In this document: positions 1 through 64,000 of the stretch, piece by piece
Numbering within the stretch: position 1 is the stretch's first letter
Layout of the letters: the number at the start of each line of letters is the position of its first letter
Notes under the pieces: generated by a model
Seen by the model: only the letters and a program-made list of their open reading frames with translations
Told to the model about the DNA's origin: nothing
Database searches by the model: none
Translations under genes and position numbers: made by a program
NCBI RefSeq assembly: GCF_001921205.1
Contig: NZ_MSIE01000059.1
Coordinates: forward strand, 1-64,000
Source of the DNA: Actinophytocola xanthii
Lineage (GTDB): Bacteria > Actinomycetota > Actinomycetes > Mycobacteriales > Pseudonocardiaceae
Length of the DNA: 64,000 nucleotides
Reading direction: 5' to 3'

Positions 1-97
1 AGACGGCGGTCAAGCGGACGCGCGGAGCGAACAATCAAACACAGCCGCGACCGCAGGGAGCAAGTCAACCGCGAGCGGCGACCCGACAACAACACGA

Positions 98-131
98 AAC
101 CAGTTGCCAGGACCCTTGAACAACACGGATT
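98..131. promoter_or_regulatory. weak candidate Lrp/AsnC operator before the aldehyde dehydrogenase
   Basis: The half-sites AACCAGTTG (98-106) and ACACGGATT (123-131) are separated by 16 bp. This matches the spacing of the two better sites at 7238-7271 and 7811-7844. Against the perfect site at 7811-7844 the left half matches 6 of 9 and the right half 7 of 9, so this copy is weak. It lies upstream of the preferred start at 188. Confidence 0.3.
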
Positions 132-187
132 CAGTAGCGAAGATGGCACTCGACCGCCGCGATCCTCAACCCCTGGGAGACCCGGAC

Positions 188-1624
188 ATGACCGAGAAGC
201 AGGTCCTGCGTAACTTCGTCGGCGGGTCCCACACCGAGCCGGTCGACGGCCGGTACGCCGACCTGGTCGATCCCAGCACCGGCGACGTCTTCGCCTCGGC
301 TCCCGTCTCCGGCCCCGAGGACGTCGACCGCGCCATGGCCGCCGCCGCGACCGCCTTCGAGACCTGGGGCACCGCCACTCCCCGGGAACGCCAGCTCGCC
401 ATGCTCCGCTTCGCCGACGCGATCGAGGCGCGCGCCGAGGATCTCGTCGACGCGGAGACCCGCAACACGGGCAAGCCGCGGCAGCTCACGCTCGACGAGG
501 AGCTCCCGCCCTCGATCGACCACTTCCGGTTCTTCGCCGGCGCCGCCCGCGTCCTGGAAGGCAAGTCGGCCGGCGAGTACCTCGCCGGCCACACCAGCTA
601 CGTCCGCCGCGAGCCGATCGGCGTCTGCGCGCAGGTCACCCCCTGGAACTACCCCCTGATGATGGCCGTCTGGAAGATCGCCCCGGCGATCGCCGCCGGC
701 AACACGGTGGTACTCAAGCCCTCCGACACCACACCGGTGTCGACACTTCTGCTGGCCGAGATCGCCGCCGAGTGCTTCCCGCCCGGCGTGTTCAACGTGG
801 TGTGCGGCGACCGTGACACCGGACGCGCGCTGGTCGCCCACCCCACGCCCCAGCTCGTGTCGATCACCGGCTCCACCCGGGCCGGGCGCGAGGTCGCCAC
901 CGCCGCGGCGGCCGACCTCAAGCGCACCCATCTCGAGCTCGGCGGCAAGGCCCCCGTCGTGCTGTTCGACGACGCCGACGTGGCAGCCGCGGCCGAGGCG
1001 ATCGCGGTCGGCGGCTACTTCAACGGCGGCCAGGACTGCACCGCGGCCACCCGGGTACTGGCGGCCCCCGGCCTCTACGAGGAGCTGGTCGCGGCGCTGA
1101 CCGACCAGGCGAAGAACACTCGCACCGGTCCCCCGTCCGACCCGGACGTCCTCTATGGACCGTTGAACAACGCCAACCAGCTGAACCGGGTGAGCGGCTT
1201 CGTCGACCGCCTGCCCGACCACGCCACAGTCCACACCGGCGGTTCACGGGTCGGCGAGCGCGGCTTCTTCTACGCCCCGACGGTGGTCTCCGGCGTGCGG
1301 CAGGACGACGAGATCATCCAGGACGAGGTCTTCGGCCCGGTCATCACCGTCCAGCGCTTCACCGACGAGGACGAGGCCGTGCGCTTCGCCAACGGCGTCG
1401 AGTACGGCCTGGCCGCGTCGGTGTGGACGAGGGATCACGGCCGCGCGATGCGGATGACCGCGCGGCTGGACTTCGGCTGCGTCTGGGTGAACACCCACAT
1501 CCCGTTCATCTCCGAGATGCCCCACGGCGGCTTCAAGCACTCCGGCCACGGCAAGGACCTGTCGATGTACGGCCTGGAGGACTACACCCGACTCAAGCAC
1601 GTCATGCACAACATCGAGGGCTAA
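188..1624 (+). CDS. aldehyde dehydrogenase, probably aminoaldehyde (4-aminobutanal) type
   Basis: This is an NAD(P)-dependent aldehyde dehydrogenase of 478 residues, the normal length for the family. The nucleophile is Cys284 in GQDCTAATR and the general base is Glu250 in LELGG. The substrate-pocket stretch TPWNYPL and the cofactor-binding TGSTRAGRE are both present. The start at 188 has GGGAGA about 9 nt upstream. An in-frame TTG at 104 and ATG at 143 lack a good ribosome site and would add a tail with no resemblance to the family. The gene sits beside a polyamine-type ABC transporter and a class III aminotransferase. I infer oxidation of 4-aminobutanal to GABA, or of a similar aminoaldehyde. 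Betaine aldehyde is an alternative substrate. Its stop overlaps the stop of the convergent gene. Confidence 0.9.
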   Translation: MTEKQVLRNFVGGSHTEPVDGRYADLVDPSTGDVFASAPVSGPEDVDRAMAAAATAFETWGTATPRERQLAMLRFADAIEARAEDLVDAETRNTGKPRQLTLDEELPPSIDHFRFFAGAARVLEGKSAGEYLAGHTSYVRREPIGVCAQVTPWNYPLMMAVWKIAPAIAAGNTVVLKPSDTTPVSTLLLAEIAAECFPPGVFNVVCGDRDTGRALVAHPTPQLVSITGSTRAGREVATAAAADLKRTHLELGGKAPVVLFDDADVAAAAEAIAVGGYFNGGQDCTAATRVLAAPGLYEELVAALTDQAKNTRTGPPSDPDVLYGPLNNANQLNRVSGFVDRLPDHATVHTGGSRVGERGFFYAPTVVSGVRQDDEIIQDEVFGPVITVQRFTDEDEAVRFANGVEYGLAASVWTRDHGRAMRMTARLDFGCVWVNTHIPFISEMPHGGFKHSGHGKDLSMYGLEDYTRLKHVMHNIEG

Positions 1625-1923
1625 CCGCGACGCCGCACCTCCTCGGACACCTGGTCCATGAACCAGCGCATGATCTCGTAGGGAACGACGGTCTCGCCGG
1701 CGCCGTGCAGGTGGACGGTCGGCTCGCGTTCCGGGTCCTCGTCGGGGACCACCGCCGTCAGAAAGGCGTCTCCGGCCAGGTGGGTGACCGAGCCGGGGAT
1801 CTCCGCCCACTCGGCCGGCGCCGGCACGGCCTCGCTCAGCTCGACGTGCCAGGCGGAGTCAGGTACGGCGTAGTGATGCTGGACGGCGTAGCGACGCTCG
1901 CCGTGCACACGGAACTCCGGCAT
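1621..1923 (-). CDS. hypothetical 100-residue protein, last gene of the polyamine-type operon
   Basis: The protein starts MPEFRVHGERRYAVQHHYAV and ends in a charged helix (MDQVSEEVRRRG). It is acidic and rich in His, Trp and Tyr, with no signal peptide, membrane segment or cysteine. I do not recognise the family. A compact beta-rich fold is possible given the alternating hydrophobic pattern. The ATG at 1923 lies 16 nt after the stop of the saccharopine-dehydrogenase-like gene, so the two are probably co-transcribed. Its stop codon overlaps that of the aldehyde dehydrogenase on the other strand. The role is unknown. Its place suggests an accessory function in the same amine pathway. Confidence 0.65.
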   Translation of the reverse strand: MPEFRVHGERRYAVQHHYAVPDSAWHVELSEAVPAPAEWAEIPGSVTHLAGDAFLTAVVPDEDPEREPTVHLHGAGETVVPYEIMRWFMDQVSEEVRRRG

Positions 1924-1939
1924 GTCCACACGGTGCCAC

Positions 1940-3115
1940 TCACCGCTCCTCGCGCAGGCCCCAGGGTGAGCCGTACTCGGTGAGCAGGTCCAGGAAGGGC
2001 GCGGCGGGGAACGCCTCCGGGCCGAGCACGCCAACGCCCTTCCAGGCACCGGTCGCCAGCAGCTCCAGCGCCACCACGGGGTTGATCGCGGTCTGCCAGG
2101 CGACGGCCTGGTGGCCGTACTCGCGCATCGACCACTCGTTGTCCACGACGTGGTAGAGGTAGACCTCGCGCGGCTCGCCGGACAGTCCCGTACCGCGCAC
2201 CCACGTGCCCGCGCAGGTGCGACCGGTCATCCTCGGCCCGAGCCGCGCCGGGTCGGGCAGGCAGGCGGCCACCACGTCGCGCGGGGACACCGACACCCCG
2301 CCCACCCGCACCGGGTCGGTCGAGTCCAGGCCCAGCTTGTGCAGCGTGCGCAGGACGTCGATGAACTCCGTACCGAGGCCGTACTTGAACGTCACCCGGT
2401 TCGCCTCCACCCAGCGCGGGATCAGCAGCACCTCCTCGTGCTCCACGTTCACGCACTCGACCGGGCCGATGCCCTCCGGGAAGTCGAACACCTCGGGCTC
2501 GGAGAACGGCTCGGTGGTGTACCAGCCCCGGCTGCGTTCCCAGACCACCGGCGGGTTCAGGCACTCCTCGATCGTCGTCCAGATCGAGAACGTGGGGGCG
2601 AAGTCGTAGCCGGACACGACGAGGTTCGCCCCGTCCCGCACCCCGATCTCGTCGATGGAGGAGAACAGGGTGTCGGCGGCGTGGCGGGCGAACACGTCGG
2701 AGAGCCCGGGCTCCACACCCATGCCCACGAGCGCCAGCCGACCGGCCGAGGACCAGTCCGCCGCCGCCGCGAACTGCTCGTCGCCCAGCTTCACACCGTC
2801 CCTTGTGGACAACGACATCGCCATGTCGAGGTAGTCCGCGCCGGCGGCCAGGGCCCCGTCGAAGATCGGCATGACGAAGCGCGGGTCGACCGCGTTGAGA
2901 ACGTGGGTGATCCGGTGGGCCTGGCACAGCTCGGTCACCGCCGCCGACGACGAGGCGTCGAGCGCCGCGGCGGTGAAGCGGGCGTCCGGCGTCGCGGCGC
3001 TCGCGCGGTCGAACTCGTAGTCGGCGACCACATAGGACTCGAAGAAGTCCCGCCTGGCCGCGATCGACACGGCCGCCGAGCCGACCGCGCCGGCCCCCAC
3101 CTGCAGCACCCTCAT
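1940..3115 (-). CDS. saccharopine dehydrogenase family oxidoreductase
   Basis: The 391-residue protein has an N-terminal Rossmann fold (MRVLQVGAGAVGSAA, GxGxxG) followed by the acidic VVADYEFDRA. It ends with the mixed C-terminal domain typical of saccharopine-dehydrogenase-like and carboxynorspermidine-dehydrogenase-like proteins. These enzymes join or cleave an amine and an oxo compound through a secondary amine, using NAD(P)H. The ATG at 3115 overlaps the stop of the upstream permease gene as ATGA, so translation is probably coupled. Placement inside a polyamine-type transport operon suggests a secondary-amine product or substrate derived from a diamine. Whether it acts on lysine or on polyamines cannot be read from the sequence. 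Confidence 0.8.
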   Translation of the reverse strand: MRVLQVGAGAVGSAAVSIAARRDFFESYVVADYEFDRASAATPDARFTAAALDASSSAAVTELCQAHRITHVLNAVDPRFVMPIFDGALAAGADYLDMAMSLSTRDGVKLGDEQFAAAADWSSAGRLALVGMGVEPGLSDVFARHAADTLFSSIDEIGVRDGANLVVSGYDFAPTFSIWTTIEECLNPPVVWERSRGWYTTEPFSEPEVFDFPEGIGPVECVNVEHEEVLLIPRWVEANRVTFKYGLGTEFIDVLRTLHKLGLDSTDPVRVGGVSVSPRDVVAACLPDPARLGPRMTGRTCAGTWVRGTGLSGEPREVYLYHVVDNEWSMREYGHQAVAWQTAINPVVALELLATGAWKGVGVLGPEAFPAAPFLDLLTEYGSPWGLREER

Positions 3116-3915
3116 ACGACCCTTGCCTTCCGCCGCCCGCGCAGCTGCACGACCAGCACCAGTACGAACGCGAGCAGGAACACCGCGGTGCCGATCACGT
3201 TGACCTCCCGGGGAATCCCGCGCTGGGCCGCGCCCCAGACGAACATCGGGAAGGTCACCGTCGTGCCGGAGTTGAAGTTGGTGATGATGAAGTCGTCGAA
3301 GGACAGCGACAGCGACAGCATCGCCGCGGCCGCGACGCCGGGCAGCACCAGCGGCAGCGTCACCCTGCGGAAGGTCTGCCACTCGTCGGCGTAGAGGTCC
3401 ATCGCCGCCTCCTGCAGCCGCGGGTCCAGGCCGGCGAGCCGTGCCTTGACCGTGACGACCACGAACGACAGGCAGAACAGGACGTGGGCGACGACGACCG
3501 TCCAGAACCCCAGCGGCACCCGCAGCGTGACGAACAGCGCCAGCAGCGACGAGCCCAGCACCACCTCCGGTGTCGCCATCGGCAGGAACACCAGTACGTT
3601 GGCGGTCGCCCGACCGCGGAAGCGGTGCCGCGCCATGGCGAACGCCATCAGCGTGCCGAGCACGGTGGCCAGGACCGTCGCGACCAGCGCGATCCCCACG
3701 CTGACCCGCAGCGCGTCGCCGATCCCCGCGGTGGCGAAGGGGTGCAGCCAGTAGTCCAACGTCCACTGGGCGGACAGGTCGTAGGACAGCCGGCTGGTCG
3801 GGCGGTTCAGCGACAGCAGGAACACCACGAGGATCGGCAGGAACAGATAGGCCAGGACCAGCAGGCCGACCGCGAGCACCCAGTGGTCGGCCAGCCAGCG
3901 CCAGAAGCGGTGCAC
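3112..3915 (-). CDS. ABC transporter permease, PotC/PotI-like
   Basis: This 267-residue inner-membrane permease has about six hydrophobic helices, beginning with VLAVGLLVLAYLFLPILVVFLLS. The coupling loop EAAMDLYADEWQTFRRVTLPLVLPG matches the EAA motif of binding-protein-dependent permeases. It is the second, PotC-like permease of a spermidine/putrescine-type importer. The start is GTG at 3915, immediately after the stop of the partner permease. The stop overlaps the next gene by 4 bp (ATGA), so the operon is tightly packed. The substrate is inferred from the family and neighbours and has not been demonstrated. Confidence 0.88.
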   Translation of the reverse strand: MHRFWRWLADHWVLAVGLLVLAYLFLPILVVFLLSLNRPTSRLSYDLSAQWTLDYWLHPFATAGIGDALRVSVGIALVATVLATVLGTLMAFAMARHRFRGRATANVLVFLPMATPEVVLGSSLLALFVTLRVPLGFWTVVVAHVLFCLSFVVVTVKARLAGLDPRLQEAAMDLYADEWQTFRRVTLPLVLPGVAAAAMLSLSLSFDDFIITNFNSGTTVTFPMFVWGAAQRGIPREVNVIGTAVFLLAFVLVLVVQLRGRRKARVV

Positions 3916-4845
3916 TCAGACCACCTCCTCTGTTCCAGCGGCACGCACATAGGACAGGACCATCACCAGAATCGTGGCCATCAGCAGGAACGACAGCGCC
4001 GCGGCCTGCGGGTAGTCCAGCCGCACCAGGAACGCCGAGTCGATCACGTTGCCCACCATGTACTGGTTGGGCGTGCCGAGCAGCTCGGCGTTGATGTAGT
4101 CGCCGGCGGCGGGGATGAACGTGAGCAGCGTGCCGGCCACCACGCCGGGCATGGACAGCGGCAGCGTGACCCAGCGGAAGGTCGTCACCGGCTTCGCGTA
4201 CAGGTCTCCGGCCGCCTCGAGCAGCCGCCCGTCGAGCCGCTCCAGGCTGGCGTAGAGCGGCAGCACCATGAACGGCAGGAAGTTGTACACCAGCCCGCAC
4301 ACCACCGCCGCGGGGGTGGCGAGCAACCGGAAGTCGTCGGGAACGAACGGGACGGCGCGTAGGACCCCCACCACCGGACCGTTGTCCGACAGGATCGACT
4401 TCCAGGCCAGCGTGCGGACCAGGAACGTGGTGAAGAACGGTGCGATGACGCACACCAGCAGCAGGGTGCGCCACCGGCCGGCCTTGTGCGCGATGGCGTA
4501 GGCCAGCGGGTAGCCGAGCACCAGGCAGATCACCGTGGCGATGCCGGCGTAGCCGGCCGAGCGCAGCAGGTGCGGCCAGTAGGCCCCGATCGCGTCGAGG
4601 TAGTTGACGAAGGCGAAGGTCTGCGAGTAGCCGGTCTCCAGGCTGCCCGACCGGTCGTAGAGGCTGGTGCCGGCGAGCTGGACCGAGGGCACCACGAAGA
4701 ACAGCAGCAGCCAGAGGCCGCCGGGGAGCAGCAGCAGGTAGGGCGTGAGCCGCCGCCTCCGCCGTCCCGCCACCGCCTCCACCGGCACCGGCGGCGGGCC
4801 GCCGGGGGTAGCGGCACCCGCGGCCGCACCGACAGCGGCCGTCAC
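3916..4845 (-). CDS. ABC transporter permease, PotB/PotH-like
   Basis: This 309-residue permease has a Pro/Gly-rich cytoplasmic N-terminus (about residues 1-30), a first membrane helix YLLLLPGGLWLLLFFVVPSV, and several more helices. The EAA loop reads LLEAAGDLYAKPVTTFRWVT. It pairs with the permease encoded next to it to form the channel of a polyamine-type importer. The ATG at 4845 overlaps the stop of the ATPase gene by 4 bp. Family length and gene order match potABCD-type systems. Confidence 0.88.
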   Translation of the reverse strand: MTAAVGAAAGAATPGGPPPVPVEAVAGRRRRRLTPYLLLLPGGLWLLLFFVVPSVQLAGTSLYDRSGSLETGYSQTFAFVNYLDAIGAYWPHLLRSAGYAGIATVICLVLGYPLAYAIAHKAGRWRTLLLVCVIAPFFTTFLVRTLAWKSILSDNGPVVGVLRAVPFVPDDFRLLATPAAVVCGLVYNFLPFMVLPLYASLERLDGRLLEAAGDLYAKPVTTFRWVTLPLSMPGVVAGTLLTFIPAAGDYINAELLGTPNQYMVGNVIDSAFLVRLDYPQAAALSFLLMATILVMVLSYVRAAGTEEVV

Positions 4846-5978
4846 GGCGCGACGCCCAGCGGGTCGGCCGCGTACTGCGCGACCTCGTCACCCGACCCCG
4901 CCGGTCGGTCCAGGACGAACGAGTGCGCCGGGTACCAGTAGGCGACGACCTCCGTACCCGGCGCGAGCGGCTCGCCCGCCGACTGGTTCGCCGAGAACAC
5001 CGACATCTCCTGGTCCCAGGGAGTCCGCAGCAGGTACTCGGTGCTCACCCCGGCGTAGCAGGTGTCGGTGAGCACGCCGCGCACCTGGTTGTGCCCGGCC
5101 GGGGCCGGCTCGCCCGGGGCCGTGAGCCGCACCTTCTCCGGGCGCACGCCCAACCACACCCGCCCCTCGGTGGAGCGCGCGCGGGCGGCCGGTGCCGCGA
5201 ACCGGGCGCCGTGCGCGGTCAGCTCGAGGTCCGCACCGGAGCGGCCGGCGACCTCGGCGGCGAACAGGTTGGACTGGCCGAGGAAGTTCGAGACGAATGG
5301 GTTCACGGGGAACTCGTAGATGTCGGTCGGCGCGCCCTGCTGCTCGATTCGGCCCTCGTTCATCACCGCGACCGTGTCGGCCATCCACATGGCCTCCTCC
5401 TGGTCGTGGGTGACGTGCAGGAACGTCGTGCCGACCTCGGTCTGGATGCGCTTGAGCTCGATCTGCATCTGGCGCCGCAGCTTGAGGTCCAGGGCCCCGA
5501 GCGGCTCGTCGAGCAGCAGCACCCGCGGCTCGTTCACCAGCGCCCTGGCCAGTGCGACGCGCTGCTGCTGGCCACCGGAGAGCTGGGCGGGCCTGCGTTT
5601 CTCGTACCCGGGTAACTGGACCAGCTCGAGCATCTCGGCCACCTTGGCCGCGACGTCGCGGCGGCCGCGCCGGCGCAGGCCGAACGCGATGTTCTCGCCG
5701 ATGTCCAGGTGCGGGAACAGGGCGTAGCTCTGGAAGACGGTGTTGACCGGCCGGCGGTACGGGCGCAGCGCGGTGATGTCCTGGTCACCGAGCCGGATGG
5801 TGCCCACGCTCGGCTCCTCGAGCCCGGCGACCATGCGCAGGGTGGTGGTCTTGCCGCAGCCGGAGGCGCCGAGCAGCGCGAAGAAGCTGCCCTGCGGCAC
5901 GGTCAGGCTCAGCTCGTCGACGGCGGTCATCGTGCCGAACCGCTTGGTGACGCCGGTCAGAACAAGGTCCTCAGCCAT
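4842..5978 (-). CDS. ABC transporter ATP-binding protein, PotA/PotG-like
   Basis: The 378-residue ATPase has Walker A GASGCGKTT, a Q-loop in TVFQSYALFPH, the signature LSGGQQQRVALARAL, Walker B VLLLDEPLGAL and the switch His in LHVTHDQEEAMWMAD. The C-terminal 130 residues form a TOBE-like regulatory domain, as in PotA and MalK. It energises uptake through the two permeases encoded downstream. The start at 5978 lies 4 nt after the stop of the binding-protein gene. The final residues overlap the permease start. Confidence 0.92.
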   Translation of the reverse strand: MAEDLVLTGVTKRFGTMTAVDELSLTVPQGSFFALLGASGCGKTTTLRMVAGLEEPSVGTIRLGDQDITALRPYRRPVNTVFQSYALFPHLDIGENIAFGLRRRGRRDVAAKVAEMLELVQLPGYEKRRPAQLSGGQQQRVALARALVNEPRVLLLDEPLGALDLKLRRQMQIELKRIQTEVGTTFLHVTHDQEEAMWMADTVAVMNEGRIEQQGAPTDIYEFPVNPFVSNFLGQSNLFAAEVAGRSGADLELTAHGARFAAPAARARSTEGRVWLGVRPEKVRLTAPGEPAPAGHNQVRGVLTDTCYAGVSTEYLLRTPWDQEMSVFSANQSAGEPLAPGTEVVAYWYPAHSFVLDRPAGSGDEVAQYAADPLGVAP

Positions 5979-5982
5979 GCCG

Positions 5983-7197
5983 CTACGCTCCGATCACCTG
6001 CTGGAACTTCTGCTCGAAGATGCGCTCCTGGGCCTCGTTCAGCGCCATGAAGACCTTCGCCGTGGACAGCACGGACTCGTCCGGGAAGATCAGCGGGTTG
6101 GCCGCGAGCTCCGGGTCGATCTTCTCCATCTCGGCCTGAGCACCCTGGACCGGACAGATGTAGTTGACGTACGCCGCGAGCTCGGCGGCGACCGCGGGCT
6201 CGTAGTAGTAGTTGATCCACTCCTGCGCGTTGGCGCGGTGGGTCGCCCGGTTCGGCACCTGCATGTTGTCCGACCACAGCATGACGCCGGACTCGGGCGT
6301 GACGAACCGGATGTTCTCGTCGGTGAAGTTGAGCTGGATGACGTCGCCGGACCAGCCGACGCACGCGGCGATGTCGCCCCTGGCCAGCTCCTGGGCGTAG
6401 TCGTTGCCGGTGAACCGGCGGATCTGTCCGGAGTCGACGGCCACCTGGAGGGTGGTGAGCGCCTCGTCGAACTGGTCCTCGGTGAAGTCGGCCGGGTCGT
6501 GGCCCATCGACAACATGATCAGGCCCATCGTGTCGCGCATCTCCGACAGGCAGGTGACCTTGCCGTGCAGGTCGGGCCGGGTGAGCAACTCCTCGACGGT
6601 GCGGACCTCCTTGGCGACGGTGCCGTTGTAGGCGATCCCGGCGAGGCCGGTCTGCCAGGGCACGGCGTAGTCGGTCCCCGGGTCCCAGGAACGGCCGCGC
6701 AGCGAGTCGAGCAGGTTCGCCTCGACGTTGGGCAGGGCCGACCGGTCGAGCTTCTGCACCCAGCCCAGGCGGATCATCCGGGCTGCCATCCAGTCGGTGA
6801 GGACCATGATGTCCCGGTCGACCGGCTGGCAGGCGGAGAGCTGGTTGCGCACCTTGCCGAAGAACTCGTTGTTGTCGTTGACGTCCTCCTGGTAGGTCAC
6901 GTCGATGCCGGTACTCGCGACGAAGGCGTCCAGCGTCGGCCGCCGGCTCTCGTCGTTCTCGTCGACGTCGATGTAGAGCGGCCAGTTGGAGATCGTGAGC
7001 CGTGGGTCGTCGGCGGACTCGTCGGTGCTGCGGCAGCTGTCCGGGCTCTGCCGGGTGCCGCGCATGCCGCACGCGCTCAGCATGCTCCCGGCGCCGACCG
7101 CGGCGCCCGCGGTGAGCAGGCCGCGCAGTACCGTCCGGCGCGACCACGTCGCGTCGAGCACCGCAGCCGCCTCCGGGGAGAGCCGCCTCGTTCGCAT
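5983..7197 (-). CDS. extracellular polyamine-type solute-binding lipoprotein, PotD/PotF-like
   Basis: This 404-residue protein is first in the leftward operon. Its N-terminus combines a twin-arginine-like stretch (WSRRTVLRGLLTAG) with a lipobox LSAC near residue 43, so it is probably exported folded and lipid-anchored. The mature part resembles PotD/PotF-type binding proteins, for example ISNWPLYID near the start and YQEDVNDNNEFFGKV. It should deliver substrate to the permease pair. The promoter region is shared with the divergent Lrp regulator and carries a candidate operator (7238-7271). Confidence 0.88.
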   Translation of the reverse strand: MRTRRLSPEAAAVLDATWSRRTVLRGLLTAGAAVGAGSMLSACGMRGTRQSPDSCRSTDESADDPRLTISNWPLYIDVDENDESRRPTLDAFVASTGIDVTYQEDVNDNNEFFGKVRNQLSACQPVDRDIMVLTDWMAARMIRLGWVQKLDRSALPNVEANLLDSLRGRSWDPGTDYAVPWQTGLAGIAYNGTVAKEVRTVEELLTRPDLHGKVTCLSEMRDTMGLIMLSMGHDPADFTEDQFDEALTTLQVAVDSGQIRRFTGNDYAQELARGDIAACVGWSGDVIQLNFTDENIRFVTPESGVMLWSDNMQVPNRATHRANAQEWINYYYEPAVAAELAAYVNYICPVQGAQAEMEKIDPELAANPLIFPDESVLSTAKVFMALNEAQERIFEQKFQQVIGA

Positions 7198-7237
7198 GGC
7201 GACTGATACTGACAGGCGACTGGGCTCCTCACAAGGG

Positions 7238-7271
7238 ATTCCGTTGTCACCATCGCGCTACGCAACGAAAT
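7238..7271. promoter_or_regulatory. candidate Lrp/AsnC operator in the divergent promoter region
   Basis: ATTCCGTTG (7238-7246) faces CAACGAAAT (7263-7271), an inverted repeat matching at 8 of 9 positions with a 16-bp gap. It lies between the leftward transporter operon (start 7197) and the rightward regulator gene (start 7307). The arm length and gap are the same as in the perfect inverted repeat before the aminotransferase, and the shared half-site is ANTCCGTNG. This placement suits autoregulation plus operon control by the adjacent Lrp protein. Confidence 0.55.
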
Positions 7272-7306
7272 ACGGCAGACTTATTGGCGTAACCAGGGAG
7301 GACTGA

Positions 7307-7804
7307 ATGGCGGATTCCGCACCGGAGCGACGCGTTGTGGTGCGCGAGGGTGGCCAGCACGCCCTGCTCGACGACGTGGCCAAGGGGATCATCGAGCAGC
7401 TGCAGGAGGACGGGCGGCGACCCTACGCCACGATCGGCCGGGCGGTCGGGCTCTCGGAGGCGGCCGTGCGCCAGCGGGTGCAGCGACTGCTCGACGCCGG
7501 CGTGGTGCAGATCGTGGCGGTCACCGACCCGCTCCAGCTGGGCTTCGCCCGGCAGGCCATGGTCGGGCTGCGGACCTCGGCCGATCTCGAGGAGACCGCG
7601 GACCGGCTCGCCGACATCCCCGAGGTGGACTACGTAGTGATCACCGCGGGTTCGTTCGACCTGCTGGCCGAGGTCGTCGCCCGCAACGACGACCACCTGC
7701 TGGAGATCCTCAAGGAGATCCGCGCGGTGCCCGGGGTGACCACGACCGAGGCGTTCGTGTACCTGAAGCTGCGCAAGCAGACCTACTCCTGGGGCACACC
7801 CTGA
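7307..7804 (+). CDS. Lrp/AsnC family transcriptional regulator
   Basis: The 165-residue regulator has an N-terminal winged helix-turn-helix (YATIGRAVGLSEAAVRQRVQRLLDAGVV, about residues 40-70). It is followed by the RAM effector-binding and oligomerisation domain (IPEVDYVVITAGSFDLLAEVVA). An N-terminal extension of about 25 residues precedes the HTH. GGGAGG lies about 7 nt before the ATG at 7307. It is flanked by the transporter operon and the aminotransferase gene, and candidate operators lie on both sides. I infer control of amine uptake and breakdown in response to an amine or amino acid ligand. Confidence 0.92.
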   Translation: MADSAPERRVVVREGGQHALLDDVAKGIIEQLQEDGRRPYATIGRAVGLSEAAVRQRVQRLLDAGVVQIVAVTDPLQLGFARQAMVGLRTSADLEETADRLADIPEVDYVVITAGSFDLLAEVVARNDDHLLEILKEIRAVPGVTTTEAFVYLKLRKQTYSWGTP

Positions 7805-7810
7805 CCACGA

Positions 7811-7844
7811 AATCCGTAGCACTAAGTCGTCCACACTACGGATT
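7811..7844. promoter_or_regulatory. perfect 9-bp inverted repeat before the aminotransferase (candidate Lrp operator)
   Basis: AATCCGTAG (7811-7819) and CTACGGATT (7836-7844) are exact inverted repeats separated by 16 bp, so the arm centres are 25 bp apart. The site fills the short space between the regulator stop and the aminotransferase start. No T-tract follows, which makes a terminator less likely than an operator. Confidence 0.6.
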
Positions 7845-7894
7845 CGTTTGTCTTCGCTCTTGTCAGGCACGGCTTCGTGTGCGATAACCGATCC

Positions 7895-9268
7895 ATGGCC
7901 AGCATCGACTCCCGAGCCGCCGACCACCTCTGGATGCACTTCACCCGGATGTCGTCCTACGCGGACGCCCCGGTGCCCACGATCGTCCGCGGCGACGGCG
8001 CCTACCTGTTCGACAGCAACGGCAAGCGCTACCTCGACGGGCTGTCCGGGCTGTTCGTGGTGCAGGTCGGCCACGGTCGGGAGGAGCTCGCGGACGCCGC
8101 CGCCAAACAGGCCCGCGAGCTCGCGTACTTCCCCATCTGGTCCTACGCCCACCCCAAGGCCGTCGAGCTGGCCGAGCGGCTGGCCTCGCTGGCACCCGGC
8201 GACCTGAACCAGGTCTTCTTCACCACCGGCGGCTCCGAGGCGGTGGAGAGCGCCTGGAAGCTCGCCCGGGCCTACTTCCGGCTCGTCGGCAAGCCCACGA
8301 AGCACAAGGTGATCTCCCGTTCGATCGCCTACCACGGGACGTCGATGGGGGCGTTGTCGATCACCGGGCTGCCCGGCCTGAAGGCCGACTTCGAACCGCT
8401 GGTGCCCTCGACGATCCGGGTCCCGAACACGAACCTGTACCGGGCGCCCGCGGGCACGGCCGGTCCGGACGGCACCGACGCCGAGGCGTTCGGGCGGTGG
8501 GCGGCGGACCGGATCGAGGAGGCGATCCTGTTCGAGGGCGCGGACACGGTCGCGGCGGTCTACCTGGAACCGGTGCAGAACGCGGGCGGCTGCTTCCCGC
8601 CCCCGCCCGGGTACTTCCAGCGCGTGCGGGAGATCTGCGACCGCCACGACGTGCTGCTGGTGTCCGACGAGGTGATCTGCGCCTTCGGGCGCCTCGGGGA
8701 GTACTTCGGCGCCCAGCGCTACGGCTACCAGCCCGACATCATCACCTGCGCCAAGGGACTGACCAGCGGCTACGTCCCGCTCGGGGCAATGCTGGCCAGC
8801 GACCGCCTGGCCGAGCCGTTCCGCACCGGCACCAACTGGTTCGCCCACGGCGTGACCTTCGGCGGGCACCCGGTGGCCTCGGCCGTCGCGCTGGCCAACC
8901 TCGACCTGTTCGCCCGCGAGGACCTCAACGGCCACGTGCGGCGCAACACCGACCTGTTCCGCTCCTACCTCGACCGCCTCCGCGACCTCCCGATCGTCGG
9001 CGACGTGCGCGGCGACGGCTACTTCTTCGGCATCGAGCTGGTGAAGGACAGGACGACCCGGGAGACCTTCGACGAGGCCGAGTCCGAGGCGCTGCTGCGC
9101 GGCTTCCTGTCCCGCGCCCTGTTCGAGAACGGGTTGTACTGCCGCGCGGACGACCGGGGCGACCCGGTCGTCCAGCTGGCGCCCCCGCTGATCTGCGAGG
9201 AGGCCCAGTTCGCGGAGATCGAGCAGATCCTGCGCGGCGTCCTCACCGAGGCATGGACCCGGTTGTAG
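7895..9268 (+). CDS. class III (omega) aminotransferase, probably diamine:pyruvate type
   Basis: This is a PLP-dependent class III transaminase of 457 residues. The PLP lysine is in DIITCAKGLTSGYVPLG, the Asp that binds the pyridine nitrogen is in LLVSDEVICAFGR, and GGSEAVESAWK binds the cofactor phosphate. It resembles SpuC-like putrescine/pyruvate aminotransferases. The pairing with an aminoaldehyde dehydrogenase supports diamine to aminoaldehyde to amino acid. I chose the ATG at 7895. A GTG at 7877 adds six residues and neither start has a strong ribosome site. Beta-alanine or another omega-amine is an alternative substrate. Confidence 0.9.
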   Translation: MASIDSRAADHLWMHFTRMSSYADAPVPTIVRGDGAYLFDSNGKRYLDGLSGLFVVQVGHGREELADAAAKQARELAYFPIWSYAHPKAVELAERLASLAPGDLNQVFFTTGGSEAVESAWKLARAYFRLVGKPTKHKVISRSIAYHGTSMGALSITGLPGLKADFEPLVPSTIRVPNTNLYRAPAGTAGPDGTDAEAFGRWAADRIEEAILFEGADTVAAVYLEPVQNAGGCFPPPPGYFQRVREICDRHDVLLVSDEVICAFGRLGEYFGAQRYGYQPDIITCAKGLTSGYVPLGAMLASDRLAEPFRTGTNWFAHGVTFGGHPVASAVALANLDLFAREDLNGHVRRNTDLFRSYLDRLRDLPIVGDVRGDGYFFGIELVKDRTTRETFDEAESEALLRGFLSRALFENGLYCRADDRGDPVVQLAPPLICEEAQFAEIEQILRGVLTEAWTRL

Positions 9269-9286
9269 GCCCGGTGGTCGAACCCG

Positions 9287-10183
9287 TCAGGCCGGCACCG
9301 CCCGGTCGGCCTCGGCGAGCGTCGGGGCGAAGTCGGTGAGGTCGGTCGGGGTGGTGGCGGCCGAGGTGCGGCCCTGGCTCGCGACCCTGCCCTCGTTGAG
9401 CGCGCGGCCCAGCCGCACGTGCAGGTCAGCCGCCTCCTCCGACATCCCGGCGGCGACCAGGCCGGCGGCCATGTCCGCGTACGGCACCGGGAGGTAGGGC
9501 AGGTCCGGCTGCCCGACGGCCGCGCCGAGGATCGAGGCCACCTCCGGGTAGGTGAGGTCCCGCGGCCCCAACACCTCCCGGACCGCGACGCCCTCCCAGT
9601 CCCGTGTGGACAGCGCGGCGGCGGCGACCGCGGCCACGTCTCGGCTCGCCACCATGGGCACGGCCACCTCCGGCGCGACGACGTCGGTCAACCGGCCCTC
9701 GTGGCGCACGCCCGCCAGCACGGGGAGGAAGCTCTCGAAGAACAGGCCGGGCCGCAGCAGCAGCACGTTCGTCCCGACCAGCGTGCGCAGGCGGACCTCC
9801 TGGTCGTGCAGGGTGGTCACCAGCCCAGTGTCCATCGAGGACTCCGCGCCGAGCGAGCTCAGCGCCACCAGGTGCCCCACCTCGGCCGCCGCGGCGGCGG
9901 CCACGACCGCGGTGCCCAGCCGGGCGGTGCGTGCGCGGAAGTCCGGCCAGGTCGGGTCGTTGGGCAACAGCGTGTACACCGCGTCCACGCCGCGGAAGGC
10001 CTCGGTCAGGTAGCCGACGTCGGTCGGGTCGCCGACGCGCACCTCGGCCCCGGCCTCGCCGAGCGGGGCCAGCCGCCCGGCACCGCGGCCCAGCGCCCGG
10101 ACCTGGTGGCCCTCGCGCAGCAGGGTCAGCGTGACCGCTCGCCCCGTGTTGCCGGTCGCCCCCAGCACAGTGATCGTTCCCAT
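9287..10183 (-). CDS. NmrA-like NAD(P)-binding protein
   Basis: The 298-residue atypical short-chain dehydrogenase of the NmrA/NAD(P)H azoreductase group starts MGTITVLGATGNTGRAVTL, a Rossmann GxxGxxG. The usual YxxxK catalytic pair is not evident, as expected for NmrA-type sensors. The ATG at 10183 has GAGGAGG 6-7 nt upstream. The frame stays open further upstream, but that part overlaps the divergent promoter region. It is divergent from an AraC regulator, and such pairs are common. The substrate is unknown, and it could be a redox sensor or a quinone/NAD(P)H oxidoreductase. Confidence 0.85.
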   Translation of the reverse strand: MGTITVLGATGNTGRAVTLTLLREGHQVRALGRGAGRLAPLGEAGAEVRVGDPTDVGYLTEAFRGVDAVYTLLPNDPTWPDFRARTARLGTAVVAAAAAAEVGHLVALSSLGAESSMDTGLVTTLHDQEVRLRTLVGTNVLLLRPGLFFESFLPVLAGVRHEGRLTDVVAPEVAVPMVASRDVAAVAAAALSTRDWEGVAVREVLGPRDLTYPEVASILGAAVGQPDLPYLPVPYADMAAGLVAAGMSEEAADLHVRLGRALNEGRVASQGRTSAATTPTDLTDFAPTLAEADRAVPA

Positions 10184-10325
10184 GGTCGCCTCCTCGGCGC
10201 TCGGAATTGCTTCGAGTCCAGTTTCACGAGGCGGGATCGGACGTACCATGCCCAGCAGACCAACTTTCCTGCCCGTTCGTCCAGCAGCGATGGACTGTCG
10301 GTGCCTGCGCGGCCATCCTGGGCAC

Positions 10326-11273
10326 GTGCGTGACAATCCCGTCGCGGCGGACCCGCTCGGCGAGGCGCTGCACTTCCTGCACCTGGTCGGCCGGTTCTAC
10401 TGCCGCTCCGAGCTGACCGCCCCCTGGGGCATGGCCCTGCACCCGATGCCCGACCACCTCTGGTTCCACGTCGTGACCTCGGGGCAGTGCCTGCTCGAGG
10501 TCGGCCAGGAGACGATGACGCTGCGGACCGGCGAGCTCGCGCTGGTCCCCCACGGCGAGGGCCACGTCCTACGTAGCGCCGCGGGCGTCCCGGCTCCCCG
10601 GATCGACCGGCTGCACCACGACTACGAGAGCGACCGCTACGCGATCCTGCGGCACGGCGGAGGCGGCACGCCGGCGACGCTGGTCTGCGGGGCGGTGCGG
10701 ATCGAGCATCCGGCCGCCCGGCACCTGGTCGACCTGCTCCCCCGGATCGTCCACCTCGAACCCGGCGAGGGACTGCGCGAGGACTGGATGCACAGCACGC
10801 TGCGCCTGCTCGCCGCGGAGGCGCGGGAGCTGCGCCCCGGCGGCGAGACGGTGATCACCCGGCTGTCCGACCTCCTGGTGATCCAGGCGATCCGGACCTG
10901 GATCGACAACGCCCCCGCGGCCGGAACGGGATGGCTCGGCGCCCTGCGGGACCCGGTCGTCGGCCGCGCGATCACGCTGATCCACCAGGACCCGGCGCGA
11001 CCGTGGACCGTCGCCGCGCTCGCCGACGAGCTCGCCATGTCCCGCTCCGCGTTCGCCGCGCGCTTCACCGAGCTCGTGGACGAGCCGGCCATGCGGTACG
11101 TCACCCGGTGGCGGATGTACCTGGCGCGCGAGTGGCTGCGCGAGGACGGCGCCACGGTCGCGGCGCTGGCCGCGCGGCTCGGCTACCAGTCCGAAGCCGC
11201 GTTCAGCCGCGCCTTCAAGCGCGTGGTGGGGATCTCACCCGGTGCCGCTCGTCGCGTCGCGCCCGCCGGTTGA
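10326..11273 (+). CDS. AraC family transcriptional regulator with N-terminal cupin
   Basis: This 315-residue regulator has an AraC-type cupin (about residues 10-190, with HPMPDHLWFHVVTSGQCLLEV and VPHGEGHVLRS). The C-terminal double helix-turn-helix includes WTVAALADELAMSRSAFAARF and VAALAARLGYQSEAAFSRAFK. The GTG at 10326 gives the family's usual N-terminus. An ATG at 10290 adds 12 residues with no ribosome site. It is divergent from the NmrA-like gene across about 140 bp and probably controls it. This cupin type is often found in regulators answering reactive electrophiles or oxidants, but the ligand here is not known. Confidence 0.88.
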   Translation: MRDNPVAADPLGEALHFLHLVGRFYCRSELTAPWGMALHPMPDHLWFHVVTSGQCLLEVGQETMTLRTGELALVPHGEGHVLRSAAGVPAPRIDRLHHDYESDRYAILRHGGGGTPATLVCGAVRIEHPAARHLVDLLPRIVHLEPGEGLREDWMHSTLRLLAAEARELRPGGETVITRLSDLLVIQAIRTWIDNAPAAGTGWLGALRDPVVGRAITLIHQDPARPWTVAALADELAMSRSAFAARFTELVDEPAMRYVTRWRMYLAREWLREDGATVAALAARLGYQSEAAFSRAFKRVVGISPGAARRVAPAG

Positions 11274-11352
11274 CGACCCGGGGTTTGCAATACAGCCCCG
11301 GTTGGAGGCAAGATCTGGCGTCAGTTGCCTGCTGAAGCGGTGGAAGGAACCC

Positions 11353-11874
11353 GTGCACGACCAGACCGTGCAGGTCGACGACCTCCGGCTCGTCGCGCTG
11401 CCAAGCGCCATGAACTGCGCAGATCTCTTCGTGCGGTTCACCCTGACCGAATGGCGGGTCACGTCGATGCTCGACGACGTCGCGAACACCACCAGGAGCC
11501 TGGTGCGTGCCGTGGTCGGCGAGGTCGACAAGTCCGCGCCTCCCGCGATGATCACCGTCCGGCTTCGATTGTCCGGAAGCCGGCTGTCGGTGGAGATCGA
11601 GGACGACCGGGTGGTGCCACGCCTCGTGGTGCCCCCGGAGCTGCCCACCTCGAGCAGTGGCGTCGAGATCCTGCCCGGCGGACGCCAGATGATCTGGTCG
11701 GACCTTCCGCTGCCGACGGGGATGGACGCGACCGTGGTTCCGCTGCCCCGACGCGGGACCACCCGAGCGGCGGCCGTCCGCCCGGCCGAGGAGGAGTCCT
11801 CCACCAACCTCGACGACGACGTGATGAAGCGGATCCTCAACGCGCTCAAGCGCGAACCGGGGCATCCCGAGTAG
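11353..11874 (+). CDS. RsbW-like ATP-binding domain protein (degenerate)
   Basis: The 173-residue protein resembles the small histidine-kinase-like ATPases of actinomycete anti-sigma systems. It has a basic N-terminal strand region (FVRFTLTEWRV), a long helix SMLDDVANTTRSLVRAVVG and a strand LSVEIEDDR where the ATP-binding N-box and D-box would lie. The usual DNAxxH and DxGxG residues are not intact, so ATP binding is doubtful. The GTG at 11353 has GGAAGGAA a few nt upstream. It stands alone between the AraC gene and a bidirectional terminator. I infer a regulatory protein-protein role, with no identified partner. Confidence 0.6.
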   Translation: MHDQTVQVDDLRLVALPSAMNCADLFVRFTLTEWRVTSMLDDVANTTRSLVRAVVGEVDKSAPPAMITVRLRLSGSRLSVEIEDDRVVPRLVVPPELPTSSSGVEILPGGRQMIWSDLPLPTGMDATVVPLPRRGTTRAAAVRPAEEESSTNLDDDVMKRILNALKREPGHPE

Positions 11875-11892
11875 AGCACGGAGAACACGCCG

Positions 11893-11930
11893 CGCGGCCG
11901 GTGCCCGGGAGTGCCCGGACACCGGCCGCG
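11893..11930. terminator. bidirectional terminator-like hairpin
   Basis: A 17-bp stem with a single mismatch (11893-11909 with 11914-11930) closes a 4-nt loop. It lies between the convergent stop codons at 11874 and 11937 and could end transcription from both sides. There is no clear T-tract, which is common in GC-rich actinomycetes. Confidence 0.7.
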
Positions 11931-11936
11931 TGCGGT

Positions 11937-14072
11937 CTACAGCTGGGACCAGGCGAGCTGGACGGTGCCCCGGTGGACGTTGTAGCCGTCGACCCAGATC
12001 CAGTACGTCGTGCCCGCCGAGGCGGTGAACTCGATCTGTGACTGCAGCGTCCCGTTGGCGTCGTCGTTGAACGCCGTCGCGGTCAGCTCGACGCCGGACT
12101 CGTTGGCGGCCGCGGCGAGGACCGTGTCGAAGTCCGACCCCGCCGTGCCGAACCGGAACGTGGCCGACGCGGGTGCGGTCCAGCGCCACCAGATCGAGGC
12201 GTCCGGCGTGGACCCGAAGTTCGGCTCACCCGGCTCGGCGGTGGCCCGCGCGTTCGACCCGGACCTCGCGCCGGCCGCCCCCGCGATCGGCGTGGCGTCG
12301 TTGAACAGGTCGTTGCTCGGCGGGTTCACGGCATGGCCGAGGACCGCGTTCCCCCGTCCGCCGGCGTAGCCGCTGAGCTGGATCAGGTAGGTCGTGCCGG
12401 CGGTGGCCGGGAACGACATCAACGACTGGAGCATGCCGTTGCTGTCGTCGTTGGCCGCGACCTGCACCATGGACGGCAGCGACCCGGTGTAGGCGGCCAG
12501 CGTCGTGTCGTAGTTCGAGCCGAAGGTGGAGAACCTGGCCGTACCGGACTCCGGCGCGGTCCACCGGTACCAGACCGAGGAGTCGCCCCGGGCGAAGACC
12601 GCGGCGGGCTCGCCGGCCTGACCGGTCGCGCGGGCGGTGCTGACGAACACCGGGCCGCCGGCCGCGCGGGCGAGGTCCGGCGCGCTCGCGACGTCGTCGT
12701 TGTCGGGGCGGTTCACGCCGTAGCTGAGCCGGTAGGTGCCGTAGTCGAAGCCGAAACCGTCGACCTGGATCCGGTAGGTGGTGCCGGCGACGGCGTTGAA
12801 CTCGACCTCGGACTGGAGCGAGCCGTTGGCGTCGTCGTTGCTCGCCACGGCGGACAGGCCGGTGACCGACGCTCCGGTGTAGACGTTCACCTGCGAGTCG
12901 AACCCGTGCTGGTTCACCGCGATCTGCGCGTTGCCGGACTCGGTCGGCGTCCACGTGTACCAGACCGACGCCTCCACACCGGCCTCGCCCGGGTCGAGCG
13001 TGGCGCTGTCGTTGCTGCCGGTCACCGAGCCCGCGTTGCCCGACAGCGCCTGGGCGGAGCCGAAGCGGTCGTTGCCCGGCCGCAGGATCTGGCTGTTGAC
13101 GAAGCTCTGCATGCCGCCCTGGTGCAGCTCGCCGTAGACACCCGGCTTGTTCGGCAGCGCACAGCCGGTACCCCAGCTGACGTCGCCGACCTGGATGTCC
13201 TGCGTCGGCGAGGTGATCACCAGTGGGCCGCCCGAGTCGCCCTGGCAGGAGTCCTGGCCGCCGGCCAGCGGACCGGCACCGATCATCGTCGCCGGGTCGA
13301 AGTCCGAGCCGTAGACCTGGGGCTGGGTCATGGTCGCGTCCGCCTGGATCGGCACGGCCACCTCGAGCAGCTGGTTGGACGACGAGGCGAGGCCGGTGGA
13401 GCCGTGCCCGATGACCGTCGAGGTGTCGCCCGGGTCGACCAGGTTGAGCTCGTTGCCCTGCGCCAGCCGCAGCCACTGCGCACCGCTGTCGGTACGGGTG
13501 ATGGGGCTGGCGAGGGTCAGCACGGCGACGTCGTTCTGGAAGGTGCCGGGGTTCCAGCCGGGATGGACGGCGATCCCGCTGATGTTGCGCACCACGCCGA
13601 CGTCGCCGCCCGACAGCGTGGTTCCACCGACGGTCACCTGGAGGCTCGCCGGGGTTGTGCCGCCGTCGACGCAGTGCGCCGCGGTGAGCACCTTGGTCGT
13701 GGTCAGCAGGGAGCCGCCGCAGAAGAAGTCGCCCGTGCCGCCGCTGGAGCTCTGCAGTGAGACGAAGTAGGGGTACTCGCCCAGGCTCGCGGGCGCGCCC
13801 CCGACGATCCGCTTGTTGGGGCCGTTGGGCCTGGTCTCCGGGCCGGGGACCTTCTCGTCGATGGCCAGCGGCGCGGGCGCGGCCGAGGTGGCCAGCCGGG
13901 TCTTGCCGACCGTCGGCGCTACGTAGGGCGCCTCGGCCGGCTTGTCGCCTTCCGGTGCCGCGCCCGCCGGTGCCGCGGCGCCCAGAACCAGCGCCGTGCC
14001 ACCGACCAGTCCGACGATCTCTCGCCACCAGGCCCGTGCTCTGGCCCGCGAGGCAATGCTGGAACCCAGCAT
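11937..14072 (-). CDS. secreted trypsin-like serine protease with three C-terminal repeat domains
   Basis: The 711-residue protein has a basic N-terminus and a hydrophobic export segment (IVGLVGGTALVLGAAAPAGA), then a propeptide up to KRIVGG near residue 88. The S1 protease domain has catalytic His133 (TAAHC), Asp181 (NDVAVL) and Ser280 (GDSGGP), all intact. After about residue 325 come three similar beta domains of about 120 residues. Each has an N-D-x-F/D start, a W-Y/W-x-W-T/T-A-P core and a D-D-x-N-G-x-L-Q motif, as in bacterial pre-peptidase C-terminal (PPC-like) domains. AGAAGGG precedes the ATG at 14072. It probably acts outside the cell on proteins bound by the repeats. Confidence 0.9.
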   Translation of the reverse strand: MLGSSIASRARARAWWREIVGLVGGTALVLGAAAPAGAAPEGDKPAEAPYVAPTVGKTRLATSAAPAPLAIDEKVPGPETRPNGPNKRIVGGAPASLGEYPYFVSLQSSSGGTGDFFCGGSLLTTTKVLTAAHCVDGGTTPASLQVTVGGTTLSGGDVGVVRNISGIAVHPGWNPGTFQNDVAVLTLASPITRTDSGAQWLRLAQGNELNLVDPGDTSTVIGHGSTGLASSSNQLLEVAVPIQADATMTQPQVYGSDFDPATMIGAGPLAGGQDSCQGDSGGPLVITSPTQDIQVGDVSWGTGCALPNKPGVYGELHQGGMQSFVNSQILRPGNDRFGSAQALSGNAGSVTGSNDSATLDPGEAGVEASVWYTWTPTESGNAQIAVNQHGFDSQVNVYTGASVTGLSAVASNDDANGSLQSEVEFNAVAGTTYRIQVDGFGFDYGTYRLSYGVNRPDNDDVASAPDLARAAGGPVFVSTARATGQAGEPAAVFARGDSSVWYRWTAPESGTARFSTFGSNYDTTLAAYTGSLPSMVQVAANDDSNGMLQSLMSFPATAGTTYLIQLSGYAGGRGNAVLGHAVNPPSNDLFNDATPIAGAAGARSGSNARATAEPGEPNFGSTPDASIWWRWTAPASATFRFGTAGSDFDTVLAAAANESGVELTATAFNDDANGTLQSQIEFTASAGTTYWIWVDGYNVHRGTVQLAWSQL

Positions 14073-14274
14073 GCTGTCCGCCCTTCTCACGTCGTCCACT
14101 CCAGGTGGGAAAAAACTTCCCGGGAGGTATGGAGCGGTGGCGAGGGGGGCAGATACGAGCGCGGCGCGGGTCCGCCCGTTCGGGCGACATCCCGCGCCGC
14201 GCGCGCGTTTCACCCCGACAAGGGGGGTCGTGACGTGAAAGTGGACGGCTGGGCGACGGTGCCCGGCACGCCGA

Positions 14275-17200
14275 TCAACCCATCGGGGTGATCTCCTCGT
14301 ACCGCGAGGGGTCCTCGATGCCCGGCTTCGACCTGGTCACCGGTGGCAGCGCGGAGACCGTGCCGGGGGGCGGCATCTCGGTCGTGCTCCGGCGGCGCCG
14401 GGACGAGCTCTTCCGGGCGGAACCGCCCCGTGCGGGCTTGGGCGGGTCGGGGAGGATGGGTGCCGCGCGGCCGGCTGGGGGTTGACCGGCCGCGCGGCTG
14501 TCGGGGGGCGGGGGGTCGGATGGGCTCAGGGGTCGGGCCGTGCGGTCGTCGGCCGGGTGGGCCGGCGGGGTCGGCGCCTCGGCCGGGGGAACCGAGGCGA
14601 ACAACCGCTCCCGCGGTGGCGTGTCGGGCACGGTCACCGGCGGCGGCGCCTGCCGAGCGACCGCGGGCATCCCGCCGGAGGAGGGGGGTTCCGGCCACGG
14701 CGGCCGGGTGGCCTCGTGGGCCGGCGCCATGCCGCGCGAGGACGCGGTCGCCGGAGGCATCCCCGGCGAGGAGGCGACGGCCGAGGGCCACCGACCGGAC
14801 GCCGACGGGTCACCGACCCGCGGCATCCCCGGCGAGGAGCCGGTAGCCGGCCACATCCCGGGCGAGGACGCCTGCGGCCCCATCGGGCCGCGGGCCGGCG
14901 GCATCCCCGGGGAGGACGCCTGCGGCGCCACCCCGCCGAAACCACGAGCCGGAGGCATCCCCGGCGAGGAGGCGACGGCCGAGGGCCACCGACCGGACGC
15001 CGACGGGTCACCGACCCGCGGCATCCCGGGCGAGGAGACCTGGGCGGCGCCGTTCACCGGGCGACCGTTCCCGACCGGGGGCATCCCGGCCGCGGACCCG
15101 TTCACCGGCCTGCCGCCCCAGGACGGGCCACCCGACCCGTTCACCGGCGGAGCCTCCACCGGCGGCAACCCAGCAGCAGAACCATTCACCGGCCTGCCAT
15201 CCCAGGACGAACCACTCGACCCGTTCACCGGCCTGCCGCCCCACGACGGGCCACCCGACCCGTTCACCGGCGGAGCCTCCACCGGCGGCAACCCAGCAGC
15301 GGAACCGCTCGCCGGGCGGCCGTTCCAGGACGAGCCGGTCAGCGACCGGACCTCGGTGACCTCGCTCGAGGAGAGCGCGGAGCCGTTGACCGGCGGCATG
15401 CCGGACGAGGAGGCACCCGCCCACCCGGCGGACGATCCGTTCACCGGACGGCCGTTGCGGCTCGGCGGGTCGACCGGACGCATGCGCGCGGAGGAGGCAC
15501 GGGGGTCCTGCACCGGCGGCACCCCGCGCGCGGACCGCGGCGGCTCGACGCCCGGCGAGAACGCGTAGGCCGGCGGCATCCCCGACGACGAGGCGGTCGC
15601 CGCCGAGGTCCCGGGCGAGGTCGCATCCACCGGCGAAGCGCCGGCGAACGACGACGTGGCCCGGGTGGCGGGTCTCTCGCTCGGCCGTCGCTCGACCGGT
15701 GCGAGCCGGTGCGCGGAGGCCTGTGCGGAGCCCTGTGCCAAGCCCTGTGCCAAGCCCTGTGCCAAGCCGTGGTCGCCCGGCCGCGTCGGCGGGAGGCTGG
15801 GCTGGGACAGGCTGGGCGGGGACAGGTCCGCGGGCAGCAGGCGTGCCGCCGACGAGGTGGCCCGCGACGTGCTGGGGGCGACGAACCTGGTCTGCACCGG
15901 CGGCGTGGCGGCGCGGGCCGGTGGCAGCCCCGGAGAGGTGGCCCCGGAGAACCTCGCGCGGGTCGGCGGCGGGGTCTCCCGCACGGGGGCGGCGGGAACC
16001 GCCGTCGAGGACGCACCGGGGGCGGAGAACCTGGCCGGCGCCGGAGGAACCTCGGGCGCGCTGTGGGAGCCGCTCCGCGAGCGACCGTTGCGCCGCGCGG
16101 GAGGCAGCGGCGGCGGCTCGTCGTCCGGCGCCGCGTGGCGACCGGAACGCTGCTCCCCCGCCGGCTTCATCAGCGGGACGGAGGCCAGCGCCGGACCGGC
16201 GGCCGGCTCGCTCGGCGCGGCCACCGACGGCCAGGGCGACTTGGTGCGCGAGAGAGGCGTAGCGGCGATCGACTCGGTCATCACCTCCGCCTGGGCTCGC
16301 CGCTGTGCCCGGGTCAGGTTGGTCTCCCGAACCACCGGGATCGACTGGGTGGGATCCGCGGCCTCCCGAGAACGCCGCCCGAAGGGCGCCGAGTCCGTAC
16401 TACCGACCGGGGGTATCGAGTCAGTCACCTCCTCCGCTGTGGTCCGGTGCTTCGAGTCACCAGAACCAACCGAGCGCCCGACATCCGAGCGCCGCCCCGA
16501 CGGCGCCGGACCACCCGCGCGAACCGCGGGCATCGAGGGCATCGAGTCCATCGGGCCGACCGGTCGGGCCGGGGGTGGGGGCTCCACCGCCGGCTCCGGC
16601 CGGACCATCGTCGTCTCCAGTGCGTTGGGGGGCGGCACCGGGGGGCGAACCGCCGACGTGGTGGCGGGGGCCGCCGGGGGTGGTGTCCGCACTGCCGTCG
16701 ACTCGAGCGCCGTCCGGTCCGGGGTCGGGGGATCCACCCCGGGGTCCGGCTTGCGCACGACCGGAAGCCTGGGCGCCGAGTCGACGGCCGGCATCGACAA
16801 CCACGAGTCCATCGCCTGGACCGAGGGCAGCTCCGGCCAGGAGTCGCTCGGCCGTGCCGCCGGCCGCATCGAGGGCCACGAGTCCTCGGGCCCGAGCGGG
16901 GGCCCGTCCATCGGGTCGATCGGCGGGATCGACGGCCCGGTACCCCTCGCCCGCGAGGGCCAGGAGATCTCCGGCCCGAGCGGACGCTGGTCCCTGCCGC
17001 CGCCACCGCCGCCACCGCCGGGCGGCAGTGCCGAACCGCGGTCGGACGGCAGGGCCGACCAGGAGTTCGCGGGGCCGTGCTCGGAGCCGGCGGACATGCC
17101 GCCGGCGGAGGCCATGGCGCCGACCGCCGGCACCGGCACCGACCGCCGGATGACCCGGATCTCGGTCTGGCTCTCCGCCTCGACCTCCGGCGCCGGCGCG

Positions 17201-18435
17201 GGTTCCGGCGCCGCCGGGGCCGCGGCGCGCACCGGCGCTGGGCGCCGCCGCATCGCCTCGGTGGTCCGTTCGTCCAGCTCGGCGGTCCAGTGCAGCATCC
17301 CCTTCGGGCTGTCGAAGCCCATCACCCCGAGCAGCTCGCCGTTGCTCACGTACCCGGTGATCCGGTGGCCCACGTTCACCGAACCGGCCAGCGGCACCGT
17401 GTCCTGGGCGAGCGCGGGAAGCCCGGCGCCCTGGATGCGCATGCCGTGCTGGTCGGTCCAGAACCGGGGCAGGGGCGTGAACGGCTTTGCCGCCTCCCGG
17501 CCGGCCAGCAGGTTCTCCGCGGCGGCCCGGCCCATCTCGACGGCGTTCAGCCAGTGCTCGACGCGGCGGGGGGCGGTGTCGAACCTCAGGTTCGGCCAGC
17601 GCGCCACGTCACCGGCCGCGACGACGTCGTCGGCGCCAATGGCGTGGCAGGTCGCGTCGCACATCACGCCGTCGTCGAGGATCAGGCCGGAGCCGCGCAG
17701 CCAGCTCACCGCGGGCACAGCGCCGACGGCCAGCACGACACAGCTCGCGACCACGACCTGCCCGGTCGTGAGGTGCATCGCCACGCCGTCGCTCTGGCGC
17801 ACCCAGTGGTGCACCTCGGCCTCGGTGATGATCTGCACGCCGTGCGCGTCGTGCAGGGCGGTGACCGTCTCACCGAGGTCGGTGCCGGGCACCCTGGTCA
17901 GCAGGCCGCTGTCCTTGGTGACGATCGTCGCGTCGCGACCCAGTGCCCGGGCGGCCGAGGCCAGCTCACAGGCGAGGAAGCCGCTGCCGATGACCGCGAG
18001 GCCGCCCTTGCCGCGGCGCAGGCTCTTCTGCACGGCGACCGCGTCGGCGACCGTACGCACCACGTGCACCCTCGGGTCGTGCCGGGGGGCGCCCGGCAGG
18101 TGCTTGGCCTGTGAGCCGGTCGCGATGACCAGGCCGTCGTAGTCGATCTCCTCGCCGCCGGGCAGGTGCAGCACGTGCTCGTCCGGCTCCAGGTGCGAGG
18201 CCCGCACGCCGTAGCGCCAGACCGCGTCGAGGTCGGTGAGCACCGGCAGGACGAGGTCGCGGGGGCGGGCGGTGCCCGTCAGCAGGTGCTTGGTCAGCCC
18301 CGGACGGTGATAGGTGCGGTAGGGCTCCTCCCCGATGATGACCAGCTCACCACCGAAGTTCAGCTCTCGCAACCGTTCGGCGGCACGGAGCCCTGCGGCC
18401 CCGCCGCCGACGACGACGATTCGCTCCCGACCCAT
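14275..18435 (-). CDS. ferredoxin reductase-like FAD oxidoreductase with a very long disordered tail
   Basis: The protein has 1386 residues. Residues 1 to about 398 form a complete FAD/NAD(P)H oxidoreductase: VVVGGGAAGLRAAE at 8-20 binds FAD, VIGSGFLACE at 148-157 binds NAD(P)H, and VVAAGDVARW at 271-280 is the second FAD motif. Related ferredoxin reductases end near here. About 988 further residues are rich in Pro, Ser, Gly, Arg and Ala, with repeats such as SSPGMPPA, PVNGS and SWPS. No membrane segment or cell-wall anchor is visible in the tail. The gene follows the ferredoxin gene with no gap, so it probably feeds electrons to it. The tail may form a scaffold or condensate, but its function is unknown. 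Confidence 0.88.
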   Translation of the reverse strand: MGRERIVVVGGGAAGLRAAERLRELNFGGELVIIGEEPYRTYHRPGLTKHLLTGTARPRDLVLPVLTDLDAVWRYGVRASHLEPDEHVLHLPGGEEIDYDGLVIATGSQAKHLPGAPRHDPRVHVVRTVADAVAVQKSLRRGKGGLAVIGSGFLACELASAARALGRDATIVTKDSGLLTRVPGTDLGETVTALHDAHGVQIITEAEVHHWVRQSDGVAMHLTTGQVVVASCVVLAVGAVPAVSWLRGSGLILDDGVMCDATCHAIGADDVVAAGDVARWPNLRFDTAPRRVEHWLNAVEMGRAAAENLLAGREAAKPFTPLPRFWTDQHGMRIQGAGLPALAQDTVPLAGSVNVGHRITGYVSNGELLGVMGFDSPKGMLHWTAELDERTTEAMRRRPAPVRAAAPAAPEPAPAPEVEAESQTEIRVIRRSVPVPAVGAMASAGGMSAGSEHGPANSWSALPSDRGSALPPGGGGGGGGRDQRPLGPEISWPSRARGTGPSIPPIDPMDGPPLGPEDSWPSMRPAARPSDSWPELPSVQAMDSWLSMPAVDSAPRLPVVRKPDPGVDPPTPDRTALESTAVRTPPPAAPATTSAVRPPVPPPNALETTMVRPEPAVEPPPPARPVGPMDSMPSMPAVRAGGPAPSGRRSDVGRSVGSGDSKHRTTAEEVTDSIPPVGSTDSAPFGRRSREAADPTQSIPVVRETNLTRAQRRAQAEVMTESIAATPLSRTKSPWPSVAAPSEPAAGPALASVPLMKPAGEQRSGRHAAPDDEPPPLPPARRNGRSRSGSHSAPEVPPAPARFSAPGASSTAVPAAPVRETPPPTRARFSGATSPGLPPARAATPPVQTRFVAPSTSRATSSAARLLPADLSPPSLSQPSLPPTRPGDHGLAQGLAQGLAQGSAQASAHRLAPVERRPSERPATRATSSFAGASPVDATSPGTSAATASSSGMPPAYAFSPGVEPPRSARGVPPVQDPRASSARMRPVDPPSRNGRPVNGSSAGWAGASSSGMPPVNGSALSSSEVTEVRSLTGSSWNGRPASGSAAGLPPVEAPPVNGSGGPSWGGRPVNGSSGSSWDGRPVNGSAAGLPPVEAPPVNGSGGPSWGGRPVNGSAAGMPPVGNGRPVNGAAQVSSPGMPRVGDPSASGRWPSAVASSPGMPPARGFGGVAPQASSPGMPPARGPMGPQASSPGMWPATGSSPGMPRVGDPSASGRWPSAVASSPGMPPATASSRGMAPAHEATRPPWPEPPSSGGMPAVARQAPPPVTVPDTPPRERLFASVPPAEAPTPPAHPADDRTARPLSPSDPPPPDSRAAGQPPAGRAAPILPDPPKPARGGSARKSSSRRRRSTTEMPPPGTVSALPPVTRSKPGIEDPSRYEEITPMG
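14750..15027. repeat. two exact 80-bp direct repeats in the reductase tail
   Basis: Bases 14750-14829 and 14948-15027 are identical. The offset is 198 bp (66 codons), so the reading frame is kept. Related shorter units (encoding SSPGMPPA) lie between and around them. This pattern suggests in-frame expansion of the low-complexity tail by slippage or recombination. Confidence 0.9.
15122..15300. repeat. two exact 56-bp direct repeats in the reductase tail
   Basis: Bases 15122-15177 and 15245-15300 are identical, with an in-frame offset of 123 bp (41 codons). They encode the PVNGS and GLPPVEAPPVNGS type units of the tail. Confidence 0.9.
15731..15766. repeat. tandem 12-bp repeat, three perfect copies
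   Basis: Three head-to-tail copies of CCCTGTGCCAAG encode a GLAQ tetrapeptide ladder on the minus strand in the reductase tail. A fourth, partial copy flanks them on each side. The array is a likely site of length variation between strains. Confidence 0.9.
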
Positions 18436-18687
18436 CTAACGCCTCTCGTTCAACGCGATCGCGAGCATCGGGCAGCTGCGCACAGCCGCCTTCGCCTGCT
18501 CGATCTCCGTGGCCGGCACCGATCGCAGGTACCGGAGACCGCCGTCGGTCGACATGCGGAACAGTGTCGGCGCCTCCGCGACACAGATCCCGTAGCGACG
18601 GCAGCGGTCGTTGTCCACGCTCAGGTGGTGGCGCGAGCGGTCCCTGGTACCCGTCCCGCTCGCGGTCTTCGTCTTGCGCGCGCTCAT
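18436..18687 (-). CDS. 3Fe-4S-type ferredoxin
   Basis: This 83-residue ferredoxin has Cys29, Cys35 (DRCRRYGICVAEAP) and Cys72 (SCPMLAI). The three-cysteine pattern, with no fourth cysteine, points to a [3Fe-4S] cluster as in ferredoxins that serve actinomycete P450s. A basic N-terminal tail of about 20 residues (KTKTASGTGTRDRSRHH) is unusual for the family. The ATG at 18687 overlaps the stop of the membrane protein gene as ATGA. The next gene, the reductase, starts right after its TAG stop. No P450 lies nearby, so its partner is more likely the membrane haem protein. Confidence 0.88.
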   Translation of the reverse strand: MSARKTKTASGTGTRDRSRHHLSVDNDRCRRYGICVAEAPTLFRMSTDGGLRYLRSVPATEIEQAKAAVRSCPMLAIALNERR

Positions 18688-19268
18688 CGCCGGTCCTCCA
18701 CCAGGCCGGCGGTGGACAGCGCCCGGGCCGGCATGAACCGCAGGCACATCACCACGACCGTGGGCACCAGCAGGGTGATCCCGCCGAGCCACACCGCGGA
18801 CAGCGTGCCGCTGGCGAGCGCGCCGAAGAAGGCGTGGATGACGCCCAGGACGAAGGCCGGGTAGGTGAGCCGGTGGATCCACGCCCAGCGCCAGTAGGAC
18901 ATCCAGCGCTTGAGCCCGACCGCGATCGAGGCGGCCAGCATGCCCTCGAGGGCGAGGGTGCCGAAGGCGTAGCGCAGTGTTCCGGTGAACGGAACGAACA
19001 CGTCGACGAAGCGGAACGCTCCGCTGTCGAGCATCAGCAGGGTGGTGCCGTGGACGGCCGCGAACGCCATGGCCAGGGTGGCCAGGATCTGGTGGCTGTT
19101 GCGCAGCGCCTCGCGGCCAGTGATCCGGTTGACCCATCCGGTACTGGTCAGCACGCCCCAGACCAGCGTCAGGCACATGAGTGCGTACGCGAGTCGGGCC
19201 GACAGCGTCGACACCTCGAGCACGCCACTGTCGTGCCCGGCGTCGGCAGCCGCCAGGTAGATGTGCAC
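18684..19268 (-). CDS. ferric-reductase-like membrane haem protein
   Basis: The 194-residue integral membrane protein has about five helices. Two helices carry paired histidines, SHQILATLAMAFAAVH and IHRLTYPAFVLGVIH, with 13-14 residue spacing. This matches the bis-haem b arrangement of ferric reductase-like and MsrQ/YedZ-like domains. The GTG start at 19268 has GGAGGAG about 6 nt upstream. It is the first gene of a three-gene set (membrane protein, ferredoxin, ferredoxin reductase). I infer electron flow from NAD(P)H through ferredoxin to haem across the membrane. The final acceptor is unknown. Confidence 0.82.
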   Translation of the reverse strand: MHIYLAAADAGHDSGVLEVSTLSARLAYALMCLTLVWGVLTSTGWVNRITGREALRNSHQILATLAMAFAAVHGTTLLMLDSGAFRFVDVFVPFTGTLRYAFGTLALEGMLAASIAVGLKRWMSYWRWAWIHRLTYPAFVLGVIHAFFGALASGTLSAVWLGGITLLVPTVVVMCLRFMPARALSTAGLVEDRR

Positions 19269-19300
19269 CAGACTCCTCCGAAGGGGCTAGGGACGGGTAC

Positions 19301-19335
19301 GGCGGGCAGGTCGGCGGAGCCCCGACCTGCCCGCC
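19301..19335. terminator. strong hairpin after the DUF1996 gene
   Basis: A perfect 14-bp stem (19301-19314 with 19322-19335) closes a 7-nt loop. It lies just beyond the stop at 19361 of the leftward DUF1996 gene and before the membrane haem protein gene. It should insulate the two transcription units. Confidence 0.75.
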
Positions 19336-19360
19336 CGCCGGAACCGCGGACGCGGGAGGA

Positions 19361-20953
19361 TCAGCAGTTCCGGCCGCTGTTGATGCAGCGCACGACCCGG
19401 TTCATCAACTGCGTCGGCATGACGTTGACGAAGTCGTTGTGATCGGTGATCGGGCTGTGCAGCTCATCGGGGAAGGCGTCGACAGCGTAGATGGCGCCCC
19501 GGGGGATGTTGTAGGTCAGTGTGATCCGCAGCTGCGGCACTGCCTGGAAGCCCTGCGGGCACGCCCCCCTCTGGTCGGCGAACGCCACGTGCGTGCGGTG
19601 GTTCGCGCTGTCGGTGTTCTGCCCGTCCCAGCAGCCCGGGAAGTCAGCGATGCGCTGGACCTGGCTGCCGCGGGGGCAGAGCGGGTACTTGTCGGTGATC
19701 CGGTTGGTGAAACCGGTGCAGGTCCACTTGGCGTTGGCGTTGGTCCCGCCCTGGGTCTGGGCCTTGGCGTTACCGGTCAGCACCCGGAGGAACTGCGGCA
19801 TCGCGACGACCCGGGACCGGGCGTTGCCCCGGAACTGGAGCTGGACCGCGGCCGGACGGAGCACCGTGCCGACGTTGTGGGCGTTGGCCTCGTCGGGCGC
19901 GCCGCCGCCGTTGGCGTCACGCAGACGCAGCACCGGCCAGAAGTACGTCGACAGGTCGCCCTGGGCACAGGTCGTGTCCGCCGCGGCGAGGCTCTCGTTG
20001 GTCGAGGCGGCACTGGCGTCCGTGTTGCCGACGTAGTCGTGCAGGTGGTGGGCGCCGTTGACGACGCCGGGCGAGACGATGAAGTTGTCGTTGTTGAAGT
20101 GGCCTTCACCGTTGGTGCCGCAGCGGGAGATGAACGTGCCGCGCGAGCCGCCCCGGCCGGTCCGCGGCGAGGCCGCGAGGTTGTTCACCGGGACCTGGCG
20201 GATGTTCACGAAGTCCTGCGGGAACGGGCCGAGCTCGTTCGTGCACTCCTCGTTGCCGAAGTCCTCCTCGGGAGCCTCGGAGGGCACCGGCGGGACGGTC
20301 TCGGCGGGCGGCGGGCCCTGCTCGCCGGGAACCTCGTTCGGGTCGGTGCTCACCGGCGGCTCACCCTCGGGAGCCTCACCGGTGGGCTGCTCCTCGGCCG
20401 GCGGCTGCTCGCTGGGCTGCTCCTCGGCCGGCGGCTGCTCCTCGGCGGGGGCCTCCTCGGTCGGCTGCTGGCCCCTCGGGGGACGCAGGCCCTGGGCGGA
20501 GGTCAGCCCGAAGTTCTGCACTTCCTCCTGAGCACCCTCGACCGGCTGCTCCTCGGCGGGAGCCTCCTCGGCAGGGGCCTCCTCGGCAGGGGCTTCCCCG
20601 GCGGGTGGCTGCTCCTCGGTAGCCCCTTCGGCGGGCGGAGCCTCCTCAGCTGGGGGAGCCTCCTCGGCGGGGGGAGCCTCCTCGGCCGGAGCCGACTCCG
20701 CCGGCGGGGCTGACTCCTCCGGGGGTGCGCTCTCCTCGGGCGGAGCGGACTCCGCCGGCGGAGGAACGACCTCGCTGGACGCGGGGGGTGGGACATCCGG
20801 CAGACACGGCACCGGACGGGGTGCCGCCTCGTTGTCGGCCTGCGCGGCACCGTAGATGCCGATTCCGACAGCCGTGCCGAGGATGCAGACCGCGGCCGTA
20901 CCCGCGGCGATCAGCCGTCGGCGCAGATGCCGCGGTATCTGGTGTCTTCCCAT
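19361..20953 (-). CDS. secreted DUF1996 protein with Pro/Glu-rich stalk
   Basis: This 530-residue protein has an N-terminal hydrophobic export segment (LIAAGTAAVCILGTAVGIGIYG). A stalk of about 200 residues follows, built from PAEEAP, PPEESA and EEQPPA repeats. The C-terminal 270-residue DUF1996 domain has the usual HHLHDYVGN, AHNVGTVLRPA and DFPGCWDGQNTDSANHRTH. These proteins are secreted in actinomycetes and fungi. Their biochemical role is not established, to my knowledge. The conserved His and Asp residues could bind metal or form a hydrolase site. GCGAGG precedes the ATG. It is probably the last gene of a unit starting at the SigL-like promoter (21643-21670). Confidence 0.88.
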   Translation of the reverse strand: MGRHQIPRHLRRRLIAAGTAAVCILGTAVGIGIYGAAQADNEAAPRPVPCLPDVPPPASSEVVPPPAESAPPEESAPPEESAPPAESAPAEEAPPAEEAPPAEEAPPAEGATEEQPPAGEAPAEEAPAEEAPAEEQPVEGAQEEVQNFGLTSAQGLRPPRGQQPTEEAPAEEQPPAEEQPSEQPPAEEQPTGEAPEGEPPVSTDPNEVPGEQGPPPAETVPPVPSEAPEEDFGNEECTNELGPFPQDFVNIRQVPVNNLAASPRTGRGGSRGTFISRCGTNGEGHFNNDNFIVSPGVVNGAHHLHDYVGNTDASAASTNESLAAADTTCAQGDLSTYFWPVLRLRDANGGGAPDEANAHNVGTVLRPAAVQLQFRGNARSRVVAMPQFLRVLTGNAKAQTQGGTNANAKWTCTGFTNRITDKYPLCPRGSQVQRIADFPGCWDGQNTDSANHRTHVAFADQRGACPQGFQAVPQLRITLTYNIPRGAIYAVDAFPDELHSPITDHNDFVNVMPTQLMNRVVRCINSGRNC

Positions 20954-21027
20954 GCTCTTGCCTCGCAGTTTCTGTTTCTGTGCGTTCGGGGGAGCTCAGC
21001 GCTGGAGCGGCCGTGGCAGCCCCGCGG

Positions 21028-21495
21028 TCAGGCCGATCTGGGCGACGCAGATGACGACCACCAGGCCGGGGTCGACGCCGTTCCCGCCGTCGGTCCTGGA
21101 GCGGACACGACCGGAATCGAGGCGCCCTGGGTGATCGGTGTCGCCGGAGCCGTTGCCGGCTCGATCGGCTCGGTGGAGGCCGGGGATGGTGCGACCGGCT
21201 GGGGACCTGTCGTCCCCGCGCCGCCGCTCACCGCCGTCTCCACCGGCGTTGTGTTGACGTTGACCAGTCCGGTGCCCTCCAAGAAGGTCATGGTCCGGGC
21301 CGTCTGTCGGGTGGCCCGCTGCTGAGCTCGTCGGCCCACAGCCGGGATGGCCGGCGTAGTCGCCGGCGTGGTGGGATCGGTTCGTGGTTGGCGGGACGTC
21401 ACCGGCCTGCTCCTCCCGTGGACCGCAGCATCCAGCGGGATGAGCAGGGCCAGCGACGCCTCTGCCACGACGCGACCGCGAACGAGTCCGTCCAC
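21028..21495 (-). CDS. hypothetical Ala/Pro/Thr-rich protein (uncertain)
   Basis: An open frame of 155 codons has a hydrophobic stretch near its start (VVAEASLALLIPLDAAV) and then a low-complexity part such as TEPIEPATAPATP. Over the part I sampled, third codon positions are about three-quarters G/C and second positions are mostly C. That fits an Ala/Pro/Thr/Ser protein but is not decisive. The GTG at 21495 lies a few nt after the stop of the 26-codon frame, with GAGG about 12 nt upstream. It sits between that frame and the DUF1996 gene on the same strand. I do not recognise a family, and it may be spurious. The rest of 20954-21731 holds promoter sequence. Confidence 0.4.
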   Translation of the reverse strand: MDGLVRGRVVAEASLALLIPLDAAVHGRSRPVTSRQPRTDPTTPATTPAIPAVGRRAQQRATRQTARTMTFLEGTGLVNVNTTPVETAVSGGAGTTGPQPVAPSPASTEPIEPATAPATPITQGASIPVVSAPGPTAGTASTPAWWSSSASPRSA

Positions 21496-21502
21496 TGGGG
21501 AC

Positions 21503-21583
21503 TCAGACCTCGTCGCTCTCGCCGCGCCCGCCGTGTCTGGTGTACGGGGCGGGCGGGGCGATGCGGTCGCATCGGGTGCTCAT
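21503..21583 (-). CDS. possible 26-residue peptide or leader ORF
   Basis: A short frame begins MSTRCDRIAPPAPY and ends GRGESDEV. It has a clear ribosome site (AAAGGA) 8 nt before its ATG. It starts about 60 nt downstream of a SigL-like promoter, so it would be the first coding frame of that transcript. It has one Cys, no hydrophobic segment and no run of rare codons that would mark a classical attenuator. It could be a small regulatory leader, a secreted peptide precursor or chance. Confidence 0.4.
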   Translation of the reverse strand: MSTRCDRIAPPAPYTRHGGRGESDEV

Positions 21584-21642
21584 GGAGATTTTCCTTTCTT
21601 CGCAAGGATTTCCTTGGTCACCAGCACGTGCGGTCACCAGCA

Positions 21643-21670
21643 GATACGGAAACCCGGGAGTCACGGTTCA
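21643..21670 (-). promoter_or_regulatory. SigL-like ECF promoter reading toward the DUF1996 gene
   Basis: On the minus strand, TGAACC (21670-21665) is followed after exactly 16 nt by CGTATC (21648-21643). This resembles the promoter type recognised by mycobacterial SigL-group ECF factors (TGAACC, then CGT-something). The adjacent divergent gene encodes an ECF sigma factor of that kind. The predicted transcript would start near 21636. Two direct copies of GGTCACCAGC lie around the -10 (21616-21625 and 21632-21641). Confidence 0.55.
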
Positions 21671-21731
21671 ATCACGACGCCACGACAAGTGTGACGTAGG
21701 TCACTCGACATCTGGTTGCCCAAGGTCCACG

Positions 21732-22286
21732 ATGTGCGCCGTGAGCCGGCGTTCAAGACTCGACTTGGCCGGCGCGGAAGACGTCTCGGACAGAAACGAG
21801 GCGTTGGTCAGGATGCTCTACCGCGAGTTCGGTGGCGCGCTGTTCGGACATGTGCTGCACCTCACGGGCAATGACCGACAGTGGGCGGAGGACGTCGTGC
21901 AGGAGACCCTGGTTCGCGCCTGGCGCAATGCCGATCGACTGGATCGGGAGCCAGGCATGCTTCGTGCCTGGCTGTACACGGTGGCGCGTCGTATCGTCAT
22001 CGACGGACGGCGGAGTCACAGTGCTCGCCCGAGGGAGGTGGACGCCGCGCCGCTGGAGGCCATGCCGATCCCGGACGGGTCGGAGAAATCGCTGTCCGCC
22101 ATGGTCGTCGCCGAGGCTCTGCAGGGGTTGAGCCCCGAGCACCGAGAGGCGCTCGCGGAGACGTACCTGCGTGACCGGACGGTCAACGAGGCGGCGGCAG
22201 TGCTCGGGGTGCCGCCGGGAACGGTGAAGTCGCGGGTGTACTACGCCCTGCGCGCACTGCGGCAGCAGCTTCGGGACGGGGAGTAA
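21732..22286 (+). CDS. ECF RNA polymerase sigma factor, SigL-like
   Basis: This 184-residue ECF sigma factor has region 2 (LYREFGGALFGHVLHLTGNDRQWAEDVVQETLVRAWRN, about residues 30-70) and region 4 (LSPEHREALAETYLRDRTVNEAAAVLGVPPGTVKSRVYYALRALR, about 130-178). The ATG at 21732 has AAGG 7 nt upstream. A gap of 6 bp separates it from the anti-sigma gene, as in sigL-rslA pairs. GTGAC-4-GTCAC (21691-21704) lies just upstream and may be an operator. Sequence and gene order support the SigL-type group, but orthology has not been tested. Confidence 0.88.
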   Translation: MCAVSRRSRLDLAGAEDVSDRNEALVRMLYREFGGALFGHVLHLTGNDRQWAEDVVQETLVRAWRNADRLDREPGMLRAWLYTVARRIVIDGRRSHSARPREVDAAPLEAMPIPDGSEKSLSAMVVAEALQGLSPEHREALAETYLRDRTVNEAAAVLGVPPGTVKSRVYYALRALRQQLRDGE

Positions 22287-22292
22287 CCGACG

Positions 22293-23837
22293 ATGACCGC
22301 ACCACGCCACGTGGACGTAGGGGCCTACGTCCTGGGCATACTGGACGAACCGGACGAAGCCGCCTACGAGAAGCACTTCGCGCAGTGCGAGCAGTGCCGA
22401 CGTGAGTTCATCGAGCTGGCCGACATGCCGGCGGCGCTGGACATGCTGAAGCCGGGCAAGGCCGCGCCACCGGCGCCGCCACCGCTGTCGGACCTGATCG
22501 ACTTCTCGAAGCTGGGGCCGCCGCCGACATCGAGACGTTCGTCACCGCGGACCGCGTCGATGCCCTCGATGCCGGCCGTGCCGCCGCAACAGCGGCCGGC
22601 CGGTGCGACCCAGCCGCACAAGGTTCCCCCACGTCCCGGCGCCCACCCCCCGACGAACGGGGGCCCGAGGCCCGTCCCGGGACACGCCCCGCCCGCGGGG
22701 GCGGGCCCTCGTGCCAACGGCAGCGCCCGCCCCATCCTGCCCGGCCGGCCGAACCCCGCGACCCCACCCCCCGGAGCCGACGGCACCGGCCGACGCCTGC
22801 CCGCCGTCCCCCCGCCGGGAGCGGCACCCCACGGCCGCCCTCGCCCGGACGGGACGGGCCGCCACCAGCCGGCGACCCCGCCGGGAGGCACCCCCGCGGG
22901 AGGCCGCCCCGACGGAACAGGCCGGCACAAGCCCGCCACGCCGCCGGCAGGAAGTCCGGTCGCCGGGCGCTCCCGCGTCGAAGGCACGGGCCGCCACAAG
23001 CCGGCGACCCCACCGGCGGGCACCCCGATCGCCGGCCGCACCCGCGCCGAGGGCACCGGGCAGCACCCTGCCGCCACCGGGACGGGCCGGCACAAGCCGG
23101 CCACCCCACCGGCAGGCACTCCAGCCGCCGGCCGTGCCGGCCAACCACCCGCCACCAACCGGCCCGAGGGCACCGGCCGGCACAAGCCGGCCGGCACCCG
23201 GGCCGGGGGCGCGGACGTCCAGGCGTCCTCCCCCGCGCTCACGCCCGCCGCCCGACCGGCGACCAAGCCCACGGCGAAAGCACCCGCCAAGGCATCCAAG
23301 GCACCGGCGAAGCCGCCGACCAAGGCGAGGGACTCCCTGCCTGCCGGACGGGCCGGCGGCCGGCGGATGGCCAAGCCCATGTGGCTGTCGGCGGCCGCGG
23401 TCGTCGCGGTGGCGATGGTCGTGGGTGTGGTGATCAGCCTGTCCGGCGGCGGCGAGCCCGGCGACCAGGTGGCCGTTCCCTCGACGCAGGCCACCACCGC
23501 GCCCTCCGACGCGGTCGCCGGCGCCCACACCGTCAACGGCACCGACCCGGAGACCGGGATCACGGCGATCATCACTGTCGAACCCGTCGCCGACGGGACC
23601 GAGGTCGACCTCCTGCTCTACGAGGTCGACGGGCAGCGCCAGGGCACGCTCTACGCGGTGTCGCGGTTCGGCGAGCACAAGCGTGTGACCGCCTGGCGGT
23701 CCCCGCCCGGCGGCGCCGGCGCCCGGGAGGCCGTCCGCGCCTCAGGGATCGTCGACATGTCCCAGCAGGACATCATCCGCTTCGAGCTGATCGACGAGCA
23801 GGAGGGAATCGCTCCGGTGCTGGAAGTGCCGATCTGA
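22293..23837 (+). CDS. zinc-binding anti-sigma factor with long repetitive linker
   Basis: The 514-residue membrane protein has an N-terminal zinc anti-sigma domain with His28, Cys32 and Cys35 (HFAQCEQC), where sigma factor is bound and thiols sensed. A linker of about 260 residues follows. It is Pro/Gly/Thr-rich and carries five or so copies of a GTGRHKPATPPAG-type unit. One membrane helix lies near residues 363-388 (MWLSAAAVVAVAMVVGVVIS). A C-terminal outside domain of about 120 residues ends the protein. RslA of mycobacteria is much shorter, so the linker is unusual. It is co-transcribed with the ECF factor and presumably holds it at the membrane. Confidence 0.88.
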   Translation: MTAPRHVDVGAYVLGILDEPDEAAYEKHFAQCEQCRREFIELADMPAALDMLKPGKAAPPAPPPLSDLIDFSKLGPPPTSRRSSPRTASMPSMPAVPPQQRPAGATQPHKVPPRPGAHPPTNGGPRPVPGHAPPAGAGPRANGSARPILPGRPNPATPPPGADGTGRRLPAVPPPGAAPHGRPRPDGTGRHQPATPPGGTPAGGRPDGTGRHKPATPPAGSPVAGRSRVEGTGRHKPATPPAGTPIAGRTRAEGTGQHPAATGTGRHKPATPPAGTPAAGRAGQPPATNRPEGTGRHKPAGTRAGGADVQASSPALTPAARPATKPTAKAPAKASKAPAKPPTKARDSLPAGRAGGRRMAKPMWLSAAAVVAVAMVVGVVISLSGGGEPGDQVAVPSTQATTAPSDAVAGAHTVNGTDPETGITAIITVEPVADGTEVDLLLYEVDGQRQGTLYAVSRFGEHKRVTAWRSPPGGAGAREAVRASGIVDMSQQDIIRFELIDEQEGIAPVLEVPI

Positions 23838-23856
23838 TCGACCCTCCCCGACCAAC

Positions 23857-23898
23857 CCGGCTCGCTGCGTCCACAACGGACACGGCGAGCCGGTTTTT
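23857..23898 (+). terminator. rho-independent terminator after the anti-sigma gene
   Basis: A 9-bp stem CCGGCTCGC/GCGAGCCGG (23857-23865 with 23885-23893) is followed directly by five T. A smaller inner stem can form in the loop. It lies 20 bp after the anti-sigma stop and before the convergent transglutaminase stop. Confidence 0.8.
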
Positions 23899-23915
23899 GT
23901 CTAGTTAGGACCGAT

Positions 23916-24812
23916 CTACCTTTCGTGCCCGGGCAGCCGCGGGCCGACCTCCTCGTTGCGTGACCGCACGACGTTGTGCACGACCCGCGGCACACGCAGC
24001 CGCTCGTCGGACTCGTAAAGCGCGCGCAACTGCTCGAAGTTCTCGTCCGGCGCGGCGGTCAGCTCGGACAGGTGGTCGAACAGCCGCACCCGGTCCTCGT
24101 CGAGCCGGTCGTCCGGCCCCGGCATCGAGCCCCAGACGTCCCAGGGCAGCATCTCCGCGTTGTTCAGCGCGGCCACGTCGCGCACCATGTTGCTCGCGAT
24201 CCACCAGAACCCGGCCTCACCGGTGAAGCTCAGGCCGAACGTGTCCGGGTCCGCCTCCCCCTCACGGCAGCGCGCCCACGCGTCGCCGGCGATGAGGAAC
24301 CCGTTCCGGGGCACGTCGGTGGGGTCGAAGTCGATCGGGAACATCTCCCGCTGGTGCTCGTCGAGCTGCGCGTCGGCGAGGCGCCACCGGTCGTCTCGCC
24401 AGTACTCGGCCACCCAGTGGTCCTCGTTGACACCGCTGATGAAGTACCCGCCGAAACCACAGCGGGCGCGGGCGGGAACCCCCTTGGCCCGCAGCATCGA
24501 CACGAGCAACACGGTGAAGTGTCGACAGTTCGCCGGAACCCGCGCGGCGGGCTCACGCGGGACGTCGAGCGGCCGAGGGTCCCTGGCGACGACGTGGTCC
24601 AGCAGCTCCTCCACCGGCCGCACGTGCACGGTCTCCCGGTCCGAGTCGCTGAGCTCCACCCCGTACGAGCCGGCGAGGTGCTCGTGGATCAACACTCCCT
24701 GGGCCGCCGAGGACAAGGCGGCGACATCGTTCGGCAACTCGTCGAACAAGGACGCGTGTCTGCCCGCCGACGTGAGCCCAACCTGTTTGGCGTACAACGG
24801 AAGCGTCTGCAT
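23916..24812 (-). CDS. transglutaminase-like (papain-fold) protein
   Basis: This 298-residue cytoplasmic protein has a transglutaminase-core triad: Cys96 in PANCRHFTVLLVSMLRAKG, His132 in EDHWVAEYW and Asp147 in WRLADAQLD. The spacing is typical of bacterial transglutaminase-like proteins, most of which are hydrolases or peptidases. No signal peptide is seen. The ATG at 24812 gives the family's N-terminus, although the ribosome site is weak. It stands alone between a terminator and the divergent copC gene. The substrate is unknown. Confidence 0.85.
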   Translation of the reverse strand: MQTLPLYAKQVGLTSAGRHASLFDELPNDVAALSSAAQGVLIHEHLAGSYGVELSDSDRETVHVRPVEELLDHVVARDPRPLDVPREPAARVPANCRHFTVLLVSMLRAKGVPARARCGFGGYFISGVNEDHWVAEYWRDDRWRLADAQLDEHQREMFPIDFDPTDVPRNGFLIAGDAWARCREGEADPDTFGLSFTGEAGFWWIASNMVRDVAALNNAEMLPWDVWGSMPGPDDRLDEDRVRLFDHLSELTAAPDENFEQLRALYESDERLRVPRVVHNVVRSRNEEVGPRLPGHER

Positions 24813-24973
24813 GCACTCTGTTCTACAGCCCTGCCAACATGTTCCGCGCTCGGGGGTCGCACAAGTCGAGGTCGGAGGGGGTATGGGTGACTATTCGCGC
24901 GGGTTATCGGAGCGGGAAAGCGTTTTCCAGGCCCGCTGCCGCGGGACGGGCACGGAGCTGGCATGATTCGGAC

Positions 24974-25603
24974 ATGAGCTTCCGCCGCCTCCTGGCAACG
25001 ACCCTGCTGAGCACGCTCACGCTGGTCCTGACGGCGACCCCGGCGGCGGCGCACGCGGAGCTGATCGCGAGCGACCCGGCCCAGGACGCTTCGGTGGCGA
25101 CGGCCCCGGCCCAGGTGCGGCTGACGTTCAGCGAGCCGGTGAGCCCGGCGCCGAACGTGGTGGAGATCAGCGGTCCGGGCGGCGCGCGCTGGACGGTCGG
25201 CTCACCCGCCGTCGCCGGTGCCGAGGTGACCGTTCCGGTGCAGGCCAGCGGCCCGGCGGGCGCCTACACGCTCGTGTACCGCGTCATCTCATCCGACGGC
25301 GACGCGGTGTCGGGCACCATCCGCTTCGCCCTGACGACGCCCGCCACGCCCCCGACGCGGAGCACCACGGAGTCGACACCCACGCAGCCGCCCGCGGAGA
25401 GCGAGGCCGTGGAGAGCGAGGCCGTGGACACCAGCGCCCCCGCCCACGAGAACACCGCCGCGACCGGCGCCGAGGACGGAAGCGGCCCACCCGCCTGGGT
25501 CTGGATCGTCGCCGCGGTGGCCCTCGTCGCCGCCGGGATCGTCATCGCCCTGCGCGTGGCCCGCTCGAGTAGCACCCGCCAGCCCTCATCCAGCGACAGC
25601 TGA
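24974..25603 (+). CDS. copC: CopC-domain copper resistance protein, membrane-anchored
   Basis: The 209-residue exported protein has a signal peptide (residues 1-25, ending TPAAAHA). The CopC domain starts HAELIASDPAQDASV, where the mature N-terminal His is a copper ligand in CopC family members. It runs to about residue 120, with VYRVISSDGDAVSGTIRFAL at its end. A Ser/Thr/Glu linker, one membrane helix (WVWIVAAVALVAAGIVIALRV) and a short basic tail follow. CopC binds copper outside the membrane. CopD is not encoded here. The start at 24974 fits the signal peptide, and its ribosome site is weak. Confidence 0.88.
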   Translation: MSFRRLLATTLLSTLTLVLTATPAAAHAELIASDPAQDASVATAPAQVRLTFSEPVSPAPNVVEISGPGGARWTVGSPAVAGAEVTVPVQASGPAGAYTLVYRVISSDGDAVSGTIRFALTTPATPPTRSTTESTPTQPPAESEAVESEAVDTSAPAHENTAATGAEDGSGPPAWVWIVAAVALVAAGIVIALRVARSSSTRQPSSSDS

Positions 25604-25738
25604 CCCAACCCGCCGGGCCCCTCCGGCCACAGCTGACCTCGGCAGGACCGCGGCCTGGTCGACCGCCTCCCGACCACGCCGACGGACGCGAGACGCAACA
25701 CACACCGCCCAACCGGCTCCACCGCCCGTCGCCGAGGG

Positions 25739-26236
25739 TCAGAACGCTCGGCGCCACTCCCCGTCCTGGCACACGACCGGTTGGTAGCGCGCCGTCATCG
25801 AGTACGCCCCCGGTCGACCGCAGGACTCTCCCAGCACGGCGAACTGCCCGTCCGGCCTCGGCGACGGCCTCCGTGGACGCTCCGGCTGCTCCGCGGTCGG
25901 GCTTGGGGCCGTCGCCGTCGGGGCCGGCGCCCTCTCGGTGGTCGGCGGGGGCGGCGGCTCCTCCGTCGGCGCCGGCTCGATCTCGGCGGTCGCCGTGCTG
26001 GGCACAGGGGGTGCCACCACTACGGGAGCGGTCGTCGTGGTGGTCGGCGGGGTGGTGGCGGCGGCCACCGGACTTCCCGCCTCCGCCGAGGACCCGCCCG
26101 ACACCAGGAAGAAGCCTCCGACCACCGCCACAGACAGGGCGAACGCCCCCAGCCTGATCATGGCCGGGGACCGGTCACGCTCCGGCTGCGGAGCCGGACG
26201 TGGCCGGCAGGGCGTCTCGTAGACAAGCCGCGGCAT
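25739..26236 (-). CDS. hypothetical membrane-anchored Pro/Thr-rich protein
   Basis: This 165-residue protein has a short basic cytoplasmic part, one membrane helix (MIRLGAFALSVAVVGGFFLVSG) and a Pro/Thr/Glu-rich outside region. It ends with a small domain of about 30 residues holding two Cys (GESCGRPGAYSMTARYQPVVCQDGEWRRA). That end resembles a disulfide-closed module found at the C-terminus of some actinomycete envelope proteins. The ATG at 26236 has GGGAG about 10 nt upstream. It is not in an obvious operon. About 135 bp without a gene separates it from copC. Confidence 0.7.
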   Translation of the reverse strand: MPRLVYETPCRPRPAPQPERDRSPAMIRLGAFALSVAVVGGFFLVSGGSSAEAGSPVAAATTPPTTTTTAPVVVAPPVPSTATAEIEPAPTEEPPPPPTTERAPAPTATAPSPTAEQPERPRRPSPRPDGQFAVLGESCGRPGAYSMTARYQPVVCQDGEWRRAF

Positions 26237-26314
26237 GCGGGGCTCCCGGTCCGGTCGCGCTCGGTGACTGTGGCGAGTCGCCAACGTACCAAAGGCGTAC
26301 CCCGACCGGGTCGC

Positions 26315-27283
26315 TCAGCCGGCCACCGCCTTGCGGCGCTTCTCCAACGCGGTCAGCCGCCGCTCGGTGGGCCAGCGCACGTCGGTCGCCCAGCCAAGCT
26401 TCTCCAGCATCCAGATGACCCTGGCCGAGATGTCGATCTGCCCGCGCCGCACCCCGTGCCGTGCGCACGTCGGGTCGGCGTGGTGCAGGTTGTGCCACGA
26501 CTCGCCCATCGAGAGCACGGCCAGCGGCCAGAAGTTCGCCGACTTGTCGCGGGCGGCGAACGGCCGGCTGCCGATCATGTGGCAGACCGAGTTGACCGAC
26601 CACGTCACGTGGTGCAGGAGCGACACCCGCACCAGGCCCGCCCAGAAGAACGCGGTCACCGCGCCCCACCAGGACCAGGTGATCAGGCCACCGAGCACGG
26701 CCGGCGCGAGCAGCGTGACCGCCGTCCAGAGACCGAACTGGCGGTGCACCCGCACGATGTCGGGGTCGGCGAGCAGGTCCGGGGCGAACCGCTCGGCGTT
26801 GGACAGGTTGCGGTCGAACACCCAGCCCATGTGGGCGTGCCAGAAGCCCTTGACCAGTGCGACCGGCGACGTGCCGAACGCCCAGGGCGAGTGCGGGTCG
26901 CCGTCCCGGTCGGAGAACGCGTGGTGGCGGCGGTGGTCGGCCACCCAGTGGGTGATCGGGCCCTGCAACGCCATGCTGCCCACGATCGCGAGGGCCACCC
27001 GCAGGGGCCGGTTCGCCTTGAACGAGCGGTGGGTGAAGTACCGGTGGAAGCCGACGGTCACCCCGAGGATGGTGACCGTGTAGAACACCGCGGCCAGCGC
27101 GATGTCCACCCACCCGAGCCCCCAGCCCCAGGCCAGCGGCACCGCGGCGATCAACGCCGCGAACGGCCCGAGGATGAAGACGTACGTCGCGATGTGCGGG
27201 GCCAGCCCTCGAGGCGCGCCGTGGATGGGCCGCACCTCCCGCGGTGCGGACTCCGTGGTTTCCGCGTCAGCGGCCAACGTCAT
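26315..27283 (-). CDS. acyl-CoA (Delta9-type) fatty acid desaturase
   Basis: The 322-residue membrane di-iron desaturase has the three histidine boxes: HRYFTH (80-85), HRRHH (117-121) and HNLHH (near residue 255). Two pairs of membrane helices flank them. It resembles the acyl-CoA Delta9 desaturases of actinomycetes (DesA3/Ole1-like), which introduce a double bond into saturated acyl chains for membrane fluidity. An electron donor is not encoded beside it. The ATG at 27283 gives the usual length. A palindrome at 27372-27389 lies in its promoter region. Confidence 0.9.
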   Translation of the reverse strand: MTLAADAETTESAPREVRPIHGAPRGLAPHIATYVFILGPFAALIAAVPLAWGWGLGWVDIALAAVFYTVTILGVTVGFHRYFTHRSFKANRPLRVALAIVGSMALQGPITHWVADHRRHHAFSDRDGDPHSPWAFGTSPVALVKGFWHAHMGWVFDRNLSNAERFAPDLLADPDIVRVHRQFGLWTAVTLLAPAVLGGLITWSWWGAVTAFFWAGLVRVSLLHHVTWSVNSVCHMIGSRPFAARDKSANFWPLAVLSMGESWHNLHHADPTCARHGVRRGQIDISARVIWMLEKLGWATDVRWPTERRLTALEKRRKAVAG

Positions 27284-27371
27284 ACCTTCGTCACCCCGAA
27301 CTAGTCGAAACCGGACAGCTAGCGTGTAGGAAAGCAGCTGAGCGTGGCTGATGCCACCCTTGGCGAGCAAC

Positions 27372-27389
27372 TGGCACGTCACCGTGCCA
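27372..27389. promoter_or_regulatory. palindrome upstream of the desaturase
   Basis: TGGCACG (27372-27378) and CGTGCCA (27383-27389) form a perfect 7-bp inverted repeat with a 4-bp centre. It lies about 90 bp upstream of the desaturase start and just past the end of the molybdoenzyme gene. It could be an operator for a lipid-responsive TetR-type repressor or a small terminator. No T-tract is present. Confidence 0.4.
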
Positions 27390-27425
27390 TGAACAATGCT
27401 CCCCCGGCTCGCACCGTCGCGCAGA

Positions 27426-28958
27426 TCAGGCCACGCTGAACTGCACCGAGTGCCAGCCGGTGGCACCGTCCGGGATCGGAGCGACGCGGGCGTCGGTCTG
27501 GGTGCGGCCGCGCCGGTCGGTCGCCCGGACCTCGGCCCGGTGCTGCCCAGGCTCGAGCCGCAGGTCAAGCCGCCACATGCGCCACGTTCGCACGTTCACC
27601 TCGGTCGCCAGCGTCGCCGTCCGCCACGGCCCGCCGTCCACCCGCACCTCGACCCGCTGGACGCCGATGTGCTGGGCCCACGCCACGCCGGCGAGCGTGA
27701 CGCGCCCCGCCGGCACCGTCGCGAACCCGCGCGGGGCGTCGATCCTCGACTGGGTCTTGATCGGGGCCCGACGGCCCCAGCCCCGGCTCAGCCAGTAGGA
27801 CTCCTTGGCCTCGAACGTCGTCAACTCCAGGTCGACCACCCACTTGGTGGCCGAGACGAACCCGTACAGCCCGGGCACCACCAGCCGGGCGGGGAACCCG
27901 TGCTCGAGCGGCAGGGGCTCGCCGTTCATGCCGAGCGCCAGCATCGCGCCGCGCCGGGTGTCGAGCACCGCCTCGGTGGGGGTGCCGGCCGTCCAGCCGT
28001 CGACCGAGGTCGAGAACAGCTGGTCGGCACCCGGTCGTACACCAGCCTCGGCGAGCAGGTCGCCCAGCGGCACCCCGACGAAGTTCGCCGTCGACACGTA
28101 GGGGCCGCCGACCTCGTTGGACACACAGGTCATGGTGATCGTCCGCTCGACGAGCGGGCGGTCGCGGATGTCGGCGTAGGAGTAGGTCCGCTCCCGCTCG
28201 ACCATGCCGTGCACCCGCAGCGTCCAGTCCTCCGCCCGGACCGCCGGCACCTGGGCGAGCGCGGTGTCCACCCGGTAGAAGTCGCGGTTACTGGTCAGGA
28301 ACCGCGGGGTGCCGGCCGCGGCGAAGTCCGCGCCGGCCGGGATCGGCGGCGCCGGGAAGGCCGGGGTGAGCGGACCGACCGCGGCGCGGGAGGCCGCCGC
28401 CCCGTTGCGGCCGGCGAGCAGCTGCCCGGCCCCGCCGAGCACGCCCGCGCCCACCGCCACCCCGGCCGAGGTCAGCAGGAACCGCCGCCGTGCCGCCGAG
28501 TCCGGCGCCGGCCGGGTGGCGAGCGTGTGCAGCCACCAGAGGACACCGACGCCCGCGGCCGTGCTGGCCAGCGGGGCGGTCACCCCGACCACGCCGACCG
28601 TGGGCTGGTCGAGCACGGCGACCAGCCCGACCACGCCGACCGCGGCGGCGAGCGCGATGCCCAGCCAGAGGCGGCGACGGGACAGCAGGCCGGCGACGGC
28701 CCCGGTGACCAGCAGCACCACCCCGAGCCCGCCGAACAGCAGGGCCTTCTTGGTATCCCCCAGGTTGGCGATGGCGAAATCGGTGACCGAGGGAGGGCTG
28801 AGGTCGCGCACGGCGTTGCCGACCGCGAGCACCGGCGAGGCGTCCGGGTCGACGATCCCGGCCACCAGGTGCCCGGCGGTCACCGCGGCCAGCACCGAGA
28901 GCACACCGATTCCGGCCGCGACCGGGCGGGACGGAATGACGGGCGAGTCGTTCTCCAT
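27426..28958 (-). CDS. membrane-anchored sulfite oxidase-like molybdopterin oxidoreductase
   Basis: The 510-residue protein has four membrane helices in the first 150 residues. A fifth begins after an Arg cluster (SAARRRFLLTSAGVAVGAG), which resembles a Tat-type signal. The sulfite-oxidase-fold molybdopterin domain includes TMTCVSNEVGG, whose Cys is the expected Mo ligand, and HGFPARLVVPG. A C-terminal Mo-co dimerisation domain ends the protein. The catalytic part should face outside. It is probably involved in redox protection or sulfoxide/sulfite chemistry, but the substrate is unknown. It is encoded downstream of a fasciclin lipoprotein and a terminator-like hairpin. Confidence 0.88.
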   Translation of the reverse strand: MENDSPVIPSRPVAAGIGVLSVLAAVTAGHLVAGIVDPDASPVLAVGNAVRDLSPPSVTDFAIANLGDTKKALLFGGLGVVLLVTGAVAGLLSRRRLWLGIALAAAVGVVGLVAVLDQPTVGVVGVTAPLASTAAGVGVLWWLHTLATRPAPDSAARRRFLLTSAGVAVGAGVLGGAGQLLAGRNGAAASRAAVGPLTPAFPAPPIPAGADFAAAGTPRFLTSNRDFYRVDTALAQVPAVRAEDWTLRVHGMVERERTYSYADIRDRPLVERTITMTCVSNEVGGPYVSTANFVGVPLGDLLAEAGVRPGADQLFSTSVDGWTAGTPTEAVLDTRRGAMLALGMNGEPLPLEHGFPARLVVPGLYGFVSATKWVVDLELTTFEAKESYWLSRGWGRRAPIKTQSRIDAPRGFATVPAGRVTLAGVAWAQHIGVQRVEVRVDGGPWRTATLATEVNVRTWRMWRLDLRLEPGQHRAEVRATDRRGRTQTDARVAPIPDGATGWHSVQFSVA

Positions 28959-28997
28959 GGTAATAGTTCGGAGCCGACCGGAAAATGGATTGCCGAA

Positions 28998-29032
28998 ACC
29001 GCCGGAGCCCGTGGTGAACGGGCTCCGGCGGT
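28998..29032 (-). terminator. perfect 15-bp hairpin after the fasciclin gene
   Basis: A perfect 15-bp stem (28998-29012 with 29018-29032) closes a 5-nt loop. It lies 16 bp past the fasciclin stop, before the molybdoenzyme start at 28958. It may end most fasciclin transcripts and lower read-through. Confidence 0.75.
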
Positions 29033-29048
29033 GCGGTGAAAATACGAT

Positions 29049-29723
29049 CTACATTGTCGGCATGAGCACCGAGTCGATCAGGTAGACGGTCGCGTTGGCG
29101 GTTTGCACGCCACCGCAGACCACGTTCGCGTCGTTGACCTTGAGGCTGTCACCGGAGCCGGTGACCTCCACCGCCCCGCCCTGCACCGTGGTCTGCTCGC
29201 CGGCGATCGCGTCCGGGGCGATCTGGCCGGGAACCACGTGGTAGGTCAGGATCGTGGTGAGCAGGGCGTCGTCGGTCTTGAGCGTGTCGATCGTCGCCTT
29301 GTCGATCTTGGCGAAGGCGGAGTCGACCGGCGCGAACACCGTGAACTCGTCGCCGTTGAGCGTGTCGACCAGGTTCACCTTGGGGTTGAGCTTGCCGGAG
29401 ACGGCCTGGACCAGGGTCTTGAGCATTGGGTTGTTGCTCGCCGCGACCGCGACCGGGTCCTGGGCCATGCCGGAGACCGAGCCGGCGCCCTCGGGAACCT
29501 GCTCGGCGTAGTCCGCGCAGCCGGGGCCGACCAGGTTGGCGGCGGGGTCCGCCGAGTCCATCGAGGGGGAGGGCTCGGACGACTCCATCACCGACGAACC
29601 GCCGCCGGCACCGGCGTCACCGCTGTCGCTCGCGGCGGGCTCGTCGCTGCCGCACGCCGCGCCGAAGAACGCGACGAACGCGACCGCCACAGCCAGGCTG
29701 CCCCGACGAATGCTTCGCTTCAT
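29049..29723 (-). CDS. fasciclin (FAS1) domain lipoprotein, MPT70/MPT83-like
   Basis: The 224-residue lipoprotein has a signal ending FFGAACG, so Cys near residue 24 is lipid-modified. A short Ser/Asp/Glu linker follows, then one FAS1 domain (about residues 80-224) with [35 protein letters not shown] and [12 protein letters not shown]1 proteins act in adhesion or envelope redox contexts. The nearest well-studied relatives are mycobacterial MPT70/MPT83. The ATG at 29723 has GGGAG about 11 nt upstream. Neighbours are a molybdoenzyme and YceI. Confidence 0.9.
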
Positions 29724-29804
29724 GAGTGGTGTTCTCCCATTCCTGTCGATTGTCATCCGGGCCAGATGTCCGGTATTCGGTGACCGACGGGAAGAGGATT
29801 GGTT

Positions 29805-30323
29805 TCATCGTGTGGCGGTGATCTCAATCCGCATCCGGAGGCGTCGCCCGGCCATGCCCCTCATGGCGGTCACGCCGAACTCGTAGCGGTCGACGACGGT
29901 CGTCGCGATGACTCGCAGCCGGGGTCCGGCCACCCGGACCTCCGCCAGCTCCAGTGCGACCGGCCGGGTGACGCCGCGCACGGTGAGGCCGCCGTGCAGC
30001 ACCCAGCGCTCGCCGTCCCGCTCGAGGTTCGTGGAGGCGAAGTCGATGAACGGGTGGTATTCCGCGCCGAGGTAGGTCGCCGAGCGGACGGCGTGGTCGC
30101 GGGCGGCCACCCCGGTGTCGACGCTGGCGGCACTGACCGTGGCGCGGGCAAAGGAGGAGGTCACCGGCTCCCCGACGTCGACCTGGCCGTCCCGGAGAGC
30201 GAAGGTTCCCCGGACCGTGCCGAGGCCGAACACGTGGCGCGTGGCGAAGGAGATCGTGGAGGCGGAGGTGTCGACGCGGTAGGCGCCCGCGACGGGTGTC
30301 TGGATGGCAGGGGTCGTGTGCAT
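29805..30323 (-). CDS. YceI family protein
   Basis: The 172-residue lipocalin-like YceI domain protein begins with AGAYRVDTSASTISFATRHVFGLGTVRG. It continues with the strand pairs and DYHPF-like motif (GAEYHPFIDF) typical of the family. YceI proteins bind isoprenoid or amide lipids in a long pocket. No signal peptide is present, as in many actinomycete forms. The ATG at 30323 has no ribosome site, so leaderless translation is possible. It is divergent from the two-component genes across about 107 bp. Confidence 0.88.
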   Translation of the reverse strand: MHTTPAIQTPVAGAYRVDTSASTISFATRHVFGLGTVRGTFALRDGQVDVGEPVTSSFARATVSAASVDTGVAARDHAVRSATYLGAEYHPFIDFASTNLERDGERWVLHGGLTVRGVTRPVALELAEVRVAGPRLRVIATTVVDRYEFGVTAMRGMAGRRLRMRIEITATR

Positions 30324-30430
30324 GGGGAGAGCGTGCGGTCCGGACCTGGTCGCCACATCGACCGAGGGGCGCGGCCGGTGTCGACTTTGGTCGCTGTGGG
30401 CGGCGGGTGGTCGACCGTAGGCTCGGGACC

Positions 30431-31564
30431 GTGTTCGGTGTCCATGGCTGCTCGATGCGGCCCTCGTTCGTTGCCGGGGTGGCGGGGGTGCTGGTCGCCG
30501 CCTCCACCTACGGGCAGTACGCCTCCGGGGCGCGGGGCTGGCTGCTCGCGATGGAGATCGTGCTGGGGGTGGCGGGTGCCGCGGCGACGCCGCTGCTGGC
30601 GCGTCGGCCGGTCGGCACCGCACTCGGGCTGGCCGCGCTCGCGGCGGTGTCGCCGACGGTCACCCCCACCGCCACTATCGGGACGCTGCACGTCGCGAGT
30701 TTCGGGCCGCTGCCGGTCGCGGCGGGGGTGACGGCGGCCGGCGTCGGGGCGCACGCCGTTCGCGGGCTGTGGCTGCCGGTGCCGGGCCTGCCCTACGGGT
30801 GGTGGCTGGTCCTGGTGGTCGCCTGCCACGCGGCGCTGCTCGCGGCCGGCGCCCTCGGGCAGACCCGCCGCGCGCTGATCGCCTCGCTGTGCGAGCGTGC
30901 CGAGCGGGCCGAGGCCGAGCAGGGCCGGCGGGTGGCGGAGGCCCGCGCCGCCGAGCGGGCCGCGCTGGCGCGGGAGATGCACGACGTGCTCGCCCACCGG
31001 CTCTCCCTGCTGGCCACCTACGCCGGAGCGCTGGAGTACCGCCCCGACCACCCGCCGGAGCGGCTCGCGACCGCCGCGGGGGTGGTCCGGGCCGGCGTGC
31101 ACCAGGCGCTCGACGAGCTGCGCCAGGTGATCACGCTGCTCGACGACGACCCGGCCGGCACCGACCGGCCTCCGCCGGAGCTCGCCGACCTGCCGGAGCT
31201 GGTCGAGGAGTCCCGGGCGTCCGGAACCGAGATCGACCTGCGCGACACGCGTCCGGCGCCGGCCGAGGTGCCGGGTCCCACCGCCCGGACCGCCTACCGG
31301 GTGCTGCAGGAGGCGCTGACCAACGCGCGCAAGCACGCGCCAGGCCAGCCCGTGCGGATCGCGCTCGACGGCGCCCCGGGGACCGGGCTGCTGATCGCCG
31401 TGTGCAACCCGCTGCCCGACGCACCCGCCGAGCCGGTCGTGCCCGGTGCTGGACGGGGCCTGGTCGGGCTGACCGAACGGGTTCGGCTGGCCGGGGGCCG
31501 CCTCGACCACCCGGTGACCGCGGCGGAGTTCCGGCTGTCGGCCTCGCTGCCGTGGCCGGCATGA
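30431..31564 (+). CDS. NarX/DesK-type sensor histidine kinase
   Basis: This 377-residue kinase has five or six membrane helices (residues 1 to about 150), then a HisKA_3 dimerisation domain with the phospho-accepting His184 in REMHDVLAHRLSLLATYAG. The HATPase domain includes VLQEALTNARKHAPGQPVR and the G-box GAGRGLVGLTERV. The input is probably a membrane or lipid state, because no large outside sensor domain is present. The start is GTG at 30431 or ATG at 30455. The stop overlaps the response regulator start as ATGA. Confidence 0.87.
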   Translation: MFGVHGCSMRPSFVAGVAGVLVAASTYGQYASGARGWLLAMEIVLGVAGAAATPLLARRPVGTALGLAALAAVSPTVTPTATIGTLHVASFGPLPVAAGVTAAGVGAHAVRGLWLPVPGLPYGWWLVLVVACHAALLAAGALGQTRRALIASLCERAERAEAEQGRRVAEARAAERAALAREMHDVLAHRLSLLATYAGALEYRPDHPPERLATAAGVVRAGVHQALDELRQVITLLDDDPAGTDRPPPELADLPELVEESRASGTEIDLRDTRPAPAEVPGPTARTAYRVLQEALTNARKHAPGQPVRIALDGAPGTGLLIAVCNPLPDAPAEPVVPGAGRGLVGLTERVRLAGGRLDHPVTAAEFRLSASLPWPA

Positions 31565-32208
31565 GCGTGCGGGTGCTGGTCGTCGACGACGACGCGCTGG
31601 TGCGGGCCGGGCTCACGCTGATGCTCGACGGCGCCGGGGACGTGGTGGTCGTCGGCGAGGCGGGCGACGGGGCGGACGTGGCCCCCGCCCTGGACGCGCA
31701 TCCCACCGACGTGGTGCTGATGGACCTCCGCATGCCGCGGGTGAACGGCATCGACGCGACCCGCCGGGTGCGGGCCCGGGCCCAGCCGCCCGAGATGATC
31801 GTGCTGACGACCTTCGACACCGACGAGAACGTGCTGCGCGCGCTGCGGGCCGGTGCGAGTGGGTTCCTGCTCAAGGACGCGCCGCCGGCCGAGATCGTCC
31901 GCGCCGTGCGCCGGGTCGCGGCCGGCGAGCCCATGCTGTCACCGGCGATCACCCGGCGGCTGATGGACCGGGTGGCGACCGAGGCCGGGGCGCACGAGCG
32001 GGCGCGCGCGGTGCTGGCCGCGCTGAGCGTACGCGAGCGGGAGGTGGCGGTGGCGGTGGGCCAGGGGAAGACCAACGCCGAGATCGCGGCGGGGCTGCAC
32101 GTGAGCGTGGCGACGGTGAAGGCGCACATCACCCGCATCCTGACCAAGCTCGGGCTGGGCAACCGGACCCAGATCGCGCTGCTCGCCCACGACGCCGGGT
32201 TGATCTGA
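31561..32208 (+). CDS. NarL/LuxR-type response regulator
   Basis: The 215-residue regulator has a receiver domain with Asp55 as phospho-acceptor (VVLMDLRMP), the acidic pocket DDD near residues 9-11, and Lys in FLLKDAPP. The C-terminal LuxR helix-turn-helix (LSVREREVAVAVGQGKTNAEIAAGLHVSVATVKAHITRIL) binds DNA. It is translationally coupled to the kinase gene. Targets may include the divergent YceI gene and the neighbouring fasciclin and molybdoenzyme genes, but no operator was identified. Confidence 0.92.
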   Translation: MSVRVLVVDDDALVRAGLTLMLDGAGDVVVVGEAGDGADVAPALDAHPTDVVLMDLRMPRVNGIDATRRVRARAQPPEMIVLTTFDTDENVLRALRAGASGFLLKDAPPAEIVRAVRRVAAGEPMLSPAITRRLMDRVATEAGAHERARAVLAALSVREREVAVAVGQGKTNAEIAAGLHVSVATVKAHITRILTKLGLGNRTQIALLAHDAGLI

Positions 32209-32280
32209 TGGCCACACCGCCGCCCCCTCGTGGAAATGTGGACGTCGGAAGCTGACGCTCCGGCTACAAGGAGGCAGGCA

Positions 32281-32559
32281 GTGGCACCAGTGCAGCCCAC
32301 CGACGACGAGCTCGACACGATGATCAGGGCCAGGCTCGCCCTGCTCGGCATCGACCTCGACCAGCTCCCCCCGGGGAGCGCCGCGGACCCGGAGACCGGC
32401 GCCCCTGGCCGCGACACCGCGCTGGCGAGCCTGCGTTCGTTCATGCGGACGACGGTGCTGCCGCTGGCCGGCTACCGCTTCGGCCAGGATCCCCGCCTCG
32501 CGCAGCAGGTCGCGCCGCCCGCGCTGTACCCGTCGATCATGACGGCGTGGAACCGATGA
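32281..32559 (+). CDS. hypothetical 92-residue protein coupled to an amidase
   Basis: A small soluble protein starts with V/MAPVQPTDDELDTMIRARL. It is mostly helical and ends with ALYPSIMTAWNR. AGGAGG lies about 7 nt upstream of the GTG at 32281, the best ribosome site in this stretch. Its TGA stop overlaps the ATG of the amidase gene, so the amidase is made in coupled translation. It has no signal peptide and no family I recognise. It may be a subunit, chaperone or delivery partner for the exported amidase. Confidence 0.75.
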   Translation: MAPVQPTDDELDTMIRARLALLGIDLDQLPPGSAADPETGAPGRDTALASLRSFMRTTVLPLAGYRFGQDPRLAQQVAPPALYPSIMTAWNR

Positions 32560-34100
32560 GCAGCCGCCGTGCGTTCCTCGCCCGCACCGCCGCCCTGGGC
32601 ATGGGCGCCGCGGTGGCCCTGCCCGCGGTCGCCGAGGCTGCCCCGGCGGCGGCCGCCGCGCCCCCGGACGTCGACGTCGAACCCCGCCCCGAGGCCCGCG
32701 GGGACCTCACCGAGCTGACCGTCGCCGAGGCGGCCACGCTGATCCGCCGCGGCCGGCTGGACCCCGCGGACCTGCTCGCCGCCTACCTCGAGCGGATCGA
32801 CGCCTTCGACGGGACCTACCAGGCGTTCAACCTGGTCCGCCGGGACGCGGCAGCGGCCGAGGCCCGAGCCGCGGCGCGCCGCCGCCCGCGGACGCCGCTG
32901 CACGGGATCCCACTGGCGATCAAGGACAACTACTTCACCGCGGGCGTGCCGACGACCGCGAACTCGTTCCTGTTCGCCGGCTTCGTGCCGCCCTGGAACG
33001 CCACCGCGGTGGCCAGGCTGACCGCGGCGGGCGGAATCGTGCTGGGCAAGACCCAGATGGGCCCGCTGGCCACGACCCGCGCGACGACCCCGTCCGGCGA
33101 GGTGACCACGGTGAACGCCTGGGCGCCTGCCCGCCCCGAGGTGGACCCCGGCGGCTCCTCCACCGGCAGCGCGACCGCCGTCGCCGGCCGGATGGCGACC
33201 TCGGCGATCGGCACGCAGACCGGCGGTTCGATCACCGCGCCGTCCAACGCCCAGAACCTGACCGGCCTCAAACCCACGATGGGCCGGGTGTCGCTGCACG
33301 GGATCGTGCCGCTGAGCTACACCCGCGACCATCCGGGCCCACTGGCCCGCGACGCGCTCGACGCCGCGATCATGCTCGCGGTCATGGCCGGCCCGGATCC
33401 CGAGGACCCGCGCACGCTCGGCCTGCCCCGCGTGCCCGACCTGGTCACCGCGGCGACGCCGGTGCGCTCGCGCGGCCGGGTCCGCCTGCGCTGGCCGACG
33501 CGGGTGGGCGTGATCCCCGGCTACGCGGCGAGCCCGGCACGCACAGCGTTCCTGGACACGCTCGCCGACATCCCCGGGGTGACCCTGGTCGACGTGCCGC
33601 TGCCCGAGGAGTGGGAGCTGCTGACCGGCGCGGTGTTCAACAACGTGCGGCTGCCCGAACGCAGTGAGCCGTTCCTGCCCCAGCTGGCGAGCGACCTGCG
33701 CGGCTTCGGCGTGTCGGTGTTGGGGTGGTTGCAGGGCGCGCTGCTGGGCGCGGACGAGTTCCTGATCGGCCAGCGGGCGAAGCTGCGGCTGCTGGAGCGG
33801 GTGCTCGAGGACGTGTTCGACCGCTGCGACGTCGTGGTGCAGACGGGCCCGGTGCCCTTCGACATCCTGGGCCTGCCCGAGCTCGGGCTGCCGATCGGTT
33901 TCACGGCCGAGGGCCTCCCGACCGGAACCATCCTCGGCGGCCAACCCTACGCCGAGGACCGGCTGCTGGCCGTCGCCGCCGCCTACCAGGCCGTCACCGA
34001 CTGGCACCACCGCCGCCCCGCCGACCCGACCCCCACGGCCCGACGCCGCCCGTCGAGCCCGCGCCTGGACGCCCTCGACGTGCTCGACTCGATGCAGTAG
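32556..34100 (+). CDS. Tat-exported amidase
   Basis: The 514-residue amidase-signature enzyme has an N-terminal twin-arginine signal (SSRRAFLARTAALGMGAAVALPAVAEA). The catalytic set is intact: Lys123 in LAIKDNYF, the cis-Ser201 in DPGGSSTGS and nucleophile Ser225 in TGGSITAPS. It hydrolyses amides outside the cell, but the natural substrate is not predictable. The ATG at 32556 overlaps the stop of the 92-residue gene. The C-terminus carries a basic tail of about 30 residues (DPTPTARRRPSSPR). Confidence 0.9.
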   Translation: MSSRRAFLARTAALGMGAAVALPAVAEAAPAAAAAPPDVDVEPRPEARGDLTELTVAEAATLIRRGRLDPADLLAAYLERIDAFDGTYQAFNLVRRDAAAAEARAAARRRPRTPLHGIPLAIKDNYFTAGVPTTANSFLFAGFVPPWNATAVARLTAAGGIVLGKTQMGPLATTRATTPSGEVTTVNAWAPARPEVDPGGSSTGSATAVAGRMATSAIGTQTGGSITAPSNAQNLTGLKPTMGRVSLHGIVPLSYTRDHPGPLARDALDAAIMLAVMAGPDPEDPRTLGLPRVPDLVTAATPVRSRGRVRLRWPTRVGVIPGYAASPARTAFLDTLADIPGVTLVDVPLPEEWELLTGAVFNNVRLPERSEPFLPQLASDLRGFGVSVLGWLQGALLGADEFLIGQRAKLRLLERVLEDVFDRCDVVVQTGPVPFDILGLPELGLPIGFTAEGLPTGTILGGQPYAEDRLLAVAAAYQAVTDWHHRRPADPTPTARRRPSSPRLDALDVLDSMQ

Positions 34101-34137
34101 TTCAGCCGCCGACCACGTCGCCCGCCGGGGCGAGCTG

Positions 34138-35340
34138 TCAGCCGGCGAGGCCCAGCCGGTAGGCCATGCCTCGAAGGTCCCGGTTGGCGCCGAGGCGGCC
34201 CCGGGTGAGCAGCTCGCTGATGCTCTCCCGTACATAGGGGTTGGTTCTCATGCGTTGCGGAGCAAGCGCTTCCGCGCGTGAGAACGCGGCAACGGCGTCG
34301 TCCTCCCGGCCGCGGAGCGTCGCGAGACCGCGCCCGACGTCGCAGTAGAAGGTCGCCTGCCGACCGGCCGACGGAACCCGTTCGACGTCGACCTGCCGGG
34401 CGAGCTCCGGAACGCGGCCACCCTCGCCGCTTTCCAGCGCCACCGCCACGCGCCAGATACTCACGTTCCGCTCGCCGAACAGGAGACCGGCGAAGGTGCC
34501 TTCGCCGACCTCTCGCGCCACGCGAGCCGCCTCGTCGAGGTGTTCCCGCGCGCGGTCGGGGCGACCGGTGACAGCGCAGTTCAGGGCGGCGGACAGGTTC
34601 AGCATTCCGAACATCTCCCCCGCGGCGCCGCCGTCGGGCACGAGCGTGTCGGCGCTCCGATCGGCGAGGCCGAGCGCACGCTCCCGGGCACCCGGCCCGA
34701 GCACCGCGTGGGCGCGGACGAAATCCGCCAGCGCCGCCCAGGCGGGCGTGGAGACGGCCTCCCCGGCGCGATGGAGCCGGCTCGCGACCATCCACGCCAG
34801 GTCACCGTGCCCCAGGTCCTTCGCCAGGTAGAAGGCCGAATGCAGAACGCTCGCGAACAGCATCCACGCCTCGGTCGTCCGGGCACGGTCCGCGTACCGG
34901 TAGCCCTCCGCGAGGAGCGCCGGAACCAGATCGGCGAGCCGGGCGTAGTCCGACGCGAGGCAGGCCGCGGTCACCGCGGTGACGTCCTGCCTCAACTCCT
35001 CGGGGTGGCGCCGCGGAACGAGGTCGTCGAGCGCACCGATCTCGATGTCCCGCAGCACGGCACGAAGCTCCTCGGCCGCCGCGGAGCCATGGTCGTCGCC
35101 AACAGCGGACGGTGCGTACGGCTGTCCGGTCAGCTCGGACGGAGAGACCCGCAACGCCGCCGCCAACGACTCCAGCGGCGAGCGTCGATCGACTCGGCGC
35201 AGCCCTCGTTCGATCATGGAGAGGTAGCTCGGCGAGAACCCGGCCAGGCCCGCCGTCGCCGTCAAGGACATCCGACGCCAGAGCCGCACCGCGCGAACGC
35301 GTCGCCCGATCGTGTTCTCCGCTGGTTCCTGGGTGGTCAT
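34138..35340 (-). CDS. XRE-type regulator with long TPR-like domain
   Basis: This 400-residue protein has an N-terminal HTH (LTATAGLAGFSPSYLSMIERGLRRVDRRSPLESLAAALRVSPSEL, about residues 25-70). Helical repeats follow over the remaining 320 residues, resembling TPR-type sensor domains of actinomycete XRE regulators. AGGGGAC lies about 9 nt before the ATG at 35340. It is convergent with the amidase gene. No peptide or partner gene that it might sense is evident beside it. Confidence 0.85.
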   Translation of the reverse strand: MTTQEPAENTIGRRVRAVRLWRRMSLTATAGLAGFSPSYLSMIERGLRRVDRRSPLESLAAALRVSPSELTGQPYAPSAVGDDHGSAAAEELRAVLRDIEIGALDDLVPRRHPEELRQDVTAVTAACLASDYARLADLVPALLAEGYRYADRARTTEAWMLFASVLHSAFYLAKDLGHGDLAWMVASRLHRAGEAVSTPAWAALADFVRAHAVLGPGARERALGLADRSADTLVPDGGAAGEMFGMLNLSAALNCAVTGRPDRAREHLDEAARVAREVGEGTFAGLLFGERNVSIWRVAVALESGEGGRVPELARQVDVERVPSAGRQATFYCDVGRGLATLRGREDDAVAAFSRAEALAPQRMRTNPYVRESISELLTRGRLGANRDLRGMAYRLGLAG

Positions 35341-35493
35341 ACGCAGCGTCCCCTGTCGCTGGTCCCGGCAGGCCCAGCGTAACCCCACGCGCACGAACCA
35401 ACACCGCCTGCGCCGAAACCGTCGGTCCCCACCCGTACGCTGGTGACCGGGGGCCGGAGGCCGACCCGGTCACCAGCGTGCGGAACCGAACAC

Positions 35494-37551
35494 CTACCGC
35501 AGCCCCGCCCGCTTGGCCACGGCGACCAGCAGCGCCGGGTCGTCCGAGATCAGGCCGTCCACGCCGAGGGCGATCACGCGGTCCATCGTCGCCTCGTCGT
35601 TCACCGTGTAGGGGACGACCTTGAGGCGGTCCCGCCGCTGGAGCACCTCGACCGACGGGCCGTGGTAGTACGCCGGGTTCTGGCGCAGGTACCAGTCCGG
35701 GTCCGCGACCGTGCCCTGGTTCGGGTCGTGAACCTGCCAGTTCGCCGACACCGTGCTCGCGCCGACGGCCTTGGTCAGCGTGCCGAGGTCCCGGTGGCGC
35801 CACCAGTCCAGACCGGCCGTCCAGGGGCTCTTGACGGTCGGATCGGAGTACACGGCACGCAGCGAGCACTCGTCGGCCAGCGACGCGCACTCCGCCGGGC
35901 CGTACTGCCACACCAACGCCACCGTCTCGATCCGCCGGTCGAGTCTCCGGGCGAGGGCGATCGTGCGCCAGTCGAACGACTGGATGGTCGTCCGGTTGCT
36001 CATCCGCGCGGCGCGGACGGCCGCGACGAGCTTGCCGGTGAACACCCGGTAGTCCGCGGTGTCGGCCACCAGCGGGCTGATCTTGGTCTCGATGTTGAGG
36101 CGGACATCGCGGCGGCCGCTGGCGCGGACGAGGTCGAACACCTCGGTGAGCGTCGGGATCCGCTCGCCAGGCACGGACACCTGCCCGGGGAACTCCGGCA
36201 GCGTCCGCGAGCCGCAGTCCAGCGTCCGCACCTGGCGCAGCACCAGGTCGTGCACCCGCTTGCCGACGTAGGGGTACTCGCGGTCACCGGGCCAGGCCGG
36301 CGCGGTGTCGACACAGTGCGAGCCGTTGACCGTGCGGTCGTGCGTGACCACCAGGTGCCCGTCCTGGGTGACGCCCGTGTCGAGCTCCAATGTGGACACC
36401 CCGGGCATGGCCAACGCGTTGCGGAACGCGGCGAGCGTGTTCTCCGGCCGCACCGAGCGCCCGCCGCGGTGGGCCTGCACGTCGAACGGCGAGGCGTAGG
36501 CGCGCGGCAGGCGGAAGCGGTACTCCGCGGCGACCTGGCGCAACCGGTCCGGATAGTCGGTGATGATCCCGTCCACGCCGTCCTCGACCAGCTTGCGCAT
36601 GGTCGCCGGGTCGTTGACCGTCCACGGCACCACCCTGATCCCGTTGCGGTGCGCGTGCGCGACCAGCTCGCGCGTCACGTACGGGCGGTAGCCCGGGTCG
36701 CCCACGGTGCCGTTCTGCGGGAAGCCGTGCACCGGCGAGAACGTGGTGGCGCCGAAGGACCTGATCGCCCGGATGGGGTCGCCACCGAAGTCGTCGATGT
36801 CGATCCCGCCGAGCCAGGGCGAGGCGCCCGGCTGGCCGGTCTGCAGGAAGTCGTAGTTGGTCAGCGCGACCAGCGGCAGCCGGGGCTCCACCTCGCGCAT
36901 CCGCATCAGCGCGCCCCAGTCGAAGCTCTGGACGGTGACCCGCCGCAGGAACCCGGCCGCCCGCACCTCCCGCGCGACGGCCTGGACGAACTGCTCACGC
37001 GGTGCGGTCTCCTGCGGCGCGCCGGCCTCGACCTTGGTCTCGATGTTGAGCTGCACGTCGTCGGCCCGGTAGCGCCGCACGAGCGCGAACACCTCGGCGA
37101 GCAGCGGCATCCGCGACCCCGGTGTCAGCTCCTGCCCGGGATGGTCGGCGAGCCGTCGGCTCCCGCAGTCGAGCGTGCGGACCTGGGCGAGGCTGAGGTT
37201 CCTGACGTACTTGCCGACGTAGGGGAACTCCGGGTCGCCGGGGGTGGCCGGCGCCGTGTCCAGGCACTTGGCGCCCGAGACCCGGCGGTCGTGGGTGACC
37301 ACCGCCTGGCCGTCCTCGGTGATCTGCACGTCGAGCTCCAGTGTGGACACCCCGACGCGCAGGCCGTTGCCGAAGGAGCTCAGCGTGCTCTCCGAGCGCA
37401 GGCCGAGCCCGCCGCGGTGCGCCTGGATGTCGAACTCCCCGCCGCGGCCCTGCCCCCGGGTGGCCGCGGCGGGCGCGGAGCCAATCCCGGGGGCGAGGAG
37501 CGCGGCGACGAGCACCGCGATCGCGAACCGTGAACCCGATGGTCTGTTCAT
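35494..37551 (-). CDS. secreted tandem-duplicated glycerophosphodiester phosphodiesterase
   Basis: The 685-residue exported protein has a signal peptide (IAVLVAALLAPGIGSAPAAA) and two GDPD domains. Domain 1 (about 35-355) starts DIQAHRGGLGLRSESTLSSF. Domain 2 (about 360-685) starts DVQAHRGGRSVRPENTLAAF. Each has the metal-site pair STLELDV/STLELDT and VVTHDR. Both should cleave glycerophosphodiesters such as lipid head groups or teichoic acid fragments. In domain 1 PENT has become SEST, but the Glu is kept. The two halves are similar throughout, which points to gene duplication and fusion. Confidence 0.9.
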   Translation of the reverse strand: MNRPSGSRFAIAVLVAALLAPGIGSAPAAATRGQGRGGEFDIQAHRGGLGLRSESTLSSFGNGLRVGVSTLELDVQITEDGQAVVTHDRRVSGAKCLDTAPATPGDPEFPYVGKYVRNLSLAQVRTLDCGSRRLADHPGQELTPGSRMPLLAEVFALVRRYRADDVQLNIETKVEAGAPQETAPREQFVQAVAREVRAAGFLRRVTVQSFDWGALMRMREVEPRLPLVALTNYDFLQTGQPGASPWLGGIDIDDFGGDPIRAIRSFGATTFSPVHGFPQNGTVGDPGYRPYVTRELVAHAHRNGIRVVPWTVNDPATMRKLVEDGVDGIITDYPDRLRQVAAEYRFRLPRAYASPFDVQAHRGGRSVRPENTLAAFRNALAMPGVSTLELDTGVTQDGHLVVTHDRTVNGSHCVDTAPAWPGDREYPYVGKRVHDLVLRQVRTLDCGSRTLPEFPGQVSVPGERIPTLTEVFDLVRASGRRDVRLNIETKISPLVADTADYRVFTGKLVAAVRAARMSNRTTIQSFDWRTIALARRLDRRIETVALVWQYGPAECASLADECSLRAVYSDPTVKSPWTAGLDWWRHRDLGTLTKAVGASTVSANWQVHDPNQGTVADPDWYLRQNPAYYHGPSVEVLQRRDRLKVVPYTVNDEATMDRVIALGVDGLISDDPALLVAVAKRAGLR

Positions 37552-37629
37552 GGGTCCACATTCTGGTCGGGCGCCGGTGCCCGGCGGGAGGTTCGCCGGT
37601 GGCCGGGAGGTGAACGGCGCCCGAAGAGG

Positions 37630-38634
37630 TCAGCCGCCGTTGGACGGGCGGTAGGCCGGGGTGCGGTGCACGCGTGTGGAGACCGGAGCGGCGGCGGCGC
37701 CGGCGACGTCGAACAGGGCGCGGCCGATCACCTGCCGGGCCCGCAGCGCCGGATGGGTGGCGGCGAAGTCGGTCGTGTTGACCGCGTCGTCACCGCTGAA
37801 CGGGCCGGTCGCGAACATCGCGTAGGTGGCGACGGCGGCGCCCGCCGGGTCGAACACCACCCCGGCCTCGTGCCGGTCCTCGTTGAACCAGCCGGCCTTG
37901 GTGGCCACCCGCAGCCGTTCCGGCGTGGTGAGGTTGAGCCGGACGCCGTCGGTGAACGCGGAGGTCGCGCGCAGCACGTTGAGCAGGAAGTCGGTGGAGG
38001 TCGGGGACAGCAGCTGGCCGGAGACGAGCTTGGTCAGCAGGGTGTGGGTCTCGCGCGGAGTGGTGGTGCCCAGGAAGAACCGGTTCGGGTTCTGCACCGG
38101 CACGACCTGGGTGTGGACGAAGCCCTTGGCCTGCAGGATCTCGTTCAGCTCGGCGGCCGGGCAGACCAGCCCGCACAGCCGGACCGCGGTGTTGTCCGAC
38201 ACCGTGAGCAGGGTCGACATCACGTGGCCAAGGGTGACCGAGCTGGGGTAGGCCCGGTCGAGCGCGAACACGCCGTCGGTGTCCTGGATGACGATCGCCG
38301 AGGTGACGTCCACCCGCTGGTCAAGCGTGAGCAGGCCCCGGTCGATCTTGTCCAGGACGGCGGTGGCGACCGCGATCTTGTTGACGCTCTGGGCGTTGAC
38401 GACCTTGTCCGGCTGCTGCTCGACGACCACGTCGGGGCCGACGCTGATCAGGGACGACCAGGTGCCCTCCGCCCGCGCGACCTCACGAGCGTAGGTCGCG
38501 GAGAGGCGGCGGGTGGACCGGTCGGGCGCGGCCGGCGCGGCGGCGGCGGTGCCGGCGCCGGCGCCGGCGCCGAGCACTCCCCCCGCCGCGGCGGCGGTAC
38601 CGAGACCGATGGCGAATCTGCGGGTGATTTTCAC
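37630..38634 (-). CDS. class A beta-lactamase-like serine hydrolase
   Basis: The 334-residue exported protein has an Arg-rich signal (ITRRFAIGLGTAAAAGG). The class A fold motifs are present: Ser83-x-x-Lys86 (SVNK), SDN at 146-148 and KAG at 246-248 in place of KTG. The omega-loop ExxLN glutamate needed for deacylation is not recognisable. It may therefore be a penicillin-binding or other serine hydrolase and not a working lactamase. The GTG start at 38634 is chosen because it precedes the signal directly; the ribosome site is poor. Confidence 0.8.
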   Translation of the reverse strand: MKITRRFAIGLGTAAAAGGVLGAGAGAGTAAAAPAAPDRSTRRLSATYAREVARAEGTWSSLISVGPDVVVEQQPDKVVNAQSVNKIAVATAVLDKIDRGLLTLDQRVDVTSAIVIQDTDGVFALDRAYPSSVTLGHVMSTLLTVSDNTAVRLCGLVCPAAELNEILQAKGFVHTQVVPVQNPNRFFLGTTTPRETHTLLTKLVSGQLLSPTSTDFLLNVLRATSAFTDGVRLNLTTPERLRVATKAGWFNEDRHEAGVVFDPAGAAVATYAMFATGPFSGDDAVNTTDFAATHPALRARQVIGRALFDVAGAAAAPVSTRVHRTPAYRPSNGG

Positions 38635-38666
38635 CCGGGAGATCCAACCATTGCTACTGCAAACGG

Positions 38667-38978
38667 TCAACCATTCTTGGGTCGGCGTGGCGCGGCCACC
38701 CGGATCACGCTGTCCTCGCCGATCTGACGCACGTCGGGGTGCTCGGTCTCGTTGCACCAGTTGCCGCCCTCGCCGAGGTAGCGGAACCGGACGTCGGTGC
38801 CGTCGGGCACCGTGACGGCCACCGAACGGGTGCCGTTGCTGCGCGGACGCAGCTCGTGCACCCCCGGCCGCCACTCGTTGAAGTCGCCCACGACGCTCAC
38901 CCGGCCGTGCGGCGTGTCGGACCGCAGGACGAAGGTCAGCCGAACCCCGCCCGTACGGTCGCGATCGATCCGAAGCAT
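38667..38978 (-). CDS. CBM48/isoamylase N-terminal-like small protein
   Basis: The 103-residue single-domain protein has an early-set beta sandwich of the glycogen-binding CBM48 type (GRVSVVGDFNEWRPGVHELRPR, then RFRYLGEGGNWCNE). This domain usually precedes glycogen-active enzymes or is part of AMPK-beta-like proteins. Here it stands alone. The ATG at 38978 begins with MLRIDRDRTGG. It may bind glycogen or cyclic sugars. It is in tandem with the serine hydrolase gene, 32 bp away. Confidence 0.8.
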   Translation of the reverse strand: MLRIDRDRTGGVRLTFVLRSDTPHGRVSVVGDFNEWRPGVHELRPRSNGTRSVAVTVPDGTDVRFRYLGEGGNWCNETEHPDVRQIGEDSVIRVAAPRRPKNG

Positions 38979-39072
38979 CGCTCGTTCTCGTCCCTTCACC
39001 AGCTGACCCTCCACACAGGATGGCGGACGAGGCGCCGCGCCGCGATTCGACACCGGGAGGTTGAATGTGGGC

Positions 39073-39987
39073 ATGGATCTACGGGTGATGATCGAGCCCC
39101 AGCAGGGGGCTACCTACGACACTCAGCTGCGGTTGGCCAGAGCCGCCGAGGCGGCGGGCTACTCCGCGTTCTTCCGCTCCGACCACTATCTGGCGATGGG
39201 GTCGTCCGACGGGCTGCCCGGCCCCACCGACGCCTGGGTGACGCTGGCCGGCCTGGCCAGGGAGACCACCCGGATCCGGCTCGGCACGATGGTGACGGCC
39301 GGGACGTTCCGGCTGCCCGGGGTGCTGGCGATCCAGGTGGCGCAGGTGGACCAGATGTCGGGCGGCCGGGTCGAGGTCGGTCTCGGGGCCGGCTGGTACG
39401 AGGCCGAGCACACCGCGTACGGCATCCCGTTCCCCACCGCGCGGCACGCCCGCCTCGCCGAACAGCTCGAGATCGTGACCGGCCTGTGGGCGACGCCCCT
39501 CGGGGAGCGTTACTCGTTCGACGGCCGGTACTACACGCTCACCGACTCCCCCGCGCTGCCCAAGCCCACCCAGTCGCCGGTGCCGGTGATCGTCGGCGGG
39601 ATGGGCCCCACCAGGACGCCGCAGCTCGCGGCCCGGTTCGCGCACGAGTTCAACGCCCCGTTCGTCTCCGTCGAGGACACCGCCGCGCAGTTCGGCCGCG
39701 TCCGGGCGGCGCTGGCCGAGCAGGGCCGGTCCGACCTGGTGTTCTCCAGCGCGGTGGTCGCCTGCGTCGGCAAGGACGACGCCGAGGTGTCGCGCCGGGC
39801 CGCGGCGATCGGCCGGGAGGTCGACGAGCTCAAGGCGAACGGAGCGGCCGGTTCCCCGGCCGAGGCCGCCGACAAGCTCGGCCGGTACGCCGAGGCCGGC
39901 GCCACCCGGATCTACCTGCAGATCCTCGACATGGAGGACCTCGACCACCTGGAGCTGATCGCCGCCGAGGTCCGCCCCCAGCTCTGA
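39073..39987 (+). CDS. F420-dependent LLM class oxidoreductase
   Basis: This 304-residue luciferase-like monooxygenase-fold oxidoreductase has the usual MDLRVMIEPQ start, FRSDHYL near residue 40 and IRLGTMVTAGTFRLPGVLA. It ends with a TIM-barrel C-terminus (RIYLQILDMEDLDHLELIAAEV). These actinomycete proteins typically use F420. GGGAGG lies 12 nt before the ATG at 39073. A GTG two codons earlier (39067) has closer spacing and is possible. The substrate is unknown. Confidence 0.88.
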   Translation: MDLRVMIEPQQGATYDTQLRLARAAEAAGYSAFFRSDHYLAMGSSDGLPGPTDAWVTLAGLARETTRIRLGTMVTAGTFRLPGVLAIQVAQVDQMSGGRVEVGLGAGWYEAEHTAYGIPFPTARHARLAEQLEIVTGLWATPLGERYSFDGRYYTLTDSPALPKPTQSPVPVIVGGMGPTRTPQLAARFAHEFNAPFVSVEDTAAQFGRVRAALAEQGRSDLVFSSAVVACVGKDDAEVSRRAAAIGREVDELKANGAAGSPAEAADKLGRYAEAGATRIYLQILDMEDLDHLELIAAEVRPQL

Positions 39988-39988
39988 G

Positions 39989-41221
39989 TCAGTCCGCCGG
40001 CTCGGCGGGCAGGGACAGGGTGGCGAGCGCGCCGCCGTCCTCGGCGTTGGCCAGCTCCAGGGTCGCGCCGAGGACCTTCGCCTGGGCCAGGGCGATCGTC
40101 AGCCCCAGCCCGTGCCCGCCGCCCCGGTCGCTGCTCGCCGTGCGGAAGCGGCTCGGACCGTCCCGGAGGAGGTCCTCGGCGAAGCCGGGGCCATGGTCGC
40201 GCACCCGCAGGGTCAGCCCGTCCACCTCGACGGTCACCGGCGGGGCGCCGTGACGCTCGGCGTTGAGCAGGAGGTTCACCAGCACCCGCTCGAGCCGCCG
40301 CGGGTCGGTGCGTGCCTGGGCCGCCGCGAGCACCAGCACCTCCGCCGACGGGACCACCGGCGGCACGCGGCGCCGGACGAAGTCGGCCAGGGAGAGCTCC
40401 ACCAGCTCGGCCCGCTCGGCGGCGGTGTCCAGCCGGGCCACCTCCAGGATGTCCTCCACCAGGGAGCGCAGTACCCGCACCCGGTCCCGCACCAGCTCGG
40501 CCGGGCGCGAGGGGGGCAGCAGCTCCGCGGCGGTCACCAGGCCGGTGACCGGGGTGCGTAGCTCGTGGGCGATGTCGGCGGTCACCCGCTGCTCGGCGAC
40601 CAGCCGCTCGCGCAGCGCGGCCGCCATCGCGTCCACGGCCTGGGCGAGCTCGGTGGTCTCGTCGCGCGGGCGGGCTCCGATCGTGTCCCCCACGCTGGTC
40701 CTCGCGTCGCCCTCGGCGACCCGCCGCGCGGCGACCGCGGCGCGGCGCAGGCGGCGGGAGAGCCGCCCGCCGAGCACGACACCCAGCACCGACCCGAGGG
40801 CCAGCACCCCGGAGGACCCGATGATCAGCACGTTGTCCAGCTGGGCCAGCGCCGCGTCGCGGTCGCGGTAGGAGGTGCGCAGCGACAGGACGTGCCCGCT
40901 GGTCTCGGCCGCGGCCCAGATCCAGGCGCCGTCGCGGCCCCGCTCGAGGTAGGTCGCCCGCCGGCCGCCGCGGACCGCGTCCCGCAGCGGCCCGGGAACG
41001 CGGTCGGAGTCCAGCTCGCTGCCCAGCGCCGCCCGGCCGGTCAGGCCGTAGTCGCGCACCACCAGCTGGATCCGCTCGTCCTGCACCCGCCGCGCGTCGG
41101 CCAGCTGCACCCGGCTGAACTCGGTACGGACCAGCAGGCTCAGCGCGACCGCCACGACCGCGCTGACCACCGCGATGACCGCCGACAACCGCCACCGCAG
41201 GCTCTGCGGGAACAGCCTCAC
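39989..41221 (-). CDS. OmpR-partner sensor histidine kinase
   Basis: The 410-residue kinase has two membrane helices (VIAVVSAVVAVALSLLV and LIIGSSGVLALGSVLGVVLG) around a small outside loop of about 95 residues. HAMP, HisKA with His219 (IAHELRTPVTGL) and HATPase follow (NLLLNAERHGAPPV, DHGPGFAEDL, GGGHGLGL). The GTG at 41221 overlaps the stop of the response regulator gene by 4 bp (GTGA). The operon order lipoprotein, response regulator, kinase resembles cseABC of streptomycetes, though no sigma gene is adjacent. Confidence 0.9.
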   Translation of the reverse strand: MRLFPQSLRWRLSAVIAVVSAVVAVALSLLVRTEFSRVQLADARRVQDERIQLVVRDYGLTGRAALGSELDSDRVPGPLRDAVRGGRRATYLERGRDGAWIWAAAETSGHVLSLRTSYRDRDAALAQLDNVLIIGSSGVLALGSVLGVVLGGRLSRRLRRAAVAARRVAEGDARTSVGDTIGARPRDETTELAQAVDAMAAALRERLVAEQRVTADIAHELRTPVTGLVTAAELLPPSRPAELVRDRVRVLRSLVEDILEVARLDTAAERAELVELSLADFVRRRVPPVVPSAEVLVLAAAQARTDPRRLERVLVNLLLNAERHGAPPVTVEVDGLTLRVRDHGPGFAEDLLRDGPSRFRTASSDRGGGHGLGLTIALAQAKVLGATLELANAEDGGALATLSLPAEPAD

Positions 41222-41898
41222 GCGGTGGACCGGAGCTTGTAGCCGAACCCGCGGACGGTCTCGATCAGGTCCTGGCCGATCTTCGTGCGCAGCCGCTGGA
41301 CGTGGACGTCCACCACCCGCGAGTCGCCGCCCCACTGGTAGTCCCACACCTGCTCGAGGAGCACGTCCCGGGTGAGCACGGTGCCCGGCGAGTCGACGAA
41401 GCAGAGCAGCAGGCGCAGCTCGGTCGGGGTGAGCTCCACCGGGCGGCCGGCCAACCGGACCTCGAGCGCGGACCGGTCGACCTCCAGCGGGCCGAACACC
41501 CTCACCGCGGACTCCACCGGCCGCACCGACCGGCTCATTCGACGCACCACCGCGCGGATCCTGGCGACCAGGACCGTGCTGTCGAACGGCTTGGTGACGT
41601 AGTCGTCGGCGCCCGCCTCCAGACCCAGCACCACGTCGATCGGGTCGGCCCGGGCCGACATCATGATGACCGGTGTCGGTCCCTCCTCGCGGATCTGCCG
41701 GCACAGGCTGACCCCGTTCATGCCGGGCAGCATCAGGTCAAGCAGCGCCACGTCGGGCCGGGCGGCGCGGTAGCTCGCCAGCCCGGTCAGCCCGTCCGCG
41801 GCCGTGGTCACGGTGAAGCCGTTGCGCTCCAGGGCCAGCTGGGTCGCCTCCCGGATCACCGCGTCGTCCTCGACGAGCAGGACCCGCAAGCCACTCAT
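41218..41898 (-). CDS. OmpR/PhoB-type response regulator
   Basis: The 226-residue regulator has a receiver with phospho-acceptor Asp54 (VALLDLMLPG), acidic EDD near residues 10-12 and Lys in DYVTKPFD. The winged HTH (LTPTELRLLLCFVDSPGTVLTRDVLLEQVWDYQ, with VVDVHVQRLRTKI) binds tandem DNA repeats. The ATG at 41898 overlaps the stop of the lipoprotein gene (ATGA), and the stop overlaps the kinase start. All three genes are therefore one tightly coupled unit. Confidence 0.92.
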   Translation of the reverse strand: MSGLRVLLVEDDAVIREATQLALERNGFTVTTAADGLTGLASYRAARPDVALLDLMLPGMNGVSLCRQIREEGPTPVIMMSARADPIDVVLGLEAGADDYVTKPFDSTVLVARIRAVVRRMSRSVRPVESAVRVFGPLEVDRSALEVRLAGRPVELTPTELRLLLCFVDSPGTVLTRDVLLEQVWDYQWGGDSRVVDVHVQRLRTKIGQDLIETVRGFGYKLRSTA

Positions 41899-42464
41899 TT
41901 CCTGCTCTCCACGAGCGCGGTTCCGTTCCAGGTGTAGAGGGCGAGGTGCTCCTCGGTGGGACAGCACGGGTCGTCCCGCGGGCCGTAGCCGCTGTGCAGG
42001 GCCATCAGGCCACGCTCGGGAGCGACCAGCAGCTCCACGCCGCCGGTCTGCAGGGCGAGGAGGTTGACCGGCGGGTCCTCGCTCAGGTCGTAGACGTAGG
42101 CGGCGAGGCCGAAGCCGGAGCCGAAGCCGAACAGGGCCGCATCCTTGACGATCTTGCAGGAGAAGACCGTGACCACGAGCTCGGCGACGCCGTCGCCGGT
42201 GAGGTCGGTGTACCGGTCGTTGACCGGGTAGCCGCCGCCCTCACAGGGCACGAGCGCGGCCCTGACCTCGGCGCTGACCGCCGGATCGGCCCGCAGCACC
42301 GAGACCGCGTCGGCCGAGACCGGGGTTCCGCTGGGCAGGGGCGGCTCCGGGGGCGGTGGCGAGACCTGGCTCGCGCGCCCGGCGACCTCCACACCGCCGC
42401 TCGTCGCGCAGCCGGCGGCCCCGAGCAGCGCGAGACAACACAGCGCCGCGACCACCCGCCGCAT
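41895..42464 (-). CDS. lipoprotein leading a two-component operon (CseA-like position)
   Basis: This 189-residue lipoprotein has a signal peptide ending LLGAAGCAT, so Cys near residue 19 is lipidated. The mature part is Pro-rich at first, then forms a compact domain with DRYTDLTGDGVAELVVTVFSC, which resembles an integrin-like FG-GAP calcium loop. There are four further Cys (PCEGG, SCKIV, DPCCPT). GGGAGG lies 6 nt before the ATG at 42464. It may modulate the kinase from outside, as CseA does in streptomycetes. That role is inferred from gene order only. Confidence 0.8.
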   Translation of the reverse strand: MRRVVAALCCLALLGAAGCATSGGVEVAGRASQVSPPPPEPPLPSGTPVSADAVSVLRADPAVSAEVRAALVPCEGGGYPVNDRYTDLTGDGVAELVVTVFSCKIVKDAALFGFGSGFGLAAYVYDLSEDPPVNLLALQTGGVELLVAPERGLMALHSGYGPRDDPCCPTEEHLALYTWNGTALVESRK

Positions 42465-42657
42465 CCGACCTCCCGTGTCCACCGGTGATGCGCACAAGCA
42501 GACCACGTCCCCTCGCCGCCGGTGACGCTCCCCCCGACGCCTGTTACCGGGCCGCGCTCCAGCCGCCGGTCGGCTGTTACACGTTCGTCGCCGGACGGGT
42601 GCAAACGATCAATAACGTCGAAGGGGCAGGCAGCCGCGAGCACCCGGGGGGTCGGAC

Positions 42658-43911
42658 ATGCGCGCTCTACCGGTGGTGAGGTGGGTCGCGCGGTCCGTGG
42701 TCGGCCTCACCTCGGTCGCCGTGCTCGGTGCGGTCGGCTTCGGCTGGGCCACCTACCAGGGGGCGGTGGACGACCTGGTCACCGACGAGGTGATCGTCGC
42801 CGCCCCCGAGGACGAGGCCGACGCCCAGTCCCCGCGGGAGCTGCCCCGGACCGCCCAGACCATCCTGCTGGTCGGCATCGACAGCCGCACCGACAACCGC
42901 GGCAACCCGCTGCCGCAGGACGTGCTCGACGCGATGCGGGCCGGCGAGGCGGACGGCGAGCAGAACACCGACACGATGATCCTGGTGCACGTGCCGGCGG
43001 ACCCCGCGAAGCGGGCCTTCGCCGTGTCCCTGCCCCGGGACTCCTATGTAGACATCGGGGGCGGCTTCGGCATGCACAAGCTGAACTCCGCCTATGTCAG
43101 GGCGAGGAACGCGAAGGCCAGCGAGCTGAGCGGGAGCGGCGCCGACGAGGCGACCGTCCGCGCCGAGTCGACGACGGCCGGCCGGCGGAACCTGATCGCG
43201 ACGGTGAGCGCGCTCACCGGGCTGCGGGTGGACCACTACGCGGAGATCAACCTGTACGGCTTCAGCGAGCTCACCAAGGCCGTCGGCGGCGTCCCGGTGT
43301 GCCTCACCGCCCCGGTCGACGACGACTACTCCGGGGCGCGGTTCCGGGCCGGGCACCAGGTGCTGCAGGGGGTGGACGCGCTCAAGTTCGTCCGCCAGCG
43401 CCACGGTTTGCCCGGCGGCGACCTCGACCGGGTGCGCCGCCAGCAGGCGTTCCTCGCCGGCCTGGCGAACCGCGTGTTCTCCGCCGGCACCCTCACCGAC
43501 CCCGGCCGGGTCACCGCCATGGTCGACGCCCTGACCCGGTCGGTGGTGCTGGACCAGAACTGGAACCTGCTCGCCTTCGCCGAGCAGATCCAGGACCTGA
43601 CCGGGGACCGGATCGAGTTCACCACGATCCCCACCGGACGCCCCGACCTGCCGACCCCCGACGGCAGCGCCGTCGAGGTGGACCCGGCCCAGGTGCGGGC
43701 GCACATCCAGGACCTGCTCGGCACCCCCACCCCGGCCCAGGCTCCGCCGGACAAGCAGGCGACGCCACCGGACGAGCGCTCCTCGGATGCGCCGGTGATC
43801 CGCAAATCACCCCCCGGCCCGGCCATGGTCTACCGCTTCGCGGCGGCGACCACCGCCACCCAGGACACCACCGCCCCCATCACCGCCGACCAGATCCCCT
43901 GCGTCAACTGA
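42658..43911 (+). CDS. LytR-CpsA-Psr (LCP) family cell-wall glycopolymer transferase
   Basis: The 417-residue membrane protein has an N-terminal helix (VARSVVGLTSVAVLGAVGFGWATY) and a large outside LCP domain. Key residues are present: LLVGIDSRTDN, NTDTMILVHV, VSLPRDSYVDI (Arg), KLNSAY, and DLDRVRRQQAFLAGL near residue 265. Such enzymes move glycopolymers from lipid carriers to peptidoglycan. The ATG at 42658 has a G-rich site upstream. The C-terminal 80 residues are Pro/Ala-rich. The operon upstream is divergent, with a 193-bp gap holding no gene. Confidence 0.9.
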   Translation: MRALPVVRWVARSVVGLTSVAVLGAVGFGWATYQGAVDDLVTDEVIVAAPEDEADAQSPRELPRTAQTILLVGIDSRTDNRGNPLPQDVLDAMRAGEADGEQNTDTMILVHVPADPAKRAFAVSLPRDSYVDIGGGFGMHKLNSAYVRARNAKASELSGSGADEATVRAESTTAGRRNLIATVSALTGLRVDHYAEINLYGFSELTKAVGGVPVCLTAPVDDDYSGARFRAGHQVLQGVDALKFVRQRHGLPGGDLDRVRRQQAFLAGLANRVFSAGTLTDPGRVTAMVDALTRSVVLDQNWNLLAFAEQIQDLTGDRIEFTTIPTGRPDLPTPDGSAVEVDPAQVRAHIQDLLGTPTPAQAPPDKQATPPDERSSDAPVIRKSPPGPAMVYRFAAATTATQDTTAPITADQIPCVN

Positions 43912-43959
43912 CCGACCGGAGCGATCGGGTTAGTTCCCTGCGCGAGCCGTGCGCCCTGG

Positions 43960-44541
43960 TCACCGGGTCGCGTCAGGCAGTACGCCGTGCCGCAGGCCGT
44001 TGCGCAGCAGGGTGAGCAGGCGGTCGGCGCGTGCCGGGTCGTCCGGCGTCGCCCAGGCGATCGCGGCGACCAGCTTCAGCACGTCGTCGGCGTCCGCGTC
44101 GGCGGCGACCGCGCCAGCCTCGCGCGCCCGGGCCAGCAACGCCGCTCCCACGTCGAACAGCTCCGCGTGCCAGGCCGACGCCGGATCGTCGGCTCGGTCG
44201 AGCGCCGCGCTCATCACCGCGGCCGCCAGACCCTGGTAGGCCAACGCGTGGGTGAGCGCGGCACGCAACCACGCGCTCAGCGCCTCCATGGCGTCCTTTC
44301 CGGACAGCAGGTCGCGGCCGAGGGTGACCAGCTCGGCCGTCCGCTCGGCGAGCACCGTCTCGATGAGATCCATCCGGGTCGGGAAATGGCGGTACAGCGT
44401 CCCGCTGGCCACACCCGCTCGCCGGGCGATCTCGTCCAGCGAAGCGTCCACGCCGGACTCGGCGAACGCGATCCGGGCCTGCTCGACCAACTGGTCGTAG
44501 TTGCGCCGGGCATCCGCACGTCTCGGACGGCTGCCTGCCAC
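43960..44541 (-). CDS. TetR family repressor
   Basis: This 193-residue TetR regulator has the N-terminal HTH GVDASLDEIARRAGVASGTLYRHFPTRMDLIETVL and a C-terminal ligand-binding helix bundle. Its gene is divergent from a SnoaL-FAD monooxygenase pair. A candidate operator with AGTCCG/CGGACT arms lies between them. I infer repression of those two genes, released by an aromatic or polyketide-type ligand. The start at 44541 gives the usual short tail before the HTH. Confidence 0.92.
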   Translation of the reverse strand: MAGSRPRRADARRNYDQLVEQARIAFAESGVDASLDEIARRAGVASGTLYRHFPTRMDLIETVLAERTAELVTLGRDLLSGKDAMEALSAWLRAALTHALAYQGLAAAVMSAALDRADDPASAWHAELFDVGAALLARAREAGAVAADADADDVLKLVAAIAWATPDDPARADRLLTLLRNGLRHGVLPDATR

Positions 44542-44559
44542 GCGAGATCACCATCCTTG

Positions 44560-44601
44560 CTAACCGGGGACACAGTCCGCTACCGTCCCACTAACCGGAC
44601 T
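44560..44601. promoter_or_regulatory. candidate TetR operator between TetR and SnoaL genes
   Basis: AGTCCG (44574-44579) faces CGGACT (44596-44601) across 16 bp. Two direct copies of CTAACCGG lie at 44560-44567 and 44591-44598, 31 bp apart. Both elements fall in the 91-bp space between the divergent starts at 44541 and 44633, where a local TetR repressor would be expected to bind. Confidence 0.5.
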
Positions 44602-44632
44602 ATGTTTCACCTTAATGGCAGGAGGGTCACCC

Positions 44633-47581
<2,949 letters not shown>

Positions 47582-47728
47582 GCATGTCCTCCCGAGGCCG
47601 GCCCGACGACCCTAACCGCGGGCGGAGCGCCATGCCGGTCGCCGCCCGGGGCGCCGCGAGAGGAACCGGACAGTCCGGGACGAGCCGGACGACGGGCCGG
47701 CACCGGGCCGATCGCCTACCGTGGCGAC

Positions 47729-48388
47729 ATGGCCACGTCGACCTCGTCCCCGGACCGCAGGGCCACGGACCGCAGGGCCGCGCGCGTCGCGGTGGCGGGT
47801 GCGCTGTTCCTGGCCGTGGTCGTGCTGACGGTGTTCGTGCACGGCCTGACCGGCCTGGACACGGGCGTGCGCGAGTGGATGATCGAGCGCCGCAACGGCG
47901 GGTGGACCGACGCGATGAAGGTGGTCAGCACGATCGGCAGCGCCTGGGTGCTCACGCCGGTCGCGGTCGTCGTGACGCTGGTCCTGGCCCTGCGCGGGCC
48001 ACGCTCGGACGCCCTGCTGGTGGGGTTGGTCACGCTCGGCGTGCTGGTGCTCGGACCGCTGCTCAAGCTGATCATCGAACGCCCGCGGCCGGTCGACGAC
48101 CGCCTCGTGCTGGTCGACAGCTGGGCCTACCCGTCCGGCCACTCGCTGACCTCGATGGCCGTGGTCGGCGTGCTGACCGTGCTGGCCGTACGGCACCTGC
48201 GAGCACGCCCGGCGCGGGTGGCGGCGGTCGTGGTCGGTGCCGCACTGGTCGCGGCGGTCGGGCTCAGTCGGGTCTACCTCGGCGTGCACTGGCCCACCGA
48301 CGTGCTCGCCGGCTGGCTGATGGGGGCGATGTGGCTGGCGGTGTGGCTGATCCTGCTCGACTCCCGCCGGGCTCGGCTGGCCGCCTGA
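47729..48388 (+). CDS. PAP2-family membrane phosphatase
   Basis: This 219-residue integral membrane phosphatase has the PAP2 signature: KLIIERPRP (K-x6-RP), PSGHS with the catalytic His, and SRVYLGVHWPTD with the nucleophile His. It probably dephosphorylates isoprenyl or phosphatidic lipids facing outside. The ATG at 47729 has a weak ribosome site. The 3' end overlaps the convergent EamA-type gene by 125 bp, an unusually long overlap. Confidence 0.88.
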   Translation: MATSTSSPDRRATDRRAARVAVAGALFLAVVVLTVFVHGLTGLDTGVREWMIERRNGGWTDAMKVVSTIGSAWVLTPVAVVVTLVLALRGPRSDALLVGLVTLGVLVLGPLLKLIIERPRPVDDRLVLVDSWAYPSGHSLTSMAVVGVLTVLAVRHLRARPARVAAVVVGAALVAAVGLSRVYLGVHWPTDVLAGWLMGAMWLAVWLILLDSRRARLAA

Positions 48389-49238
48389 CCTCCTCCCCCG
48401 CGGTGTCGGACTCCCGGTGCACCGCGACGCCCACGACGACCAGTGCCACCGCGACGACCTCAACGGCGGTGGGCACCTGGACGAGCACGACGACCCCGAC
48501 CACCACCGCGGTCACCGGCAGCAGGGACACCAGCAACGCGTAGGTGCCGCGGGCCAGCCGTGCCATCGCGAGCTGGTCGCAGACGTACGGGACGACCGAC
48601 GAGGACACCCCGACCCCGATCCCCGCGGCCAGCAGCGCCGGAGAGCCGAACGCGGGCAGCGCGTCGGCGAGCCCGACCGGTGCGGCCAGCACGGCCGCCA
48701 CGGCCATGGCGAGCGCGAGCCCGTCGATGCCGGACACGTCCCCGAGCCGGGAGACCCGGTGCCCGAGCACGATGTACAGCGCGAACAGCGCCGCGTTGGC
48801 CGCGGCGAACGCGAACCCCAGCGGCTCCCCCACCAGCCGCACGTCGCTGAGCAGGTACACCCCGGTCACCGCGAGGCCGAGCGCCAGGCCGTTGCGCCAG
48901 CTCCGCGTCGCCACGGCGGCCAGCGCGACCACCGGCAGGAACTCCACTGCCGCGACCGTGCCGAGCGGAAGCCGGTCGATCGCCAGGTAGAAGGCGCTGT
49001 TCATCAGCGCGAGCACCGCTCCCCAGGCGACCAGCAGCGTCCGGGTGCGCCGGTCCAGCCGGGCGACCAGCCGCCAGGGTCGCCGCCACAGTGCGAACAC
49101 CAGTGCCGCCGAGGCGATCCGCAGCCACGCGACGCCGAGCACGTCCACCCGCGTGAACAGCAGTACCGCGAACGCCGGACCGAGGTAGTGGAAGATCGCG
49201 CTGACCACGAAGTAGAGGTGCGGTGGGACCCGGTTCAT
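48264..49238 (-). CDS. EamA/RhaT-family (DMT) membrane exporter
   Basis: The 324-residue protein has about ten hydrophobic helices in two EamA repeats. The first starts LYFVVSAIFHYLGPAFAVLLF and the second GFAFAAANAALFALYIVLGHR. The C-terminal 40 residues after the last helix (VVAVALVVVGVAVHR) are a Ser/Arg/Pro-rich tail that overlaps the convergent PAP2 gene. The original stop may have been lost. A start at 49238 or 49259 is possible. A divergent Lrp regulator suggests an amino acid or related metabolite as the exported substrate. Confidence 0.85.
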   Translation of the reverse strand: MNRVPPHLYFVVSAIFHYLGPAFAVLLFTRVDVLGVAWLRIASAALVFALWRRPWRLVARLDRRTRTLLVAWGAVLALMNSAFYLAIDRLPLGTVAAVEFLPVVALAAVATRSWRNGLALGLAVTGVYLLSDVRLVGEPLGFAFAAANAALFALYIVLGHRVSRLGDVSGIDGLALAMAVAAVLAAPVGLADALPAFGSPALLAAGIGVGVSSSVVPYVCDQLAMARLARGTYALLVSLLPVTAVVVGVVVLVQVPTAVEVVAVALVVVGVAVHRESDTAGEEVRRPAEPGGSRAGSATPPATSPPSASRRARRWASARRGRPD

Positions 49239-49300
49239 GCGGCTATTCTCGAAAGCCACGAGCGCTAAGGACAGTACTGATCAACGGTGGAGGAGGCCAC

Positions 49301-49780
49301 ATGCCTTCGAAACGACAAGCGCGACCCCCGGATGGCCTTCAGGAAGATCTCCTCGACGAGGCCAACCGCCGGATCGTGGAGGTGCTCACCGCCGACCCCC
49401 GCATGACCACCGCCGAACTCGCGAGGGAGATCGGCATGTCGGCGCCCGCTGTCCGGGAGCGGGTCGGCCGCCTGGAGCGGGCAGGGGTGATCGGCTACCG
49501 GCTGGTCGTCGACCCGGCGGCGCTGGGCCTCGCGGTGACGGCGTGGGTCCGGGTCCGCCCGGGGCCCGGTCAGCTGGACAGGGTCGCCGAGCTGGCCGAG
49601 CGCACCCCGCAGGTCAGCGAGTGCCACCGGATCACCGGCGAGGACTGCTTCCTGATGAAGGTGCACGTCCCGGCCGTCGAGGACCTCGGTGCGGTGCTCG
49701 ACGCGTTCCTGCTGCACGGCCAGACGACGAGCTCGTTCGTGGTGTCCACCCCGGTCGCGCCGCGGACCCCGGCCCCGTGA
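49301..49780 (+). CDS. Lrp/AsnC family regulator divergent from an exporter
   Basis: This 159-residue regulator has an HTH (MTTAELAREIGMSAPAVRERVGRLERAGVI, about residues 37-66) and a RAM domain (RTPQVSECHRITGEDCFLMKVHV). GGAGGAGG lies a few nt before the ATG at 49301. It is divergent from the EamA exporter across about 62 bp and probably induces it in answer to an amino acid. The half-sites of the first Lrp regulon in this window are not seen here. Confidence 0.9.
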   Translation: MPSKRQARPPDGLQEDLLDEANRRIVEVLTADPRMTTAELAREIGMSAPAVRERVGRLERAGVIGYRLVVDPAALGLAVTAWVRVRPGPGQLDRVAELAERTPQVSECHRITGEDCFLMKVHVPAVEDLGAVLDAFLLHGQTTSSFVVSTPVAPRTPAP

Positions 49781-49787
49781 CGTGGTC

Positions 49788-51872
49788 TCAGCTCCGGCTG
49801 CGGTGGAGCAGCCAGAGGAAGTACGGCGTCCCGACGAGCGCGGTGACCAGCCCTGCCGGCAGTTGAGCGGGGGCGATCACGCTGCGGCCGATCAGGTCGG
49901 CCAGGCACACCAGCGTCCCGCCGAGCAGGGCCGCCACCGGAAGCACCCGGGCCGAGCGCCGCCCGACCAGTGCCCGGGCAGCGTGCGGGGCGACCAGGCC
50001 GACGAAGCTGACCACGCCCACCCCGGCCACGGCCGCGCCGGTCAGGACGACCGCGCAGACCAGCAGGGCCAGCCGGGCACGCGGAACGCGGACGCCGAGC
50101 AGGCGCGGGGTCTCCTCGTCCAGCGACACCAGGTCCAGCACCTCGCGCAGGTACCAGAGCACCGGAACGGTGACCAGGATCGCGACCAGCATCGGCACCA
50201 GGTGCTCGAAGGTCCGGCCGTAGGTCGAGCCGGACAGCCAGGTCAGCGCCTTGGACTCGTTCCACGGGTCGGTGAGCGTGATCAGCAGCGCGATCAGGGC
50301 CGTCGTCCCCGCCCATACCCCGAACCCGATCAGCACGAGGTTGTCGCTGGCGAAGCCCCGGCGGGCCGCGCTCGCGAACACCAGCGTGGCGGCGAGGACG
50401 GCGCCCAGCCCCGCCGCGCCGGCCTGGAGCCAGAAGCCCGACGTCGGCACCAGCGTGATCACCACGACCGCGCCGAAACCGGCCCCGCCGGTCACCCCGA
50501 GGATGCCCGGCTCGGCCAGCGGGTTGCGGCTCACGTTCTGGATCACCGCGCCGGCCAGCGCGAGCGAGGCGCCGGCCAGCACCGCGGCCACCACGCGCGG
50601 CAGCCGGTTGTCCATCACCCCGGACACGATCGGACCGGCCTGGCCGGTGACCCAGTTCGCGAGATCGCCGAGCAGCAGCTTCGCGTCGCCGGCCAGGGTG
50701 CCGCCGATCACCACGCCCACCGCGACCAGCGCGATCACGATCAGCAGCACCCGGTACCGGGCCGCTCCGAGACCGGTTCGCGTGGTCGCGGCCGGGGGCT
50801 CTCCCGGCGACCCGGAGATCCGCAGCGTCCGGGCGAGCGCGATCAGGAAGATCGCGCCGAAGATCGTCGTCACCACGCCGGTCGGGACCTCGAGCGCGGT
50901 CTGCGAACCGACCAGCGCCCGGATCAGCACGTCCGCGGTGATCACCAGCACCGCGCCGGCCAGCGCGGCCACCGGGAGCAGCACGATGTGCCGGTGCAGC
51001 CGCGGCACCGTGCTCGCGAGCAGCCGCACGAGCGCGGGGGCGGCCAGCCCGACGAAGCCGACCGGCCCGGCGAGCACCACCGCCGCCGCGGCCAGCAGCA
51101 CGGCCAGCATGACCGCGGAGACCCGCACCCGGGTGACCGAGACCCCGAGCGCGCGGGCGTGGTCGTCGCCGAGGTGCACTAGGTCCAGCCGCCGACCCAT
51201 GACCAGCAGCACGGCCAGCACCACGGCCACCAGCGGGGCGAAGGTCCGGACGCCGGAAAGCCCGTTCTGGTCGAGTGAGCCCTCACCCCAGGCGAACAGG
51301 CCGCGGGTCTCCTGGGCGAACAGCAGCAGCAGTGTGGTGGTCAGCGCTATCATCGCGAGCGCCGTGGCCGTGCCGGCGAGGACCAGCCTGGCCGAGCCGG
51401 TACCGCCGCCCCCGGAGAGCAGCAGCACCAGCGTCGCGGCGCCGAGCCCGCCGAAGAAGGCCACCCCGGCCGCACCCATCAGCGGCAACGAGACCCCGAA
51501 CGCGGCCACGGCGACGATCGCGAGGTGCGCGCCGGCGTTCACGGCGAGCGTGTCCGGGGCGGCCATGATGTTGCGGGAGATCGACTGCAGCACCGCCCCG
51601 GACAGCGACAGCGCGACCCCGACCAGCACGGCGGCCAACAGCCGGGGCAGCCGCGCCTCGACCACGACGTCGGCGGTGCCCTCCGCCGAGCCGCCGAACA
51701 CCAGCCCCAGCACGTCGCCGGCGTCGACGGCCGAGGTGCCCTGGGTGAGGTGCACCACCGCGCCGGCCAGGCCGAGCCCGAGCAGCCCGGTGACCAGGGC
51801 CAGCAACCGCCCGTTCCTGGTCCGGACCGGCGCCCTCGGTGCCTCGGCCGGCGGGGTGAGCACGCTCGTCAT
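49788..51872 (-). CDS. double-length iron-siderophore ABC permease (FhuB-like)
   Basis: The 694-residue fused FecCD-type permease has two homologous halves of about 340 residues. Each half has about ten membrane helices. The first half has LVGVALSLSGAVLQSISRNIMAAPDTLAVNAGAHL and the second has LAGASLALAGAVIQNVSRNPLAEPGILGVTGGAGFG. FhuB and some actinomycete importers share this fusion, so one gene supplies both permease subunits. It takes up ferric siderophores. Its start at 51872 lies 13 bp after the binding-protein stop. Confidence 0.9.
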   Translation of the reverse strand: MTSVLTPPAEAPRAPVRTRNGRLLALVTGLLGLGLAGAVVHLTQGTSAVDAGDVLGLVFGGSAEGTADVVVEARLPRLLAAVLVGVALSLSGAVLQSISRNIMAAPDTLAVNAGAHLAIVAVAAFGVSLPLMGAAGVAFFGGLGAATLVLLLSGGGGTGSARLVLAGTATALAMIALTTTLLLLFAQETRGLFAWGEGSLDQNGLSGVRTFAPLVAVVLAVLLVMGRRLDLVHLGDDHARALGVSVTRVRVSAVMLAVLLAAAAVVLAGPVGFVGLAAPALVRLLASTVPRLHRHIVLLPVAALAGAVLVITADVLIRALVGSQTALEVPTGVVTTIFGAIFLIALARTLRISGSPGEPPAATTRTGLGAARYRVLLIVIALVAVGVVIGGTLAGDAKLLLGDLANWVTGQAGPIVSGVMDNRLPRVVAAVLAGASLALAGAVIQNVSRNPLAEPGILGVTGGAGFGAVVVITLVPTSGFWLQAGAAGLGAVLAATLVFASAARRGFASDNLVLIGFGVWAGTTALIALLITLTDPWNESKALTWLSGSTYGRTFEHLVPMLVAILVTVPVLWYLREVLDLVSLDEETPRLLGVRVPRARLALLVCAVVLTGAAVAGVGVVSFVGLVAPHAARALVGRRSARVLPVAALLGGTLVCLADLIGRSVIAPAQLPAGLVTALVGTPYFLWLLHRSRS

Positions 51873-51885
51873 CTCTGGTGCCCGG

Positions 51886-52869
51886 TCAGCCGAGCGCGTC
51901 GACGGCGGCGTCGATGAACTGCCCCATGGAGCCCGGTCCGCCGAACATCCAGAGGGAGTCGGGGAAGCGGTGGACCTCGCCGCTCTTCACGAACGGCAGG
52001 TTCTTCCAGATGGCGTTGTTCGCGAGCTGGTCGGCGTAGGGGTCGCCGAAGGCGTCGTTGGCGATGTACCAGAACCGGACGTCGTCACCGAGCACGGTCA
52101 GGCCCTCGACGTCGGCCTGGGCCAGCCCGTAGACCGGGTCGCCCTCCATCGGCCAGGCGTTCTCCAGGCCGATCTCGGCAAGCACGTCGGCGACCAGGGA
52201 TCCCTTGGCGAAGGGCCGGATGCTGACCGAGCCGGAGTCCACCCAGGCGTCGGAGAAGGCGACCTTCGTGCCGTCGGCACCGGCCTCGGCAACGGCGTCC
52301 TTGCCCTCGTCGATCTTCTTGTCGAACTCCGCGCGGAGCTCCGCGGCGCGGTCCTCGGTGCCGGTGGCCTTGGCGACGATGTCGAGGTTGTCGAACATCT
52401 TGCCGATGCTGTCCTTGGTGTCCCCGCCGGCCAGCACGATCACCGGCGTGGTCTCCTCGATCTTCTCGACGGCGCCCTCGACCAGCGCGTCGGTCACCAC
52501 GACCAGGTCGACGTCGAGCTTGGCGAGGGTGTCCATGCTGGGCTCGCCGCGGGTGCCGATGTCGGTGGGGGTGTCGTCCAGCGGCTCGGCGCTCACCCAC
52601 TGGCCGTAGCCCTTGATGTCGGACACGCCGACCGGCATCACCCCGAGCGACACGAGGTGCTCGACCGCGTTCCACTCGGTCGCGGCGACCCGCTCCGCCG
52701 GCGCGTCGAGCTTGACCTCCTTGCCGCGGGAGTCGGTGACGGTGACCGGCCCGCTGCCGCCGCCGTCGCCGGCCGGGGTGGACCGGTCGGCCGCGGCCGG
52801 GTCCTCGGTGGTGCCGCAGGCGGCCGTCGCGAGGACGGCGGCCAGGCAGAGTCCGATGAGCTTACGCAT
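51886..52869 (-). CDS. iron-siderophore-binding lipoprotein
   Basis: The 327-residue binding protein has a signal peptide and lipobox ATAACG (Cys18). The class III periplasmic-binding fold has VAATEWNAVEHLVSLGVMPVGVSD, LDVDLVVVTDALVEG and YIANDAFGDPYADQLANNAIWKNL. It catches a ferric siderophore outside the membrane for the fused permease. It starts at 52869, 23 bp after the ATPase stop, as part of a three-gene operon. Confidence 0.9.
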   Translation of the reverse strand: MRKLIGLCLAAVLATAACGTTEDPAAADRSTPAGDGGGSGPVTVTDSRGKEVKLDAPAERVAATEWNAVEHLVSLGVMPVGVSDIKGYGQWVSAEPLDDTPTDIGTRGEPSMDTLAKLDVDLVVVTDALVEGAVEKIEETTPVIVLAGGDTKDSIGKMFDNLDIVAKATGTEDRAAELRAEFDKKIDEGKDAVAEAGADGTKVAFSDAWVDSGSVSIRPFAKGSLVADVLAEIGLENAWPMEGDPVYGLAQADVEGLTVLGDDVRFWYIANDAFGDPYADQLANNAIWKNLPFVKSGEVHRFPDSLWMFGGPGSMGQFIDAAVDALG

Positions 52870-52892
52870 GGTCTTCCTTCTTCTCGGGTGGA

Positions 52893-53720
<828 letters not shown>

Positions 53721-53729
53721 GTCCGAGAG

Positions 53730-53748
53730 TAAAGCAAGGCTCACCTAA
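53730..53748. promoter_or_regulatory. candidate IdeR/DtxR iron box
   Basis: On the minus strand the 19-mer TTAGGTGAGCCTTGCTTTA matches 13 of 19 positions of the classical consensus TTAGGTTAGGCTAACCTAA. The left half (TTAGGT) is perfect. It lies just upstream of the siderophore transporter operon, so iron-loaded repressor should silence it. Confidence 0.7.
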
Positions 53749-53821
53749 TCCTGCCAAGTCAGGGGGTGCATTAGGGTCTACACGGCGGGTGGGCGAGCCC
53801 CCGCGGAGAAGGGGACGAGGC

Positions 53822-54832
53822 ATGAGCACGCGGCAGACCCGGGAGATCCACCTCGCCTCGCGGCCGACGGGATGGCCCACCGAAGACAACTTCGCCGTGG
53901 TGACCACGGAGCTCCCGGCGCTGTCAGCGGGACAGGTGCTGGTGCGCAACGTGTTCATGTCGGTCGACCCGTACATGCGGCCGCGGATGAACGACGTGAA
54001 GTCCTACGTCCCACCGTTCCAGGTCGGCGAGCCGCTCGACGGCGGGGCGGTCGGCGAGGTCGTCGAGTCCCAGGTGGACGGTCTGACGCCCGGGGACCTG
54101 GTGGTGCACGGCCTGGGTTGGCGCGAGCACGCCGTGCTCGACAACCCCCGCAAGCTCGACCCGGTGCCCGGGGTGTCCGTGTCGCACTACCTCGGGGTGC
54201 TGGGCACGACCGGGCTGACCGCGTACGTCGGGCTGCTGGACATCGCCGGGTTCCGACCGGGGGACGCCGTGTTCGTCTCGGGGGCGGCCGGCGCGGTGGG
54301 CAGCGTCGCCGGCCAGATCGCCCGGCTGCGCGGGGCGTCCCGGGTGGTCGGCAGCGCCGGCTCGCCGGAGAAGGTGGCCCTGCTGACCGAGCGCCTCGGG
54401 TTCGACGCCGCCTTCGACTACCACGAGGGCCACCTCTACCGCCAGCTGTCCGCGGCCGCACCCGACGGCATCGACGTCTACTTCGACAACGTGGGCGGCG
54501 ACCACCTGGAGGCCGCGATCGGGGCGCTGCACGACTACGGCCGGGTGGCCCTGTGCGGCTCGATCTCGGCCTACAACGCCGCGGAGGCCCCGCCCGGGCC
54601 GCGCAACCTCGGCCTGGCCGTTGGCAAGCGCCTCACCCTGCGCGGCTTCATCGTCACCGACCACGGAGACCGGTTCCGCGACATGGCCCGCGAGGTGGGC
54701 GGCTGGCTCGCCTCCGGCGAGCTGGTCGCCGAGGAGACCGTGGTCGAGGGAGGCCTGGACGCCGCGGTGACCGCGTTCCTGGGCATGCTCCGCGGCGAGA
54801 ACACCGGAAAGATGATCGTCCACTTCGACTGA
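53822..54832 (+). CDS. CurA/PTGR-like NADP-dependent oxidoreductase
   Basis: The 336-residue medium-chain dehydrogenase/reductase lacks the zinc-binding Cys residues. It has the leukotriene B4/PTGR type start, MSVDPYMRPRMND, and a Rossmann domain with VFVSGAAGAVGSVAGQIARLRG. It reduces activated alkenes such as enones with NADPH. GACGAGG lies near the ATG at 53822. It stands alone between the iron operon and the YdjC gene. Confidence 0.9.
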   Translation: MSTRQTREIHLASRPTGWPTEDNFAVVTTELPALSAGQVLVRNVFMSVDPYMRPRMNDVKSYVPPFQVGEPLDGGAVGEVVESQVDGLTPGDLVVHGLGWREHAVLDNPRKLDPVPGVSVSHYLGVLGTTGLTAYVGLLDIAGFRPGDAVFVSGAAGAVGSVAGQIARLRGASRVVGSAGSPEKVALLTERLGFDAAFDYHEGHLYRQLSAAAPDGIDVYFDNVGGDHLEAAIGALHDYGRVALCGSISAYNAAEAPPGPRNLGLAVGKRLTLRGFIVTDHGDRFRDMAREVGGWLASGELVAEETVVEGGLDAAVTAFLGMLRGENTGKMIVHFD

Positions 54833-54842
54833 CCGAAGCATG

Positions 54843-54877
54843 CCGTTCGGCCGCTGTGTCCAAACGGGACCGAACGG
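54843..54877. terminator. hairpin between convergent oxidoreductase and YdjC genes
   Basis: CCGTTCGG (54843-54850) and CCGAACGG (54870-54877) form an 8-bp stem in the 45-bp gap between the stop at 54832 and the YdjC stop at 54878. It can serve both directions. Confidence 0.6.
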
Positions 54878-55735
54878 TCAGCGTGCCCACGCTCGCCGCA
54901 GGGGGCGGTAGTCGATCACTCGGATGTCCTCCTGGTCGAGGATCTCCCGCGCCCGCGGCGAGGTCAGGAACTCGTGGTCGCCGCGGCGAACCCGCCAGTG
55001 ATCCGCGGCGGCTTCCGGACGCTCGTTCCAGATTCCCGGATGCACCGCCCACTCGGTCAGTCCGACGGGCAGGGTTCGCAGCAGCTCGGCGTAGCGGGCG
55101 TGCTTGCCGTCGACGTCCAGCGCGAAGCTGTCCAGGAAGTCGTTGTCGACCACGGGCAACCCTCGCCGCCGCGCGTCGCGGCGGCCCGGTTCGAGCCAGA
55201 CCCGGGTCGCCAGGCCGTACTGGTCGGCGAGTTCCATCGTCAGCTCCAGGATGTCCGGGCGCCCGCCGTCGGCCAGGCAGTGGAAGTCAAGATGGGTCGG
55301 GCTCAAGCCCGCGTCGACCACCGTGTCTATCTGGGCGCGGAACTCCCGTTCGACCTCGGGCAGCCGGGCCCGCGCCAGCAGTTCGGCACGCCCGGCGGGG
55401 CTCGCGGTGAAGAACTCGCCCGCGTCGTCGAGCAGCGACGGCACCGCGTGCCGCGGGCTCCGGGGACACCAGCGGTCCGCCGGGGAGTCGCGAACCAACG
55501 TGAGGTGGACACCGAAGGCCGTCGCCGGGCGGTCGCGCAGCAACCGCAGGGCCTGCGACGTCGCCGGGCAGACGGCCATCAGGCTGCACGAGCTGGCGAT
55601 GCCGTGCTCGATCGCGTCGATCACCGCGGCGTTGACACCCTCGTGCATCCCGAAGTCGTCGCAGTTGACGATCAGTACTCGCGCGTGGGGCGGGTACCCC
55701 AGCAACTCACTCGACATCGACATCTGCTCATTCAT
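54878..55735 (-). CDS. ChbG/YdjC-family carbohydrate deacetylase
   Basis: This 285-residue metal-dependent deacetylase has the metal site Asp in VLIVNCDDFGMHEGVNAAV, the His pair in PTHLDFH and WAVHPGIWN toward the end. ChbG removes acetyl groups from chitooligosaccharides, and hopanoid-related relatives have other substrates. The start at 55735 gives the MNEQMSM N-terminus and has no clear ribosome site. It is divergent from a SnoaL-like gene across 24 bp. No carbohydrate genes are adjacent, so the substrate is open. Confidence 0.87.
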   Translation of the reverse strand: MNEQMSMSSELLGYPPHARVLIVNCDDFGMHEGVNAAVIDAIEHGIASSCSLMAVCPATSQALRLLRDRPATAFGVHLTLVRDSPADRWCPRSPRHAVPSLLDDAGEFFTASPAGRAELLARARLPEVEREFRAQIDTVVDAGLSPTHLDFHCLADGGRPDILELTMELADQYGLATRVWLEPGRRDARRRGLPVVDNDFLDSFALDVDGKHARYAELLRTLPVGLTEWAVHPGIWNERPEAAADHWRVRRGDHEFLTSPRAREILDQEDIRVIDYRPLRRAWAR

Positions 55736-55759
55736 ACCGGAAGTGTGGGAGGGTGAGAC

Positions 55760-56170
55760 ATGAGCGACGTCCGAGGCGACGACCACGGGCAGGAGCTGGA
55801 GTCCTTCTACCGGCGCTACAACCAGTGCTGCAACGCCCACGAGTTCGAGCGGCTCGGTGAGTTCGTCGGTGAGCCTGTCGAGGTCAACGGGCAGGCACGG
55901 AGCCTGGACGAATACATCTCGAACCTGCGGGCCGTGGTGGCTGCTTTTCCCGACTACCGCTGGGATCTTCGGCACCTGCTCGTCGACGGCTGCTGGATCT
56001 CCGCCCACTTCGAGGACACCGGCACCCACCGGGGAACCTTCCTGGGCGTCCCGGCCACCGGACGAGCTGTCCGCACCCAGGAGTTCGCCCTGTACCGGAT
56101 GCACGAGGGCGCGATCGTCGAGGTGTGGGTGACCGCCGACGACCTCCGCCTGCTCGACCAGCTGCGCTGA
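55760..56170 (+). CDS. SnoaL-like polyketide-cyclase-fold protein
   Basis: The 136-residue SnoaL-like/ester-cyclase-type protein has the features ESFYRRYNQCCNAHEFERLGEFV, VAAFPDYRWDLRHLLVDG and HRGTFLGVPATGR near the end. Those phrases match the SnoaL ester cyclase group. GGGAGGG lies upstream of the ATG at 55760. Its start is 24 bp from the divergent YdjC start, so the two probably share control. Substrate and role are unknown. Confidence 0.87.
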   Translation: MSDVRGDDHGQELESFYRRYNQCCNAHEFERLGEFVGEPVEVNGQARSLDEYISNLRAVVAAFPDYRWDLRHLLVDGCWISAHFEDTGTHRGTFLGVPATGRAVRTQEFALYRMHEGAIVEVWVTADDLRLLDQLR

Positions 56171-56177
56171 GGACCGG

Positions 56178-57068
56178 TCAGACCGGCATGGCGAGCGTCG
56201 CCAGGGCGTCGGTGAGGCGGCGCAGGTGCGGCGGGGGCGACTCGACCAGCGGCAGGCGGACCGTCGCGTGCGGGATGATCCCCAGCTCGGCCAGCGCCGC
56301 CTTGGCCATGACCGCTCCCTGGGAGGTGCGCATGACGGCCTCCACCAAGGGAACCAGCGAGCCGTGGAGGGTCCGGGCGGTGGCGAGATCGCCCGCGCGG
56401 ACGGCTCGGATCAGCTCGGCGTTGCGGTCGGCGACGACGTTGCCCACGACGCTGACCACGCCGGTGGCGCCGCACGCGAGGTAGGGCAGGTTGAGCTCGT
56501 CGATGCCGCTGTAGAAGGCCAGCGACGTACGCGCCATCACCGACATCGCCTCGAACAGGTCGCCCTTGGCGTCCTTGACCGCGCGGATCCGGGGATGGGC
56601 GGCCAGCTCGACCAGTGTCGACTCCGCCATGGCGATGCCCGTGCGTGCCGGGATGTCGTAGAGCATCACGGGCAGCTCGGTCGCGTCGGCCACAGCGACG
56701 CAGTGCGCGACCACGCCGGCCTGGGTCGGCTTCGAGTAGTAGGGGCACACCAGCAGCAGCGCGTCCGCCCCGGCGGCCTCGGCCTCGGATGCCCGTCGGA
56801 GGGTGGCGGCCGTGTCGTACGTGCCGACACCGGCGACCACCCGCGCCCGACCGGCCACCCGAGCCGAGACGGCGCGGACGAGGCCCGCCGTCTCGGACTC
56901 GGTCAGCGTGGGCGCCTCGCCGGTGGTCCCGCCGACCACGATCCCGTCGCAGCCTCTCGCCAGCAGGTGGTCGACGAGGGCGGCGACACCCGGTTCGCTG
57001 ATCGTGCCGTCGGGCTCCATCGGGGTCACCATGGCGACGAGGTTGGAGCCGAAGAGCTGCTCGGTCAT
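56178..57068 (-). CDS. dapA: 4-hydroxy-tetrahydrodipicolinate synthase (DapA-like)
   Basis: The 296-residue TIM-barrel aldolase has Schiff-base Lys165 in AVKDAKGD, Tyr137 in LYDIPARTG and the substrate-binding GGTTGEAPTLT at about 46-56. DapA condenses pyruvate with aspartate semialdehyde in lysine and diaminopimelate synthesis. A divergent LysR regulator is unusual for housekeeping dapA, so a second, catabolic or specialised N-acetylneuraminate-lyase-family member is possible. AGGA lies about 10 nt before the ATG at 57068. Confidence 0.85.
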   Translation of the reverse strand: MTEQLFGSNLVAMVTPMEPDGTISEPGVAALVDHLLARGCDGIVVGGTTGEAPTLTESETAGLVRAVSARVAGRARVVAGVGTYDTAATLRRASEAEAAGADALLLVCPYYSKPTQAGVVAHCVAVADATELPVMLYDIPARTGIAMAESTLVELAAHPRIRAVKDAKGDLFEAMSVMARTSLAFYSGIDELNLPYLACGATGVVSVVGNVVADRNAELIRAVRAGDLATARTLHGSLVPLVEAVMRTSQGAVMAKAALAELGIIPHATVRLPLVESPPPHLRRLTDALATLAMPV

Positions 57069-57117
57069 GGTCCGATCCTGACCGGCACGACAGATGCGGT
57101 CCAGCGATGCTTTCTTG

Positions 57118-57127
57118 GCAGTACTGC
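57118..57127. promoter_or_regulatory. 10-bp palindrome in the dapA/LysR divergent promoter
   Basis: GCAGTACTGC is a perfect palindrome 13 bp before the LysR start at 57141 and about 50 bp before the dapA start. It could be one half of a LysR site. The 72-bp gap holds no gene. Confidence 0.4.
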
Positions 57128-57140
57128 GTAGCCTGCCTTC

Positions 57141-58076
57141 ATGATTGACGTCGCCGCCCTGCGGGCACTGCGCTCGGTCGCCGCGCTCGGGACGCTCGCA
57201 CGCGCGGCCGACGAGCTCGGGTTCACCGCCTCGGCGGTGTCCCAACAGATCAAGCGGCTGGAACGCCAGGTGGGCGTGCCCGTACTCGCGCCGGCGGGCC
57301 GCGGCGTCGTGCTCACCCCGGCCGGGCAGGCCATCGTCGACACCGCACCCGAGGTGTTCCAGGCGCTCGAACGCTGCGCAGAGGCCGCCCAGTCGGTCGC
57401 CGAGGGCGCGCCGCGCGGCGTACTCCGGGTCGTCGGCTTCTCGACGGCCGTCCGCGGGCTGCTCGCCCCCGCCCTGCGCCGGCTGTCCACGGACTGCCCG
57501 GACCTCCACGTGCACATCACCGAGCAGGACCCCGACCAGGCACTGCACAGCGTCGACGCCGGCACCGCCGACCTCGCCCTCGTCCACGACGCCGACGGGC
57601 TGCCGGCCCCGCTGCCGCCCTCGCTCACCCGACGGCACGTCCACAGCGACGTCGGCGACGTCGTCATGAACCGCAACCACCCCCTCGCCCGGCACGACCC
57701 GCCCCTCGCCGGCGCCGACCTCGCCGGTCAGGCCTGGGTGACCAGCCCGCCCGGAACGGTCTGCCACCAGTGGTTCCGCCGCCTGTTCGCCGACGGGGCG
57801 GAGGAGCCCGACGTCCGCCACCTGGTCGACGACTTCGCCACCCAGCTGTCTCTGGTCGCCGCGGGAGAGGTGATCGCCCTCATTCCCCGCCTCGCCCGCC
57901 CGCCCCTGGGTGGGGAGCTCGTCTCCCGCCCCCTGCGCCGCCAACCCCGGCGCGAGGTGCACGCCGCCTGGCGACGCAGCGCCGACACCAGCCCGGCCAT
58001 CCAGGCCGTGCTCGCGGAACTGGGCTCCCTGGGCGGCCGCACCCGAACGGAGCAAGACCGTCGTGGTTATCCGTGA
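57141..58076 (+). CDS. LysR family transcriptional regulator
   Basis: The 311-residue regulator has an N-terminal winged HTH (ALGTLARAADELGFTASAVSQQIKRLERQVGVPVL, about residues 13-48) and a co-inducer domain (LRVVGFSTAVRGLLAPALRRL, then ITEQDPDQALHSVDAGTADLALVHD). It is divergent from the dapA-like gene and probably regulates it. The final 20 residues are polar. Confidence 0.9.
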   Translation: MIDVAALRALRSVAALGTLARAADELGFTASAVSQQIKRLERQVGVPVLAPAGRGVVLTPAGQAIVDTAPEVFQALERCAEAAQSVAEGAPRGVLRVVGFSTAVRGLLAPALRRLSTDCPDLHVHITEQDPDQALHSVDAGTADLALVHDADGLPAPLPPSLTRRHVHSDVGDVVMNRNHPLARHDPPLAGADLAGQAWVTSPPGTVCHQWFRRLFADGAEEPDVRHLVDDFATQLSLVAAGEVIALIPRLARPPLGGELVSRPLRRQPRREVHAAWRRSADTSPAIQAVLAELGSLGGRTRTEQDRRGYP

Positions 58077-58127
58077 TGTTCGTCCTCGCGGCTCGCGGGT
58101 CCGGTTGCCGTGCCCCAAGGTGTTGGC

Positions 58128-58481
58128 ATGACGCGGGTGCTGGTCGTCGATGATCACGTGTCGTACCGGCGGCTGTTGACGCGCCTGCTGCGCAGCGGGG
58201 GCTACGAGGTCGTCGGCGAGGCCGGTACCGGGCGGGCCGCCGTCGAGCTCGTGGGGTCGACGACGCCGGACGTGGTGCTGCTGGACGTGGTGCTTCCCGA
58301 TCTCGACGGGTTCGAGGTGGCCCGCCGGCTCGCGCATTCCCCGGCACCGCCGGTAGTCGTATTCATCTCGAGCCGTCAGCGCGACGATTTCGGGGCGTTT
58401 CCGGATGGCCTCGCCTGCTGGTTTCTCAGCAAGGACGAGTTTACTATGGACCGGCTGAACGGCCTGCTGGGGGAGGATTAA
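58128..58481 (+). CDS. stand-alone response regulator receiver
   Basis: This 117-residue single REC domain has phospho-acceptor Asp53 (VVLLDVVLPD), acidic DD near residues 8-9 and Lys in FLSKDEF. No output domain is present, so it must act by protein interaction or as a phosphate sink. Its TAA stop overlaps the kinase ATG by one base. The kinase and LuxR regulator follow, making a three-gene signalling unit. AAGG precedes the ATG at 58128. Confidence 0.85.
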   Translation: MTRVLVVDDHVSYRRLLTRLLRSGGYEVVGEAGTGRAAVELVGSTTPDVVLLDVVLPDLDGFEVARRLAHSPAPPVVVFISSRQRDDFGAFPDGLACWFLSKDEFTMDRLNGLLGED

Positions 58482-60205
58482 TGCGGCGACCGGACGCGCT
58501 GACCGCCGGATTGGCGGCAGCGACGGTCCTGGTCGCCATCGTCGACACGAAAATGGCCATTTCAGCGGGACGGCAGCCGGCCGAGTTCTACATTCTGGAG
58601 ATCAGTGCGGCACTCGTGTGGGCCGGCGTGGGAACGCTCGCGGTCCTGATCCGTCCAGACCGGCCGGGGGTGGGCCGGCTGATGCAGTTGCTCGGGCTGG
58701 TCCTCATGCTCGACGCACCGGCGGGGTTCGAGCTGACCACGTCGGACCGCTGGGTGGCCGTCGACCTCGTCCTGGCGCATGCGGCGCAGCCGTTCCAGAT
58801 CGCTCTGTTCGCGCACATCCTGTTGGCCTATCCCGCGGGGACGTTGCGACACCCGCCCGAGCGGCGGCTGATCGGCACGACCTACGGGTGGTCGGCGGTG
58901 GTCGGTGTGGTGGGCGTCATCGACACCGTCGCGGTGGTGACGGCGCCCGGGTGGGTGGGTGCCCGGCCGCCCGGCGCGATCACCGGCGGCCGGCCGTCGT
59001 CGGTGCTCATGAACTCCGTCTGGCTCGTGCTGACGGCGGTGTTCCTGGTTCTGCTCGTCGACAAGATCCGCCGGGCGACCCGTCGAGAACGGCGCGTACT
59101 CGCCTATCCGTTCGGTTCGGGTTTGCTGATTCTGCTGCTGTTCCTGATCGTGCTCGTCTTCACGGCCGCCTCGGCGAACATTCCCATTCCGCTGGCCTAC
59201 CTAGCGGTGCTGGTCGGGCCGGGTGCGTTTCTGGCCGGGCTGGTCCGGGAGCGGCTGAGCTACGGTTCCCTCGCCGAACTGGTCCGCACGATCGAACGCG
59301 CCCCCGTCGGGCAACTGCAGGAGGCGCTGCGCCGCGCCCTGCGGGATCCCGGGCTCCAGGTCGGGTTCGCCCGGGCGAACGGGTACGTGGGTGAGGGCGG
59401 GGACGTGCTGACGTTGCCCACCGGCAACGGCCGGGCGGTGCTGCCCATCGGCGGCAGGCCCCCGATCGCGGTCGTCCTGCACGACGCCTCGCTCACCAGC
59501 GAGCCGACCCTGCTCAACGCGGCGTCGGCCGCGGCCCGGCTGGCTTTGGACAACGCCCGCCTGCATGCGCTGGTCCAGGAGCAGCTGGCCGACGTCCGAG
59601 CCTCCCGGCGCCGCATCATCGAGGCCGGCGCGGACCAACGCCGGCGGCTGGAGCGGGACCTGCACGACGGTGCGCAGCAGCGGATGCTCGCGGTCGGGAT
59701 CGCCCTGCAGCTACTGCAACGACAGCTGGGCGACGAGGCCGCCGCGGCCGAGCTGCTGACCGAGGCGCGGACCGAGCTCGACGCCGCCCTCGCCGAGCTG
59801 CGCGAGCTCGCCAGGGGCATCCATCCGGCCGTGCTCACCGAGCAGGGGCTGAGCGCTGCGGTGCGCACGCTGGCGCGCCGCGTTCCGATACCGGTCACCG
59901 TCGAGGACTCCCTGTCCACCCGGCCGGCTCCCGCCGTGGAGTCGGCCGTCTACTTCATCGTGAGCGAGGCGTTGAACAACGTGGTGAAGCACGCCCGAGC
60001 TACTTCGGCCCGGATCACCCTGTGCCGCAACGAAAACCGGCTGCATGTCGAGGTCGTCGACGACGGGGTCGGCGGAGCGGACGCCGGGCTGGGCAGCGGG
60101 TTGCGGGGCATGGCCGACCGGGCCGCCGCGTTCGACGGCACCGTGTCGGTCACCGCCGTCCGGCCCAGCGGTACCCGGGTCGCGGTGGAGCTCCCATGCG
60201 ACTAG
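58481..60205 (+). CDS. membrane sensor histidine kinase (NarX/LuxR-partner type)
   Basis: The 574-residue kinase has about eight hydrophobic segments in its first 260 residues (for example LVLMLDAPAGF, VVGVVGVIDTVAV, LLILLLFLIVLVFTAAS). A GAF-like region and HisKA_3 follow, with His395 in RDLHDGAQQRMLAVG. HATPase has EALNNVVKHARATSARI and GLGSGLRGMADRAAAF. A GGGAGG lies just before the ATG at 58481. It belongs to the DesK/NarX kinases with a long membrane sensor, and its ligand is unknown. Confidence 0.88.
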   Translation: MRRPDALTAGLAAATVLVAIVDTKMAISAGRQPAEFYILEISAALVWAGVGTLAVLIRPDRPGVGRLMQLLGLVLMLDAPAGFELTTSDRWVAVDLVLAHAAQPFQIALFAHILLAYPAGTLRHPPERRLIGTTYGWSAVVGVVGVIDTVAVVTAPGWVGARPPGAITGGRPSSVLMNSVWLVLTAVFLVLLVDKIRRATRRERRVLAYPFGSGLLILLLFLIVLVFTAASANIPIPLAYLAVLVGPGAFLAGLVRERLSYGSLAELVRTIERAPVGQLQEALRRALRDPGLQVGFARANGYVGEGGDVLTLPTGNGRAVLPIGGRPPIAVVLHDASLTSEPTLLNAASAAARLALDNARLHALVQEQLADVRASRRRIIEAGADQRRRLERDLHDGAQQRMLAVGIALQLLQRQLGDEAAAAELLTEARTELDAALAELRELARGIHPAVLTEQGLSAAVRTLARRVPIPVTVEDSLSTRPAPAVESAVYFIVSEALNNVVKHARATSARITLCRNENRLHVEVVDDGVGGADAGLGSGLRGMADRAAAFDGTVSVTAVRPSGTRVAVELPCD

Positions 60206-60858
60206 TGCTCGTCGACGACGTCTGGCTCGCCCGCGAAGGGCTCGCCCGGCTGCTCACCGCGCACGGGCACACCGTCGTCGGGCTCGCCGGCCACCCCGAC
60301 GAGGTGCCGGAGCTGGTTCGCCGCACCGCACCCGATCTCGCCATCCTGGACATCCGGATGCCACCGACGTTCACCGACGAGGGTCTTCGGCTGGCCGGCG
60401 CGCTGCGCGAGCAGCACGCGGACCTTCCACTGCTCGTCCTGTCCCAGTACGTGGAACCGGCCTACGTGCAGACGGTGCTCGAGCTGACCGGGTCGCGACG
60501 CTGCGGCTACCTGCTCAAGGACCACCTCCTGGACGCGGCCCAACTCGACGCCGCGCTCGACCGGCTGGTCGCCGGCGAGCTGGTCGTCGACCCCGCGGTG
60601 GTCGAGGTGCTGCTCGAGGACAACCAGGACCCGCTCGCCGTGCTGACGCCGCGGGAGCGCGACGTGCTCGCCCTCATGGCCGAGGGACTGACCGACCGGG
60701 GAATCGCCGAGCGCCTGTTCGTCTCGCTCAACACGGTCGGCACCCACGTACAGCGGGTGCTGCGCAAACTCGACATCCCCAGTGGAGCAACGGACAACCG
60801 TCGCGTCCTCGCCGTGCTCACCTACCTCGACCGGACGACACCGCGGCCGAACCCCTGA
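60196..60858 (+). CDS. NarL/LuxR-type response regulator
   Basis: This 220-residue regulator has a receiver with Asp52 (LAILDIRMP) and a long loop (PPTFTDEGLRLAGALREQHADLP). A LuxR HTH follows (LTPRERDVLALMAEGLTDRGIAERLFVSLNTVGTHVQRVLRKL). The ATG at 60196 overlaps the kinase by 10 bp, so the two are coupled. It is the DNA-binding output of the unit that also holds a stand-alone receiver. Confidence 0.92.
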   Translation: MRLVLVDDVWLAREGLARLLTAHGHTVVGLAGHPDEVPELVRRTAPDLAILDIRMPPTFTDEGLRLAGALREQHADLPLLVLSQYVEPAYVQTVLELTGSRRCGYLLKDHLLDAAQLDAALDRLVAGELVVDPAVVEVLLEDNQDPLAVLTPRERDVLALMAEGLTDRGIAERLFVSLNTVGTHVQRVLRKLDIPSGATDNRRVLAVLTYLDRTTPRPNP

Positions 60859-60914
60859 CAAATCACGGATTCCCGGGATGTCCCCACCGTCGCGCCGTCG
60901 GCAGGATTTCTCGC

Positions 60915-62123
60915 GTGACGAACAGCGCCGGTGGCGAAGCCGCTCCGCCGACCCGAGCCCGCGAGCGCGGCTGGCTGCTGCGGCACCCGCTGATGGTGGC
61001 GGTCGCCGGCGCGCTCGTCGCCGGCCTCCTCGGTGGACTCTTCGCGCTGTTCCAGGGTTCCAGCGGCGACGTGGTCCTGCTGCCGGTGGACACCACCCAG
61101 GCGAACGCGTTCGTCCCGGGGAACGCCGACCTGCGAAACCCCGGTCCCAACGTCGTTCCCGCCATGCCCGAGGTCCCCGCGGTCGACGACCAGCGGGCGA
61201 CGGGAACGCTGCCGGGGATGTACGGCCGCAGCGTCGACGGGGTGACCTGTGACGTCGAGAAGATCATCGGGTACCTCGTCGATCCCGCGCACATGGCACA
61301 GGCCCGCGCCTGGGCGGAGGTCGCCGGCATCGCCCCTGCCGACATCCGCTCCTTCCTCGCCTCGCTCACCCCGGTCCGGCTACGCTTCGACACCCGCGTC
61401 ACCAACTACGACTACAAGGACGGGAAAGCGGACGGCTTCGAGGCGGTGCTGCAGGCAGGCACGTCGGTACTGGTCGACGACCGGGGTGTGCCGCGCGCGA
61501 AGTGCAACTGCGGCAACCCGCTCACCGAGGCCGGCGACACGGAGTCCTCCGGTGACGTGGCCGACTTCGCCCGCAACCCCGACGACGCGTGGGAACGGTT
61601 CGAGCCCGGCGAGGTCGTCACGGTCGCTCCCGGCGAACGGACGAAGGAGCTGGTTCTCCTCGACCTCGACGACGGTGAGGTGTTCCGGCGTCCGGTGGGC
61701 ACCGTCGGCACCGAGGACGAGCCGGTGACCCGCGGGAACCCCGTGTGCGCTGTCCTGGGCCAGTCGACCAGCTGCGGCGGGCCCGGACCGAAGGTCACGC
61801 CCGAGGACGTCGCCGCGCTGGAGCGAGCGGTACGCGGGCTGGTCTCGGCCGTGCGCGACGAGGACTGCGACGCCCTGGTCAGCTACATGAGCAGCGGCAC
61901 CCTCGAGCGGTTCGGTGCCGGGCACCAGGAGCTCGTGAGCATGTGCCGGGAAGCCTTCACACAGCTGGAGTCCTTTGGCGGCCTCACCGTCGACGACGTC
62001 CGGGTCGTGTCCCAGACCGGGGCCCGGGCCGCGATCTCGGTGACGGCGACCGTGAACGGCCAGACGTCGACGGCGGAGAACGAGCTCGTGCGCGAGAACG
62101 GCAACTGGAAGCTCGACGTCTGA
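60915..62123 (+). CDS. DUF6777-type membrane-anchored protein
   Basis: The 402-residue protein has one N-terminal membrane helix (LMVAVAGALVAGLLGGLFALF). A DUF6777-like outside domain follows (GLPGMYG-type GTLPGMYGRSV, CDVEKIIGYLVDPAHMAQARAWAEVAGI, LRFDTRVTNYDYKDGKADGF and VLVDDRGVPRAKCNCGNPL). The C-terminal 110 residues look like an NTF2-like domain (VRDEDCDALVSYMSSGTLERF). Similar domains occur in streptomycete membrane proteins, and the function is unknown. AGGA lies about 9 nt before the GTG at 60915. Confidence 0.82.
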   Translation: MTNSAGGEAAPPTRARERGWLLRHPLMVAVAGALVAGLLGGLFALFQGSSGDVVLLPVDTTQANAFVPGNADLRNPGPNVVPAMPEVPAVDDQRATGTLPGMYGRSVDGVTCDVEKIIGYLVDPAHMAQARAWAEVAGIAPADIRSFLASLTPVRLRFDTRVTNYDYKDGKADGFEAVLQAGTSVLVDDRGVPRAKCNCGNPLTEAGDTESSGDVADFARNPDDAWERFEPGEVVTVAPGERTKELVLLDLDDGEVFRRPVGTVGTEDEPVTRGNPVCAVLGQSTSCGGPGPKVTPEDVAALERAVRGLVSAVRDEDCDALVSYMSSGTLERFGAGHQELVSMCREAFTQLESFGGLTVDDVRVVSQTGARAAISVTATVNGQTSTAENELVRENGNWKLDV

Positions 62124-62141
62124 CGACCAACGGAGCGAGAG

Positions 62142-62777
62142 ATGAACCCACCTGGGCGGACGGGACCGGATCGGGAGGAGGAGGTGAACCGCCGCGCGTT
62201 CGGTCGCAGCGCCGCACGACTGGGCGTCGGCGTCGCCGTCGGCTCCGTCGTCGTCGGCCTCAGTACGGTCCCGGCGGCCGCGGCCACCGACGGGTTTCGC
62301 TGGTGCCGCCGATGCCAGAGCCTCTGGTTCGTCGACGGCGGCGACAACGGGCACTGCCCGGTGACCCACCTGTGGGACCACAGCCACTACCGGGACGCCA
62401 GCGGCGCCTATGTCCTGCGTCGTGACGTCGAGCCCGGCGCGGGACAGACCGGCTGGCACTGGTGCGAGTACTGCAAGGCGGTCTTCTACTCCGGGCAGGG
62501 CGAGCTGGGCTGGGGCCGCTGCCCGAACGACCCGAGTGGTTTCGGCGCGCACTGGCCGGGCGACCGGGAGATCGCGCCCGGTGGCCAGCGGTACGTCTCG
62601 TTCCGGATGGAGACCGAGACGCGGAACAACGGCGCGGGAGCGCAGGCGGGCTGGCGGTTCTGCTTCCGGTGCAACGGCATGTTCTTCGCCTTCAACGGCC
62701 TGCCGGCGACCCACTGCCCCACGGGCGGCCGGCACGACGACTCGCGCAGCGACCGCTACCTCATGCGGTTCGGATGA
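62142..62777 (+). CDS. Tat-exported protein with three Cys-ribbon repeats
   Basis: This protein of about 211 residues has a twin-arginine signal (NRRAFGRSAARLGVGVAVGSVVVG, cut near PAAAA). Three repeats follow, each with a CxxC pair, an aromatic strand and a later C: WCRRCQSLWFVDGGDNGHC, WCEYCKAVFYSGQ..CPND and FCFRCNGMFFAFNG..HCPTG. They look like small zinc ribbons or disulfide modules repeated across bacteria. The start may be ATG at 62142 or GTG at 62184, which lies just after GGGAGGAG. It is exported folded, perhaps with metal. Confidence 0.8.
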   Translation: MNPPGRTGPDREEEVNRRAFGRSAARLGVGVAVGSVVVGLSTVPAAAATDGFRWCRRCQSLWFVDGGDNGHCPVTHLWDHSHYRDASGAYVLRRDVEPGAGQTGWHWCEYCKAVFYSGQGELGWGRCPNDPSGFGAHWPGDREIAPGGQRYVSFRMETETRNNGAGAQAGWRFCFRCNGMFFAFNGLPATHCPTGGRHDDSRSDRYLMRFG

Positions 62778-62808
62778 GGTGCGCGAACGTGCAGACGCAC
62801 TGACGGTC

Positions 62809-63447
62809 TCATCGAGGGCCGGCGGCGGGATACTCGGCGAACCGCACGGGCGGTGGCAGCGGACCGTCCGACGTGGTCTCGAAGGAGCGCAGTAGGTGGG
62901 CGACCAGCCGGCGCGCACCCGGCGCGGCCTCGGCGGTGCCCGTCGCGACGCCGGCGACCGCCTTGAGCATGAGCACCAGGTCGGCGACGTGGAAGTCCGC
63001 CCGCAACCGTCCGGTCGCCCTCGCGCGGCGAACCAGCTCGGTGAGCTTCCGCTCGGCCTCGTGGCGGGCGGCCTCGACGTCGAAGGAGGCGGGCGGGGCG
63101 GCGGCGAACGCGGCGTGCAGCTCGTGACCGACGGCCTGCATCACGCCGAGCCGCTCGACGGCGCGGGTGAAGCCTCGCCAGGCGTCCGGGTCGGCCAGGG
63201 CGTCGTCGACCACCGCGCCGCACGTCCGCAGCTCGTTGTCGAACACCTCGGCGAGCAGCGCCCGGCGGTTCGGGAAGTGCCGGTACAGCGTCGCCACGGC
63301 GACCCCGGCCCGACGGGCGACGGTGGCCATCGGGGCGTCGAGCCCGCGCGCGGAGAACACCGCACGGGCGGCGGCCAGGATGCGCCGTCGGTTCTGCCGT
63401 GCGTCCTCCCGCGGGATACGAGAAGAATCGACTCGCAACCGTCTCAC
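62809..63447 (-). CDS. TetR family regulator
   Basis: The 212-residue regulator has a TetR HTH (GLDAPMATVARRAGVAVATLYRHFPNRRALLAEVF) and a helical ligand-binding domain. It is divergent from the quinone-reductase-like gene across about 48 bp, so it is its likely repressor. The GTG at 63447 gives the usual short tail before the HTH. Starts further upstream in the frame would cross the divergent promoter. Confidence 0.88.
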   Translation of the reverse strand: MRRLRVDSSRIPREDARQNRRRILAAARAVFSARGLDAPMATVARRAGVAVATLYRHFPNRRALLAEVFDNELRTCGAVVDDALADPDAWRGFTRAVERLGVMQAVGHELHAAFAAAPPASFDVEAARHEAERKLTELVRRARATGRLRADFHVADLVLMLKAVAGVATGTAEAAPGARRLVAHLLRSFETTSDGPLPPPVRFAEYPAAGPR

Positions 63448-63495
63448 CTCTGTCCACCCTGGATCTCCGTCGCCGGCACCCACGTTAGCGGGACC

Positions 63496-64000
63496 GTGAC
63501 GATCGAGACGATGATGCGCGCGGCACTGTACGACCGGTACGGGCCGCCGGAGGTGCTGTACGTGGGCGAGGTGCCGAAACCGGTGGCCGGCCCGGGACAG
63601 GTGTTGGTGCGGGTCGCGGCGAGCAGCGTCAACGGCGGCGAGCTCTACGGGCGGGCCGGGCGGATCCGGGTCGTGACCGGCCTGCGCCGCTTCCCCCTGC
63701 GTACCGGGCTCGACTTCGCCGGTGAGGTGGCGGCCGTCGGGCGTGACGTGGCGGACCTCGCACCCGGCCAGCACGTGTGGGGCCTGCTCGGCCGACGGTT
63801 CGGCTCCGCCGCGGAGTTCGTCGTCGTGGCCGCGGACCGCCTGGCGCCCGCGCCCGCCGGTCTCGACCTGACCCGGGCCGCCGCCCTGCCCGCGGTCGCC
63901 ACCACCGTGGTCACCGCGCTGCGGGACAAGGCAGGGCTGCGTGCCGGGGAGCGGTTGCTGGTACGCGGGGCCAGCGGCGGGGTCGGCCATGTGGCGGTCC
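63496..64000 (+). CDS. NADP-dependent alcohol dehydrogenase/quinone reductase-like (3' end cut off)
   Basis: The first 168 codons of a medium-chain dehydrogenase/reductase run off the window end. The GroES-like fold is seen in MRAALYDRYGPPEVLYVGEVPKPVAGPGQVLVRVAASSVNGGELYGRAG. The Rossmann domain begins LVRGASGGVGHVAV. No zinc-binding Cys set is visible, so it fits quinone-reductase-like enzymes. It is divergent from a TetR gene. The GTG at 63496 or ATG at 63511 may be the start. Confidence 0.87.
   Translation, partial: MTIETMMRAALYDRYGPPEVLYVGEVPKPVAGPGQVLVRVAASSVNGGELYGRAGRIRVVTGLRRFPLRTGLDFAGEVAAVGRDVADLAPGQHVWGLLGRRFGSAAEFVVVAADRLAPAPAGLDLTRAAALPAVATTVVTALRDKAGLRAGERLLVRGASGGVGHVAV

Follow-up and report, generated by a model that had tools for sequence, protein, structure and literature searches.

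The proteins encoded by the locus described here have their closest described counterparts in the GR-type FAD ferredoxin reductases (HcaD, BphA4, TodA and putidaredoxin reductase), in the P450-type ferredoxins and in the Ferric reductase domain superfamily, which takes in NOX and STEAP proteins and of which MsrQ/YedZ is a member. For the long C-terminal tail of the reductase, the nearest parallel is found in chloroplasts, where the partner of Tic62 and TROL is a plant-type FNR, of a different fold. Repeated motifs hold this ferredoxin reductase at the chloroplast membrane, and in TROL they adjoin a proline-rich region (PMC7108012, partial text). The partial text of PMC7509140 held nothing bearing on the tail, and among the literature matches listed there was no description of a cassette combining sigma/anti-sigma factors, Lipoprotein_15, DUF4142, DUF1996, membrane protein, ferredoxin and reductase.

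The source organism of the reductase is a soil bacterium. In the window (the whole 64,000-nucleotide stretch analysed), the genes for a membrane protein, a ferredoxin and the reductase were predicted to be overlapping or adjacent. The TGA of the membrane protein gene indeed overlaps the ATG of the ferredoxin gene, whose TAG immediately precedes the reductase ATG (Table 1). This order was identical in 80 of 80 loci, chosen from 85 as the 80 with the most similar membrane proteins (some genomes give two loci). The ferredoxin motif CxxXxxC...CP was present in all of them, X being Tyr in 60 and Phe in 20, and the three-cysteine cluster is probably 3Fe-4S. The membrane protein matches Ferric_reduct at 28.7 bits (cut-off 28), and its four conserved histidines, spaced H-x13-H and H-x12-H, suggest that it is probably of a two-haem b type. 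Its predicted structure is of low confidence (mean pLDDT 60.4). Fold matches, to STEAP1/2 and SpNOX, were weak (best PDB E=0.047, STEAP1), and a profile run against PDB sequences reached SpNOX at 0.0062 over 54 positions. Homologues, distant relatives included, were detected in 95 of 200 genomes of the family (E <= 0.001).

Table 1. Coordinates of the reductase tail, the gene trio and neighbouring genes in the window
Feature	Position	Strand	Remarks
Giant-tailed FAD ferredoxin reductase, 1386 aa	14275..18435	-	ATG start; ORF, profiles and model
Reductase domain, residues 1-398 (folded)	17242..18435	-	Pyr_redox_2; Reductase_C slightly below cut-off
Tail, residues 399-1386, Pro/Ala/Ser/Gly/Arg-rich	14278..17241	-	Predicted unstructured up to 1190
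80-bp exact direct repeat, in frame	14750..14829 and 14948-15027	-	Spacing 198
56-bp exact direct repeat, in frame	15122..15177 and 15245-15300	-	Spacing 123
GLAQ ladder, 12-bp unit x 4.1	15720..15768	-	
Island 1, residues 503-561 (PLGPEDSWPSM, SWPELPSVQAMDSWLSMPAVDSAPRLPVVR)	16753..16929	-	Kept in each of the three long operon-A tails
Island 2, residues 695-721 (PTQSIPVVRETNLTRAQRRAQAEVMTE)	16273..16353	-	>=70% per 20 residues, A. gossypii only
Island 3, residues 1265-1286 (PPVTVPDTPPRERLFASVPPAE)	14578..14643	-	>=70% per 20 residues, A. gossypii only
Basic cluster RKSSSRRRRSTT	14380..14415	-	46 residues before C-terminus
C-terminal GIEDPSRYEEITPMG (15 residues)	14278..14322	-	Identical in A. 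xinjiangensis
Three-cysteine ferredoxin, CxxYxxC...CP	18436..18687	-	Fer4_15 and Fer4_13 above cut-off
Ferric_reduct-type membrane protein	18684..19268	-	H59, H73, H132, H145 in 80/80 loci
DUF1996 protein	19361..20953	-	N-terminal hydrophobic stretch, Pro/Glu/Ala-rich spacer; directly upstream of trio
ECF sigma factor, divergent	21540..22286	+	Open frame; true start uncertain
Probable anti-sigma factor	22293..23837	+	zf-HC2-like start, slightly below cut-off

The neighbourhood of the trio is also recurrent. A divergent sigma factor together with an anti-sigma homologue was found within 5.5 kb in 65 of the 80 loci (sigma matches in 72), and 70 had DUF4142 upstream in the same orientation, with Lipoprotein_15 in 59 and DUF1996 in 7. 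The sigma factor of the window scored above cut-off for both Sigma70_r2 (60.3 bits) and Sigma70_r4 (44.8 bits). Its probable anti-sigma partner has a zf-HC2-like start (21.6 bits for a cut-off of 22.2; NCBIfam antisigma 34.6 for a cut-off of 100, likewise below it), followed by a Pro-rich linker of roughly 300 residues, a single hydrophobic segment and a C-terminal domain; a relative in another locus, L141, exceeds the zf-HC2 cut-off with 29.7 bits. A P450 search (PF00067, E <= 1e-5) returned 33 matches in the genome, none of them on the contig of the window, and no oxygenase was recognised among the cassette proteins examined. The original prediction of a P450-free NAD(P)H-to-membrane chain thus agrees with the P450-free contig and with trio order, ferredoxin cysteines and haem-type histidines, all kept in 80 of 80 loci. 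Since this order is usually accompanied by a sigma/anti-sigma pair and by extracytoplasmic Lipoprotein_15 and DUF4142 proteins, the trio is a probable electron-export relay. The genome carries a second, paralogous operon elsewhere, which, like the wider cassette and the clade-dependent placement of the tail, was no part of the original prediction.

The reductase frame of 1386 codons is coding along its entire length: GC at codon position 3 was 0.81-0.96 in all 14 blocks of about 100 codons, covering domain and tail. Pyr_redox_2 aligns over residues 5-302 (163 bits, profile positions 2-291 of 291), and Reductase_C over residues 325-381 with 24.6 bits against a cut-off of 25. In an AlphaFold2 model covering residues 1-1190 of the 1386, the folded part closes with a helix ending at residue 397, beyond which pLDDT stays below 50 nearly without interruption (tail residues 399-1190, predicted unstructured). 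The domain boundary proposed at residue 398 is therefore right, and the frame does run for about 988 codons past it with its coding signal intact. Low pLDDT in the tail is supportive of disorder rather than proof, as few alignment rows span this region. The sole predicted helix of the modelled tail past residue 400 (709-715) falls in island 2.

The tail is more than twice as long as the enzyme part and contains, among its 988 residues, 87 Arg, 15 Trp, 8 Phe and 2 Tyr. All the repeats reported earlier, the in-frame 80- and 56-bp copies and the GLAQ ladder, were located within it, and the 80- and 56-bp repeats are its longest exact direct repeats. A degenerate motif, S-x2-3-[ML]-[PRQ]-[PA]-[VA], matched 21 times after residue 390, a count that takes in tandem copies, against a mean of 0.36 in shuffled sequences. 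Net charge is +23 for the tail, +8 for the ferredoxin and -7 for the reductase domain. Near the C-terminus, the basic cluster exceeds what composition predicts in the protein of the window and in A. xinjiangensis (0.001 of shuffles). As a general rule it was rejected, holding for only part of the 19 tails tested; those of Kibdelosporangium and several more were at or near what shuffles give.

Tails in the family range in length between roughly 20 and 1000 aa, and a long one is not universal: in 81 of 113 distinct reductases the tail does not exceed 100 residues. The 113 were obtained by removing duplicates from 145 reductases of the fetched loci plus that of the window; those with identity <=45% were left out of the counts, two copies were examined in Crossiella genomes with three matches, and for 53 reductases (before deduplication) the domain was taken to end at a fixed position, which limits the accuracy of their tail lengths to about 10 residues. 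A tail frame broken in relatives had been named as evidence against a real tail. In two separately assembled Actinophytocola relatives the frame is intact (tails of 898 aa and at least 753 aa, the latter cut by a contig end), while orthologues in three other Actinophytocola have 31, 46 and 202 residues at this position. With long tails in relatives and low pLDDT in the modelled part, the earlier proposal of a real and unusual tail is supported. A suspected broken frame in one Kibdelosporangium relative (stops within the match) was discarded: its tail runs uninterrupted as far as a normal stop, with the stops located past it.

All six Actinophytocola genomes carry two operons, A and B, and in each genome exactly one reductase is motif-tailed. 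Which paralogue bears the tail differs between two clades of the genus. Motif counts were 21, 10 and 23 in the operon-A long tails, 19, 11 and 27 in the operon-B long tails and 6-12 in five Kibdelosporangium-type tails, versus a maximum of 3 in 1000 shuffles of each tail; the counts are inflated by tandem duplication, which the shuffles do not model. The five short Actinophytocola tails and the 202-residue tail had none. Of the two copies, it is the motif-tailed one that adjoins a sigma/anti-sigma pair in 5 of the 6 genomes, a link broken by Dino_bin25, and the six genomes amount to about two clade-level events. The array was also considered as a common element of other proteins and rejected, matches elsewhere in 14 genomes being few and weak: probes of the six genus genomes and of eight Kibdelosporangium-genus genomes gave strong matches almost only in the reductase gene. 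Outside reductase tails the six genomes gave no strong match (best E=0.04); the probe used there did not recover the tail of the window's reductase at E <= 1, and another probe detected that tail at 2.5e-19. In the eight Kibdelosporangium-genus genomes, the matches outside the reductase were one short open frame (2e-4) and weaker hits starting at 0.01. In the clade with long operon-A tails the anti-sigma linker is likewise expanded, and the DUF1996 protein of the window has a long Pro-rich spacer. Across 71 loci, a set with some duplicate entries, tail length correlates with linker length (Spearman 0.37). We do not read this coupling as family-wide, since the linker is long in that clade only and measures 31-49 aa by the same estimate everywhere else.

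Our preferred reading, to which we give a probability of just under one half (0.48), is that the locus encodes a P450-free, sigma-linked electron-export cassette, in which the tail is a multivalent docking or tethering region holding the reductase near a partner. Electrons would pass from NAD(P)H to the FAD reductase, the NAD(P)H-oxidising entry enzyme of the cassette, then to the three-cysteine ferredoxin, the four-histidine membrane protein and finally extracytoplasmic acceptors, putatively the Lipoprotein_15, DUF4142 and DUF1996 proteins. The tail, as a disordered and basic array of the short Pro/Met motif with a few more-conserved stretches, might keep the soluble reductase with its partner, probably near the membrane haem protein, once the cassette is switched on, presumably by the sigma factor. 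That short tails appear to suffice for most relatives weakens the docking reading.

The main rival to docking explains the tail as mostly neutral growth of GC-rich coding repeats at a tolerant C-terminus, through slippage and unequal crossing-over, with the shared motif mirroring the amino-acid and codon bias of the genomes. We hold this to be rather unlikely, even though the exact 80- and 56-bp duplications, the spread of tail lengths and the Pro-rich character of further proteins of the locus, which fits a local tendency toward low-complexity growth, are what it would predict. Tail divergence also speaks for it. Among the long-tailed operon-A genes, identity falls to 0.43-0.47 in the tail from 0.88-0.92 in the domain, and dN/dS of tail codons reaches 0.83 in the operon-B long tails (0.63 and 0.83, third pair 0.52), where two of three pairs showed no block at the 70% threshold. 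However, every one of the six pairs has a dN/dS below 1 over its aligned tail codons (0.52-0.83; 0.53-0.60 for operon A), pointing to amino-acid constraint. Within the islands it is 0.24-0.29, a value biased low because islands were selected by identity, with pS of 0.44-0.48. Only island 1 passed the 70% test in all three operon-A pairs, kept though synonymous sites differ. The identical 15-residue C-terminus in A. xinjiangensis (A. gossypii is outside this comparison, its contig ending before the tail does) and the similar arrays in separate reductase lineages, scarcely matched elsewhere in 14 genomes, also argue against neutral growth.

We consider tethering or docking more likely than condensate formation, in which Arg, Trp and Phe stickers separated by Pro/Gly/Ser spacers would concentrate the reductase and its partners. 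Low pLDDT over residues 399-1190, the Arg and Trp content and the recurring motifs are compatible with condensates, but the tail has very few Tyr and Phe, and, ferredoxin and tail both being basic, co-condensation would need another partner; we judge this improbable. The same charges bear on the suggestion that ferredoxin molecules are pooled on the tail. Repeats could give many sites, but charge would favour ferredoxin on the acidic reductase domain and not on the tail, so that this part of the original prediction now looks very unlikely. An assembly or frame error joining what is not one protein is hardly credible. Repeats can misassemble and the genome is a 204-contig draft; nevertheless, two separately deposited species keep the long tail in uninterrupted frames (1288 codons and at least 1143 codons) with shared islands, and one of them has the same C-terminus.

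Coming back to docking, a further and doubtful proposal treats the motif array as a portable functional module that was either transferred between two ancient paralogues or evolved on them afresh, and that appeared once more in Kibdelosporangium. If so, each Actinophytocola genome would keep one motif-tailed reductase, usually in a sigma/anti-sigma operon, as an in-cis bacterial counterpart of chloroplast repeat-based reductase recruitment, and an inducible electron-export chain would be gathered at the cell membrane. Being tied to a concrete electron source, the Lipoprotein_15, DUF4142 and DUF1996 families, whose function is unassigned, become testable. The tail also offers a natural experiment on long disordered regions, since close relatives carry it on the other paralogue or have none. 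New here are the trio order in 80 of 80 loci, a motif tail whose bearer among the paralogues differs between two clades, and one conserved tail island.

Compared with known systems, the reductase resembles HcaD, BphA4, TodA and putidaredoxin reductase in having Pyr_redox_2 over its domain. Its best solved matches were 6tuk, a 'Putative oxidoreductase' (3.7e-43), followed by biphenyl dioxygenase ferredoxin reductases such as 4h4t (1.2e-41). It lies far below the NCBIfam HcaD and AndAa equivalog cut-offs (201.3 of 450 and 179.1 of 650 bits, respectively) and differs from reductases of dioxygenase and P450 systems by its long, predicted disordered tail and by a cassette without recognised oxygenase. 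The ferredoxin shares the three-cysteine motif of P450-type ferredoxins, and its best solved match was 6mcw (residues 469-532), whose chain bears the name Cytochrome P450 51; here, in contrast, the partner gene encodes a membrane haem-type protein. That protein resembles the Ferric reductase domain superfamily in its Ferric_reduct match, its two histidine pairs and its weak fold matches, but it has no FAD/NAD domain on the same chain, and it presumably receives electrons from the ferredoxin encoded in its operon. The likeness to Tic62 and TROL is one of analogy only: these act in trans, whereas here reductase and repeats lie in one frame, in cis.

The original prediction held the reductase to be a single 1386-residue frame with a complete domain followed by a tail, and this was upheld: third-position GC was 0.81–0.96 in each of 14 blocks of about 100 codons. 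The domain is complete, with Pyr_redox_2 at residues 5–302 and Reductase_C at residues 325–381 (24.6 bits against a cut-off of 25). In an AlphaFold2 model of residues 1–1190, built with 20 sequences, the protein is folded up to a helix ending at residue 397. Beyond it, pLDDT stays under 50 nearly everywhere and a single short helix is modelled, at 709–715; since few of the 20 alignment rows cover the tail, these values support, and do not prove, its predicted disorder. The predicted exact in-frame repeats of 80 and 56 bp were found again and proved to be the longest in the tail; the GLAQ ladder consists of tandem 12-bp units. Likewise, junctions in the trio (membrane protein, ferredoxin, reductase) overlap or abut.

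Features of the trio and its surroundings in the window (forward-strand coordinates)
Feature	Position	Strand	Remark
Trypsin-like protease	11937–14213	-	pre-peptidase C-terminal-type match; directly downstream of reductase
Reductase with tail	14275–18435	-	1386 residues
Three-Cys ferredoxin	18436–18687	-	
Ferric_reduct-type membrane protein	18684–19268	-	
DUF1996 protein	19361–20953		long Pro/Glu/Ala-rich spacer after N-terminal hydrophobic stretch
Probable anti-sigma factor	22293–23837		Pro-rich linker of ~300 residues with GTGRHKPATPPAG repeats before membrane segment

All six Actinophytocola genomes carry, besides the trio or its orthologue (operon A), a second, paralogous operon (operon B). 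In operon A, the gene continues past query position 390 for 996 codons in the window, 898 in A. xinjiangensis and at least 753 in A. gossypii (contig end), and for 202, 46 and 31 residues in the MAG Dino_bin25, A. oryzae and A. algeriensis. The long-tail pattern is reversed in operon B, where tails measure 71, 60 and 62 residues in the window's genome, A. gossypii and A. xinjiangensis, and 529, 586 and 685 in Dino_bin25, A. algeriensis and A. oryzae. In a tree of 49 reductase domains, operons A and B lie apart, each grouped with reductases of other genera. Because the long-tailed operon-A reductases form one clade (100/99) and the long-tailed operon-B reductases another (100/95), the switch between paralogues is real, yet represents about two events rather than six.

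Among 113 distinct reductases, the tail exceeds 100 residues in 32, 300 in 12 and 500 in 6. Each of five Crossiella genomes has one copy with a tail of 118–234 residues and one with 32–46. Each of eight genomes of the genus Kibdelosporangium has one reductase at E <= 1e-100 (only 4 candidates scored per genome), with array matches in or overlapping its tail in every case; the measured tails are five of 346–426 aa and one of 388. Two loci titled Nocardia sp. NRRL S-836 (L167) and Rhodococcus rhodnii NRRL B-16535 (L203) have tails resembling those of Lentzea and Kibdelosporangium, and their titles may be misassigned.

The motif S-x(2-3)-[ML]-[PRQ]-[PA]-[VA] occurs 21, 10 and 23 times in the long operon-A tails, 19, 11 and 27 times in the long operon-B tails and 6–12 times in five Kibdelosporangium-type tails, against a maximum of 3 in 1000 shuffles of each. 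A 123-residue Gandjariella tail has 5 matches. The motif was not found in the operon-A tail of Dino_bin25 (202 residues), the five short tails of Actinophytocola, two Saccharothrix tails or two of the longer Crossiella tails. GPEDS[WFY]-x-x-[ML] was also seen directly in tails of both operons, and strong matches to probes from the motif arrays fall almost exclusively in the reductase gene. Tandem growth inflates the motif counts; more weight falls on the motif recurring in separate reductase lineages.

Among the three long operon-A genes, identity is 0.88–0.92 in the domain versus 0.43–0.47 in the tail, and dN/dS about 0.15 versus 0.53–0.60 over the aligned tail. When 70% identity is required across 20 residues, a more conserved stretch called island 1 (residues 503–561) passes in all three pairs, and islands 695–721 and 1265–1286 with A. 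gossypii only. Blocks selected by identity give dN/dS of 0.24–0.29 (pS 0.44–0.48), the selection biasing dN down. In the long operon-B tails dN/dS is 0.52, 0.63 and 0.83, with identity blocks in the A. algeriensis–A. oryzae pair only. The last 15 residues are identical between the window and A. xinjiangensis. Together, the tail dN/dS values, the islands and this C-terminus argue that the tail is translated and that some spots in its fast-changing matrix are constrained.

Searching with 14 aligned membrane proteins gave 85 relatives. In the best 80 of these 85 loci, the order membrane protein, ferredoxin, reductase is invariant, as are the ferredoxin CxxXxxC...CP (X being Tyr in 60, Phe in 20) and membrane-protein histidines H59, H73, H132 and H145. 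In 65 of them, sigma and anti-sigma homologues lie no more than 5.5 kb away on the other strand, and same-strand upstream genes encode DUF4142 (70), Lipoprotein_15 (59) or DUF1996 (7) proteins. The membrane protein is present in 8/296 sampled genomes of the class when searched by alignment (E <= 1e-20), own genome counted, the other seven all from one other family; with a single sequence (E <= 0.001), it was found in 95/200 genomes of its own family, partly as distant relatives only. DUF1996 adjoins the trio in the window and, likewise, at the orthologous locus in both A. gossypii and A. xinjiangensis, and neither Lipoprotein_15 nor DUF4142 was seen beside the trio at these three loci; DUF4142 is present in 6/6 operon-B loci. 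Read directly, Lipoprotein_15 proteins have hydrophobic N-terminal stretches and DUF4142 proteins both N- and C-terminal ones, so both are probably outside or anchored. In four Kutzneria loci (L150, L152, L161, L074), a second ferredoxin reductase lies directly upstream of the membrane gene. Loci L128–L132 and L138 (Amycolatopsis, Qaidamihabitans) contain at about 1400–5200 a second, opposite-strand block with sigma, anti-sigma, Lipoprotein_15 protein and DUF1996 matches; four repeats were matched in its Lipoprotein_15 protein in L128.

The motif-tailed reductase adjoins a sigma/anti-sigma pair in 5/6 Actinophytocola genomes, where the sister operon has no such pair within the fetched stretch or lacks the anti-sigma; no anti-sigma gene was detected beside the operon-A sigma factor in A. 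oryzae or A. algeriensis (L057, L058). Dino_bin25 is the exception: the pair lies at its operon A, and none was found at its operon B, on a contig that stops some 4 kb upstream of DUF4142. In the clade of long operon-A tails the anti-sigma linker is long as well: about 300 residues as read from the window's sequence and, by estimate, 217 in A. gossypii and 157 in A. xinjiangensis, versus an estimated 31–49 elsewhere, other genera included. Of the window's 49 putative coding frames, three have the longest Pro-rich, low-hydrophobicity runs: 333 in the anti-sigma factor, 275 in the reductase and 229 in the DUF1996 protein. This may reflect co-adaptation or a local tendency towards growth of low-complexity sequence.

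The natural reading of the cassette is an outward relay, in which electrons would pass from NAD(P)H to ferredoxin, membrane haem and the cell exterior; we infer its direction, haem and acceptors. According to PMC4738358, fungal DUF1996 proteins are linked to stress and metal-ion responses. Within this picture the tail would be a multivalent docking or tethering region, which we favour because it is predicted to be unstructured, carries island 1 in the three long operon-A tails, has a recurrent motif nearly restricted to one gene and bears a basic cluster close to its C-terminus. The cluster exceeds composition in the window and A. xinjiangensis (0.001 of shuffles), more weakly in three other tails (0.014–0.031), and was not supported beyond composition in Kibdelosporangium. 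Neutral repeat growth is a serious rival, though a less probable one. A charge-based store of ferredoxin is unlikely, ferredoxin (+8) and tail (+23) both being positive. We give the whole picture, docking or tethering tail included, a probability of about 0.48, and are less confident of the tether itself.

The cassette is assembled from parts of known families (reductase fold, ferredoxin, Ferric_reduct); neither cassette nor tail was described among the matches listed in searches of open-licence papers. A comparable mode of working is offered, in PMC7108012, by Tic62/TROL, whose repeats recruit chloroplast ferredoxin reductase. Since these act in trans, the likeness of the tail to them is one of analogy, not membership.
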